A DNA stretch of 64,000 nt from Flammula alnicola (lineage: Eukaryota > Basidiomycota > Agaricomycetes > Agaricales > Strophariaceae), in the NCBI GenBank assembly GCA_015499995.1, contig JADNRV010000122.1, forward strand, positions 62,001 to 126,000. Reading direction: 5' to 3'. The position numbers and the translations under genes were made by a program. Below the pieces are notes generated by a model, which was given only the letters and a program-made list of their open reading frames with translations, was not told the DNA's origin and searched no databases. Shown here piece by piece: positions 1 to 64,000 of the stretch (the stretch's first letter is position 1; the number at the start of each line of letters is the position of its first letter).

Positions 1-638
1 CGCAACTCAATTTGTTTCCAAACCCCTTCATTCCCGAACCTCTTCCAAACCGCCACGGCAAATTTGTGTCCGAGACAGAATACAGAGGCCCTCAGGTACC
101 TCAGTTTACCGAGCTAGCACTGCGTGTCCTACTTGCTCGTCCAACAGACCCCTCATCGTCGGCGCCGCTGGGAATGTTCAAAACAAAGCTGGAACAAATG
201 TACGAGCTCCCTCTTCCAACAGGCCCAAACTGGCGCCCAATATCGGCTCATCTAGGCCAGACACTCTCGGTTTGCGTTCCTGGGTCAATCGTGATGGATG
301 AAAGTCGAAAAGGGAAGTGGGACAATAAGGATTCCAGGGAGGTATCGGGTATCGGTTTGTGCCCAAATCCAGAGCACGAAAAGCCAAGCATTTTCGTACA
401 GCATGCAGAGGAGCGGTATACCTGGGAGTCGTCGACTATCGTTATTCGTACGCTAGGGGGCACTGCTGCAGTGCTTTGGAGGGGTTGCTTGCGGGGCTGT
501 TTGGAGTTCCTTGGACCCGCTAGGGAAGACGAAAATCAAAATATCGTCGAAGAAAAGATGGAAATTGATTTGGATGACGGTGAGGTCGTTCAGGCTGTTC
601 GTTTCGAAGAGGGTGTGGAATTGGACTTTGATGATTAG
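1..638 (+). CDS. 3' end of an unrecognised fungal protein gene (5' truncated by window edge)
   Basis: The frame is already open at the first base and runs to TAG at 636-638, so only the last ~210 codons are present. The segment is proline-rich at its start. It then shows a run with CPNPEH and HAEERYTWE, a WRGC-x3-GC motif and an acidic tail ending DFDD. This resembles the C-terminal part of conserved but uncharacterised fungal leucine-rich/F-box type proteins. The similarity is from memory and weak, so no function is assigned. The next gene starts about 115 bp downstream on the same strand. Confidence 0.6.
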   Translation, partial: QLNLFPNPFIPEPLPNRHGKFVSETEYRGPQVPQFTELALRVLLARPTDPSSSAPLGMFKTKLEQMYELPLPTGPNWRPISAHLGQTLSVCVPGSIVMDESRKGKWDNKDSREVSGIGLCPNPEHEKPSIFVQHAEERYTWESSTIVIRTLGGTAAVLWRGCLRGCLEFLGPAREDENQNIVEEKMEIDLDDGEVVQAVRFEEGVELDFDD

Positions 639-754
639 CGCAGAGGCGCTCGTACTATAGCTTATACATGTACCATAAGGATTGTATTATACTACACTGC
701 CAAGAGATAAGATAAGATGAAAGTGTCTTACATAATGGGAGAACCGTGCCAGTC

Positions 755-2851
<2,097 letters not shown>

Positions 2852-3053
2852 AAATAAATAGGCCTAAGGCTTGAGGACGGGCGTTGACGGAAGTGACGCT
2901 ACAGACATGGTGTTGGACGTTTCACGGACTGATTATCGCGTCGATATCTAAGTTATATAGTGTACGCATGTACTAGTAGTAATCATCTATATCTATCAAC
3001 TCAATCTATCAACTCAACAGATCTATATTAAAGTCCAAAAATAAAGCAGGAAT

Positions 3054-4127
3054 CTAACACCGTCCGCGCCGTTGTACAAGTACATGAACGTTTCTCCATC
3101 TATTTTTAGCTGCAGTGACAATGGGCGCCTGCGGCGCATTCGTTGCCGTGTCGAGGATAAAGCCTAGGGCGCTACCGCGTACTGACCTAGGAGCAGGATC
3201 GGAACTGTTAACTTTCCAGAATCTACTGGCAGGCGGGCATCCCTCCCGTCGAGTGGTGATACAACTTGAAGGCGCCATCGCACCATGAACGATGGCGCAG
3301 TGCGTCGGTACGAATCGCGACGAAGACAATATTTGCACTTGGATCTTGAACTGCTCCTCTACTGCGAGTTCTAGGTGAGGACAAAGCTGCAACAATTGCG
3401 CGACGGATTGATCCTCGGTCGTCGATATGTGTTCCAAATCTGGAGGCGCCCAGGGGACGTGTCGCTGCTTTGGCCGCCTCGTCCGCCCACTCAGGCCGAG
3501 TTCGTCGATGATCCATAAGGGTGCATCGGGAGAAAAGGTGTATTCAAGCTCTAGCCTGACCACGGGGACGTTGAATGAGACGAATTGGGTAGCGTTCTTG
3601 CTACCCAGTCCCGGGTAATAATATTCGACCAACATGGAGCGCATGTTCGGGAGGTAAGGTAAGAGGCGGAACGTCGCAAGCAAGTCTCGCATGTGTTTCC
3701 TGCGCAGACATTCGAAAGAGTGAAACACGGATCGGTTTGAGTAAATATATGATTTGTTGGTCGAGATGGGCATTTGGCGCGTGAAGGAACGACATAGGTC
3801 GGCGGCGCGGGATTCGAGTGGATGTTGCCAATAACTGGGTGACCGACCATCAAGGAGTCTACGGTAAAAATCGAGGCTGGAAGACGATAGGATGAAGATA
3901 TCCCTTGTAGATATCCTCGCGAATATGGCCAGCCATAATTTTGAAACGAGGGAAATGGAGGTTACGACAACCTTCCTTTCCTCGGCGGACATGACGGAGA
4001 GCCATGCTTCACTCAGGACCTGTTCGAGGACCTCGCTAGGCAAAATCGACGTTGTAGGGACGGCCTCATCGTAGTCCATAGGCCAGTATTGATATTCTGT
4101 CTCGCCTCGATTTACGTGATAATACAT
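3054..4127 (-). CDS. F-box-like domain protein
   Basis: Single open frame of 357 codons. Residues ~25-75 form an F-box-like segment (LPSEVLEQVLSEAW, then SLVSKLWLAIF) of the kind that binds Skp1 in SCF ubiquitin ligases. The rest is helical and of unknown fold, as in the large Agaricomycete F-box families where the C-terminal half picks the target. The start is the first ATG before the box. The C-terminal ~90 residues are less convincing and a small intron or frame error there cannot be excluded. The substrate is unknown. Confidence 0.6.
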   Translation of the reverse strand: MYYHVNRGETEYQYWPMDYDEAVPTTSILPSEVLEQVLSEAWLSVMSAEERKVVVTSISLVSKLWLAIFARISTRDIFILSSSSLDFYRRLLDGRSPSYWQHPLESRAADLCRSFTRQMPISTNKSYIYSNRSVFHSFECLRRKHMRDLLATFRLLPYLPNMRSMLVEYYYPGLGSKNATQFVSFNVPVVRLELEYTFSPDAPLWIIDELGLSGRTRRPKQRHVPWAPPDLEHISTTEDQSVAQLLQLCPHLELAVEEQFKIQVQILSSSRFVPTHCAIVHGAMAPSSCITTRREGCPPASRFWKVNSSDPAPRSVRGSALGFILDTATNAPQAPIVTAAKNRWRNVHVLVQRRGRC

Positions 4128-4529
4128 TGCTGGCCAAGCTATTTTTGCGGGTGATGTGCATAGCAGGTTGTCGTCGTATAATTTTTGGTCGAGTGTCGCG
4201 TCCAGCGGTTTGATCTCTTACTGCGCAAGGAGTCATTTATTTGCGCTGATGGGCGGTAGAGAATGAGTCAAAAAGCGGGAGCGAAATATTTAGCAATGAC
4301 ACCGATCGCTGTTCCGATCACACTGACGATCTCCTATTCGCGTATAATTTGCCTACTTACAATTATTGAATGGAGTCATTGAATGGGCCCGAATCGGAGG
4401 CCCTTGCAACAGGAACAGCAAGAAAGGTGTATTCTCTAAGGCAACAAATTAGGGATAAAAGATCATTTCACAGTCATAAGAAAAATAAAATCTAAAACAT
4501 AATGTGCTCCCACCTGAGCTCTTCGTGAT

Positions 4530-5373
4530 CTAGTATCCTAGTCCGTATACATCGACATGCGTAGTGAAGTCTGGAGCATCCGGTGGGCTTGTCAATGTGG
4601 GAGTTGCCCTCTGGGAAGGACTGGCGATGGCGCGACTTCGTTGAGATGCCAGACCAACTGTCCGCCGTGTCTTAATTATCTTGCCTAGGATAAATATTCA
4701 GGTAAAAGTGCATATTTTGAGGAGAGATATACGGTACCGTTTTGCTTAAGCTCGTCATAAGCCTTTACACGAGCTTTATCGCAGGTAGGGTCAACAGACG
4801 ATCCCTCGTCAATAGCGACGAAGTCGATGCCCTTGTCATTCATAAATTGCAGAGTCACCTCCCAAGGCGCGTCTTTGGAGACTTCATCCACCCATCGACA
4901 GTGTCTTACGAGTTCAAGCCTTTCAACCTCCGGCCAGGTGGATTTGGAGTTGTTCTGCTGTAGGATGTCGTCTGAAAATACACCAACTATGAGATAAACA
5001 GACGGAAATGCGAGCTTGGCCTGGCGCAATTGCAGGGCTTGCCTATAATAGACTTATTAATAGCACTCCTAAGTATGAAGGCGAGAGGCACAGCGACTGA
5101 CCCAACATCGAACAAATCGAAGGAACCGTCAACATATATCTTTACTCGCTTGTTGTCGAACGTCGTGCTTGGTGGTAAATTGAGGCCTTTGCGCACATAA
5201 GCCTGGATTTCACTCGCATTCCATCTTGTAGTCTCGAATCTGTCTTGTGCGTCTTCAGAAGCTGGCAGTTCGCGGACTGTTTCCCCAAAGATAACGCTGT
5301 TCTCCATTGACCTAGTTCCCGGGTTTGAGATAACATCGTAGTCATCGTCGCTTAAGACACTGGAGGAGCCCAT
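4530..5373 (-). CDS. Phosphocholine cytidylyltransferase-like protein with degenerate active site
   Basis: Three exons on the minus strand: 5373-5102, 5042-4738 and 4684-4530, giving 243 aa. The nucleotidyltransferase core is plain: a KIYVDGSFDLF strand, then ALQLRQAKLAFPS, LIVGVFSDD, VRHCRWVDEV, DAPW and a C-terminal KTRRTVGL. In this family the HxGH motif binds CTP phosphates. Here the spliced codons read DVGQ, so neither His is present, and the RTEGIS signature is RTVGLA. Splicing fixes Gln in the second position because the codon is CAA just after the acceptor at 5043. The fold is secure; activity is doubtful, so it may be a paralogue with a regulatory role or a decaying copy. The 48-59 nt introns are typical of the window. 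Confidence 0.75.
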
Positions 5374-5946
5374 AGCTATACGCGTAAGCCTTATCGTGTG
5401 TGTTGGTGGAGGAGAGGTCTAAAGCAGCTGCATTGGGCAGAGTCGTGGCTTTCCACGAGGCAAGATGCACGAACCGTGAGATCAGCCAGCTTTCAGGTTT
5501 GAGCCTGGTGAGAGAACACCGAAGCCATAGAAGGTGGTGGCTGAGAGGAAGTAGAATCAAGGTCTTACAGAAACTCGCGGAATGTAGGGTGTGAGTACAG
5601 GTCTAACATGGACATTATCAAAAACCTCGTGAGCGACTGCCATAAAAATAGATAATCGTCCCGACAGCTCATGACTCGCTATCTACCACTCCTAACTTAC
5701 CACAGGTTCGCAACATATCTAGCTTTAACCAATTAACAAGGGGTGGTGCCAACAATGAGCTCGATGCAAGAAATGCTTGATTGTATACCGATACATATGC
5801 GGGTATGCGACGACGGATCTACGGTGGGGAATAAATACATAAGCTTGAGGGGGTATCGCTACTAAAATGAGAGCGAAGGTATTAGTGATTATGTACGTTG
5901 GGTTCTGTATTTTGGCCAGCAGCTGAAACCGCTGATTGCCTGAGAA

Positions 5947-8151
5947 TTATTTGGTTTGAGCTGTAAAGATTCCGTGAAAGTAACGATTCAGCCAGGTAGG
6001 CCCCCTTGCAATAACACCGACGACACCATCTGGCCTGACCACGCATATTCCGCAAACGCCCGTTGGGCAGTACGCGGAATAAGCATGCTCGTCGCGGTCT
6101 TCCAGGATGAAGTCGGCAGAACCCGCGTCCGCTGGAACGGGTTTTTTCGGGCGCACAATAACTACGGTGCGAATGAGGCCTCTTGGATAGACCGAGACCG
6201 CTCGGAGAATATCTCTCGAGTTCACGAGATCGGCGAAGATAAGGACAGTATGATGCGCGGGGCCGAATATTTGGAAGAGTTGACACACTTGTTTGAGGTG
6301 ATGAGGTGGAGAGCGTATGATGAGTCCGGAAGAATCTGGAGCTCTGTCACCTGCCCTCAGTCGCCCGTCGTGGGCCGCACCATATGAATCGAGTTTATCG
6401 CGATCTTCTTCGTCTTCTTCGTCCCCAAACTCGAAGTCCTTTAGGTAAGCATCTTCTTCAGCTTCGCGATCGGCCTCGATTTTTTTCCGTTCGTCAAGGA
6501 CGATGGGACTCCAGCGGTAATTGACACCGAGCTGGAATAACGTACCGCTAGTCTTCAAAGAGCGTTCGTCATTACCAAGAGTTTTATTCAAGAGCCGTGT
6601 TGTCTGGGTGATCATCTCGGCAATGACGGGTATCCGCTCCTCGCTGAAGGATTCCAAGAGGGAAGGTTTTGCAAGACCTTTGACAACCAGCGCCAGTTTC
6701 CATCCAAGGTTGAAAGAATCTTGGATTCCTGTATTCATTCCCTGAAAGAGTGGGTTAGAAATTGAATGAGCGACAGAAAAAGGAGGCGTACTTGGCCTCC
6801 GGTGGGGCTGTGAACATGACCGGCGTCTAATAAGTAACAGGCAGTTAGACAATAAAGTACCCTAGAAATTCTCAAAACATACCTCCAGTTACGTATATTC
6901 GCCCGAATCCAAATTTCTCGACCATTCGGATATTGGGTCTGGTAGGTAGTATGATCAGTTTCGAAGAATACCGGAAACCGACAATAAGGACATACGTATA
7001 GGTAGACATCCAAGGTATCTCAAGGAATTTCAAGTCAGGCCTTCGGCCTGTATTCTCCACGAAACAGTTCTTGAGCAGGGCCTCGTTCTTGGCGAGTTCA
7101 GAGTATTTGATGTTCTTCCCACCCACTACGAAGTTGAAGAGTTTCGGGGTTTCTGTTGCGCGTAGACTTATTCTGTGATCCCGTTAGTTGCATTCTATCA
7201 TACGAGAAAGCGAGTGACTTACAAAATATTTGCTGCGTCGCCCCACATATGCCAGTACTAGATAAAACAAGAAACCATGGTTCGAGCATACGAATGGGAT
7301 ATGTGAATAGCGGCTCACCTTCTGAGACAATCCATCGACCATGATATCCCCAACAATGAAGTTTTCCACATTTCTTGTTTCTCCTAAGAAAGATAATCCA
7401 AGCTGTTTCCGAACGACACCCTTTGCACCATCGGCACCAATCATCCAATCGAACAGAACTTCCTCGACCTCTCCACTCTCCATATCCTGTGACATCCCCC
7501 TTTTGATGAGGGTGGCTTTAACATGGTCGCTATCTTGCACGAACGACTTCAGTTCGGTTCCAAGTTCGACAGTGCATCCAAACTCCGCCAGCGCAGCGTG
7601 GAAAATCTTCTCCAGCTTGTCCTGGCCCAGCATCACGGGGTTCAGCTGTAAATTAGAGTTCAGGAACGATGTTAGTAAAAGCACAAGAGGAAGGCGAGGG
7701 GGTGCGTACGAAAGGATTAGTAGGTGTAGGATTCCGATGAGGCGACATCTCAAACTCATGGGCTGGTTCCACTCCTTCAGGCATTTTGTAGAGTCGCACC
7801 ATGGGGGTCAAAATGGCGCGTTTCATCACATCGTCGATAATTCGTAGGTATGTAAAGAGCTCTAGGGAACGTGGCTGGTTGAATGGGGTCTTGAGTTCCG
7901 TTGAACGAGAGGTACTATGAGCTTGCGTACCATGATACCTGCACCCCGTTGTCCCAGTCTTGGAAGAGCATTTTTTTCGATTATTCGAACGGGTACGCCG
8001 TTGTGAAGAAGAGATAGAGCAAGAACAAGGCCCGAGGGCCTCCTCCGACCTACATAATAGGTTAGTCTCAGGGGTACCAAGATGTTAACGTTAGCGAGGG
8101 GGAACTTACGATAAGGACTTTCGGCAAAGCATCACTGGGGCTCGCCATCAT
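5947..8151 (-). CDS. FAD-dependent aromatic (phenol-type) monooxygenase, one frameshift
   Basis: About nine exons. It starts at the ATG pair 8151/8148, with exon 1 to 8110, exon 2 8049-7931, exon 3 7874-7710, exon 4 7645-7319, several short exons, and the last exon from ~6762 to TAA at 5947. The N-terminus holds the Rossmann motif VGGGPSGLVLAL. Later come a GADG motif, GRIYVTGDAGHVHSP and GMNTGIQDSFNLGWKLA, which are the FAD-binding signatures of the PHBH/phenol hydroxylase class. A C-terminal thioredoxin-like domain ends in LVRP-type VRPDGVVG. The enzyme would hydroxylate a phenolic substrate using NAD(P)H. The frame breaks inside the GxGxxG motif, where the GGG at 8036-8038 (CCC in the gene) needs one more base. 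All later exons are open, so a base-calling error is more likely than decay. Confidence 0.8.
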
Positions 8152-9540
8152 GGAGGTGAGAGGAGGGTAAAAACGGGCGTTAATATGACTCGAGGGCCTG
8201 AGGCCCAAGTACATATGCAAACCTACCTGATCATCGCACCTTTTGCACGGCAACTATGTTGAGCCTCGACTCTCAAGCCGGCCTGGGCTTGGCATTTATT
8301 TTTGAAACACCCCGGGTCCGGCATCGTAGGAATATCGCAATTCGCCCGTTGTCAATGGTACGGGTTGGGTTCCATGTGCCTTGGTTGACGTTGACTAGTG
8401 ACTGCCCAGTGCCGATCATGTTCGGATGTCCCAAGTACAGTTCGATAGTTCTACTGCCATGGAAAAATGATAGGGATCAATATTTACAAGGTCCATAGAC
8501 TGCAACCTTACATTGTACAAGGTTACAATACTCAGCGAGAGACAACAAAACTAAGGGAGCGCAATGCCTGGACTCTGGCAGTCGTTTGCCATTGGTTGGG
8601 AAATACGGTTTAACAGAACATTTTTCTTACCGGTCCGCGACTACTCCCGAGAGCCCAGCCCAGTGATCTGATAAGATAACGCAAGACTATGTACGTCATA
8701 ACCCGATCAGCCAGATGAGTTGAATATGTTCTGGCCAATCCGCTACGTATGCGCTCGTATGCGCCCTTCTTTTGCGTGCTTGTGACGGCGCCGGACGGGC
8801 ATGTGGGTATTCAAATTATGAAAACGGGGTGATTGGCATGCTGCGGTGGTATTAGTATTACGAGCACGGTTGAAACAGACAGCGGCGTACCGGTATAAAA
8901 TGAGCAATTTTCGTCGCGAAGGACAACATTAATAAATCCAGGGTAAGAGCGTAGAGAGATGACAATGGACATGCAAATGCTATGCACAGTCGACTCCCTC
9001 ATAAGTAACCCATACCGTGGACGGCCCAGGCTACTTATGGGTTATATATGAGGGGTTATCCCTACAGAGGTAGGCTAAAAATAGATTCGAAAACCTTCGA
9101 AAAAATAGTAGACGATGGACGATGGATTCATGCTGAAATACGCCGTGGACAGTAATGTAGACTGTTGTGAATCAAAACCTCTGAAAAAGTTCAGTTAGAC
9201 CGTCTCGTGGTCGTAAGAGTTGTGTGAAAATTATCCCATGGTTATGTTTGAGGCGAATTCGAAAATGACAATTTTGTCGGTCAAAAGGCTACTAGGTGAT
9301 TTTTTCCATCCAATGAGATGGCAGGGATATCCGGATTTGGTTTCACCGCCTCAGACATAGATTAGAGCAGATTAGAACGCTGTAAGGTAGATTAAAAGCA
9401 ATGTAGAATAAATACAATGAAAGCGAGGTTACATCAAGATGCTTTCTGCATATTTTTAATCAACTGTTTAAGCTCGTCATATTTTTCTGCGGCCATAAGC
9501 TCGTCGATAGCGAATTCCGTGAGTTGGCCAGAAATCGAGC
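8152..9540. other. Gene-free stretch
   Basis: Short frames only, none with recognisable protein features or splice-joined continuity. No RNA gene was seen. The left edge should hold the monooxygenase promoter. Confidence 0.5.
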
Positions 9541-9551
9541 AATCGGACTCC

Positions 9552-9740
9552 TTAATTGAGATCCTCTACGAAAGAGAGTCTCTCCGATCGGTAAGAAAAC
9601 TTGAGAACTTGAAGAGCCTGTGAGACCCGATTTCGACGGAGAGTGCATGTCGCTTTGCTAGACGAAAAAACCTGCTCGCATGGGACCGAAGAAACTTGTG
9701 CGGTTAATTCGAGCTCGACAGCGACTGTAAGTCTGTATCC
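9552..9740 (-). mobile_element. Relic of a hAT transposase C-terminal dimerisation domain
   Basis: Minus-strand reading gives SSVPCEQVFSSSKATCT, then LRRNRVSQALQVLKFSYRS and ERLSFVEDLN followed by TAA. This is the C-terminal dimerisation domain of hAT transposases, whose hallmark is S-x-P-C-E-R-x-F-S. No other part of a transposase (RNase H fold with DDE residues, BED finger) is visible nearby, so the copy is a truncated fossil. The Arg of the motif is Gln here. Confidence 0.65.
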
Positions 9741-9997
9741 TCTGCAAGTTCTTGAATTTTTCGTGCAGCTACCTCTGCAGCAGTCTCTTGACGAGGAGTT
9801 TGTAGGGTTGGGGATGATGAAGTGTTTGATGAGGGAGTTGGAATCGTGTGCATTCGGTTTCAAAAAAAATCAGAAAAAAAATCAGGTACATAAGGTACAT
9901 TAGCAGCGTAGAAAAACTAGGCTACATGATGATGCGCAGAGACGCGTTCAGGAGTCGGACGGTGCGCGGCGGCTTCACGTGCGCAGTTTGATGCCAT

Positions 9998-10065
9998 CTC
10001 GTGTCAACTCGTCGAGGTACCTCGAGCCAACCTGAGCCAACTCGTCATCAACGAGCTGACACGAG
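9998..10065. repeat. Inverted repeat, 15-bp arms
   Basis: Arms 9998-10012 and 10051-10065 are reverse complements with one mismatch. The loop contains further ACTCGT/GAGCCAA words. It lies ~260 bp from the hAT relic and may be a subterminal repeat of the same dead element (inference). Confidence 0.5.
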
Positions 10066-10257
10066 TTGCCCTGATTTATTATTTGACCCTGAAGCTATGA
10101 TATTCTACCTAATATAGTAGCTTAAACCTGTGGGTTTTGCGTGCGGGGGGGTATGGGTTATGGGTTATTGCGGACCTATGGTTATGGTATGCAATTCCCC
10201 GCGAACCGAGTCGTGGACGGGTCGCGCTATAAGGAATGGGCGAATATCGAGACGCAA

Positions 10258-11071
10258 TCATCCCGTCACCTCATCCATGACCATCATTGTACTTGAGAAG
10301 CGCGACGGTGGCAATCCGAGAACATCGAACGCAGGCTGCTGGTTTTCGACTACCGGTCGTATTTCCTCCGTCAAATCCATCGTCTCATCGCCGTCAACAA
10401 CAGTCGTCTTCCCGTCTCCGATGATCGAGACATGTTTGCCAGGCCGCGAAACTAGTGCCAGTTCGGGGTCCGTGCTGAATATTCGGATAAATCGCAGGAG
10501 TTGGATGAAAGCAACTTCTTGTTGGTCCCATTGTCGGAATAGCTCTACTGTGGGCTGATGTGTAAGGTCGATGACCTCTGAAATAATGACATCAGCGCGA
10601 AAATCATTGCAAAGGCGACCATGGACGAACCCATTCCTGTACGATATATCTCGGCCTCTCTGAGCTTCATGTCTTCCAGTTTTACTTGTTGTGTGCTTTT
10701 GGGTCTGCCTTTTCTTCTGGCTGCTTTCTCCTTTTCCAGCTCCTCCTCGAATCGTGTTAACCATATATCGCGGATGATGTGATGTAAATCTTCTAGTGTC
10801 ATGACACCTTCTTCTGGGACAGCATGGAAGAAAAATCCATAGAGATCGACTAGTATGCAAGCATGTAAGCGTTCGTTAATATGGGTGGCAGAAGAAAGGC
10901 CGCACCTAGTGAATTATGTTTTTGGCTGCGCTTGGTCGCTAAATTTCCAAGTTTGCCTTTGCGTAGGGCATTTCTAGCAAGTTGACCGGCTTTTCTTGAT
11001 GAAGGGTGGAAGAGTTTCTCCTTCTTCTCTTTCGTGGCAGTCGCAGACTTCGGAGTACTTGCTGGAGCCAT
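10258..11071 (-). CDS. TMA16: TMA16-like ribosome biogenesis factor
   Basis: Three exons: 11071-10906, 10849-10631 and 10577-10258, 234 aa, with no frame problems. The Lys-rich N-terminus contains KLFHPSSRKAGQL, the middle is a charged helix around EEELEKEKAARRKGRPKS, and the C-terminal part has ELFRQWDQQEV and LLRFIRI. These match the Translation Machinery Associated 16 family, a nucleolar protein on pre-60S particles. The Met at 11071 is chosen because the conserved region begins shortly after it. The protein is slightly longer than the human one (~200 aa) because of a C-terminal tail after RFIRI. Confidence 0.8.
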
Positions 11072-12094
11072 GGGCCGCCTTTTCAGAGGTTTTGGGAGGA
11101 GGCAAAGAATATAAGTAGACCGTGGGAAGAAGATGTGCCGTTTCCCTTCCGGCGCGTTCGAAGTGGCCTCGTTCCTTATTCCTGTATACCTCATGTCGAC
11201 CAAGGAGTCCGAAAGGCACTCGTCAGCTCAGCAAACGCTTGACAGTAAGTCTGGCTTGCATTTATGAGGCTTACAGTCGATAATGTGATTAGTACTCTTT
11301 GATATTTCCCAGTTGCTAAATACCCAGATAGACAGAGCAACCCTCGCGACATGCATCGGAATGCTGGAGAACGGGGTCAATCCTGAGGCACTTGCTGTCC
11401 GTCTTGTTAATCGTCCTTGATCATGGCCAAGGCCATTCCGATTGTCAGCTAACCGTGAGACCTGTGTTTGATTAACCATCTAGGCCGTCATTCAAGAACT
11501 TCGGAGGGAGGGTGTGGCGTTGTCCACGACGCAACAATCGACAATGAACAGCAGCAATACGCGATAGTGCCGCAGTAGCCCGCAGTGTGGTGCGAACCTC
11601 GAGGACAGATACAACTTACAAGGGCGGCACTCGCGTGATGGACTCCTCGGATCATCCTTGGCGTTAATCATAATGCTCGTCTTTCATTAATCTCATAGGA
11701 GCCGTCCTGCATGGGAGAAGGAGGACAGATGAGTAACAATACCTGATGGTGTGTGCGGTACGATACCCATGTAAAGTGATGTGTAAAATAGTAAGCTTTG
11801 TTGAGAAAAAAGGATTACGCAAAACGGATGAGGTGCCTGTGCGGCAGAAGGGCCTAGTAAGCGGAGTTGTGGGACTCGCCAAATTTACAGTGCATACAAG
11901 TCCGTTACATTACCTTGTCCACATTGCCCAAGGTCTTGTTCATAATCCCTGGGCTCGTCTGAGAACACTCTACAGCATCTTCTGACCCTCTCTTAACAAC
12001 AATATCCCTCTTGCGCCCTGGATCTTCGTCAGGCACCGAATCCCTGTCGCTGGGAGTCGAACCCATTTCTTACCACAAGCCCACTTGCTCGTTA
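11072..12094. other. Gene-free stretch between TMA16 and ZDS
   Basis: Divergent upstream region of two genes. No conserved reading frame or RNA gene was recognised. Confidence 0.4.
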
Positions 12095-14935
12095 ATGGCC
12101 GCCCGACCCCTCCAACCATCTGAGTATGAGATTCAACGGGAAGTTGAGGCTCTTAGAGATCTCAGACGGCGTTCAGTCACCCCAGGTGCTCTCACCATTG
12201 ACCCAGACCTGCCCAATCAGTCACCGCCTTCATCGCCAACAACACACTGGGCAGGCAAACCTCCCATTTCCCCGATCTCTGCTGCAGACGTAGGCTCTGT
12301 TGGCAGCTTTGCTCAGGGCAGTTCGTCGTCTGATCGAAGTCATTCTGCGGGCAGCAGTCGTGTGGCGGATGGACCCAACAACCCTTCCGATGACCCCCTC
12401 CACCTCTTCTGGGTCCCAGCGAGCTTGCACCCCGAAATTGCCCGGCCGAGTTTCGCGCTTTTCTGAAGGAACATGCACGATCGCCAGTGGATGGGTCTGA
12501 TTCTTCTGCAACATCGTCGTCGCATTCTTCTTTGTCTTCCTCTTCAAGCCTTAGCCGGAAAAGGTCCATGCTGAGCAGGCAGTATCGGCCAAAGGAGAAC
12601 GATGGCGTCGAGGACGAGAATATTGTTCCTCTCAAGAGAAACCGCAGCCTCTTATACCCGACAAATCCAGGGCCTCAGCTAACAATCAGCGATCTTCAAA
12701 TGCTCGAGGAATTGGCAGAGGAGGCATCAGAAAGCGATGACCCCTCAAATTCAAAGTTAAGGAACGTGCTGAGAAGAAGCTTGAGTCTCAACTTGTCGCC
12801 ATCTGGTTTGTGAAAAGAGTATTTTATTAAATTTCGCGCTAATCAACGTCCATGACTTTCTAGCCGTCGAGATGATGGATGAAGTGCCAGACATGGGGGA
12901 CGAAGCTGATGCTCCAATCATCGTTCCTCCTCCTGGACAAATTTTGCGACGTGCTGCTCGGACGAAGATTCGCAAACCAGGTTTACCGGGTGACGGTGGT
13001 GGTCATCGGTTTGGGGCCTCGCGCAGGGGTAACGCAAAAGCTTCTCCTGCTCCAGCTGAACCAAGGACATCAAGCGACTTCTCTTCCAGCGATCATGGTG
13101 AAAACGAGTCGCCCGCCTTGCCTTTACGTCGGCACACACTCTCAGATGAAGGTTCTCAAGCTATACCCAGACCTGAATCGTACAGCGAAGAAACATCCAT
13201 TTATGACGCATACGCGAGGGACGAAGACGAAGATGCTGCTTTTACGCCGGTTCTTGTGACCGCTGCTCCGTCTTCTCCTCCCCCACAGGAACCTTTACCA
13301 CTATCGATACAGGAACCACCTCAAATACCTATGCCTGATGAAGTTATATCCCCACAGCCTGAGAAGGCTGCACCCGTCCTTCATCAGCCACAACCTCAAC
13401 GCCTTGCTGTACCACAGCCTGCACAAGACCAAGGCCCGCCCTCTCGCACTCCCTCTCCATCAGAGCCAGTCATCGAACGACCAATACCCGTGCAACCTCC
13501 ACCTTCCTTCCTTTCTATCACACCGAGCCCACCAGCCCCGCATCGGAAGGAGAAAGGTGGGAAGGGTCTGTTTAAATGGGGAGGAGATAAAGGTGGGAAG
13601 AAGGGTCACAAAGATAAAGAACGCGAAAACCATGAACGTGCCGAAAAAGAGAAGGAATCTGGATTTTTTGGATCACTTTTTGGGAAGAAGAAGCAAGAAT
13701 CGGAATACCAGTCGTCTATGACTGGTGGTACTTCTGGACGCGAGGCGGCTCAAGCTCTCCTGGGAGCCTCGAAGTCCTCAAAGTCGTATGTTCCACCAAC
13801 TTCACCCGGCTTGGCCCCTGGAATTGGTGGAAACCCATACGCAAGATATCCAATACATGTCGAGAGAGCTATATACCGGCTGAGCCACATCAAACTTGCA
13901 AATCCAAGGCGTCCACTCTACGAGCAGGTTCTCATCAGCAATCTTATGTTCTGGTACCTTGGTGTTATTAATAAGGCCCAGAATCCTCCTTCTTCTCCGA
14001 CAGCGCCAACGCCCAACGGAGCGCCAAATTCATCTACTGAACAAGATAATGAACAGGAGGAGAGAGAGAAGGCACAGAGAGAAAAGGAGCAGAAAGAGAA
14101 AGAGCAGAGGGAGAAAGCTGAAAAAGAACGACTGGAAAAGGAGCAGCGAGAGCGAGAGATAGAGATGAAGAAGAAGGAATCTGGGAGGCGTGGGTCGCTT
14201 ACAAAAACACCTGTGGGCGGACCGCCAGGAGGACGTCGAGCAGAAATGCCTATTAAGGGACCTCAATATGAGATGCAACATCGCGTCATGGAACAAGAGT
14301 ACGGAGGATACAACGGACAACCACCACGGAGTCCCACTTCACCTGGTCCCGCTGTTAATGGAGCACCTTCTCAGCCATACCCGCGTCCACCACAACCTGG
14401 TCCATATAACAACGCCCCTCCGAAGTTGGTTCCGCCGCAGCCGAAGACGCAACCGGAACAGTACTACTATCAACCGCAGAACGAGAACCCTCATCAGCGG
14501 CCAGGGTTGCCTCCAGGCGCCATGCCACCTGCCGAGCAACAAGCTTGGGGTTCCCAACAAGCATCTCCGCCCTCTCAACGCCGACATCCATCGCCGAACC
14601 CTTCTCATCCAGGCTCCCACCGTCGGTCTCATTCGCCGCCATCGCACAACCCCCACGTACAAAAGCAGCCCATGCAAATGCACAAACTCAACACATCTCA
14701 AGAGAACCTTGGAGACAGAAGCGGGGCGCATAGAGGTCCCGGTCGATCTTTATCGGCAACTGCGTACACCTCTCCCGCGTTACCTCCTGCTAACGGTGTT
14801 CTCCGGAAAGGAAACAGCGCAAATGCCGTGGCTCCGTACGATAAACGGCCGCATACGAGCGAGGGGCGGCCGCTTGGGAATGGGGAAGAGGAGGACGTAC
14901 CACTAGCGGTCTGGCAGCAGCAGCGACGAAAATGA
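12095..14935 (+). CDS. Zds1/Zds2-type protein, one frameshift
   Basis: Two exons, 12095-12805 and 12864-14935, ~920 aa. The N-terminus has EYEIQREVEALRDLRRRS and an FWVPASLHPEIA block followed by EFRAFLKEH, both conserved in fungal Zds proteins. A long disordered region rich in Pro, Ser and charged residues surrounds the C-terminal Zds domain (RYPIHVERAIYRLSHIKL, then LISNLMFWYLGVINK). In yeast, Zds1/2 bind the PP2A subunit Cdc55 and control mitotic entry, polarity and mRNA export. A coiled segment of EK/EQ repeats follows the domain. The frame breaks at the CCC run 12441-12443, where one missing C restores the conserved block; error is likely. Confidence 0.85.
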
Positions 14936-15697
14936 ACAGTTGGGCAGTCGAGTTAGAGTTTACGCACGGCTGACGGAATTTCCTTCCTCTTTCGACCGTT
15001 TTCCTGAACCAATGCCATTTCATTCTTTGCATTCGCTTTCCTCCGTCCGTGTTCCGTGTGTGGACTCTTTTTCTCCTCTGTCATCTGGATATTTGTTATT
15101 CGTCGGACGATTACGGTAACAGTAGGAACTACCCTTCTCTCCCTCCCTCTCTCTCTCCAATATCCATCCATACCTATCAACATTATTATTTGTAGCTTTT
15201 GCATCCTTTTGGTCGTCGTCGCTCCTGGATCTTTCATTGCAAACCCACGCGCGCTTTCTGATATTATTAGCGATGAACTTATCTCTCTGTCTCTCGGTCA
15301 TTCTTACTCTTATTCCCCCCATGCTACCATGATGGTGTTTTTCTGCTTTACCTATAATGGACGGACCCGAGATTATCATACAATAATTGAGTGACACATC
15401 CTGGCAGTGGATGTCGTGAAGTCAAGTTAACAAGTGATCTGCACCTAGTAACTCTATCTAGCTGGCACCAGAACCTCTGTCTTTAGATTCCACCAGTCTG
15501 TAAATACTCTAAAATTTACAGGCTGGGCCTTTGTGAAGAAGTGAATTAGTCAAAAAATCTCCTAAATCTATGTGGTTATTCTGGCTGGAACCAAAACAGT
15601 GCCATGTTAAAATACACCACCTCCTACATACCTCCCTGTACAAATGCAATACATCGCGCACGCGTACATAGCTACAACAACATCTCTCGACTCATTA

Positions 15698-17768
15698 TCA
15701 CCTCCGACCTATCAGCTGGGGAGCCATCAGGTCCTCGTCCTCATCGTCGTCTCCCAGTACATGGGTCTGCATGCCATTACCCCGAAGAGGTACCCGCGAG
15801 TACCACTTCGACCGACCGCCGGGTGTAACCATCTCAATGTTGGAATCGTCCACCGAATTCGCGGACTTTGATGCGTTGCGCCCTGTCGTGGAATACAGGT
15901 TGACGAGGACAACGATGAATGTATATAGGAGGAATGCCAGGCTGTAGGTTATTGCCAGCAGTGAATTTAACATGCGTTTCTGATAGAAGAAGAATGACAG
16001 ACCTGAACACGATCAGGATGTATGTACGTGGTCCATTCGTTATCTTTGACGAATCTCAGCTCTTCATCTGTTGCTGACATGAATAATAGGCTGGTTATGG
16101 GAAGTTGAGTATCATGGCTATGGAAGAATAGATGTGACATACCCAGCAGCGACCAACAACTAAATCGAGATGTCTCTCAAAGTCAGAAAAAATCTTGGTC
16201 TCAGAAACACGGAGCACTCACGAAAGGCGGCAGGTAACGGAACGATCTCGAAGCAGCCGCTTTCGCCGACGATGGGTTTCGAGGAGTCGTACTGTCAGCC
16301 AAAGTATGTTCGCTGTTATTGTCGTCGTCGGAGGTCTCCGCAGCGTATGACGGTGCAAAGAAGCAGACTTCAAGGATACGAGCAAAACCAGCGAGCATGA
16401 GTGTATGCCAAACATGCGTGTACCTAGATATATGATTAAAAAAGAAAGCGGTCTAGTGTACAGCACATACTTTTGTTGAAATCATGAGAGCTTGTGCATG
16501 TTCTGACATGCCCCATCCCGTCAGGAAGACACTGTCAAAAATAGTCAAGACCTCTGCCAAATTCCCGATGTAATATTCCTACATTACTCCAGGTACAACG
16601 TTACGCTGAGGGATATGTCAATTCGAACTTGCACAGGAAGATTTTACTGACTTGTTATTTCTCGAAAGGTAAATCCAAGAATTCCTCCTGTCCACCCTAG
16701 GTTGTTATTTGTCTTAGCTTTATTGCAACCATCATGAAGAGATCGTACAAAGGACGCCCAAAATACTGGAAATAAACGCAATGAGTTTATTGGTTTGTCA
16801 AGCTTTAACGGAGAGGATCCTACGTGTGTTGCATATCTTGACGGACCAAGCACCTCCGTGGTGCTCTGTGAAGTGTTGACTTGGTATAATGTGAGAAAAT
16901 AACTAATGCTTTTACGACGGTGAACTCACTGATGCCCTACGCGTATGTCAGTACTACACTTAAATTCAACGTATAAAAAAAAGACTACCCAAAGGGTGAT
17001 TACCTCGAATCAAAGAATTCTGGACTCCTTCCACTTCGACGCATCCATTGCTCGCCAACCAGCAATATGATCGTCATCATGATAGCATATGCAATAAAGC
17101 CGCTCCCCATGATATAATGCGCGAGGCATTGACCTAAACGTGAAGATGTGGTGTTAGCGGCCTTCTCCTTTTCTTCGAATTCATGAAAACTACCTAGGGC
17201 TCCTCCACGACAGTATCCTCGGAATGCTATAACTCCAAACAACATCTGCGACCAGCCTAGTATAGGATATGCTTTTCCGATTATCCATGCACGACGACGA
17301 TATAAGGCGTATTGACTTTTCATGGATGTGCAGCTTCAGATAGATGCCGACGACAAGTTGAGCGAGGATGGGAATGATGAGAATGTTGGCAAATATTCCA
17401 TGAATACCATGGAGGAAGGATCGTCCCTTGTGTGAGTGACCGAGAATGTAGCCGCCCACTGTGAGCGCATAGCCAGTTGCCTATCGAAAATGTGAGACCG
17501 TTCCGCTGCGCATTAATGCACGCGACGAAGACTGGTCCTCTGGATTAAGCTTACCTGTAGGGCACATGCCATTTACTCCTTGTAATCCCAAGCACCATCC
17601 GACTGGAAACATCACACCCCACACCGTCGCCTGCAAGAACATGTGTATCCATAGGATATTGTCAATCGGCGCCGATGCCTGTTCTTCCGTGAGAGTATCA
17701 TGGTGAGGGTGGGCCAGAACGTGCGCGATGAAACATAGAACGATTGTAACACGCAAGATGCGGTGCAT
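15698..17768 (-). pseudogene. YTP1-like membrane protein, copy A, many single-base deletions
   Basis: The gene has the same exon order as copy B (18532-20638): a signal-like hydrophobic start after the ATG at 17768, [30 protein letters not shown], a [12 protein letters not shown] segment, and a C-terminal tail ending APQLIGRR. This is the DUF2427/Ytp1 multi-span membrane family, related in layout to cytochrome b561/ferric reductase proteins. Compared with copy B it lacks single bases in at least eight places (for example near 17600, 17285, 17005 and 16830), each breaking the frame. It is called a pseudogene with the reservation that all the lesions are deletions in short runs. Confidence 0.55.
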
Positions 17769-17973
17769 GATATGGATGGCACGGACGGCCCCGCTGGTCG
17801 GTAAAAAGGACGGGTGTTGAAGTACTGTATGAGATGAGACGGAGTGAGTGACACAGATGTGTGACGAAATACGTCACGGTCTAGCACGGGCCGGCCCGCA
17901 GGCACCATCTCACGTGGCTGGCAATGCAAAGGTCCCGACTCTATTTGGCAAGTCTTACTATATAAGTAATACC

Positions 17974-18130
17974 ACTTGGGAATGATGAAGACGAGGACGT
18001 ACCACTAGCAGTCTATCAGCAGCAGTCACGAAAATGAACAGTTGGTTAGAGTTTACGCACGGCTGACGGAATTTGTTCCTCTTTCGACCGTTTTCCTGAA
18101 CTAACGTTGTTCATTCTTTGCATTCGCGTT
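17974..18130 (+). pseudogene. Duplicated 3' end of ZDS
   Basis: The segment matches the last ~18 codons, stop codon and 3' flank of the ZDS gene at 14872-15060. It includes a GACGTACCACTAGC word and the AAAATGAACAGTTGG stop region. It lacks the rest of the gene and is a by-product of the tandem duplication. Confidence 0.7.
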
Positions 18131-18531
18131 CCTCGTCGTGTCAAGAGGTCTCTGAGTGGGTTTCACCAGTGCACCTAAACCTACTCCTTACTAGTAGGCA
18201 ACTGTATCTTAGATTCATAGTTGGCACGACCAGAAGCTCTGACCAGACCTGTCTATCTTTAGATTTTGCAGTCTCGGCTCTTTTCAGATGTCTGTTAATA
18301 GTTGACACTAGATCTTGAGTCGACTGGCACACGAATTTTACTCCGGTGGCCAAGATTTTCATTAAGAAGTGAATTATTTAAGCCCAATACATAAGACTCC
18401 TAAATCTACGTTGTGATTCTGGCTGGAACCAAACCAAAACAGTGCAGTGTTTATACACCACCTCCTACATACCCCCCTGTACAAATGCAGTACATGGGCA
18501 CGCGTACATAGCTACAACATCTCTCGAGTCA

Positions 18532-20638
18532 TTATCCCCTCCGACCTATCAGCTGGGGGGCCATCAGGTCCTCGTCCTCATCGTCGTCTCCTAGCACATG
18601 GGTCTGCACGCTATTACCCCGCAGAGGCACTCGTGAATACCATTTCGACTGACTGCCAGGTGTGATCATTTCGATGTTGGAACTATCCACCGCATTGGAT
18701 GATTCTGGCGTTACGGCCTGTTGTGGAATACATGTTGACGAGGACAACGATGAATGTATATAGGAGGAATGCCAGGCTGTAGGTTATTGCCAACAGTGAG
18801 TTTAACATTCGTTTCTGAATAGAAGAAAGAATGACTGACCTGAACACGATCAAGATGTACGTGACGTGGTCCATCTCATTATCGTTGACATATCTCAGCT
18901 CGTCATCTGTTGCTGATATGAACAATAGGCTGGATGGCAATTTGTTTATCATTGTTATGGAAGATCATACATATATGACATACCCTGCAGCGACCAACAG
19001 CTAAACCAAGATTTCTCTCAAATCAGAAAAAATTTTGGTCTCAGAAATACGGAGCACTCACGAAAGGCGTCAGATAGCGGAACGATCTCGAAGCAGCCGC
19101 TTTCGCCAATGATGTGTTTCGCGGAGTCGTACTGTCCGCCAAAGTACGTTCGCTGTTATTGTCATCGTCGGAGGTCTCGGCATCATATGATGGTACAAAG
19201 AAGCAGACTTCAAGGATGCGAGCAAAACCAGCGAACATGAGTGTATTGCCGAACATTGCGTGCACCTAGATATACTGTATAGTTGGGAAAGGGGATAGCG
19301 GCCTAGTGTACAGCACGCACTTTTGTTGATATCATGAGAGCTTGAGCATGTTCGGACATGGCCCATCCCGTCAGGAAGATGCTGTCGAAAATAATTAAGA
19401 AATCCTGCCAAAATTCTTAATCTAACATCCCTACATTACTCCTGGTACAACATTACGCTGGCGATATGTCAATTTCGAACCTTGCAGAGGGAAGGACTTT
19501 ACTGACTTGGTTATTTCTCGAAAGATAAATCCCAAGAATGCCTCCTGTCCACCCTATGTCGTTACTTGTCTTAGCTTTATCGCAAACCAATCAAGGAGAT
19601 ATCGTACAAAGAACGCCCAAGATACTAGAAATAAATGCAATGAGTTTGGTCGTTTGGCAAGCTTTGAGGCAGAAGATGCATACGTATGCTGCATATCTTC
19701 GACGGTCCAAGCACCTCCATCATGCTCCGTGAACGTGTTAACTTGGAGAGAATATGAGAAAATAACTAGTGCTTTTACGATGACGCAACTTACTGACGCC
19801 CTATTCGTATATTAGTATTACATTTGAATTTAACATATAGAAATAAAAGGCGTACCCAAAGGGTGATCACACTCGAATCAAAGAATTCTGGACTCCTTCC
19901 ACTTCTACGCACCCATTGCTCGCCAACTAGCAGTATGATCGTCATCATGATAGCATACGCAATAAATGCGCTCCCCATGATATAATGTGCTAGACATTGG
20001 GCTAAACGTATAAGATGTGACGTTAGCAACGTTCTGCTTTTCTTTGAATTCGTAGAATGAAAACTTGCCTAGATCTTCATTACAATATCCTCGGAATGCG
20101 ATAACGCCAAACAACATCTGCGACCAGCCTAGTATAGGATATGCTTTTCCAATTATTCCATGCACGACGACAATGTAGGGGCGTATTGACTTTTCGTGGA
20201 TGTGCAGTTTGAGATAAATCCCCACGACAAATTGAGCAAGGATGGGAATGATGAGGATGTTGGCAAATGTTCCATGAAAACTATGAAGGAAGGACCGTCC
20301 CTTGTGTGAGTGACCCAGAATGTAGCCGCCAACTGTGAGCGCGTAGCCAGTTGCCTGTCGAAAATAGTGAGAACGGTCCGCTGCGCATCAGTGCACACGA
20401 TGAATATTGGAATTAAATTTACCTGTAAGGGCACATGCCATTTACTCCGTGTAAGCCCAAGCACCATTCCGATTGGAAACATCACACCCCACACCATCGC
20501 CTGCAAGAACATGTGTATCCATAGAATATTGTCAATTGGCGCCAAAGCCTGTTCTTCCGTGAGAGTATCGTGGTGAGGGTGGGCCAGAACATGCGCGATG
20601 AAACATAGACCAATAGTAACGCGCAAGATGCGGTGCAT
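18532..20638 (-). CDS. YTP1-like multi-span membrane protein, copy B
   Basis: About ten exons from the ATG at 20638. A signal peptide ([18 protein letters not shown]) is followed by His-rich HPHHD, then membrane segments [59 protein letters not shown] and [12 protein letters not shown]. Then come [12 protein letters not shown] and [16 protein letters not shown]. The family is fungal DUF2427-Ytp1, with conserved His in membrane helices suggesting haem, and no proven reaction. One intron has a GC donor at 20068-20067. Near the C-terminus one base is missing at 18707-18708, which without correction gives a stop ~50 codons early. The tail otherwise matches copy A. Confidence 0.75.
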
Positions 20639-21012
20639 GATGAGGATGATATGGATGGCGCGGATGACCCCGCCGGTACGCAAATAACGAGTGTTGAAAC
20701 GTTGAAGCTTTGCATCAACGGTCCAAGCGGCCCGCAGACACCTCCATCTCACGTGGCTGCTTGAAATTATTTCTTCAAGTTCGTCTGTTTTCAGTGCGAT
20801 CAAGATACTATAATAATACCACTAGACGCTGAGCTCCATCTCAGACATAGAAGGCAGAAAAACTGGCTCCTGTGTGGCCTGTAGCTCGTAATTCGTTGAG
20901 GGTCCTTCGCGTCCCTCCGAAAGTATTCCCTCCTACTTTCAATCTGCCCACACCGCGACCGCCGCCCGTCAAACCCAGAAAACTCGACGAATCCGAACTA
21001 GAAACACGCGAC

Positions 21013-24000
21013 ATGCTTTGGTCGACGTCCGTTCTCACAACTCTTTCCTCCGACACGGAACCGTCGTTCATGATCACCTTTAATGATTCAAAGTATATCT
21101 TCAATACGAGCGAGAACACGATGCGGTCCTTCCTTCAGAGCGGGCGTCTCTGGAGAAGGACCAAGGCGCTTTTCTTCACTCAGGCACGAGTGGAGAAGAT
21201 GAGCGGACTTCCTGGTGCGTTATTGTTGTCTTTTACCTTGTCATTAATTAATTGTTGAGCCGCTTTCAAGGACTGATCATGACATTTGCTGATGCGACAA
21301 TCAACAAGTTGCAGATCGCTGGGCCTCCTGGGTTGAACCATCTACTGGCTAGCATGCGACAGTATACATTCAGGTGAATTCTCTATTCAATAGTCTTGCA
21401 TCCTTCGCACCCTGACTTAACAAAGAGACTCTATCGAAATCCAACCTTCAGAAATACCTTGGACAACCCCGACGTCCCCAGCCCCTACACCCTGCTATGC
21501 GGATCACAATGTCACCATTTACTCTATCCCCATCTTGCCCTTCTCCGAACCTCTCTCTGTCCCATCTGAATCAGATCCAGAATTTGAACCAACATCGGCT
21601 TCTGCATCTGAAGAAGGACCAGATACCACGGAAAACTCTGGTAAACGGAAGCGCGAACTTTCGGCTGACACCTCTCGTAAACGATTGAATCCAGGAAGTG
21701 CAATTTCCATATTTTCGGATGAAATGAGACAGGGCGGACTTAAGGCAGAAGACCTGACTGGAGAGGCTGCCGATGAGTATCGTCGGCTTATGGTTCGAAC
21801 CATGTTCCCTGGCACCAATATACGTACTCCAGAAGAAGAAGCAGAAAGGAATCGGACTGGCAAACGGAAAAAGGGTGAGCTGAAGCTAGTTGCTTGCAAT
21901 CTCATCAGATAGGACTTATCTTACTCGTCTGTCTTCATAAAAAGGACACTTTCAGGTTTTATCGCATTCTAACGCCGATGTATGTACCCCATACCCTAAT
22001 TAATAATAGTAACCTCTCTAATATTCCAACAGGTGGACGAACACCGACAAACAAGAGCCAGCGTACCCCAGGGTTTCTGGAAACAGCTACCTAAATATTC
22101 CAACAGCTTGCCGTCATCCAATACCCCGTCTACACTCTCATACCTAGTGATCGGCCCACGCTATCGTGGAAAGTTCGACGCTGAAAAGGCTGTAGAGCTA
22201 GGGGTTCCCAGGGGCCCTCTTCGAGGTCGACTGTCCAAGGGCGAAACGATCACTTTCGACGTTAAAGTAGGCGGCGAAACGATCCAACGCACCGTCAAGC
22301 CAGAGGAAGTCATTGGCAAATCAGAGGCGCCTGGGGTACGTGATTTCTTTGCAACTTGCCTTGCACGTTCGAGGGATCTGATATGATTTTTTTCTGCAAT
22401 AGGCTATCGTAATCCTGGACGTTCCGTCGACTGCGCATATACCTTCGTTGGTTTCTTCGTTCAGGGATTCGGAATTCTATAGAAAGTGCTGGTCTGAAGA
22501 TCGGACATCAGTAGCATCAACAGAACCGGAATTTGTCATCCGCACAGTTTATCACACATGTGGCGATGGTGTACTTGAAGACGAGAGATACAAGACTTTT
22601 ATGAACGGGTTTGGACCCGAAGTTCACGTGGGTTTATTTCTTGTTCTGTGTCAGATTTAAGGATTCCAGCTCATTCAATAAAAGCATGTAATCTCGTCGA
22701 GAGAGCATTGTCCTGATCCTGTTACATTTACGAGCGCAGCTTATAATCAATTGCGATTGAACGAATTGGACGAGAAGATCTTCCCAGTTCCCAAATATTC
22801 TTTGGTCCCAAAGAAAGATATTGCCAGTATGTTATGTCCCTTCAATCCCTCTATCATAATTGACTGACGAGAATATAAAGCAATCCCAGGGCTTCCTCCC
22901 AAAGTCCACTTAATGGCGTCCAACCTTCATACGGTAATGCGGCCATTTACGCCTCCTGCCCCAGATCCTGCAATCGTCGCCCTCGACAAGTTCCATCCCA
23001 TCGTATCTGGCGCTAAACCGGTGGAATTTTCGCCAGCCTTGCAACGGTCCATCAGAACGGGCAAATGGAATGTATCACAGGTGCTTTCGGGCAGTGATCT
23101 CAAGCCTATGGAAGGCGCGGACGTTGGTATTGTTACGCTGGGTACGAGTGGGAGCCTGCCGAGTAAATATCGGAATGGTCCGTCTGTTTTTTTGTCGTGC
23201 ATCTCGATGTGCAGAGTTGACATTCAGGTTTTAGTCTTATCTACTCTGGTCAAGATCCCGGGGCGGGGAAATATCTTGCTTGATGCAGGCGAGGGCACAT
23301 GGGGCCAGCTTGTGCGCAACTATGGGCTGGAAGATGGCACATATAACGTCTGGCAAGCGCTGCGAGACATCAAATGTATCTTTATTAGTCACATCCACGC
23401 AGACCATCATGCTGGCCTTGCGCATCTCCTTGCGAAAAGACGCCTGGTCAGCAGCTTTTCCCCTATGCTAGAAAGCACAACTTCATTGAGCTTTTTTTTT
23501 CGTAGCTTGACCCGCCTCCCAATGAGCCCCTGTACGTCGTCTCTGTCCGCTCCGTGCACCTTTACTTGCGCGAACTGCAAGATGTGCAAGACATCGGGAT
23601 TGAGGATCCTTCTGGAAATGGCATCATCCCTATTTTGAGCGAGAGTCTGCACTATTCGGATAGAGGCACATACATGACCACTGGAATGTGGCAAATCGGT
23701 GGCACCGAGCCTTGGCTGGATTATCGAACGTGAGTAGAACATGGGCGTGGATGGATACATCTATTCTTATTCGTCTTTAACTCGACTTTCATAGGTCGGT
23801 GGAGAACGGGCGCAAGATGTGCGACGCGCTCGGTTTGGAATATTTCAAGACGGTTGATGTCCAACATCGGTGTCGGTGCTTTGGAGTGTCGTTCCGTCAT
23901 AAGGATGGTTGGAGTGTGACGTCAGTTCTCATCGCCCTTCCTCGAGATAAAACTCTGAAGTGCACTTTTCTTTCAGATTCTCGGCTGATACGTCGCCTTC

Positions 24001-24518
24001 GGAAAGCCTTTGTAGGGTAGGAATGAATTCAACAGTCCTGATTCACGAAGCTACCATGGGTGACGACGAAGCGGACATGGCTCGTCGAAAGTCGCATAGT
24101 ACTATCGGCCAAGCTATCGCCGAGGGCAAGAAGTGAGTCGCAGTTTGCATTACGAGAACTTCTGCTAATGAGCTGCTTCGCTTTCAGTATGAAGGCCAAG
24201 AACCTCCTCCTGACGCACTTTTCCGCGCGTTATCCTAAACTGCCTCCATATGTCACCAAAGAACTGAGCTCAAAGGCAGACGTGACGATGTACGACCAGG
24301 ACACTTTCATCGTTCCGTCCTTTGATCATATGAATATGACCATCGGAGATATGTGGAAGATGCAGTTTTATCTGTTAACGCTTCTCCGCAACTTCCGCGA
24401 GGCGCTCGACGAAGACGAAGAGTCGATTCCTAGTAGTGCTTCGCCTGCCAGGAGCAAATCACCTGCGAGAAGCAATTCGCCTATGTGGAGGAGTTCCGCG
24501 CAAAAAAGTAGATATTAA
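21013..24518 (+). CDS. TRZ1: tRNase Z, long form (ELAC2/Trz1)
   Basis: About ten exons beginning at the ATG at 21013, with exon 1 to 21214, exon 2 21271-21373 and exon 3 from 21426. The border between ~21873 and ~22035 is uncertain. The N-terminal half starts LWSTSVLTTLSSDTEPSF and carries the degenerate metallo-beta-lactamase fold with GPRYRGKFDAEKA, the typical exosite region. The C-terminal half has LGTSGSLPSKYRN, the catalytic SHIHADHHAGL motif, LIHEATMGDDEADMA, and GKNMKAKNLLLTHFSARY. The enzyme removes 3' trailers from pre-tRNA in nucleus and mitochondria. An open, Arg-rich frame continues 54 codons upstream of the ATG (see findings). The stop at 24518 faces WAPL tail to tail. Confidence 0.9.
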
Positions 24519-24676
24519 TATATCATGGATTATTGTGAAGTATGATCCATTATCTGAAGTTATCATATATATAGGCAAGCTAATGTCGTGATGTGTATTA
24601 TACAAGTGCTTGATGATTATAGTAGTACGAGAAAGGAGGGAAAGAAATGATTTAAAAACCAAAACGACAGAAAATC

Positions 24677-27600
24677 TTAGATGAAGGCATCTCGTTGCGT
24701 TTCCAAAAAGCGGACAACTTCCTTGGCGACCTTGCTTTCTTTTTCTCCGCCGATATTATTGCTGACCGCAGTGTAAAAGGCTGTAAAGTCTTTGGCCTGC
24801 TCGACAAGCCTCGTGAACTTCGCTCGTTTTGCAGCCTTCATTTTCTTGGCATTAGGCGACGTCATTGTAACGGATGAGGGCAGCGCTGCTAGAATCGCGG
24901 ATTGATTTTCTGGACTACTAGTCATGAGAAGACCGAAAAGAACAGCAAGATGACCGCGCAGAAAGGACGCTTCAGCCTCTGCGTGGAATTCAGGAGACTC
25001 TTCCGACAGAGGGACAGTTGACGCTTCAATTTTGATCTGTTGTTGCGAATAAAGATCAACGAGGATCTCAATGCCACTCAAGGGCTGCGAACATGTGCAT
25101 TTCCCAGCACAAGCCCTCTTTTTGAGTGGACAGGAAGGTTTCAAACCTGGTGGACATGGTATAGAGTAAGTAAAGGACAATGGAATCCAGCGAAGGCAAA
25201 ATGACTGACAGGTTTCGCGCACGATATTCTTTGCTGGTTCCACAATTTGCACGAGATTCGTGAGCAGTCCGAGAGCAAGGCATAGGGTGTCCAGGGCATG
25301 AGTGTCCGCCCGACCGTTGCTTACTTCGTCTTGAGCTTGTAACGATCCCTCATCCTCATCCTCCTTCTTCACATCTGCATCCTCTTCCTGTTGCAGTTGG
25401 CTTCTACTCTGATGTAATTCTCGACCACATTTATGGATCGTTCTCATCAAGAATCCCATGGTGTAATCGCTGTGCACAACCTTACGCCCCCAAAGTTCGT
25501 CACCGTGGGTAAGACTAACGAGGACTCGAAGGGTGGTATCCAAACATGTCTGTATAGGGACTACAAAAGGGGCCGTTATTTAAAGAGACTATAAGCGTAT
25601 GTAGAAAGCTTACATGATTCAGATTCGTCGTCTGGCTCACTGATCTCGATACAGATGCCAAACGCAACAAGGTCGTCCGCCAACCAATCTTCTCTCGCTT
25701 TGTTCATTTCATCTTCGTTGTCTTGTTTCCAATCGTTAGCCTCCTGTGTCGAATTTTGACTTGACTCATTTGGCTGAACGTCCCACTGATGAAGCAGATA
25801 TGTGTCCAGCAAACGTAGATGGTAATATACGCTCTGGTATGGTACCGCTTTAGCCGCGTCCAACCACTTCAGGGAAAGGGACGACGAAAGGGTTGTAGAC
25901 GGGATAGGACATAGAGATAAGCGGAGAGAGGCCAAAAAGGTCGGAAAGTATTTGGATGGCATCATGGATGAGGGCAAAGACTGAAGAGTATAACTTATTA
26001 GAAGCGACGTGGATATCTGTAAGGTGAGATTTGTATGGTATCTTTCATTCTGTACGCGGATTGCTTACAGGAGTCTCTGCAGGGAACAAATTCGATTTAG
26101 AGCGTATTGTTTTGTAGACAGTGGTTAACTACGATAAAGTGAGCTAATGGCATAATAAATATGTGACAAAGCCATACCATTGAGCGATCCTTTTTGTTAA
26201 TTCCAGACTTCTTAAATTCGATATCGCCTGCGGGACTTTGAGGTGCAACCAGAATGAGAGGGTCATGATCTGGAGTGGTAGTGCCAAGAATGCTGAAAAG
26301 AGTGCCAAAAAATGATGCGCCTTCTTCCTCTTTGTCATTTGCCTTGCGTTTTGAAGGCATCGACGGTGATGGCGGAGTGGATGGAGGACGTTGCGATAAT
26401 TCCGAAAGAGAGGCAGAATCACGAGCGACAAGAGATGCAAAGAAGACTAGAAGAATATCCAAGATCTGGGATGAAAGTTCAGATTATCACTGTGTCAACG
26501 GTTTTGACATCGTTACCTTGTCCTCTCCTTTTCCAGCACCGCCTTCGAGAAAGAGATCCCATGTCCTAGTAAAGAAGTCGGCAGCTTTCGCCTTGCGTGT
26601 GAAGTCTGGGTCGCAGAGCTTGGTAGTGATCTCAAGTGCACTAAATCCAAAAAGTGTTAGTAAATCTAAATTCGACGTAGCCTAGTATTACCTGGCGCGT
26701 CGCAGCGCAAGTCCGCCTTTCTTGTCCATTCCTTCGAATAGATAACCGACTTCATCAAGAAATCGTCTACTTTCTCCTTTATTCCGAAGCTCAGATATGC
26801 TTTTCAAAGGATTCGACATTCCATAAGGAATGGGAGGCAGGCGGACAGCAGAGGATGCAGCTTTCGATTTCCCCTTGCCGCCGCGAGACGGTGAAATGTC
26901 AGGGGTCGCAGAGTTAGATTTGGTGGGGGAAGGAGACATATATGGGTACGGGTCGTCTTCTGAATTGTCGACACCCCAGCGGTTACGTAATGAGCTATAC
27001 GATTCGCGGGTGTCGAAACCCTCATCCTCTTCCAATGTCTGTGAATTTGGCATTGACGACGAGGGCAAAGGAACAAGAAACGACCGAAATTTGCCAGCGT
27101 ACGTCCTAGTTGTAGATGACTTTGTGGTCGATGGGATAAGAGGAAGGAGAGGAACATTTAGTTTTGATGTAGATGCCACCCTTTCAGCAGGCTTTGAGGG
27201 AGAAGAAGGTATATTCGGCAAGGAAGGCGTGCGATCCAGGACATTCTCGTGAATGGTTGATTGACTCTCTATTGAAGATTCCGTTTTCGAGCGGGCAACA
27301 TGTGCCTTGCAAGCTTTACGGGAGAGGCAGACGGAAAGACAGATGGCACTACAGCGTCAAAAATCCAGAGAGATCCCGTGCCGACTTCATGAGTCTTGGC
27401 GGTGATCGTTGCAGGGATGAAGGACTTGAATCCGGTTTGCGAGGAGAGCCGTACGTGACTTTAACTTTCGATATTCGTGGGGAGAGTCCTCTTTATCTGT
27501 TGCCACATCCTCTGCAGTTTTGTGGGGTGAAGGGGTCCTAGCGACGGGCTCCGCAGACACTTTCCGACGTTTTGTCGAAGCAGCATTGGCTGACGAGGTC

Positions 27601-27701
27601 CCCTTCGGTTCAGGGTCAAAAGAGGTCTCTTGTTTTCGCTTCACTCCTGAACGCTTTCCGTATGTTCGTGGATTGTATGAGTCTATCCCTGTTGCAGACA
27701 T
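24677..27701 (-). CDS. WAPL: WAPL-type cohesin release factor, three probable base-call frameshifts
   Basis: Starts at the ATG at 27701. The N-terminal half is disordered (YGKRSGVKRK, SPRKPDSSPSSLQRSPP). The Wapl domain follows: RRFLDEVGYLFEGMD, a SALEITTKL helix, a STSLDSL-like array and LCLALGLLTNLV, with the C-terminal block ASFLRGHLAVLFGLLM. Wapl opens the cohesin ring and releases it from chromatin. A CPLKKRACAGKCTC insert is present. The frame breaks at 27479-27482, 27359-27363 and 27284-27287. Each is cured by one extra base in a run of G, A or T on the plus strand, which also yields a continuous, sensible protein. Exon borders around 25.6 kb are approximate. Confidence 0.8.
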
Positions 27702-27836
27702 TGAAGTTATTATTAAGAGACCAAGATGAGTGTGACTCCACTTTGCCATACACGCTGTGTGACAGGTCGCGTGACTGGCGCGCCCTTGGTCACGTTGATC
27801 TCCTTGAACTCAACCAACGTCTCGAAGATATCCAGA
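27702..27836. promoter_or_regulatory. Bidirectional promoter between WAPL and BIR1
   Basis: Only 135 bp separate the two divergent ATGs, so both core promoters and leaders must lie here or overlap the coding starts. The segment holds a GC-rich patch, TGGCGCGCCC, resembling an E2F/MBF-type cell-cycle element, and GTCGCGTG close by. The assignment of these words is inference. Confidence 0.45.
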
Positions 27837-30503
27837 ATGGAGTCAATCTCAGCTCGCATCGGTTCTTTCAAGAAATCTAAACGTGTCAGGAATCAAGAAA
27901 AGCCTTCCTCAACTACGACCTTGAAATGGCCCCACCCTTCCGACTTCAAAGCGAACCCAGAGACTTTGGCTGAAGCAGGCTTCTATTATAACCCAAGCTA
28001 CGAGGACCACGACAATGTTACTTGCTATATCTGCGAGAAAGAATTGGGAGGATGGGAGGTAGATGATGACCCGTTTCTTATACATTGGGTGAAGTGTGGG
28101 CAGATGTGTTGCTGGGCAAGTGTACGTTGCGGATTGATATCCGATTTGGACCAGTCTGGAAGGTAAGTCATGAATGTATTATTCGCGAACCACTCGACTA
28201 AGTCATGTGTAGATTTGTGTCTTCAGAGAAGACCCGATTCCCCACTCATAAATTGATGGAGAAGGCGAGGCTTGAAACCTTTAGTGCAGGAAAAGGATGG
28301 ATTCACGACAAGGCCAAAAACCACGGAGCAAACTCGAAGATGGTACGTCAGGAATCGAAGCAATGCAAGTGGTGTCTTATGGTGCTCTATTCGTTAAGAT
28401 GGCGCGGGCTGGCTTTGTCTATACCCCGCAGCACAGCGGCGATGACCTCGCAACCTGTCTTTACTGCAACACATCTTTGAGTGGTTGGGACACAGAAGAT
28501 GATCCTCTGTAAGCATTTTCTTTTCTTGCAATTGTACAGTATGCTCAATGAACACTATATAGGGAGGAACATCGGAAGCGAGGTAATAAGTCTGATTTCC
28601 CGTGTCCTTTCTCTGTGTCGTCTTCGGAACCTGCATTAAATTCGAAACCATCATCACGGTCCAACCAGTTAAACCCCCATCAAAGTCACAGTCAAAACGC
28701 CATCAAGGTCTACATCCAGATCGAAGTATCAAGAAATTGTGATCCCTACTAAGACGTTCGACGGCGAAGAAGATGACACAGATGCCGCGGAACCTAATAC
28801 TGCCCAGACAATAGCGAAAACCCCACGCAAGCCGCGATCGACATCCTCGTCAAGTGCAAGAAAATCATCTGCGAAGACGCCCAGAAGCAAAACAAGAAGT
28901 TCAAGTCGATCTGGGCTGAAAAATGTCGCCGAGGAAGATGAAGAGGAAGAAGCTCCAATAGAACCCCACCAACTATCAAGAAGAAGCCTCGATCGCGGTC
29001 GAAGTCTGTAGGCAGATCTGAAGTCCAAATTGAAGTTGAAGATGAGGTTACAGAATCCCGCAAACCGTCGCGGTCGAGGTCTAAAAAGCCCGCACCAGAG
29101 ACTGAAGAAGAAATAAAGAAGTACCAAGAAAATCCTCTCGTTCAAAGTCGAAGGCACCCGTTGCCCCCTCAGCGACTGAAGACGAGGCACCCGCAAACCA
29201 TCCCGATCAAAGTCGAAAGCTAAAGCCACAGAATCAGAACAGGAGGAGGTGCCTCGAACGACCGCAAAACCAAGCATCAAAGGACTACGTCGAGATCGAA
29301 ATCCAAAGCACCTGCTCCGGTTTCCGAAGCAGAATCTGAACCAGAGCCAGAAGTTGCAACGGCTGCTCCTAAGAAGAAGGCCACACGTCAACCAAAGGCT
29401 CCACAAACTCCAGCAGCGAAGGATTTATTCAACGACGACCTCGTCATGGATTCCTACGTCCCTCCTCCCTTATCTCCACCCCCGGCGCCCAAATTCACAT
29501 CAACGACAGAACTCCCTCCTCTGTTCGTGCCCAAACGCAAGACCGCTGTCAAAACTCCCATACCGCCAGAAGATTCTGAAGAATTGCGTCCGGTTGAGAA
29601 GGAGAAGAAGAAACCCGGAAGACCGAAGACCAAAGCGCAACCCACTTCACATTTCCAGCCACCTAAAGAAGAGAGCGGTGACGAGGCGGAGCTACCGCCG
29701 TCCAAGGATGTCTATGAGCCCCTTGCTCCCGTCTCAATTAATCCTCCGTCTCAACCTTCCTCGAAAGAGAAGCCGGCTGCAAAGTCAAAACCATCGGCCC
29801 AAGGCGCTGAAGGTCTCGCCAAGCAGAAGATGAAAGTGGTTGAGATTTCTAGCGACGAAGAGCCTGACGACACCGAGTTGGAAAAAGACAGAAAGAGCAA
29901 GAACATTCCCCAAAGAGGCAAAGAGAACACCCGCGGTTCCGTCAAGACGTTAGCTACCGTTCAGGCGCCACCCCAACCTCAACCTGATACTCCTTCAAGA
30001 CCTGCATCTGCACAGAGCAAGCGTGACAAGAAACCAATCGTAGTCGAGACCCTTCAGCCCGTTCAGCCAGTCAAGACGACCCGTCCGCCTTCTCCGCCGC
30101 CTGTGCCGACTGTGGTTGATGCAGATGTTAGTATGGGCTACATCGAACCGGACGTGGATGTGAAAATGGACGATCCTCCTCCTTCAACTCCCCCACGTCC
30201 CACAATTCAACTTCCGCCTTCCAAAGCCATCAAGCCTACAATCGAACGTCCTACCACGCCTCCTATCGCGAAAGACTGGGCCCCCCGGTCCAAGCGGAGC
30301 CGCCATTCATTCCTGCATTGTCCAAGCTTCCATTCATGCCCCTGCACAGTCTGAGCGAAGCAGAACTTGATATGACAGTCGAAGAATGGATTCGGGATCA
30401 AATGGACGTGGAATTTGACAAATTCCGGAGAGACGGCGAACGTGAACTGCAGAGGTTTAGAAAGAAAGCAGAGGAGGTGAGAAAGGCTATCGAAGGACTC
30501 TAG
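27837..30503 (+). CDS. BIR1: Bir1/survivin-like protein with two BIR repeats, several base-call frameshifts
   Basis: Exons begin at the ATG at 27837. BIR repeat 1 reads LKWPHPSDFKANPETLAEAG, then CYICEKELGGWEVDDDPF and HWVKCGQMCCWA. After a 56-nt intron, repeat 2 reads RAGFVYTPQ, CLYCNTSLSGW and DDPLEEHRKR...CPF. These zinc-binding folds define Bir1, the chromosomal passenger subunit partnering INCENP and Aurora B. A long basic-acidic disordered region follows with recurring SRSKSKAP units, and a charged C-terminal helix (TVEEWIRDQMDVEFDKFRRD) conserved in fungal Bir1. The reading frame is broken at about 28.67, 28.69, 28.97, 29.12, 29.19, 29.28 and 30.28 kb, each curable by one base in a homopolymer. 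Confidence 0.8.
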
Positions 30504-32324
30504 AATTGAATGCTTGACTCTAAGTTGCCGAGAGTCCTGCTTTAATAATACCCATTTTTCTTCGGCAAGTTAGCATATCGTTGTTGTCCAATGCGTTGAG
30601 GCTGTCGTTTCATATACATATGCAAGGACAATCTGGCTGCGGGCTGTCGTGTTCTTCCGAGTTTTGACGCTGTTTATGGGCGTAACTCTGACAGAGAAAC
30701 ATATGACCTCGGATTTGGATTATTGCTCGACCCTAACGTAAAACGGATCTAAACATCTGACACTCACTCTCAACGCAGATAATACACTTGTCATGGGCAC
30801 CCCATTCCTTACATCCCTGCCTTCAAGACCTATTAGCAATGACTTACAATTCGAAATCCTCAACGCCTTGGGATCAACTTGACATTTGGTCATAGCATCG
30901 TTGTGGTATATTTTCTATCAAGAAACCATAAAGTATCCCACTGGTCTAGAAATAACCATCTGGATCTGATGTCTGGACTGATACCTCCCCTCGCTCCTCT
31001 GTCTTCCTCCCTGTCCCCGGCATAGTCACCCAATGAAATGACCGGGTGAAAATCTTGAGCTGACCCAGGGTACCCGGTGGTGACCTTGACATGGCGCCTC
31101 TGCAACGAGCCCCAGTTCACGGTATTTCAATCAAAAATACTCTCACTGTCAGGTCCGTCACAACTAATAGAGCTGTATTTAACGTTAACCTTCAGAAATC
31201 TGCGTTCTGATCGCACTTATCCACGTTTCTCGACGAAGAATCTGAAATATGCGAAATAATCGTATGTTTGCACGAACGTCTACATACCGATGGCCGAGGT
31301 CGACCTCGATAAGGCTTTTTGAACCGGTGTGGGTTCTGAAAGCAGTTTATAATTCAATCAGCTGAGGGCTTATGTATATCAGTCGATTATCTTGATCTTT
31401 AGATTACACCATATCTTGCACGAACGTTCTCGACACTAGAAGCTAGCGTTTTGCTTCCAAAGCCTCGTGCATACTGCGTGAGTAGTCCGCGTACTTCTTG
31501 CGGTACCAACGATTTCGGTGCCGCCTCTTAAGAGGCCAATATAATCTTCATCGAATGTTGAATAGGGTGTAATCTAGAAAGTGTGGCGTCTATCAGCCGC
31601 CTCTTTCCCAGGCCGAACAGAGCGCGGATGTTTTTGGAAATCAGTGACGACAAAACTTCACGGTGATTTACCTACTTCGTACGGCGAAGATCACAGAGCT
31701 ATTTTGGGGGGTGTGTGATACTTTTCTGCTAAGTCTGATTGTCCAAAGGTTCCGCGTTCGTTAGTTGCCTCCCAAGCCGTCGGTGAAAAGACCCGTTTGC
31801 GCAAGTTCTGCGGAGTCGATGAGAATTGAATATTGAATGTTGACTTGGCACCAAAAAGTGCGATTTCATCGACATATCGTGAACCAATGATCTGGGTCCT
31901 CCGTTATTTTCGTGTATCGGCCACGCTTTAACATACCAGGAGAGCATCCGGAAGGGATAACTGGATAAATATATGCTGTTCAGTGATGTCGTTCGTGTCT
32001 AAAGTCATGTTCGAGGGATGAGAGAGAGCGAGGCACGCGGAGTTATTTTCGTCATTCTGCGAAAACCAAATTCAAGATCTCACTGTACACCCAGGGCGCT
32101 CCACTAAACCATCAACATTACAATCGGCCGGTTTCGGTGAACGAGCATGTTTACGAGACTCGTGGTGAAATTCGACATATAGTTAATCACGGATTCATAT
32201 AAATTCGAGACCTTGGTTTTCCGGGCCTCTTTCACTCTCCCTTCCAGCACACCCACAGGGCTGTACGAAAGAGGGCGACAAAAGAACGTTATACAGTCCA
32301 TTCCGATAGAGTCTCCCGGGCCCC
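30504..32324. other. Gene-free stretch (1.8 kb)
   Basis: No supported reading frame, tRNA or repeat was recognised. Short frames on both strands lack protein-like composition and splice continuity. Confidence 0.5.
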
Positions 32325-34002
32325 ATGGGTCCTTCACTTCCCTCTGATATCTTTCGCCTCGTTTTTGGTCACCTCGATGTTCAAGATATTCTCAATGCGA
32401 GACAGGTGAATACCATGTCTCTCTCTTGCGGTTGAGAATGACTTCCTTGCTGAAATATTCTGGGAGGTTTGTAAAGAATTCTACGAACTGTCAAAACTTC
32501 GCAGCCTTTGGAACTCCCTACTTCGCAAACGCGTCATTAATCAAAACATTCCCACTCCTGGACTGCGTGGAAAATCGATCGACTCACTAACTGCTCCGGA
32601 ACTTGAGCAATGCTTTCATAGAGCTCTGAGGCTTCGTCGTAACTGGGTCTCTGAGTCTCCTACAGTCGTCAAACAGCTCAACTTGGAAGCTATTCCAGAC
32701 ACTCGCATCGTGTCGATACATGTCGTACCGGGTCATGAAAATAGGTGGATAATTTCGTTGTCCATGTCTTATGGGCAACATCGAATTTTTACTCTTCGAT
32801 GCTGGGACATCGGCCGCTCCCATCCTGTCTGTCTCGCCAGGCGCGAGCTCAAACAACTTCGGGGTATAGCCATGAACAAAGCAATATCCGACGTTGGTAT
32901 TCTTGCAGTCCTCGATCCCTAGTATGCGATCTTCCTCAATCGCTATGACTCTCGTTCTAAAAAGTTCATTTAGCATAGAAATTCTCAATATTGATTCCCA
33001 AGCAACGGATCAAGAGCATGGGTTCGTGACAGCCGCTGCAATACCAGAAGAAGTACACGCAATCCACCTCTTCTCGAATTCGTCGCTTTTGACGAGAGAT
33101 GGTAACGGAGCGTTATATTTTTGGGACATAAACAGTCCACAATCCAAAGTCGAGCTTCAGAATCCCCATCTGCAGCAAGTAAGTTATTTTCCGAGGGTGA
33201 CAAATTGGACCAAGGATTTCACGACTCACCGTCGGTTCTTAGCCTATGCAACTTCTCGATATTATCATAACGGAAGGGTTTATCATGGTCCTGAAACTCA
33301 TGACGCTGGAGTGTTATGCATTTCCCTCACCCGTTTCGTTATTTGGGGGCAGTACCGTCCTCCATCCAGTATTTGTCTACCAATGGCCGTGGAGAATCGA
33401 TAACGCGGCAATGATTCTGCGCCATCGCCCACCAAGGAGTCACGCGAGGACTCCCATCAGCATCTTCATCCGATTTGGGAGCTACTTCCCTTGGGTGAGT
33501 GCAGCCAGCTTCCCAGCGAAAGGCTCCGCAGCTACTGACAACGTGGGTTGCACAGGCGATCAATATTCTGCACCACTATGAGATTCGCCCCAACACCCAT
33601 TTCTTCAAGGACGGCCCCATAAGTCAAGGAAACCTCCCCTACGAATTCCCGCCGGTTCTCCGTGAGACGATTGGTTCGCCTGTTCGCCTACACGCAACGT
33701 CGGATATGTCCATCGGAGCCTATGGAACTGCGGTATGGACAGATAGCCACACGGAGGATTATTTTAATCATGCAGACCGGGGCCAGCGGCTCGCTGGAAG
33801 GTTCTTGCCACATGTTGTCAGCGGAGAAGAGGAAGAGGATGATGAGGTAGAACTTTCAGACCAGGTGGCGACCGTATCTGCGACGTCCGTTTACGCTTAT
33901 CACGAAGAAGATAGCTGGGTCCGGGTTGCGCTAGACGAGACCGAAGGCAGAATTATTCTCGGGCGGGATGATGGTGTGATCTCGGTTCTGGAGTATGTCT
34001 GA
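32325..34002 (+). pseudogene. F-box protein gene with interrupted frame
   Basis: The ATG at 32325 starts an F-box (PSLPSDIFRLVFGHLDVQDI). The following region contains IPTPGLRGKSIDSLTAPELE and RLRRNWVSESP, then repeated beta-strand-like stretches ending with YAYHEEDSWVRVALDE and GRIILGRDDG. These are typical of a large Agaricomycete F-box family whose C-terminal part may form a propeller. The frame is lost near 32.41-32.45 kb, meets an in-frame TAG at 32920-32922 inside a well-matched segment (AVLDP then YAIFLNRYDS), and shifts again near 32.97 kb. Downstream exons are clean. It could be a decaying copy or a gene with base-call errors; the TAG is a substitution and favours decay. Confidence 0.55.
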
Positions 34003-34179
34003 CTTTGACTTTGACACGAGGACATCATTTTCTTCTTCATATTCAGCATAATTTATGGGCTGGAAGACGCCACCTTAGAATTACTCAACTTTAGGATCGT
34101 CAGTCGGTTATATATTCCTCGATCAAATAGCGGAGGTTGATATGCATTATTTTACATCACGATGTTGGTACAAGTTGTA

Positions 34180-35718
34180 TTAAGGTGTTGCGATTAGTAC
34201 CTGCCGTTAACAGTTTATATTCGAGCTTGTTATGACGAGACAGATGCACTTACAGCAGAAGGGGTAAGTCCGAGTTCCTTTAAAGATTTGGAGAAATCCT
34301 CGCGACTAAAGGTTTTCCTAATACGCGAAGAATATTATTTAGGAGGAGATAGATGTAATCGAAGACATGACAAACCTTGGGAAATGCTGGGCCAATGTAA
34401 CGGAGTCCACGTCAACCGTCAGCAATTGTCCTGCCAAAAATTCTGCAACCTCTCGCAAAGCTAGGGTATCGCTAATCAGCCAATTTGGAATCCCTACATG
34501 CCACGTCAAACTTACGAGCGTCGCTGGACAGGGTTGTCATATAAGGTTGGCCCCCGGTAGACATCCGAATTTGAAGCCGTGTTTCTTTGAAGTCTTTACC
34601 TGCAACTCCAGGGGCAGCCGCAGCGGCCGCCGGACGAGATGGTCCAGCTGAAGCAGCAGAGTCGGGTAGAGGCTGGCCATCTCGAAGAGCCTTCTCCCTC
34701 GCGGCCTTTTCTGCGCGTGCTTTCTTGTCGGCCTCGATCTGGGCTTTAATGGCAGCTTTTGCTTTCGCATCTTCAATCTTTTCTGAATTCGTATAAGGGC
34801 GATTAGGAAAGGATCGGAGCCGCGAAAATAGGGAATGCTACGAGAGCTTGATACACACCTCGCTTCTTGTCCGCGGCATCCTTGAGCGCCTCCTTTAGCT
34901 TCATATCTTCTTTGATTTTATTCATGTCCTGCATAAAGAGGACGATTGACTGCTGTAAGTCGTGGAGACGCACGTAATACGGACCTTTCCAGCCTTTCGT
35001 CGAAGAGTCTCGTTCGCTTTGTGCTCCTTGGCTTCTTCCTCCGCCTTTTTGGAGCGTTTCTCCGACATCTTCTGTCTCAGTTCTTCGAGTCTCTCCTTCT
35101 TTTCCTCTTCTGTCAAAGGTTTGATCTATACGGTCTTATGTTATGATCAGAGGATATTGCAAAGTATGATTAACTTCACCTCTTCTGTAGATTCCTCGAA
35201 TTGATCGTGGCCGCTCTTCTCAGCATGGAAGTTTGCTAGGGCAGTATTCTTGAAGATTTTACCACATTCAGAACACTTGATACTCTATGTTTTCAATGAT
35301 AATTAGGATGAGCGTCTATTAGAATATGCGGGGGAGGTACAAACATACCTTTGCTTCGACTGCATTTCCCTTTAGGGCACCAAGACTCTTCAAAGCTTCT
35401 GCATCTTCATCATCTTCATCCACGTCCATAGCTCCTCCGGATCCACTGCTAGGTTGTTCATTCACGCCAACGAGATCGGGGACAGGTTGACCTTCATGTT
35501 CGAGGATATGATCCATCGCAGGTTGCAAGCCGCGGTTGCCTGTTGCCTTCAAAGCCCCTATAAATGCAGAACAAATCCATATGCGCAAGGAGAGTTTCGG
35601 AAAAGTGGTGAATATATATGAGCATCAACGCCAGAAGTTAGAACTTAAAGGATGGCGAACATTCAACTCGCGCAAGATCAAAGCCCATGCCCAGCAGAGT
35701 GTCTTTATCACCAGCCAT
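34180..35718 (-). CDS. UBA-UBX domain protein (UBXN1/SAKS1-like)
   Basis: Multiple exons from the ATG at 35718 to TAA at 34180. An N-terminal UBA domain (LLGMGFDLARVEWALKATG, NRGLQPAMDHILEHE) spans an intron. A C2H2 zinc finger with KCSECGKIFKNTALANFH precedes a long charged coiled coil (EEEKKERLEELRQKMSEKRS). The C-terminal UBX domain starts TRLQIRMSTGGQP and ends with GLTPSAVLIATP. UBX proteins recruit the p97/Cdc48 ATPase, and the UBA domain binds ubiquitin, so the protein is a likely adaptor for ubiquitylated clients. The finger sits between UBA and coiled coil as in SAKS1-like proteins. Confidence 0.85.
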
Positions 35719-37391
35719 GCTTGCGATTTATGTTTGGCGAACTGGGAGCAGAAGGGCGTCAGGAGAAAGGTTAAATATGATATGTCTGCCTCTGGAGAAG
35801 GTGTGATTGTATGAACTTCAAAAGAGATGGGTGAATATGATCAGACTCAGAGACTCAGAGTCCACGCGTCCATCTTGCCCACGCTCACGACGCGAGCCAA
35901 ATTAGTACTAAACGACCAACCTGCTCTTCACTTTCACTCTCGTCTTCAGTGATTCTTTGGAATCGTTTCAACCTGCGCCTGGAGTCTCGTCTTTCTTATT
36001 GCATTGTCTCCCAACGACTTAGCCCGACGAAATATCTATTGCCTGAGGCCTCGCTAAAACCAGTCCAAAACTCCGGGTCCGCAACTTGAAAGCCTTTACA
36101 AGCCCTCTCAAAATTTTAGCCCATCTCTTAATTATATTTAACTCTCTTGCATCTGCTAAACTTGTGAGTCATCGTTGTGTTTCTTCCTTCGTTTGCCAGA
36201 GAGTAAACTTTCTTCCTAGCTCTTGCTCTTGTCACTTTATATTATCATTTATCCAGTCCAACTTATTTTTTCTCTAGATACATTATTCGGGCTCTGGTCA
36301 TACATAAATAAATGCAGTTTCCACAATCACTGCATTGGAAGCATCGGTTTTATCCGATTGCCCACGTTCGACGACTGCAGGCAATTACGCGTTTTACAGG
36401 CTTCTCGGCTCGTCTTCTGATGTCCTTGCAATTGGCTGGTACTGCAGGAGATATCATGATCTGCACTTTTCAAAGACAAACGGCCACGCTCAGATTGGAC
36501 ACGACCTTCGAGGCGTCACGTCTAAACATATTCCACCTATCATTGCCGCGGGATATCAAGGTTCTCTAGGTGGGGCTGTGGGTATGCTCGTGTTGCCGCG
36601 CTTCGGTAATCCGAACAAGGCAGCAACCTCCACCACCTGGATGTCCTGTACGCGATAGAAGCAGGCCATTATCCTTGTGGGGGAGAAATGCTGGCAATTG
36701 ACACCATCACATCTAATGTGGGATTAATCATCCAAACTTTCTCCAGATTAACGACCGACGACTTTCTTGAGTTTTATCTCAAGAGTACTTACCGTTTGGT
36801 TGTGTCGTTTCTGCCGTCGCCTCGACCCATTTCATTTCGACTAAATCTTGCCATTGAGTTGTGATTGTTTTCTCTCCAGCTGTCTGATCTCTGGGAGTCT
36901 CGGCGGCGAAACTAGGCCGACAAGATTAACTTGACAACTGAAGAAGGCGTCGGATTCAATGGATCACGATTCATAGCGATTGTTACTTTCAAGTAGTTCC
37001 AACCGATGGAAAGTAATGATTTTCCGATGGGACTTGGGATTTTCGATTCAAATCATTTAACTTGTACATGTCTTGTACCTAGTACTGCGGTTAGGATCGA
37101 TGTAATGCGAGAGAGATAGCATCCCATTGATTGGCCATTTGATGCAAAAATAGCGCAACCCACTTCCTTATCGGGAGAAGTCATGGGATTTGGGGCTGAG
37201 GCTTGCTGGGCGTCGCCGTTGATGAGTCCGCTAATGCTCTTCCTCTCTCAACGACAGCGACTACGCTAGCCACTTATTTTTTATCTTGCACTTTGCTTCT
37301 GTCATATTGAGAGGCTTGCTGTCTATCTCGGTATTTGCAGGTTTCGACATCCATTTGTGACAGTCTTTACTCAGCTTGGTCTGGGTAAAAG
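35719..37391. other. Gene-free stretch upstream of the RhoGEF gene
   Basis: A pyrimidine-rich region that probably holds the promoter and leader of the downstream RhoGEF and the upstream region of the UBX gene. A 107-codon frame near 36.34-36.66 kb lacks an ATG and family resemblance. Confidence 0.45.
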
Positions 37392-40300
37392 ATGCCTTCT
37401 TCCTCTGGTCCAGGTCCGCGACCTACATCTCCCGTTGAAGAAGATCTCCAAAAGCTTTATAATGAAGTCTGGGCAGTGTTTGCTGAAGAAACACCGTCCT
37501 CGGAACGTGATCTCGAGAACATCTATAGCGGTTACGCAGACGATAACGACCCGCCTCAGTCCTCCTCGGTCACCAGCCCTCCCTCGAACCCGGCTTTCCA
37601 GCAAGGTGGGTAATATTCCACATCTAAAACACAATCTAATCTTGCTTTGTTCAGCTGGAAGGAACATGAGTCAATATCCTGTTAACAGAGTAGATACGCA
37701 GAACGTATCTCCAGTATCGTCCACCAAGTCTCCGACAAGACGGCGTCTGCCTCCAACTCCGGGTGCTTCATCTTCATCTGCAACATCTCCTACGGCGTCA
37801 TTCCCAATGCCTGAGCCCGAACCATACTACGCTCCAGGCCCTTCCCGACCACACCTGTACAACAATTCGAATTCTTACACATCTTTCGCATCATCATCGT
37901 CCTCCAACGGTCCTTCGGATCTAGGACGAAGGATGACAGGCGGCAGTGATCACAGTGCGAATAGTGGTCGTATATTACCGCAGGCACCGGGTTATTCGAA
38001 CGGTTCATTGTCATTCTCGGATGATGGAGAGAGGACGCCTGTCTCTGACTATAACTCTTTTCCGTCCAATTCGTCTTACGCAGCAAGCCACACAACCAAT
38101 GCCACAAGCCTGCCAGGAGATGGATATTACAGGCCTCCTGGAGCATCACCTCCTGCATTGCCCCCCAAACCTTCCGCTTACGCCGCGCTTTCCGCAGACA
38201 CACAATATTCTTATCCGTCATCTTCGTTCAATGCTTACGATCAAGTAAATCGGGATATTTCTAACGGATATCAGTATCGATCCTCGCATCAAACTTTACC
38301 ATCTCGTCCCAATCAATACATTGCGGTCAAGGCGCCTACACCGCCACCTCTGCCGCCACCGCCGCCTGCACACCCTGCGGGCAACGTGAACGATCAGTAC
38401 ACTGATTACTCACCTCAGCAAGGAAATACACCCTACACCACTTCTCCCGTCACATTATCACCTTGTATGTCGTCGCTAACTGCCTCTTTCAGAACCTGAT
38501 TAATCATATTATTTCAGACGGTGGATTCTCCGACTTCAGTCTCAAAAATTCCAGTGGATCACCCTCGCAGAACAGTTTCTTCGACCAGCAGAATCCATCC
38601 TCATCTTCCACAAGATTGGCTCAGTACGACCAGCCAGAAGTTGAACCATCGAACATCGAATCTTCCGTTCCTCAGGAAGAGGAGGACCACTGGGATGCAA
38701 ATGAATATAATACGTACGGCGATCAAAACATTTATGGTGAACAGGATGAAGTTCAACCTAACAACGTTGCACGGCGCCCCACCGACATGCTGAGAACATT
38801 GGCAGACTTTCCAGAGAAGGCTCCGCTGGACCTTCATGAAGAACCACTGGATGATTATTGGGAAGATGAAGACGAAGAAGACGAGACAAGATTCGTGAAC
38901 TTTTCTTTGCTCTCTCATATTGCGATGCAGTTACGCGACAAAGTTCCTCGAGGTACTCATGTCAAAGGCAGTATCCCGTATCCTCGAGCATTCACTGGGA
39001 AAGATATTGTGGTACGTCGAAACTTTATTCATCGTTTTTCAGCGCCATAAACCTACCGTTTCTTTTAGTCTACCATCCAGACCCAAATTCAGCGCGAACT
39101 CGCTATCAACCATGGCGTCTCTACCAACGATCGACGGGTGGCTCTGCAGGTCGCTCGCAGCCTCCAAAACCAGCTGTTCTTCTACGAAGTCGAGTGGGGC
39201 GGCCGTGTCTTGCAGGACGGTGTAGAGGATGTGTACATGTTCTTGGATGATCAAGAAAGTGGATCTGATGCAGTCCCAGAACGCGAGGAACTGCCGACGG
39301 GTGTTATCACGATGCTTACGAGGTGCTATTCTCCGAGCTGTGGAGAGGGGGTTGTTTGTTATTCCTACACTTGCCCTAGGAAGGTGCGCTATATAATACG
39401 TTTTATCTCCCATCAAGCCTGACCCCAAAGGTTTCATAGGGCAACAACGCATTTATACCGCCCGTTGTGCAGGCCGAGGCTCCTGCGGTGGCAAAAGAAG
39501 AAGAATGGACCAAAACCATCGACGAGTCAATTTTGAAATCACTACCTCAGAGCGAGATCAATAGGCAGACGTGCGTTGCATCATGCCGATTATTGACTCG
39601 CCAACTTATCAATTTTTGTTGTGTAGCATCATCCATAAGCTCATCACTCGAGAGAAGCAATACTTGCAAGACCTTGACGTTGTTGAGTCTGACTTCATCA
39701 AGCCCTTGCGTGCGGCGAATCCTCCCGTGTTTCCGCCTGACGTTTTGGAAGACTTCATCGATGAAGTCTTCGGCAATATACTGGATCTTCGCGAGTGCAA
39801 TCGTCGCTTGCTGGAAGTTATGTATGTCCGTCAACGAGAGGAAGGCCCTATCATATTGCGGATTGGGGATATATTCTTGCAAGCCGCGACGGAGTTCAGG
39901 TTTGCATATCCGACCTATATCGGACACTATCCAATATCGGAGAAGAGATTGAAGGACGAGACCGACGCAAATTCTAATTTCAGACTCTTCCTGGAGGTAT
40001 GTCTAAAGTGCTGGATGTCAATTCCTTGCTTAGAACGTCTTGCGCTTGCATTCAGCAATGTTCTCGGCAACAGTCAACACGTTCAGGAGAATCTCTCCGT
40101 CTTGACCTCAAACATTTCCTCAATCGTCCATCTGAACATTTGCAAAAATATCCCGTGTTGCTCGAAGCTGTCCACAACGAGACGGCGGCTGAAAATCCTG
40201 ATGCCGAGTTCCTTGTAGAGGCCATCGACGCTATTAAGAACTTGCAATCGATATCTCAGCTGCGGACATTCCAGTCGGCTATGGGCAAAGGTGCACCTGG

Positions 40301-43300
40301 GAAGTGGGAATGGCATGACATCGTGTCTCCTGAGATCAGGGAACATTTCACGAAGAAGGAAGCAAAACGCCAAATGTACGCCTTCTTGTGGTACTTGTTT
40401 ATACCACCTGCTGACTTTTCTCTAGGATCATATTCGAGTTGATCAAGGGAGAAATGGCATATGTGAAGGATTTGGAAAATATTCGAAATGTGAGCGTAGA
40501 GATATTTAGATTATACTCTTCATGCTCACAAGCCACAGATCTACATCATACCTCTACGGAAAGCCGAACCGCCCATCATTTCTCGTGACAGACTAGACCA
40601 ATTCATCGACGATGTCTTCCACAACTACGCCGAATTGTACGAACATCACAAAAAGCTTGTTGACAACTTGCAGGAAATCCAACGAGAGCAACATCCGCAC
40701 ATCCGCACCGTGACAGCTCCGTTGTTTGATGCTGCTCTCAACTTCCGAGATGCTTACATGGAGTACATCCCGAACTATCCTATTGCTGCCTACCGGATCG
40801 ATGAGGAGATGGCGAATAACTTACCCTTCAAAACGTTCGTTGATGTAAGTCGCGTGTATATTACCAGACCAATTTTATTTTTTTACTCGTCTCGTCCATC
40901 TAGCAATGCGTTCGTCACCCCGATGCCCATCGCCTTGATATGAAGAGTTTCATTAATCGACCTATCCCTCGATTACTGCGTTATGAACTTCTTTTGAAAG
41001 GAATCATGGATGAAACACCTCCAGGGCACGAAGACCTTGAGTCAATTCCCAACGTCATCGATGTCATCAAGGCCCTTGGAAAGGAGACGGAACCTGGTGT
41101 ATATTCAGCCAAACAAAAGGTCGAAGTTTGGCGGTATAACGCCAACCTTGTTTTCAAGCAAGGAGAATCGATTGTGGGTTACACCGCATTTTAGGAGATG
41201 GCTCCTTACTTATGCTTCTGAATATCCAGGACATGGATCTGCTTGATCAAAACCGGTCCCTGATTCATTCCGGAAAGCTGCTCCGCCAACCTGAGAGCGG
41301 TCTCGAGTGGAATGGATGGAGCGAACTTCATGTTCTTCTTTTCGATAATTACTGTCAGTAAATCACGACCTTCTCGTCAACGCAATGTCTAACTTGCTTG
41401 CAGTGGTCATGACAAAACCTAAGGAGAAAGATGGAGTAACCAAGTATCAAGTCAATCGACGGGTAAGTGTTGTTGCCGGATATAATATCCTTTTAGCTGA
41501 TGTTTTCCTTAGCCTATTCCACTGGATTTATTGACTCTTGTCAATTTCACTGATCCTCCAACACAGCGAAGTACAGGTATCCTTCGAAACTTGCGAGGAG
41601 TTGAACGTCATGAAGGCGGCAGTGCAAACCCAGGCCTGACACCAGAAAGTGCAAACGACTCTCGCTCAGTTTACCCTCTGACCTTGCACCATAATGGACG
41701 AACGGGTGGTCCGTATATCCTGTATGCTGAATCCGCGCAGACCCGGACCGAATGGAAGGAGAAGCTGGAGGAGGCTCTTGGACTTCGCAAGGCCGTGCAG
41801 GAGTCCAACAAGGTGTTCGAGATTGAATATCTGAGCAGAGACACGTTTATTATGCCTGCGCTGTCTGTCGGTGCCAATGGTCCGGCATGGAATCAAGACA
41901 ATCACTTCACGGGAAAAGTTACGTGTTCTGTGCCCTTCAGTGAGTTGATCATGTTTCTGTGGTTTGGCTTATATTTGATACTTAATGTATTTCAGATACT
42001 CCTGATGGACGTGCGCTGGTAGCAATTGGATGTACGGAGGGAGTGTGGATTGGATTCCGACATGACCCCAAGTGTACGCAACACCAGCAACGTTTTGACT
42101 TCCGTTATTGACTGCTTTGTCACTAGCGATCCGTCGCGTTCTTCACCTGAGGATGGTTACCCAATGTGCTATGCTCGAAGACTTTGGTATTTTCTTAGTG
42201 TTGGCCGATAAGGTTTGTTCAGATTTCACCGGCCACTAAGACAAACGTCTGACATGAATCTTCTAGGCACTCTTCGCATACCACATTGAAGCACTCGTGC
42301 CATCGTCACCCCATGGTGCACATACATCGCAGGTCCCACAGAAGCTGAGCGGAACAAAAGATGTCCATTTCTTCAGTGTCGGTACACTTCAAGGTCGCAC
42401 ACTTATCATCTACATGAAGAAGAAATCAGTTAGTGCTTCGCTTTTACATTGTATTCCTGATCGTGACGTCTTGTGTGTTCAGTTGAACAGCATCTTCCGC
42501 GTACTTGAACCTGTCGGTGATAAAATCAACGAAGGTGTCAAAGCTCCTGCCGGCTTTGGATCCCGTCTGGGATTCCGTTCAACCAAATCAGAATGGTTTA
42601 GAATATACAGAGATTTCTTCTTGCCCTCCGATTCCTTCGACGTCATTTTCCTGAAGGCCAGAATAGCAATCTTCTGTGCTAAAGGATTCGAGATTATGAA
42701 CCTCCATGAGTATGTCCATACCTCTCATGTCCACCAACACCAAGCTAATTCGCGTCTGTAGCTTCGATAGTATCACGATTCCCCAACGAGAAGACCCAAA
42801 ACATGCCCAGCTTGCGAAACGATGTGAAGCGTCTCGACCTCTAGGCATGTTCCGATCTACAGACGATGAGTTCCTTCTTTGCTATGATGGTACTTTTTGC
42901 ATATTCTCTTGCTTTCGTCTAAGTTCTGACCACGGATTTGACAGAATTTGGTCTATATGTTGATAAGCACGGTGACCCCTGTCGGTCATTAGGGACGATT
43001 GAATGGGAAGGTACAGCTGAACGCGTTGCATTCCATGCCCCTTACATCCTTCTCTTCGACTCTCGCTTCATTGAGATTCGCCATGTCGAGACTGGGCGGC
43101 TAGCGCAGATTATCCCTGGCAACGAGATCCGGTGTACATGGGATGGACGCGGTGTTAGCACACACGCCACCCCGCCAATACCTGAAATGGGAGAAGATGG
43201 CGTCCAGGAGGCGCAAGTACACTTCGTGATGAATAGTACTGATTCCGTCACTGGTCCTGGAGGCATGCGGACGAGAAACATCGTGCAGCATGTTTGTGAG

Positions 43301-43621
43301 CTCATACCCACTATACCGCTCTTCCCCACAACATCGCAATCAAGCATAACGGCACCCGTCGTTCCTGCAAAGCCAATGGAAATACCGTACAATCCGTATG
43401 GTCCTGCCCCTGCACATATGTCAACCTATTCCTATGCCTCTTCATCCGCCTCGACGGCGCAAGCCTATGCTCCTGCTCCAGTCGCACAGACATACGCTCC
43501 CGCCCCTGTACCACATAATATCAATCCCATCCCAGGAGGTGGTACGTATTATAACCAAGCAGGATACTCGACGATGTCCCTGGATCGGTCGCCCGATTCT
43601 TCGCGATCCTGGCGTCCATGA
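37392..43621 (+). CDS. Rho guanine nucleotide exchange factor, DEP-DH-DH-PH-CNH
   Basis: About 16 exons from the ATG at 37392 to TGA at 43621, no frame problems. A disordered N-terminal ~450 residues includes a PPPLPPPPPAHP tract. A DEP-like domain (near 39.1-39.3 kb) follows. DH domain 1 (about 39.6-40.2 kb) begins IIHKLITREKQYLQDLDVVE, and DH domain 2 (about 40.4-41.1 kb) begins IIFELIKGEMAYVKDLENI and has SFINRPIPRLLRYELLL. A PH domain (41.2-41.8 kb) and a C-terminal CNH domain (41.9-43.2 kb) end in a Tyr/Pro-rich tail. The order matches yeast Rom1/Rom2, which activate Rho1 for cell-wall synthesis at the plasma membrane, except for the second DH unit. Confidence 0.85.
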
Positions 43622-43890
43622 ATCACTTTCTGAGATCAGTTGTTGGGCTTTGCATGTTCAATCAAAACTGTACGGTGGAAGATTTCTTTGTTTCGCGGTC
43701 CATTCCCTATTGTATTATTGATGATCATAGGTACTACGTAAATGATATTTCAACAACTTCTGTAGTGTAATATTACATAGGACTTGTGTACGAATGGGCG
43801 AGTTAATTTCATTGACTAGACTACGTTTCAATCAAGATAAAACAGAGCTTTTAAGAATGGATAATCGGGGACACTGAGAGCAAAAGCAAC

Positions 43891-43914
43891 AAAAAAAAAA
43901 AAAGAAAAAAAAAG
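43891..43914 (-). terminator. Poly-T tract: original Pol III terminator of the tRNA-Asn gene, left behind
   Basis: On the minus strand, directly after the tRNA 3' part at 43919-43950, a T9-C-T13 tract follows a TAATC spacer. That is the expected position and form of a Pol III terminator. The tRNA 5' half that it once served now lies 15 kb away at 58.9 kb. The role is inferred from position. Confidence 0.6.
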
Positions 43915-43918
43915 ATTA

Positions 43919-43950
43919 CTGCCCCAATGAGGCTCGAACTCATGACCTTC
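43919..43950 (-). repeat. att core 1 (left): original 3' part of tRNA-Asn
   Basis: 32 bp matching the variable loop, T arm, acceptor 3' strand and discriminator of the tRNA-Asn gene at 58847-58937, with two mismatches in the T loop (43933, 43935). Similarity stops sharply at 43950, where the element's own left end begins. Confidence 0.85.
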
Positions 43951-43996
43951 AACTGTTGGGTGTGTGCGAGCCTCAACTGTTGGGTGTGTGCGAGCC
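43951..43996. repeat. 24-bp tandem duplication at the left element end
   Basis: The word starting AACTGTTGGGTGTGTGCGAG, next to the att core, occurs twice in copy 1 and once in copy 2 (51441 onward). It could be a recombinase arm-type site or a slippage product. Confidence 0.55.
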
Positions 43997-44269
43997 TTGA
44001 ACCTAGTCAAGTCTTCGCGGAGCGATACAAGTTCTCGCGAAGCGATGCTTGGGCGCGAACATCGCTCTGGGACATCGATTAGCGCTGGAGAACATGGCAG
44101 TTCCGACTTCTTATGGTTAGGGTTGGCCCGTAAAGTTTTTCCCGAAGTGAGCACGTTCATGCTTATCATGACGACGCTATTGTCGAAATTGTGCGTAACA
44201 CCGTTGCTACTTCCACCACACAGAATCATGCATCATGCGCTAACACGATTGTTCAAAACACATGCAAAT

Positions 44270-44415
44270 AGTTTGCTTGCGCTCGCGAGCAAACTGTTTG
44301 TACATGTTGACATCACAGTTCATGGCCCGGGTTGCCGGGGCCCGACCTCATGTTTTGCCACAAAATCACGTGTGGCAAAAGTCAATGTCGGGCTCCGGCA
44401 TCACTCGGCATTGAC
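44270..44415. repeat. Cluster of perfect inverted repeats in the left subterminal region, copy 1
   Basis: Arms 44270-44277/44288-44295 (AGTTTGCT/AGCAAACT); nested palindrome 44340-44346/44387-44393 (GCCCGAC/GTCGGGC) enclosing 44353-44362/44371-44380 (TTTTGCCACA/TGTGGCAAAA) with a central CACGTG; and 44381-44387/44409-44415 (GTCAATG/CATTGAC). All lie in the ~250 bp before gene A. A TATA box (TATAAAG, 44481-44487) follows. Candidate binding sites for recombinase or regulator. Confidence 0.7.
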
Positions 44416-44520
44416 TGTTCCTCATGCAACGATGGGTGTGGCTCGAACAACAATGTGCGACCTGTTGCAATGCGCTTGGATATAAAGCTGAGTTACTTTT
44501 CTTTTCTCTTTTGCCCCCAT

Positions 44521-45594
44521 ATGACATCCATCACAGCCGCATTCGAAAAACTCTCCTCCATCGAACCCCTCGATGCCGGCGCCTCTCCTCGCAAGGTGCA
44601 AGCCTTTAGGGCCAAAGCACAGAAATACCTGCGCCTCTCGCAAGACATCGTCACCCATCTCACCGGCATCATAACCGCCTCTGGACTCGATCCCGACGCC
44701 GACGATTCAGAGTCGGAGCCTCCGCCACCTCCCCCAAATGGCAAACTGGTGCGTCGTAGCTTCTTTTCTTTCTTCTCTTTGTACTTATGCTGCCAATAGA
44801 CCATGGCCATAAAGCGCATACGACAGCTCGAAGGCTCGCTTACAATCAGTCCTCTCACCCCTCAAGAGTTTGCTGGGCGTCTGTATGAGACCGGAAAGGG
44901 ATCCAAGCAAGCCGAAGAACAAATCTCGTTCGCCTCGCTTTTGCGCGGCTACGCGCCGGCAGCCAGTCTGGACGACTGGTACGATATCCTCGACATGCAG
45001 CCCGCTGACCTGAACTGGCACATACAAAGCGTTCATACCGAGTCGATCGACGACATCAGTCAGCGGCTTTTGGAACGTGAAAAGGCTCTAGCAATGATCC
45101 AGGGCGGCACTGCCCTTCGAGGACTCGCCAACAGCATCATCACCTGCATACACGCTGTCAGGTTCGCTCAGGAATGGAAGGATCTTTCGACGGCACGTGG
45201 AGGAAAGAAGAAAAAGGTTGAGTATCGGAAAGCAGCGTTCAAGGTTAGGTACCCCAATGTGTCTGTGGACGACTACGAATCGGAACTCAAGGCCTTTACC
45301 AACCGACACGAGAAAGTCGTCACCGCTCGCAATACCCTCTTTCGGATCTATTCCAAGTTTCACATTGCCGTGCTTTTGGATCCCTTGTGGACGCCCATAG
45401 CTTCATACGACCATGGCACCATTGGCCGTAGCCCGAGCTTCGCCCTCACCCTCGATCGCTTTATGCATTTCTCAACGCCGCAAGATCCCTACTTTCAGAA
45501 AAATCTCACGACATTTAAGCAGCTCATCGAGATCATGTTCAGTGAGGAGACGGTTAAATATGTAGACGAGTTTCTAGACGAGTTTCCCTTCTAA
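44521..45594 (+). CDS. Element gene A, unknown protein (340 aa), copy 1
   Basis: Two exons, 44521-44748 and 44800-45594, with a clean 51-nt intron and a TATA box ~35 bp upstream. The N-terminus has KVQAFRAKAQKYLRLSQD, then an acidic-proline linker (DDSESEPPPPPP). The large exon is mostly helical, with ASLLRGYAPAASLDDWYD, LAMIQGGTALRGLANSI, YRKAAFKVRYP, LLDPLWTPIASYDHG and a C-terminal KYVDEFLDEFPF. No known fold was recognised; it is not transposase-like. The copy 2 protein differs at many residues yet keeps frame and intron, so the gene is under selection. A role in the element's life cycle, such as a cofactor of recombination, is only a guess. Confidence 0.7.
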
Positions 45595-45699
45595 TTTTAA
45601 TTATCCTCACAATGTCACTTCTTATGATGAATTTGGATTCTAATTGTCCTCGCAATAACGCGGTGAAAACCCTGAATAAACAAACAGTCGCAAATGTTT

Positions 45700-46338
45700 T
45701 CAAACGGCATTCTCAAGGCTTGAGCCCCAACTACCAGCCTGCTGCTGGCCCCAAGCCTGCCCTTGTGCCGTCCATCCTCCGTCGTAATGGATGCGCTGTG
45801 GCTGCTGGTCCCACTGCTGGGGATATGCAGGCTCTTGAGGTGTCCAATTGTTTGTCGGGACTGCTGGTGCATTCTGCTGGCCATAGTCGGCAGGCGTCGG
45901 AAGCGTCTCAAGATCGCGTGACTGATTGTGCTGGGGATATGCAGGCTCTTGAGGTGTCCAATTGTTTGTCGGGACTGCTGGTGCGTTCTGCTGGCCATAG
46001 TCGGCAGGCGTCGGAGGCATCTCAAGATCGCGTGACTGATTGTATGCGCGGGCTAAAGGTGCGTCAGTTATCAGTATATGCGCATATATTCATTACCTTG
46101 CTCAATCTGCAGCTCTAGCTCAAGAGCCCTGAGCTTGGCAGTAGCAATATCTTTTTCAGCTAGAGTTGCCCGCAGAATCCTGCGAGTTATATTATCGAGC
46201 ATCGCTAGACTTTCGGGCGCAAAATCAGCAGGCTCAGGCGCTAGGAATTTTTGGTAAGCCAAAGAGAGAAAGAAAAAAAAGCAACTAACGAATATCCTCA
46301 TTGTCAGAATCTCGGGCTTTTCTCTTGCCACCCTTCAT
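45700..46338 (-). CDS. Element gene B, small repeat protein, copy 1
   Basis: Three exons on the minus strand, 46338-46290, 46240-46097 and 46052-45700, 181 aa. A basic start (MKGGKRKARDSDNED) leads to a helical region (AMLDNITRRILRATLAEKD, then KLRALELELQIEQ) that could form a coiled coil. Two 38-aa Pro/Gln-rich repeats (SRDLE, PTPADYGQQNAPAVPTNNW, TPQEPAYPQ) come next, then a Gly/Trp/Gln-rich tail ending SLENAV. No family was recognised. The gene lies between gene A and the recombinase in opposite orientation, diverging from the recombinase start 120 bp away, so the two may share a promoter. Confidence 0.6.
45815..46042. repeat. 114-bp tandem repeat inside gene B (two units in copy 1, one in copy 2)
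   Basis: Units 45815-45928 and 45929-46042 are nearly identical and in frame, encoding the 38-aa repeat of gene B. Copy 2 has a single unit, so this accounts for the length difference between the two B proteins. Confidence 0.8.
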
Positions 46339-46457
46339 ATTGCGAGGGATATCAGGATATACAGTGAGTTTTGACGCGTCCTTGCATTTCCTCTCAAAAC
46401 AAACCCAAATACCTTCTGTCTGCAGGCATCACATGATATTATCCTTCCCCTCCCTCC

Positions 46458-49400
46458 ATGAACAACTACCCCAACTCGTCACTATCAAATACCCTCCGCA
46501 AGGCACAGCGTGAGGGTGGATCAGCAGCCAAAGGGCAATCAGATGTGGTTCCTGCAGGCCCGTCTGGACAGGCTCGCCAGGCGCCGCATGTGAACCTCAC
46601 CAACTCTGCGGCCGTCCAAAAGGCTCGACAAAATCTTCAGGCTACCACAGGCGCTGCCACACCCATCGAGATCGCGCTAGCCAAAGAGCGGTATGAGAAA
46701 TGGTCAAAAACCGTGACCAGTCAAGAGTCGCCTATCACCAAAGCCCATCGAGACAGAATTGCCGCTCGATGGGCAGTCTTTATCTGCATCTTCTGTCCTG
46801 AACTCTCCCAGGAGTCCTACTGGCATTTCGACATTGTCAAGGGCAATGCCCTCCTGTTTCTTCCATTTCTAGTATGCTTTTTACCTTTCTATGTGACAAC
46901 CATGCTCATATATGCACTAGATTGACACGACACCTCCAAGACGAGGGCACAAGGCGCTCAAGGGCGCCACTGTCGGCAAGTGGCTGGAGCTTCTCGTCTA
47001 TTGCATTGTGACATACACACGCGATCCCGAAACTGGCAACAAGCTCGGGATGGTCCTCCTGACTCAACACGGCTACTTTACCAAACTTGAGGATCAAGTT
47101 GTCGCTCGTAAGCTCCTTTTCTAGCTCTTCTTGTTGTGTTCTAACTAGGTTCAAGTTTCGCAGGAGCGTGGACTCGAACGAACATTTGATCCCAAACACT
47201 ATTATGGGCGCCCAGAGCTTCAACGCATTTTCCAGACTATGCTCGCAAAAACACAATTCGAGGGCACACCTCGAGCAGTCGTGATCCAAGGGGTCTGTAG
47301 ATTACTTATGACATTCTATTGTACCTGTCGGCCATCCACCCTTGGTCCAACCCACAAGAAGTGGATGGAACTTCGCTATGTATGTTGAGATTTTTTTTAT
47401 CTCATTTTTTCTTGCTCATCAGATCAGTTTATAAAACTCGGCAACATCCGCGTGTTCCATGTCGGTGACATGAATTACCGTATACAAATTAGTCTTGAAG
47501 AATTCAAGGTTTGTGCTCGATGCGCTTTATCTTTTCTGCCTTATTAATGCTTCGTTTAGGGTACTATTGGAGCATCCCAAGTGGAAACACAGATATTCAC
47601 TTTTGACAATGTCCAATACGCTCACAACACACTCTTCGACCCTGTGCTCTGGTTCCTCGCCTGGCTGTTCTACAGACGCGCTTTCGTCGGAAATTATGCG
47701 GTGAGCAACTCTTAATGCATATGCTGTTTCTGGGCTCATACATCTCACAGAGCATGTCCGACCTTCTTGCGGATCCCGTTGGTGAACTCGTGATACTTGC
47801 GGACAAGATGGGCGAACCTCTGTAAGCATCTCTGGTAGAACCCATACCCATCTGATTTGCTTAATGCCCATCTAGGTTTCTTGCTGTTGGACCAGGCGGT
47901 ACCAGCTTTACTGCAGAAGCTGCATTTGCCAAGGCCACTTCGGACACACTTGCCACCTGGGCCAAGGCTTCTGGCTTGCCCGCCGTAGGTGTTTATGCAA
48001 TACGACGTGAATCCACAAATTTAGTAAGTGCGACTCACCTCTGTTCTTATAACACCGCTGATGTTGGCTCACAGTACTCGTTGCTCATGGGCCTTCAGTT
48101 TGCAAAGGACATTTGCAACCACCACTCTATCAACGACGGTGTCCTTCGTCGACACTACTCACGCAATACCAACAACATGGCTGTTGTCGGACTTCGCACT
48201 GGAGAAATCAGGGGCACGAAAGAGTCGAGGCCAGGTGAAGTGCTAGAGGTAAAAATGACACCTATCATTTGATTTATGCTGATACTAGACTCTTTCAGTC
48301 GAATTTTGAACGGCATGCTTATGCTTCAGCTGCGGTCGAGAGTCTGGTTCGTATGCAGAATCAGACCCCATTGGACCTCGCCAATGCAAAAAAAGCTCTA
48401 TTCAACCAAGTAGAGGTGGGTAATTTGACGATCCCTGGATGCTCCATCTTACCAATTTAAACAGCAAATGCCAGAAATGGTTGCCCTCCAGGAGAACCTC
48501 GACCATCTGATCGATGCCTACCTGTCATGTTTCACATCTGTGGCTCGCTCTTACCAGCGAGAGCAGGCTCAAATCAACCGCATACTAAAGCGCGCCATTG
48601 GTGAGACTGTACCCAAGGACAACAGCATGCCTGTCGAGTTCTTGCCAGGTAAATCAGTTGAGGCCAAGATGGTGCGTACAGACTCTAGTTTTGTATGACC
48701 TGGTCTCACAAACACTGTCAGATGCACCTCCGTGTGACCAAGGCCTTTGAGGATATTAATAATGCGAGGAAACGGCTTCGACGCAAGGCTACAGCTGAAG
48801 AAAAATACAAATCCACCGTCGATATGGGTCACAGTGCCCTCACCGGCACTGTTGAACAGCGCCAAAAGGCCATTGAAGAAGCACAACAGGTGCCAGTACA
48901 GCTCCTCGAAGCCATACGAGCTGCCCGTAGTAAGTTTTATTACTGTTATCATTTCCGTAGCTAACTCTCTTGCAGACTCTTCGGATGCACCCACCACTGA
49001 CCAAGATTGGCGCGATAAACTTTTGGATTTGGCCAAACCCCCTCCAGTTCAAGATCCTGTGCTCGCTGACCCTTTCACTAACCCCAAGCAATGGCAGCAA
49101 CAAATAGAATTGATGTCTGCGCAACACCGAATTGAAGACGCCGACGAATTCTGTGAGGTTCCAGAGGCCGTCAACCTCTTCATTGGAACTTGCCGCAAGG
49201 AGGCAGGTCGGAAAGAAGGAAATTCTCTCGATGCAGCCACCAAGGCTCCACCACCAAGCAAAGATCCTGACTGGATGACAAGTGCGTCGCAAGACGTGGA
49301 TGAATCTCAGGAGACAGATGTCTTCAAGTTGCCTCGACAAGATGTTGGTCGAGCATTCCTTGACTACCTGCTAACTCCAATCATGAATCAGGAAGCCTTT

Positions 49401-50116
49401 GAGAAGACAAAAGTTTGTTATTCTTTTTTTCCCTTGATGTGCGCTCACATTTTTCCCCCAAGGTCACTCTTGAAGAAATTGCTCACGGAATTCCTGCCGG
49501 CTATCGATGCCCTTTCTGCACAAGGTACACCCATCGCGAGGTGAAGGTGTCCGTCTTCCCTACAATGTACAAGATGCGACGGCATTTGTAGGTGTTGAAA
49601 TTCTTTCACATGTGTTTTTTATCCTGACTTTTTTTTTTTGTCATAGTGCGCAATCACATTCAGCATGGAAAGACCTCGAGCTGGACATGGTTCGAGAGGG
49701 CTCCGAAGAATTCCACTGCCCTTGTGGACAGTTTGATGGCGAGTCTGTCGACCTTGTTCGCACTCATGCTGTTTCCGATCGGTGCCCAAGGCGGGTCGAG
49801 CATCGTGCTATGGAGGTGTCACACAAGGAGGTGATTGTCGAGTTTCAATCTGAGCACCCAGGAACACAGAGGGCGAAAAAGGCGAGGGTGGCTCAAGTTG
49901 CAAAGTCGGTGTTTACTCACGAGGTATTTATTCTTTTCACATTTCATCTTCCAGGCTTACACACTCTGCTAGTGGCCTGAGGGCAAACGATGCCAAGTGA
50001 TAGGATTTATCCAGGATTTCATTCGGAATGGCATGGCAAAGTATCCAATCAGTCAAGACCCTGAAGTTAGCGATGTAGGCGAAGAAGAGTGGATCGATGA
50101 GGATGAAGTAGCATAA
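46458..50116 (+). CDS. Tyrosine recombinase (DUF3435/crypton-like) with C-terminal zinc fingers, copy 1
   Basis: About 14 exons from the ATG at 46458 to TAA at 50114-50116; exon 1 ends 46871 and exon 2 starts 46921. After a basic N-terminus and a KERYEKWSKTVTSQESP segment comes a helical domain (HKALKGATVGKWLELLVY). The catalytic domain follows: CRLLMTFYCTCRPSTLGP (candidate Arg I), GVYAIRRES (the Y/HxxR position), ICNHHSINDGVL and RRHYSRN with the candidate nucleophile Tyr. This is the R..HxxR..H..Y order of tyrosine recombinases and resembles DUF3435 (YxLRR ... H ... HY). The C-terminus has GYRCPFCTRYTHREVKV and FHCPCGQFDG...H finger-like motifs and an acidic tail. All exons but one join cleanly; the donor near 47.1 kb is ambiguous. 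The enzyme would integrate and excise the element at the tRNA-derived cores. Confidence 0.75.
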
Positions 50117-50132
50117 TAGAATGTTTGACTTT

Positions 50133-50203
50133 GCGATTGCGCAGTGATTGTATTTGACTTCGCGATTGCGCGGCGAAAAGAATTGTTGATTTTGCGATTG
50201 CGC
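50133..50203. repeat. Three GCGATTGCGC direct repeats after the recombinase gene, copy 1
   Basis: Exact copies at 50133, 50162 and 50194, spaced ~30 bp, beginning 17 bp after the recombinase stop. Each is itself nearly palindromic. Possible protein-binding iterons or 3' processing signals. Confidence 0.65.
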
Positions 50204-50390
50204 AGCAAGTGAATCCTGTTACCTGTTAAACTGTTACACACCGACATCGAAAGGTTATGAGTTCCAACGACGAACAGACACCATTAGCATCAAGAGAGTA
50301 TTCTATTCCAGAAAAGCACTCTAACATTTTGGAATTGTATGAACGTCTGTCACCCTCTCTGGCATATTTACCGGCCTGACATTATCTAAT

Positions 50391-50409
50391 AGCTGTGAAA
50401 ATCACAGCT
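50391..50409. repeat. Perfect hairpin AGCTGTGA-aaa-TCACAGCT, copy 1
   Basis: Eight-bp arms with a 3-nt loop, conserved in copy 2 at 57843-57861. Lies between the recombinase and the tyrosinase fragment; possible terminator or binding site. Confidence 0.55.
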
Positions 50410-50657
50410 TTCCTTGCTCTCCTTCCACTGCAAAAAGTGCACCTGGCGGGTAATTTAAAGACATAGCGAAGACGACAACCTCGAGTGACTAGAGAGAAGC
50501 CAGAGATCCATCTATCTGATTTACATTCGTCAGTCCCAATTACCTGCAAACACGGAGACGTGAAGATAACGAACCTTCGGTATGCACCACTGCAAATTAT
50601 CCGTCAAATATTTGACAAAAAATTCAGGGCTCAAGGAGCGCCGCTGTGAATGTTGAA

Positions 50658-50935
50658 TTATTGCGTGGCCAGGTTGAACGAACCCTCGTTCGTCTGCATC
50701 GTCGCCTTGCCTGCTGCAGTTAGCACAATTCTCGCAGTCTTCGTCACCAGCTCAAAACGGGCCCCGACATATTCCTGGTGCAGAGGCCATCGTGCTGGAT
50801 CTTCGAGGACTCCACCGAGGAAGAGGAAGACCGCGAAACTGCATCCGAGTTCGTATTTCTTGACTTGTATCTGGGCGGTCCAATCCCATGGTCCTTCGTC
50901 AGGAGGCATAGAACCATCTGGAGGAAGAGGCTAAG
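50658..50935 (-). pseudogene. Captured tyrosinase C-terminal fragment, copy 1
   Basis: The minus strand reads PLPPDGSMPPDEGPWDWTAQ, then IQVKKYELGCSFAVFLFLGG, EDPARWPLHQEYVGARF and ends NLATQ-stop at 50658. In basidiomycete tyrosinases the C-terminal beta domain has the same pattern (W-x-A-x-I-x-V-K-K-Y-E-L, F-L-G, E-D-P, Y-V-G-A-H). The copper-binding part is absent and a stop lies just upstream, so this is a fragment captured from a host gene. The frame is kept in both copies. Confidence 0.6.
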
Positions 50936-51408
50936 AGCAAGGGACAGCCGGGAAAGAGGAGCAGTCATGGAATATACAGACTGTCCGACACCGGGATTTA
51001 AGGCAGATCAAAGAGCGAGCATCCTGTCGACGTTAAAATGATGCAAGTAAAAGATAGGATCGAAAGCTGAGGCCGATAAGTAACATTGTTACACATCGCA
51101 AGTGATACTAAACGACTAACCAGCAACACCCGTTGATGGAGTCCTTTCAAGCGGAGTTTGAATTGTCAAGTGCCCTTGAGCTAATTTGTATCACCACGCT
51201 ATGCAGGCCAACCAACTTTGCATAAAAATACTCGGAATGCATTTAGTATACCTTTATGATGAATTCTACCAAAAATCTTGAATAGCAGAGGGGTATGTAA
51301 AATCCACTTTTTTAAAGTCCATACGCACATCACTGCGCTGATGGCTTTGGTAAACAAGGGTCAACAAAAGCAAAAGTCAATCGAACACCGACCAATGTCA
51401 AAATATAC

Positions 51409-51440
51409 CTGCCCCAATGAGGATTGAACTCATGACCTTC
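51409..51440 (-). repeat. att core 2 (internal junction between the two elements)
   Basis: 32 bp identical to the 3' part of the intact tRNA-Asn gene at 58847-58878. Flanked on the left by the right end of copy 1 and on the right by the left end of copy 2, so it has the sequence expected of the attP site of a circular form. Confidence 0.85.
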
Positions 51441-51993
51441 AACTGTTGGGTGTGTGCGAGCCTTGAACCTAGTCAAGTCTTCGCGGAGCGATACAAGTTC
51501 TCGCGAAGCGATGCTTGGGCGCGAACATCGCTCTGGGACATCGATTAGCGCTGGAGAACATGGCAGTTCCGACTTCTTATGGTTAGGGTTGGCCCGTAAA
51601 GTTTTTCCCGAAGTGAGCACGTTCATGCTTATCATGACGACGCTATTGTCGAAATTGTGCGTAACACCGTTGCTACTTCCACCACACAGAATCATGCATC
51701 ATGCGCTAACACGATTGTTCAAAACACATGCAAATAGTTTGCTTGCGCTCGCGAGCAAACTGTTTGTACATGTTGACATCACGGTTCATGGCCCGGGTTG
51801 CCGGGGCCCGACCTCATGTTTTGCCACAAAATCACGTGTGGCAAAAGTCAATGTCGGGCTCCGGCATCACTCGGCATTGACTGTTCCTCTACTCTCATGC
51901 AACGATGGGTGTGGCTCGAACAACAATGTGCGACCTGATGCAATGCGCTTGGATATAAAGCTGAGTTACTTTTCTTTTCTCTTTTGCCCCCAT

Positions 51994-53074
51994 ATGACAT
52001 CCATCACAGCCGCATTCGAAAAACTCTCCTCCATCGAACCCCTCGATGCCGATGCCTCTCCCAGCAAGGTGCAGGCCTTCAAGTCCAAAGCCCAGAAATA
52101 CCTGCGTCTCTCTCGAGACGTCGTCACCCATCTCACCGGCGTCATGACAGCCTCTGGACTCGATCCCGATGACGCCGACAATTCAGAGTCGGAACCTCCA
52201 ACACCTCCCCCACAAAAGCTCAATGGCAAACTGGTACGTCGCCTCCTTTCTTCTTCTCTTGTACTTAAGCTGCCAATAGACCATGGCTATAAAGCGCATA
52301 CGACAGCTCGAAGGGTCACTCACACTCACCCCTCTCACCCCTCGAGAGTTTGCTGGGCGTCTGTACGAGACCGGAAAGGGATCGAAGCAGGCCGAGGAAC
52401 AAATCTCGTTTGCCTCGCTTTTGCGCGGCTACACACCGGCAGCCAGTCTGGATGACTGGTACGACATCCTCAACATGACGCCCGACGATCTGAACTGGCA
52501 CGCACAAAGCATTCGTACCGAGTCAATCGACGACCTCGGTCAGCGACTTTTGGAACGCGAAAAGGCTTTGGCGATGATCCAGGGTGGCACCGCCCTTCGA
52601 GGACTCGCCAACAGCATCGTCATCTGCATACACGCCATCAAGTTTGCCCAGGAATGGAGGGAACTTTCGACAGCGCGCGGAGGAAAGAATAAAAAGGTCG
52701 AGTATCGCAAAGCAGCATTCAACGTTAGGTACCCCGATGTGTCCGCGGACGACTACAAATCGGAACTCGACGCCTTTACAAATCGACACGAAAAAGTCAT
52801 CACAGCTCGCAATACCCTCCTTCGTATGTTTTCTAAATTTCATGTTGCTGTTCTTCTGGATCCCTTGTGGACACCCATCGCTTCCTACGACCATGGTACC
52901 ATCGGCCGTAGCCCGAGCTTCGCCCTCACCCTCGATCGCTTTATGCATTTCTCGACGCCGCAAGATCCCTACTTTCAGAAAAATCTCACGACATTCAAGC
53001 AGCTCATCGAGATCATGTTCAGCGAGGAGACGGTTAAATATGTAGACGAGTTTCTAGACGAGTTTCCCTTCTAA
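51994..53074 (+). CDS. Element gene A, unknown protein (344 aa), copy 2
   Basis: Exons 51994-52233 and 52280-53074; TATA box at 51954-51960. Compared with copy 1 it has dozens of substitutions, including clustered changes at ASPSKVQAFKSKAQ, LNMTPDDLNWHAQS and NTLLRMFSKFHV, and a four-residue longer linker. The last ~65 codons and the 3' flank are almost identical to copy 1. The frame, intron position and most residues are kept. Function unknown, as for copy 1. Confidence 0.7.
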
Positions 53075-53179
53075 TTTTAATTATCCTCACAATGTCAATT
53101 CTTATGATGAATTTGGATTCTAATTGTCCTCGCAATAACGCGGTGAAAACCCTGAATAAACAAACAGTCGCAAATGTTT

Positions 53180-53704
53180 TCAAACGGCATTCTCAAGGCT
53201 TGAGCCCCAACTACCAGCCTGCTGCTGGCCCCAAGCCTGCCCTTGTGCTGTCCATCCTCCGTCGTAATGGATGCGCTGCGGCTGCTGGTCCCACTGCTGG
53301 GGATATGCAGGCTCTTGAGGTGTCCAATTGTTTGTCGGGACTGCTGGTGCATTCTGCTGGCCATAGTCGGCAGGCGTCGGAAGCGTCTCAAGATCGCGTG
53401 ACTGATTGTATGCGCGGGCTAAAGGTGCGTCAGTTATCAGTATATGCGCATATATTCATTACCTTGCTCAATCTGCAGCTCTAGCTCAAGAGCCCTGAGC
53501 TTGGCAGTAGCAATATCTTTTTCAGCTAGAGTTGCCCGCAGAATCCTGCGAGTTATATTATCGAGCATCGCTAGACTTTTGGGCGCAAAATCAGCAGGCT
53601 CAGGCGCTAGGAATTTTTGGTAAGCCAAAGAGAGAAAGAAAAAAAAGCAACTAACGAATATCCTCATTGTCAGAATCTCGGGCTTTTCTCTTGCCACCCT
53701 TCAT
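53180..53704 (-). CDS. Element gene B, small repeat protein, copy 2
   Basis: Exons 53704-53656, 53606-53463 and 53418-53180, 143 aa. Same as copy 1 except for a single 38-aa repeat and a few substitutions (for example FAPKS for FAPES). It diverges from the recombinase start 120 bp away. Confidence 0.6.
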
Positions 53705-53823
53705 ATTGCGAGGGATATCAGGATATACAGTGAGTTTTGACGCGTCCTTGCATTTCCTCTCAAAACAAACCCAAATACCTTCTGTCTGCAGGCATCACAT
53801 GATATTATCCTTCCCCTCCCTCC

Positions 53824-56800
53824 ATGAACAACTACCCCAACTCGTCACTATCAAATACCCTCCGCAAGGCACAGCGTGAGGGTGGATCAGCAGCCAAAGG
53901 GCAATCAGATGTGGTTCCTGCAGGCCCGTCTGGACAGGCTCGCCAGGCGCCGCATGTGAACCTCACCAACTCTGCGGCCGTCCAAAAGGCTCGACAAAAT
54001 CTTCAGGCTACCACAGGCGCTGCCACACCCATCGAGATCGCGCTAGCCAAAGAGCGGTATGAGAAATGGTCAAAAACCGTGACCAGTCAAGAGTCGCCTA
54101 TCACCAAAGCCCATCGAGACAGAATTGCCGCTCGATGGGCAGTCTTTATCTGCATCTTCTGTCCTGAACTCTCCCAGGAGTCCTACTGGCATTTCGACAT
54201 TGTCAAGGGCAATGCCCTCCTGTTTCTTCCATTTCTAGTATGCTTTTTACCTTTCTATGTGACAACCATGCTCATATATGCACTAGATTGACACGACACC
54301 TCCAAGACGAGGGCACAAGGCGCTCAAGGGCGCCACTGTCAGCAAGTGGCTGGAGCTTCTCGTCTATTGCATTGTGACATACACACGCGATCCCGAAACT
54401 GGCAACAAGCTCGGGATGGTCCTCCTGACTCAACACGGCTACTTTACCAAACTTGAGGATCAAGTTGTCGCTCGTAAGCTCCTTTTCTAGCTCTTCTTGT
54501 TGTGTTCTAACTAGGTTCAAGTTTCGCAGGAGCGTGGACTCGAACGAACATTTGATCCCAAACACTATTATGGGCGCCCAGAGCTTCAACGCATTTTCCA
54601 GACTATGCTCGCAAAAACACAATTCGAGGGCACACCTCGAGCAGTCGTGATCCAAGGGGTCTGTAGATTACTTATGACATTCTATTGTACCTGTCGGCCA
54701 TCCACCCTTGGTCCAACCCACAAGAAGTGGATGGAACTTCGCTATGTATGTTGAGATTTTTTTTATCTCATTTTTTCTTGCTCATCAGATCAGTTTATAA
54801 AACTCGGCAACATCCGCGTGTTCCATGTCGGTGACATGAATTACCGTATACAAATTAGTCTTGAAGAATTCAAGGTTTGTGCTCGATGCGCTTTATCTTT
54901 TCTGCCTTATTAATGCTTCGTTTAGGGTACTATTGGAGCATCCCAAGTGGAAACACAGATATTCACTTTTGACAATGTCCAATACGCTCACAACACACTC
55001 TTCGACCCTGTGCTCTGGTTCCTCGCCTGGCTGTTCTACAGACGCGCTTTCGTCGGAAATTATGCGGTGAGCAACTCTTAATGCATATGCTGTTTCTGGG
55101 CTCATACATCTCACAGAGCATGTCCGACCTTCTTGCGGATCCCGTTGGTGAACTCGTGATACTTGCGGACAAGATGGGCGAACCTCTGTAAGCATCTCTG
55201 GTAGAACCCATACCCATCTGATTTGCTTAATGCCCATCTAGGTTTCTTGCTGTTGGACCAGGCGGTACCAGCTTTACTGCAGAAGCTGCATTTGCCAAGG
55301 CCACTTCGGACACACTTGCCACCTGGGCCAAGGCTTCTGGCTTGCCCGCCGTAGGTGTTTATGCAATACGACGTGAATCCACAAATTTAGTAAGTGCGAC
55401 TCACCTCTGTTCTTATAACACCGCTGATGTTGGCTCACAGTACTCGTTGCTCATGGGCCTTCAGTTTGCAAAGGACATTTGCAACCACCACTCTATCAAC
55501 GACGGTGTCCTTCGTCGACACTACTCACGCAATACCAACAACATGGCTGTTGTCGGACTTCGCACTGGAGAAATCAGGGGCACGAAAGAGTCGAGGCCAG
55601 GTGAAGTGCTAGAGGTAAAAATGACACCTATCATTTGATTTATGCTGATACTAGACTCTTTCAGTCGAATTTTGAACGGCATGCTTATGCTTCAGCTGCG
55701 GTCGAGAGTCTGGTTCGTATGCAGAATCAGACCCCATTGGACCTCGCCAATGCAAAAAAAGCTCTATTCAACCAAGTAGAGGTGGGTAATTTGACGATCC
55801 CTGGATGCTCCATCTTACCAATTTAAACAGCAAATGCCAGAAATGGTTGCCCTCCAGGAGAACCTCGACCATCTGATCGATGCCTACCTGTCATGTTTCA
55901 CATCTGTGGCTCGCTCTTACCAGCGAGAGCAGGCTCAAATCAACCGCATACTAAAGCGCGCCATTGGCGAGACTGTACCCAAGGACAACAGCATGCCTGT
56001 CGAGTTCTTGCCAGGTAAATCAGTTGAGGCCAAGATGGTGTGTACAGACTCTAGTTTTGTATGGCCTGGTCTCACAAACACTGTCAGATGCACCTCCGTG
56101 TGACCAAGGCCTTTGAGGATATTAACAATGCGAGGAAACGGCTTCGACGCAAGGCTACAGCTGAAGAAAAATACAAATCCACCGTCGATATGGGTCACAG
56201 TGCCCTCACTGGCACTGTTGAACAGCGCCAAAAGGCCATCGAAGAAGCACAACAGGTGCCAGTACAGCTCCTCGAAGCCATACGAGCTGCCCGTAGTAAG
56301 TTTCATTACTGTTATCATTTCCGTAGCTAACTCTCTAGCAGACTCTTCGGATGCACCCACCACTGACCAAGATTGGCGCAATAAACTTTTGGATTTGGCT
56401 AAACCCCCTCCAGTTCAAGATCCTGTGCTCGCTGACCCTTTCACTAACCCCAAGCAATGGCAGCAACAAATAGAATTAATGTCTGCGCAACACCGAATTG
56501 AAGACGCCGACGAATTCTGTGAGGTTCCAGAGGCTGTCAACCTCTTCATTGGAACTTGCCGCAAGGAGGCAGGTCGGAAAGGAGGAAATTCTCTCGATGC
56601 AGCCACCAAGGCTCCACCACCAAGCAAAGATCCTGACTGGATGACAAGTGCGTCGCAAGACGTGGATGAATCTCAGGAGACAGACGTCTTCAAGTTGCCT
56701 CGACAAGATGTTGGTCGAGCATTCCTTGACTACCTGCTAACTCCAATCATGAATCAGGAAGCCTTTGAGAGGACAAAAGTTTGTTATCCTTTTTTTCCCT

Positions 56801-57481
56801 TGATGTGCGCTCACATTTTTCCCCCAAGGTCACTCCTGAAGAAATTGCTCACGGAATGCCTGCCGGCTATCGATGCCCTTTCTGCACAAGGTACACCCAT
56901 CGCGAGGTGAAGGTGTCCGTCTTCCCTACAATGTACAAGATGCGACGGCATTTGTAGGTGTTGAAATTCTTTCACATGTGTTTTTTATCCTGACTTTTTT
57001 TTTTGTCATAGTGCGCAATCACATTCAGCATGGAAAGACCTCGAGCTGGACATGGTTCGAGAGGGCTCCGAAGAATTCCACTGCCCTTGTGGACAGTTTG
57101 ATGGCGAGTCTGTCGACCTTGTTCGCACTCATGCTGTTTCCGATCGGTGCCCAAGGCGGGTCGAGCATCGTGCTATGGAGGTGTCACACAAGGAGGTGAT
57201 TGTCGAGTTTCAATCTGAGCACCCAGGAACACAGAGGGCGAAAAAGGCGAGGGTGGCTCAAGTTGCAAAGTCGGTGTTTACTCACGAGGTATTTATTCTT
57301 TTCACATTTCATCTTCCAGGCTTACACACTCTGCTAGTGGCCTGAGGGCAAACGATGCCAAGTGATAGGATTTATCCAGGATTTCATTCGGAATGGCATG
57401 GCAAAGTATCCAATCAGTCAAGACCCTGAAGTTAGCGATGTAGGCGAAGAAGAGTGGATCGATGAGGATGAAGTAGCATAA
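53824..57481 (+). CDS. Tyrosine recombinase (DUF3435/crypton-like), copy 2
   Basis: Same exon layout as copy 1, ending with TAA at 57479-57481. All catalytic candidates (CRPSTLGP, YAIRRES, NHHSIND, RRHYSRN) and the C-terminal Cys/His motifs are kept. The few differences include ATVSKW for ATVGKW, one D to N (DWRNKL), and one E to G (GRKGGN). The frame is open throughout, so both copies could make protein. Confidence 0.75.
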
Positions 57482-57497
57482 TAGAATGTTTGACTTT

Positions 57498-57655
57498 GCG
57501 ATTGCGCAGTGATTGTATTTGACTTCGCGATTGCGCGGCGAAAAGAATTGTTGATTTTGCGATTGCGCAGCAAGTGAATCCTGTTACCTGAACTGTTACA
57601 CACCGACATCGAAAGGTTAGCGCGGCGAAAAGAATTGTTGATTTTGCGATTGCGC
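57498..57655. repeat. Four GCGATTGCGC repeats and an ~88-bp tandem duplication, copy 2
   Basis: Repeats at 57498, 57527, 57559 and 57646. The fourth arises from the tandem duplication of the segment from GCGCGGCGAAAAG to GAAAGGTTA, absent in copy 1. Confidence 0.7.
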
Positions 57656-58109
57656 AGCAAGTGAATCCTGTTACCTGTTAAACTGTTACACACCGACATC
57701 GAAAGGTTATGAGTTCCAACGTCGAACAGACACCATTAGCATCAAGAGAGTATTCTATTCCAGAAAAGCACTCTAACATTTTGGAATTGTATGAACGTCT
57801 GTCACCCTCTCTGGCATATTTACCGGCCTGACATTATCTAATAGCTGTGAAAATCACAGCTTTCCTTGCTCTCCTTCCACTGCAAAAAGTGCACCTGGCG
57901 GGTAATTTAAAGGCATAGCGAAGACGACAACCTCGAGCGACTAGAGAGAAGCCAGAGATCCATCTATCTGATTTACATTCGTCAGTCCCAATTACCTGCA
58001 AACACGGAGACGTGAAGATAACGAACCTTCGGTATGCACCACTGCAAATTATCCGTCAAATATTTGACAAAAAATTCAGGGCTCAAGGAGCGCTGCTGTG
58101 AATGTTGAA

Positions 58110-58387
58110 TTATTGCGTGGCCAGGTTGAACGAACCCTCGTTCGTCTGCATCGTCGCCTTGCCTGCTGCAGTGAGCACAATTCTCGCAGTCTTCGTCACC
58201 AGCTCAAAACAGGCCCCGACATATTCCTGGTGCAGAGGCCATCGTGCTGGATCTTCGAGGACTCCACCGAGGAAGAGGAAGACCGCGAAACTGCATCCGA
58301 GTTCGTATTTCTTGACTTGTATCTGGGCGGTCCAATCCCATGGTCCTTCGTCAGGAGGCATAGAACCATCTGGAGGAAGAGGCTAAG
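58110..58387 (-). pseudogene. Captured tyrosinase C-terminal fragment, copy 2
   Basis: Same as the fragment at 50658-50935 with one residue changed (VGAC for VGAR). Truncated, no copper-binding region. Confidence 0.6.
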
Positions 58388-58846
58388 AGCAAGGGACAGC
58401 CGGGAAAGAGGAGCAGTCATGGAATATACAGACTGTCCGACACCGGGATTTAAGGCAGATCAAAGAGCGAGCATCCTGTCGACGTTAAAATGATGCAAGT
58501 AAAAGATAGGATCGAAAGCTGAGGCCGATAAGTAACAACATCGCAAGTGATACTAAACGACTAACCAGCGACACCGTCCTTTCAAGCGGAGTTTGAATTG
58601 TCAAGTGCCCTTGAGCTAATTTGTATCACCACGCTATGCAGGCCAACCAACTTTGCATAAAAATACTCGGAATGCATTTAGTATACCTTTATGATGAATT
58701 CTACCAAAAATCTTGAATAGCAGAGGGGTATGTAAAATCCACTTTTTTAAAGTCCATACGCACATCACTGCGCTGATGGCTTCGGTAAACAAGGGCCAAC
58801 AAAAGCACCAAAAGTCAATCGAACACCGACCAATGTCAAAATATAC

Positions 58847-58878
58847 CTGCCCCAATGAGGATTGAACTCATGACCTTC
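58847..58878 (-). repeat. att core 3 (right), part of the intact tRNA-Asn gene
   Basis: Identical to core 2 over 32 bp and different from core 1 at two T-loop bases. Beyond 58878 the sequence is the tRNA intron and 5' half, absent from the other cores. Confidence 0.85.
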
Positions 58879-58937
58879 CGATGACGTAATTAGATAACGT
58901 AACAGTCGGACGCTGTAACCAACTCAGCCATGGGGCA
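58847..58937 (-). tRNA. tRNA-Asn (anticodon GTT) with a 17-nt intron
   Basis: Minus strand, 5' end at 58937. The 7-bp acceptor stem TGCCCCA/TGGGGCA is perfect and is followed by discriminator G. The D arm is GCTG/CAGC, the anticodon stem is TCCGA/TCGGA with loop CTGTTA-A, and the variable loop is AGGTC. The T arm is ATGAG-TTCAATC-CTCAT. The intron (CGTTATCTAATTACGTC) sits one base 3' of the anticodon, the canonical position. A TTTT run lies 6 nt past the 3' end, inside the element's right end. Bases 58847-58878 are att core 3, so the gene's 3' third was supplied by the element. Confidence 0.9.
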
Positions 58938-59112
58938 CATATTATACGATGAACAAAAGATTTACTCATCTGGAAATATTTCTTCGGATTTGGCGCCCAC
59001 GAAGAGAGGCTTTTTGACTTGACCATGATGCTCGTCAACTCTTCCTTTTCCATTTTCCCTTGTGAGCGCTGAGACTAGCTTTTCGAATATTCCACCATCT
59101 AGTCTGAGCAAT

Positions 59113-60530
59113 ATGACACCACAGAGTGCAACATCGGCCAAACGTCCGCGCACACCGTCCTCTTCCTCGTCTCTCACCACCTCGACTGGATCCACGGACC
59201 CGCCACACAAAGCCTCTCGCGTCGTTCTATCCTCTTCCTCTTCTTATGATACGTCCACTGCATCTACCTCGAGCGGTAGTACAGTGAAACAAGGGGGTTC
59301 GGTCGCCACTGCTTCTACGCATCCATTATTATGCAATTTGCCGCCAACGTGCCACCGCCAGCCTACTCCGATTGCGAACACAAACGAGTTAGAGAGGCAC
59401 TATGCTACATATCACGCCCATGTGTGTGAAGAGAAGAGCTGTGGATGTGTCTTTCCGGACGCGAGGTTGCTGGAGCTGGTGTGTCATTCACTGTTTTCCT
59501 CACCTCTACGAATGCTTGAAGCTCATGATATATTTTCTATTCCTAGCATCAAACGGAATGTCACGATCCTTTAGCAGCGCTTCGAAAAGAACGCGGCGAG
59601 AAAATTGTACGTCGAATTTTCTTCGCTTCACGTTTTCTGACCCGCATCTTCATTTAGTTTCAGTGCCACTTACCTGCCCCAACATGTGGCCGCAATTTCC
59701 TCACTCCAAAAGCGAGAAGATTACATCTCATCCAAGCACACTCCTTCCCTAAGGAATACTTCTTCGCCGTTACCAATAAAGGCATTGGGGGCTTGTTGAA
59801 GAAATGGGGTGAGGGAGCGAGTATGGTTAGAAAGGAATGGAAACCAAGAGAGGGAAAGCCCCCTGGAAATGGAGATGTGGATATGAGGAAGTACAGGGAC
59901 GAGGAAGATGATGAGATGGGTGAAGAAAACGAGGTCGACAAAGAGGACGAACACGAGGATGAGATGGATGAAGAGGACGAAGTAGACGAAGACGAAGAGG
60001 AGCCAGCCGATCTCGAAGCTACACCACGCATGCTTCCACGAACAACGGGCATTCACTCGCCCGGGTCTTCCATATCGTCGTCAAACAGCAATAACCACCA
60101 TCACCACTACCATCACCGCACCAACAACGCGAATGCTAATACAACCTCGATCGCCAACGACAACTCAGGCATAGCTGGTCTGACTAATTCTCTCGACTCC
60201 CTTTCTCTCGTGCCCAACTCCATTAGATTCGGAAGGGGAGGGAAGAGCGGCGGGTTCCTGCCTAACGGTCGCGGAGGTAGAGGACGGGGTCGTGCTCGAG
60301 GAGGTGCCACATATCCAGCGGGAAGAGGCGGCTCCGTGCCGGGTGGCGTGGTGCGCCCAGAAATGCGCCCTATGGATTTTGATGGGGCTCGTATGGGCTC
60401 CAACGGCCGAGGTGGTGGAAGGGCGGGAGCGGGCGTCCCTGTAGGAGCTGACCCTCTTCCATATGATGGAGTCCCGAGAGGCAGGGGGAGGGGCAGGGCC
60501 AGAGGAAGGGGACGCGGCCGAGGTTTCTGA
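59113..60530 (+). CDS. ZNF511-like C2H2 zinc-finger protein with acidic and RGG regions
   Basis: Three exons, 59113-59478, 59547-59606 and 59658-60530, ~432 aa, no frame problems. A Ser-rich N-terminus precedes fingers LCNLPPTC...HYATYHAH, CEEKSCGCVFPDARLLELH and CHLPAPTCGRNFLTPKARRLH-type motifs. These match ZNF511-type proteins, where the third finger is followed by LIQAHSFPKEYFF. The C-terminal half has a long Asp/Glu stretch, a His/Asn-rich patch and an RGG/RGR tail (GRGRGRARGRGRGRGF), which suggests RNA binding or nucleolar location. The family's function is poorly known. The start at 59113 is the first ATG in frame. It diverges from the tRNA gene. Confidence 0.75.
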
Positions 60531-61139
60531 GTATTTGATTTGGTGATGATCTAATTTCTGCTGTGAAATCGAGAGCGAGGGATGGACTGGGTCAACGCTC
60601 CTTGGTTGGAAGCGTCCTGCAACAGGTTTGCAATTGGATCTTTGAACTTTTTGAAGTGAAGGTACGCTCGCTGGAAGTCTAGTGAGAAGGAAAGAATTGC
60701 TATCTTATAGGGATTGTGCTATCTTATGGGGGTTGTATATTGTACTGATACTTGTGCCACTTACGCCTTGCAATATGAAATTTTTGAAGGGGGCCGATTA
60801 CAAGATGCTACCCGAGTGTCGCATGAGACCTGGTAAGCGCCCAGAATGTACATATCAGCCTCAAATTAACGTGCCTCGTATGGGAGCGCGCACAACTAGA
60901 TTGCTTGAATGTCTGGCAATTTACACCTAGCTTTCGCAGTCGAAGCTTTAATTCAGTATGTATACTAGCTGTGAAATTTATAACGTTCGTATGTACTTCA
61001 AGCTTGTATACAGCGACGAGGTCTATCCCTTGTTGAGGAACTTGTGCCCTGATTGATAGTAAATACGAGAAGGGAAAAATAGTAATACATAGTCTTGTTA
61101 ATTCAACTAAACAATTGGGGCTACAATGAGAATACATAT
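60531..61139. other. Gene-free stretch, convergent 3' ends
   Basis: Holds the 3' ends of the zinc-finger gene and of the kinase-ATG4 gene. No separate gene was seen. Confidence 0.5.
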
Positions 61140-64000
61140 TCATTCAGAGGGAAGTGATGGAGAGTCGGTGTCGAATTTCGGAGACGATTCTGACGTCGAG
61201 AGCACATGGTGATTCTTTCGTCTAGCGCGCATCTTCTTCCTGATCACGAACTTGACGGGATTAACGTTTGTATCAAAAGTACGCTCGCGAGTCGTATATG
61301 ACCTCAGAACAGGAGAGGCAGAATACAAGCCTGAACTCGAGAACGGAGAAGAATCATCACTGTCGGAGGGGCTTGAAGCCCACGTTGAAATATGGGCAAT
61401 CTTTAAGGTAGATGGAGTCTTCTGAGGCGCTCCAGTATGTTCCTCCTGCGGAGGTGTCATTTCATCTGGCTCTTCTTTCATGGGTTTTTTCTGTGAGCCT
61501 CCAGCGACTCTGTGTGACGGACGTCCAGAAGAGATTTGGTTGGCGCTCTGCGAATCGTCAAGATGTGTGGGGGCCCGACGGAGCACAAATAATTGATCGG
61601 AGTCATCCAACTCAGGACCGAGGGTAGCAGTCTGCCTCGAGACTGATGTAAATCCCATATTGGCCTCGTAATCACTGATTATAGAGGGTGGCCTGCTGTT
61701 AACCGAGAGTATCGACCGAGGAAGCTGTCAAGGTCGGTAAATCATTGTTGAAGAATTGCAAACTGGACGACTTACATCGCTGACTCTCTTTTTAAAGTCA
61801 CCCCAGTCCTTTTCATCGCGACACAGGAATCCAATGAGTATACTTGGCTCCAAGATGTGCATAGCCATCTTCTTAACACTGCCGCAGCGGAAAGTCTCGA
61901 GGTCCTCTGCTGGGTATGCGGTGCAGTAGTGCAATTGCGTAGGATCCAGTTCACTAGCGTTCTTGGCCTCGCCGTGATCCTCGCTACTCGCTTTCAACTT
62001 CTTCCGATAGCCCATCTCAGAAGATGAATGATTTATAGACGTTGGTTGAATGCGAGAATTAGAATGCGATGGATTGGCGCATTTATTAGAGTCGTCAGTC
62101 TGAGGAGGAGAGCGAAATAGGATGGAGGGTTGGGTGATGTGAGGATCAAGATAGAAGAGATCGTGGTCTTGAGAACCACAGAAATAATATGACCGTCCAG
62201 GCCGAGTGCCTCCAGCTATACCGAGGGACTGTGGGAATGTATACAGAAGCTGGATTATTATGTTGTTTCAGTGTTGTCGGTGATGTTGTCGGTGCATGAC
62301 TTACGTTGATAGTATCATAATAAATGGGATTAATTTCGTCGATACCCAATCGGATGGGTAAGAGAAGTAGTACAGGTCGGTCACCCCACGCTGTAGGGAA
62401 TTGTTGAGAGCGAGAATCGCTACTGCCGCCCTTGTGTGACGCTGCGTAGACTTCAATCTCATACAGGGTGCTATCTGTTGCAATCGAAACACCTAATCCG
62501 CAAGCTGGAAATACATTGGCAAGCTTTCTGATTAAAAAAAAGGTTAAACAGAAGTACAAGCATTCACGATACTAACGGAAATCGGGATAAGCTCACTTGA
62601 TCGCATGAAAAGCTGCGCTGTACCCAAGCCATTGACCGACGCCCCATCCAAGATGTTTCACAGTCGATGTCATACGGTGTACACTGAACGGCGCCGCTGG
62701 TGCGAGTGTATCCAGAAACCAAGTTATGATCTCCACATATTTGGCATAATCCGCAGTTTGAACTTGATGAGGTGGACATCGCCAATCTGAATTCACAAAG
62801 GAAAATAACAATAAAAGGTATTGAGTAACGATGCATGAGATCGGCCGAATTTAGAGAGTCGAGTGCTCTTTACCTCTTCCAAGATGTACGATTAAAAGAG
62901 CATTAGCGAGCAAGCTCTGGCTAGTCCTTATCGTACTGCCCCACCTTGAATCACTGGATCGTGTCTTCTCGCCCCTGCAAGGACTCCGTCCGAAACTTTG
63001 CTGGCCGCTCCCAACTGGTTCAGCTCTGCATATATTGGCCAGGGATACGTCTCGGATTGGGATAGGGAAGTTGGATCGACAAGTAAGCCATATCCGCGAT
63101 GTAAAGTCGGCATAGAACCCGGGCGGTACATTTTCTCCAGTTCGCGGGTACCCATACTGGCGGAAAGTAGGCAGAGAGTCGGGCTCGAAGGCTGGATACT
63201 TAACTCCTAGGAGCCAAAAGTTACCCATTTGGTCGATAAGAAGAGGGTTCCCAGACTCGTGACGATATTTCGCAGAGGTGACCGATAAAGAACCTTTAGG
63301 TCTTGCAGGGGCTTGAACTACCAGAACGGGGAGAGGAAGGTCGGGAGAAGAAGTGCTAAACGTCTGCGAAAACTAGATTTGAATACCATGATCAAAAGGA
63401 CGGAAAGAGAGAGAGACATACAGCATGATGATATTCCTTTTCCAACCATTCCTGGATCTCTCTGAAATCCGCTGCAGAAGCAGTGGCTTCTGCGACCAAA
63501 GAAGGCGCCCATGCTAGTAGACTTTTCTTGTCTGGCATACCGATATCTCGCAGTGTGTGTTTTATCAAACGCATTTCTGGTCGATCTTCGGGCCTGTGTT
63601 TCCAACAGAGATCAACAAGCCACCAAAGCTGATCTTCTTCACTTGTCCAGTTACCAGGAGGCGGGAGAGAAGGCCGTTCTCCGCGCAGTACGGCAAGCAT
63701 GATCGTGGCAGCTGCTCTGTGGTTGTCCAAGAAGGGTGGCCTTCCTGTGTAAATCTGATCGATAATTGATGAAAATGGCGATCAGTAGAGAAAGGATGTA
63801 TATATACCTCATATATCGTACAGGCGAGAGCGTATATATCGCTGGCCTTCGCGTTCTTAACGACAGAGAGAGTGGGATCCATGATCTCAGGTGCCGCCCA
63901 GCAGATAGATCCTTCGAATGCTTGAGATCCGCGGCCCAGACGCTGCGATTCCACAATGGTTGAGAGACCGAAATCCGCAAGACAACAGACCAGGTCGTCT
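61140..64000 (-). CDS. Protein kinase - ATG4-like peptidase fusion, catalytic Cys replaced (5' end outside window)
   Basis: Exons on the minus strand: 64000-63808, 63754-63422, 63372-62874, 62786-62597, 62527-62305, 62249-61776 and 61724-61140. The kinase part contains LADFGLST (DFG), [12 protein letters not shown] (APE), [12 protein letters not shown] and the helix RPEDRPEM, as in fungal tyrosine-kinase-like kinases. With no stop, the frame continues through a ~55-residue linker (with SAKYRHES) into ATG4: [66 protein letters not shown] and [20 protein letters not shown]4 cleaves and delipidates Atg8. Its catalytic Cys in the WGCMLRTGQ motif is here WGSTIRTSQ, so Ser replaces Cys, while the Asp-Pro-His is kept. 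A ~170-residue tail follows. Confidence 0.75.

Follow-up and report, generated by a model that had tools for sequence, protein, structure and literature searches.

Can a DNA element in a fungal nuclear genome enter a tRNA gene at its 3′ end and rebuild that gene in the process? In prokaryotes, tyrosine-recombinase elements (genomic islands, ICEs, prophages, and archaeal plasmids) target the 3′ ends of tRNA genes, supply a replacement 3′ end, leave a displaced copy, and accrete in tandem; such insertion with gene repair characterises the islands of bacteria and archaea. The question is raised by a locus of the agaricomycete Flammula alnicola, which we analysed in a window of 64,000 nucleotides (the whole stretch under study, to which the coordinates of the locus refer). 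We consider it likely that the locus holds a low-copy DNA element that integrates site-specifically at tRNA 3′ ends through a probable tyrosine recombinase, the product of its gene B, and repairs the tRNA that it enters.

Two Tandem Elements Bounded by tRNA-Asn 3′ Ends

Three copies of the 32-bp 3′ end of a tRNA-Asn(GUU) gene, all on the minus strand, flank and separate two tandem 7.4-kb elements, element 1 (E1, 43951..51408) and element 2 (E2, 51441..58846), which lie on the plus strand and were delimited from the sequence and the E1–E2 alignment. The initial annotation had described this arrangement, and the coordinates, the core comparison, and the alignment bear it out. The left core occupies 43919..43950, the middle core 51409..51440, and the right core 58847..58878. 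The middle core has the same sequence as the right one, while the left core mismatches them at 2 of 32 positions, with CTC versus ATT in the T-loop (variant GTTCGAG, of the host, at the left core and GTTCAAT at the right core). The middle core, at the E1–E2 junction, has the sequence expected of a circular form (attP-like), but a tandem yields the same sequence.

In tRNA calls made within 43000-60000 by ARAGORN (standard code, introns allowed), the right core alone completes a tRNA, a tRNA-Asn(gtt) at 58937-58847 on the minus strand. The score of this gene (58847..58937, 17-nt intron), 56.4 bits against an Rfam tRNA cut-off of 29, confirms together with the ARAGORN call that it is intact, as had been proposed. 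Its 3′ end is the right core, supplied by the element, and so is the TTTT just after it (58838..58841, minus strand). The left core retains the original T-loop variant, and downstream of it lies the original poly-T Pol III terminator (43891..43913, minus strand, visible as an A-run on the plus strand), which also occurs in the second haplotype (C377). These two features identify the left core as the displaced original 3′ end, again in agreement with the earlier claim. A single crossover to the right of the variant predicts exactly this pattern, with CTC and poly-T at the left core and ATT at the middle and right cores. Judged by the variant positions, the exchange at the Asn site would fall within the 14–15 bp that separate the T-loop from the variable loop (58864-58878).

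The alignment of E1 with E2, each taken with its following core, contains 270 gap columns; of its 7329 ungapped columns, 7187 (98.1%) are identical. The two elements differ at 104 coding sites of gene A and show large indels, which rules out a single copy assembled twice.

Gene Content and Selection

Each element starts with a 22-nt arm (AACTGTTGGGTGTGTGCGAGCC; plus strand), located by the arm search, which occurs twice in the left arm of E1 (43951..43996; copies at 43951-43972 and 43975-43996) and once in E2 (51441..51462). No inverted repeats were found between the element ends. Gene A is a two-exon gene on the plus strand, encoding 340 aa in E1 (44521..45594; the same protein as P0004, BDZ97DRAFT_1925008) and, by our gene model, 344 aa in E2 (51994..53074); a relative of protein A, P0006, is encoded on a contig of 17,714 bases. 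Gene B, also on the plus strand, was modelled in E1 (46458..50116) and E2 (53824..57481) as the same 15-exon gene for a protein of 984 aa, with GT..AG introns and no internal stops; P0001 (BDZ97DRAFT_1848994) corresponds to this model with part of one exon skipped and a different end. The view that both elements are intact and carry spliced genes was confirmed, genes A and B being open in each. In comparison with the related copy on contig C479, dN/dS was 0.14–0.21 for gene A (0.14 for E2) and 0.29–0.32 for gene B (0.29 for E2), values indicating that both genes are under purifying selection in addition to being intact in both elements.

The only recognised passenger is a fragment of a host tyrosinase gene on the minus strand. 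In E2, it lies near the right end (57982..58382) and matches Tyrosinase_C (PF18132) in two overlapping frames (E = 2.9e-11 and 4.4e-6), with related DNA at C357; the E1 fragment (50530..50930) was assigned to this C-terminal domain by its correspondence with E2. A possible small spliced gene C of about 140 aa (53180..53700, minus strand), a tentative model drawn from stop-to-stop frames only, gave no Pfam match. Genome comparison further revealed a repeat at 58585..58806 that the element shares with units of about 192 bp at C201, C15, and C545. These units adjoin long frames elsewhere in the genome and, on a reading of those frames, may be Helitrons.

Copies Elsewhere in the Genome and an Empty tRNA-Lys Site

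The initial annotation had suggested a search of other Agaricomycete genomes for the core and the element. We searched 74.4 Mb of F. alnicola, with the reversed sequence as a control. The core joined to the element arm (≤2 mismatches) gave 3 matches, and the 22-nt left arm (≤3 mismatches allowed) gave 6, all exact; both reversed controls gave 0. Four of the six arms directly follow a tRNA core and two are repeats of the arm, so that the expected association holds at least in part: every arm found either lies at a tRNA core or repeats an arm next to such a core.

A related element on C479 comes directly after a tRNA-Lys 3′ end, and the counterpart contig C251, probably the second haplotype of this site, has an intact tRNA-Lys (56.2 bits in Rfam). 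The two contigs are 94.1% identical over 1548 aligned columns, and the homology stops at the last base of a 30-nt core, past which C479 continues as element arm; the left boundary is exact. The right junction of C479 is scrambled: homology to C251 picks up again some 20 bp further along, within the tRNA intron, and the element is without its right part. No tRNA was called at the C479 site in the stretches 198000-207000 and 207640-208060, nor was one found within the 9-kb stretch around a relic on C62. Rebuilding of the gene is seen at tRNA-Asn in both haplotypes but not at the C479 tRNA-Lys, where the right end is scrambled. The anticipated pair of empty and filled sites was obtained at tRNA-Lys, with an unclean right side; an empty tRNA-Asn allele was looked for and not found.

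C377 and C473 show the same left and right core pattern as the E1/E2 locus and are probably, from their flanks, the same locus on the second haplotype, in which a contig end breaks the sequence inside the element. The flank homology rules them out as a second insertion site. The rebuilt tRNA-Asn has identical exons in both haplotypes and a different intron, scoring 56.4 bits in each; ARAGORN called the gene of haplotype 2 tRNA-Ala(cgc), through another reading of the intron. The haplotype 2 element differs from E1 at 19/5760 and 4/1658 sites, compared with 50/8061 and 240/4416 in the flanks. This lower divergence of the element fits recent movement or gene conversion.

Gene B as the Candidate Recombinase

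Core segments of the gene B protein matched DUF3435 as the sole Pfam family, in 5 of 7 segments (E = 0.0056–0.021). The matches reach 16.1 bits at best, below the family cut-off of 25.8, and cover the first half of the core only, and no Pfam family matched the segment holding the candidate Y413-R416-Y450 or the decayed C62 segment. With the full-length protein, RH_dom was the only Pfam match, also below the cut-off. The candidate residues (P0001 numbering) are R259, K302, Y413-x-x-R416, H438/H439, and Y450, of which R259, K302, Y413, R416, and Y450 resemble the captain set R260, K308, Y424, R427, and Y458 (PMC12506042). The residues expected of a tyrosine recombinase occur in order, although 584 of 2000 shuffles gave such spacing, which is not significant alone. 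Searches for homologues of the gene B protein gave three proteins, all from F. alnicola, and its comparison by hhalign with the recombinase-like genomic frame L047 gave no informative match at Neff 1.2. Scans of IMG/VR with the gene B protein (A1) and with protein A2 gave no relatives.

On these similarities, the gene B product probably belongs to the tyrosine recombinases, with a distant likeness to the DUF3435 captains. For the label given in the initial annotation, the DUF3435 likeness and the captain-like residues speak in favour, and the sub-threshold match and the spacing against. The same tRNA-targeted integration might instead be carried out by another enzyme, either a recombinase of the host or of another element, or a gene B product of unrelated fold. 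This reading would accommodate the lack of above-threshold matches to gene B in Pfam, NCBIfam, and PDB sequences (the PDB search gave two weak, unrelated-looking matches), the segment of the candidate nucleophile without a family, and an AlphaFold model with a mean pLDDT of 28.8 from 3 aligned sequences. We regard it as unlikely. Tyrosine recombinases typically direct integration by a core and leave neither inverted repeats nor a short target duplication. The core segments match no family other than DUF3435, and gene B is intact and constrained in E1 and E2.

Origin of the Tandem

Two direct copies with a piece of tRNA between them could also arise by tandem segmental duplication of the tRNA and neighbouring host genes through unequal crossing-over, with no mobile element involved, and the mosaic of E1 and E2, which resembles gene conversion, would suit such a history. 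The synonymous divergence between E1 and E2 is 0.012 in gene B; in gene A it is 0.32, too high for a simple recent event. A related copy adjoins another tRNA type, and its empty counterpart matches to the exact end of the core; this filled and empty pair, C479 and C251, contradicts the duplication, which we hold to be very improbable. A retroelement or DDE transposon preferring tRNA genes, common targets of such elements (in yeasts, Dictyostelium, and fish; PMC13269885, PMC8869645, PMC5633606), is scarcely credible: the element proteins scanned showed neither a reverse transcriptase nor a transposase domain, no inverted repeats were found, and the junction consists of 32 bp from within the tRNA, not of a short adjoining target duplication.

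Comparison with Known Elements

The Flammula element resembles prokaryotic tRNA-integrating elements in its tRNA 3′ target, the replacement end that it carries, the displaced copy at its far end, and the tandem. It differs in its nuclear fungal genome, its spliced genes, and its own T run after the tRNA, and gene B showed no above-threshold similarity to phage proteins in a PHROGs search or to Pfam integrases.

With Starships, it shares a fungal host, a probable DUF3435-like recombinase, and the absence of a detected reverse transcriptase domain. Starships are reported from Pezizomycotina, at 15–700 kb (PMC12134995), whereas the Flammula element, at 7.4 kb and with a tyrosinase gene fragment as its only recognised passenger, falls short of the minimum of about 15 kb with cargo. 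Some Starship families insert into 5S rDNA, which is likewise transcribed by Pol III; in Aspergillus fumigatus, the 5S insertions fragment the gene, and direct repeats of 2–12 bp and inverted repeats were recorded in 19/20 and 18/20 cases, respectively (PMC12153272). In the Flammula element, by contrast, the gene is rebuilt, 32-bp tRNA cores take the place of short direct repeats, and inverted repeats are absent. Instead of a DUF3435 captain as the first gene at the 5′ edge, gene A precedes gene B, whose DUF3435 match is below the cut-off.

CryptonF transposons, too, are DNA elements of fungi that carry a tyrosine recombinase and end in direct repeats. These repeats are mostly 6 bp and the protein has a GCR1_C domain, with tRNA mentioned 0 times in the text (PMC3212892); the Flammula element has 32-bp cores and no GCR1_C match among the proteins scanned. 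DIRS and Ngaro elements combine a reverse transcriptase with a tyrosine recombinase, and the Flammula proteins scanned contain no reverse transcriptase domain. The polinton-like viruses of cryptophytes that bear tyrosine recombinases are also eukaryotic and probably circularise, but a published scan of 1 kb around their insertions found no tRNA genes (PMC12220804). Crustacean endogenous nimaviruses offer eukaryotic tyrosine recombinases tied to a fixed repeated target; they are large viral genomes, and their reported targets are telomeres and 28S rDNA, not tRNA genes (PMC10871703). The Flammula element is best read as a small tyrosine-recombinase DNA element with tRNA-repairing integration that fits neither the Starship nor the Crypton definition as tested.

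Proposed Route of Integration and Its Meaning

The reported integration logic (a tRNA 3′ end as target, a rebuilt gene, a displaced old 3′ end, and a tandem pair) is supported by the locus, and from it we infer a circle, the chemistry of gene B, a route to the tandem, and possibly present activity. A circular form with one core would recombine with the part of a tRNA gene that matches this core. The 5′ part of the tRNA would thereby be joined to the element core, which would provide a complete new 3′ end with a short T run as terminator, and the old 3′ end with its terminator would be displaced to the far end of the element. The rebuilt tRNA would again be a target, so that a second element may be added next to the first. 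The reaction is most likely catalysed by the 984-aa protein of gene B, and gene A may assist.

Fungal recombinase elements that enter a Pol III gene (5S rDNA) have been reported to break it (PMC12153272). Our literature search, which lacked some central papers on Starships, found no description of tRNA-repairing integration for a nuclear genome and met nothing that contradicts the novelty claimed in the initial annotation. On balance, we favour the view that the element represents a new lineage of eukaryotic tyrosine-recombinase elements, with island-like entry into nuclear tRNA genes, rebuilding that includes the T-loop half of the internal promoter and the Pol III terminator, a change of tRNA type (Asn, Lys), and tandem accretion. 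If this is true, the strategy of harmless insertion would also work on a target that is interrupted by an intron, is transcribed from an internal promoter and requires a terminator, and the element would offer fungal genetics a natural integrase with tRNA specificity.

Probable Reconstitution of tRNA-Asn at the Right Core

We located three 32-bp cores, equal to a tRNA-Asn 3' end, at 43919–43950, 51409–51440, and 58847–58878, bounding the tandem elements E1 (43951–51408) and E2 (51441–58846). The rightmost core completes a tRNA-Asn(GUU) gene on the minus strand with a 17-nt intron, thus confirming the three-core tandem with an intact tRNA-Asn on its right that the initial annotation had described. 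The left core adjoins a long poly-T terminator (read on the tRNA strand). A variant in the T-loop reads CTC in the left core and ATT in the middle and right cores. A single crossover to the right of this variant, between a host target carrying CTC and an element core carrying ATT, would generate exactly the three observed junctions. For the rebuilt tRNA, the element provides both the 3' part and the TTTT run at 58841–58838.

The assembly comprises 74.4 Mb in 861 contigs, and the window corresponds to bases 62001–126000 of contig C27 (160,497 bases). Four compared pairs of stretches (the left and right flanks of the locus, C434/C335, and C251/C479) are 0.6% to 5.4% apart, which we take to mean that the assembly contains two haplotypes, incompletely separated from each other. 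Contigs C377 and C473 are probably the second-haplotype counterparts of the two sides of the C27 locus, and the break between them interrupts the second-haplotype element. Its left junction, on C377, reads CCTTG followed by the 22-nt left arm that starts the element, which narrows the exchange there to ~14 bp. Its right end is joined directly to the tRNA. The tRNA-Asn exons are equal in C473 and C27 despite a diverged intron and upstream flank, suggesting that the rebuilt tRNA has been kept by selection; the tRNA-Asn of each haplotype scored 56.4 bits in Rfam. An ARAGORN call of the C473 gene as tRNA-Ala(cgc) was taken as a misplaced intron, the exons being identical to those of C27. The proposed logic of tRNA repair is well supported at tRNA-Asn by the T-loop variants of the three junctions and the rebuilt tRNAs of both haplotypes.

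The haplotypes differ at 50 of 8061 sites in the left flank and 240 of 4416 in the right, so that divergence rises from 0.6% to 5.4% across the element. The second-haplotype element differs from E1 at 19 of 5760 sites on C377, of which four fall among the 4842 from 44.9 kb onward, and at 4 of 1658 on C473. This divergence, low against the flanks, would fit recent movement or gene conversion, which are not separable here.

Composition of the Tandem

Each element contains gene A (2 exons; 340 aa in E1, 344 aa in E2), and gene B (15 exons with GT..AG introns, 984 aa, intact in both). A further small gene, C, on the minus strand is tentative. No inverted repeats were found between the element ends. 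With the core that follows each element included, E1 and E2 are identical at 7187 of 7329 ungapped columns. The gene A region (44421–45450 versus 51894–52900) shows 7–15% divergence per 250 bases, with most other sequence nearly identical. Two observations speak against a plain duplication: dS between E1 and E2 is 0.32 in gene A and 0.012 in gene B, and the second-haplotype element is E2-like near its left end and E1-like from ~44.9 kb onward. The tandem is thus, to judge from these comparisons, a mosaic of two element variants.

A tyrosinase gene fragment (Tyrosinase_C) lies near the right end at 57982–58382 of E2, the copy tested, and in the corresponding part of E1. From its reading frames, DNA on C357 appears to be a longer, gene-like, tyrosinase-like relative. 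Both elements also carry a repeat near the right end; the E2 copy at 58585–58806 is common to ~192-bp units at C201, C15, and C545, located beside helicase-like long frames, and is perhaps a Helitron end. A hairpin-like ~100-bp repeat occurs at 44314–44419 and in the corresponding part of E2, with pieces at many other genomic places; its weak Rfam match to mir-3913 (E = 0.62) was taken as chance.

Other Copies and an Empty Site at tRNA-Lys

Of the 62 matches that a DNA search found in the genome, many are short shared repeats. With P0001, a protein model of gene B, as the query, protein-level matches fell on C27 (two copies), C377, C473, C479, C62, and C113. The left arm occurs six times: once after each of four tRNA cores and in two arm repeats.

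On C479, an exact 30-nt tRNA-Lys 3' end is followed by the left arm. This 30-nt sequence occurs, with 0 to 2 mismatches, at nine other places, all called tRNA-Lys genes. One of these, on C251, has the same flank as C479. The two align at 94.1% across 1548 columns as far as the final core base, beyond which C251 continues as the intact rest of tRNA-Lys (56.2 bits) and C479 as the element. By alignment, C251 (empty) and C479 (filled) form an empty/filled pair. The right side is less clean: the C479 element is without its right part, and C251 homology restarts 9.56 kb on, within the tRNA intron, ~20 bp past the left break. Neither C479:198000–207000 nor C479:207640–208060, the stretches read on either side of 207001–207639, yielded a tRNA. 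C479:207640–208060 contains two partial tRNA-Lys 5' exons separated by 0.3 kb, with diverged DNA in place of a 3' exon after each. The initial annotation had proposed a search for empty tRNA-Asn sites as a check; an empty and a filled site were recovered at tRNA-Lys, with the left boundary at the core end and an unclean right boundary. The tRNA-Lys site independently supports target specificity.

C113 carries a tRNA-Asn (54.8 bits) with the element T-loop variant and a similar terminator, 0.2 kb from a gene B fragment, and is read as an old, decayed insertion. The C62 relic showed no tRNA in its 9-kb stretch.

Gene B as a Candidate Tyrosine Recombinase

When core segments of protein B were searched, DUF3435 (PF11917) was the only Pfam match, below the family cut-off (E = 0.021, 0.0056, 0.0081, 0.019, and 0.020). 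All five matches cover the same ~110-residue stretch around R259 in three near-identical copies and are therefore not independent. Two of the seven segments, one holding the candidate Y413-R416-Y450 and the other the decayed C62 segment, had no Pfam match. The whole protein gave RH_dom below the cut-off and no DUF3435 match. Residues R259, K302, Y413, R416, and Y450 follow the order of R260, K308, Y424, R427, and Y458 listed for the Sanctuary captain (PMC12506042), as paired by eye without a computed alignment; such spacing is common on its own, arising in 584 of 2000 shuffles. An AlphaFold prediction made with three sequences had a mean pLDDT of 28.8. The likeliest reading, from the logic of site-specific integration together with the weak DUF3435 and residue signals, is that protein B is a tyrosine recombinase. 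A separate recombinase-like frame in this genome (C46:338069–338383), with DUF3435 similarity (28.5 bits) and an HSFRRGG motif, had no detectable relationship to gene B.

Against the C479 copy, dN/dS was 0.14–0.21 for gene A and 0.29–0.32 for gene B, whose C479 frame is shifted near the end and was retained, which would raise dN. The E1–E2 comparison gave 0.17 for gene A and 0.22 for gene B (14 changes only). Besides proteins named from F. alnicola, protein A has one relative, P0006 (323 aa; JGI, ENA), which covers 78% of the query at 59% identity. No relative of protein B outside F. alnicola was found among 7999 and 2271 scored candidates in a search that needs shared 5-residue words.

Relation to Known Systems

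The element falls outside the tested definitions of both Starship and CryptonF. In the portions of the open-licence literature consulted, we found no description of tRNA gene reconstitution by a tyrosine-recombinase element in a eukaryote; the novelty of the design is provisional because the search was limited to such papers. By analogy, the Flammula alnicola element would work in the manner of bacterial tRNA-integrating islands.
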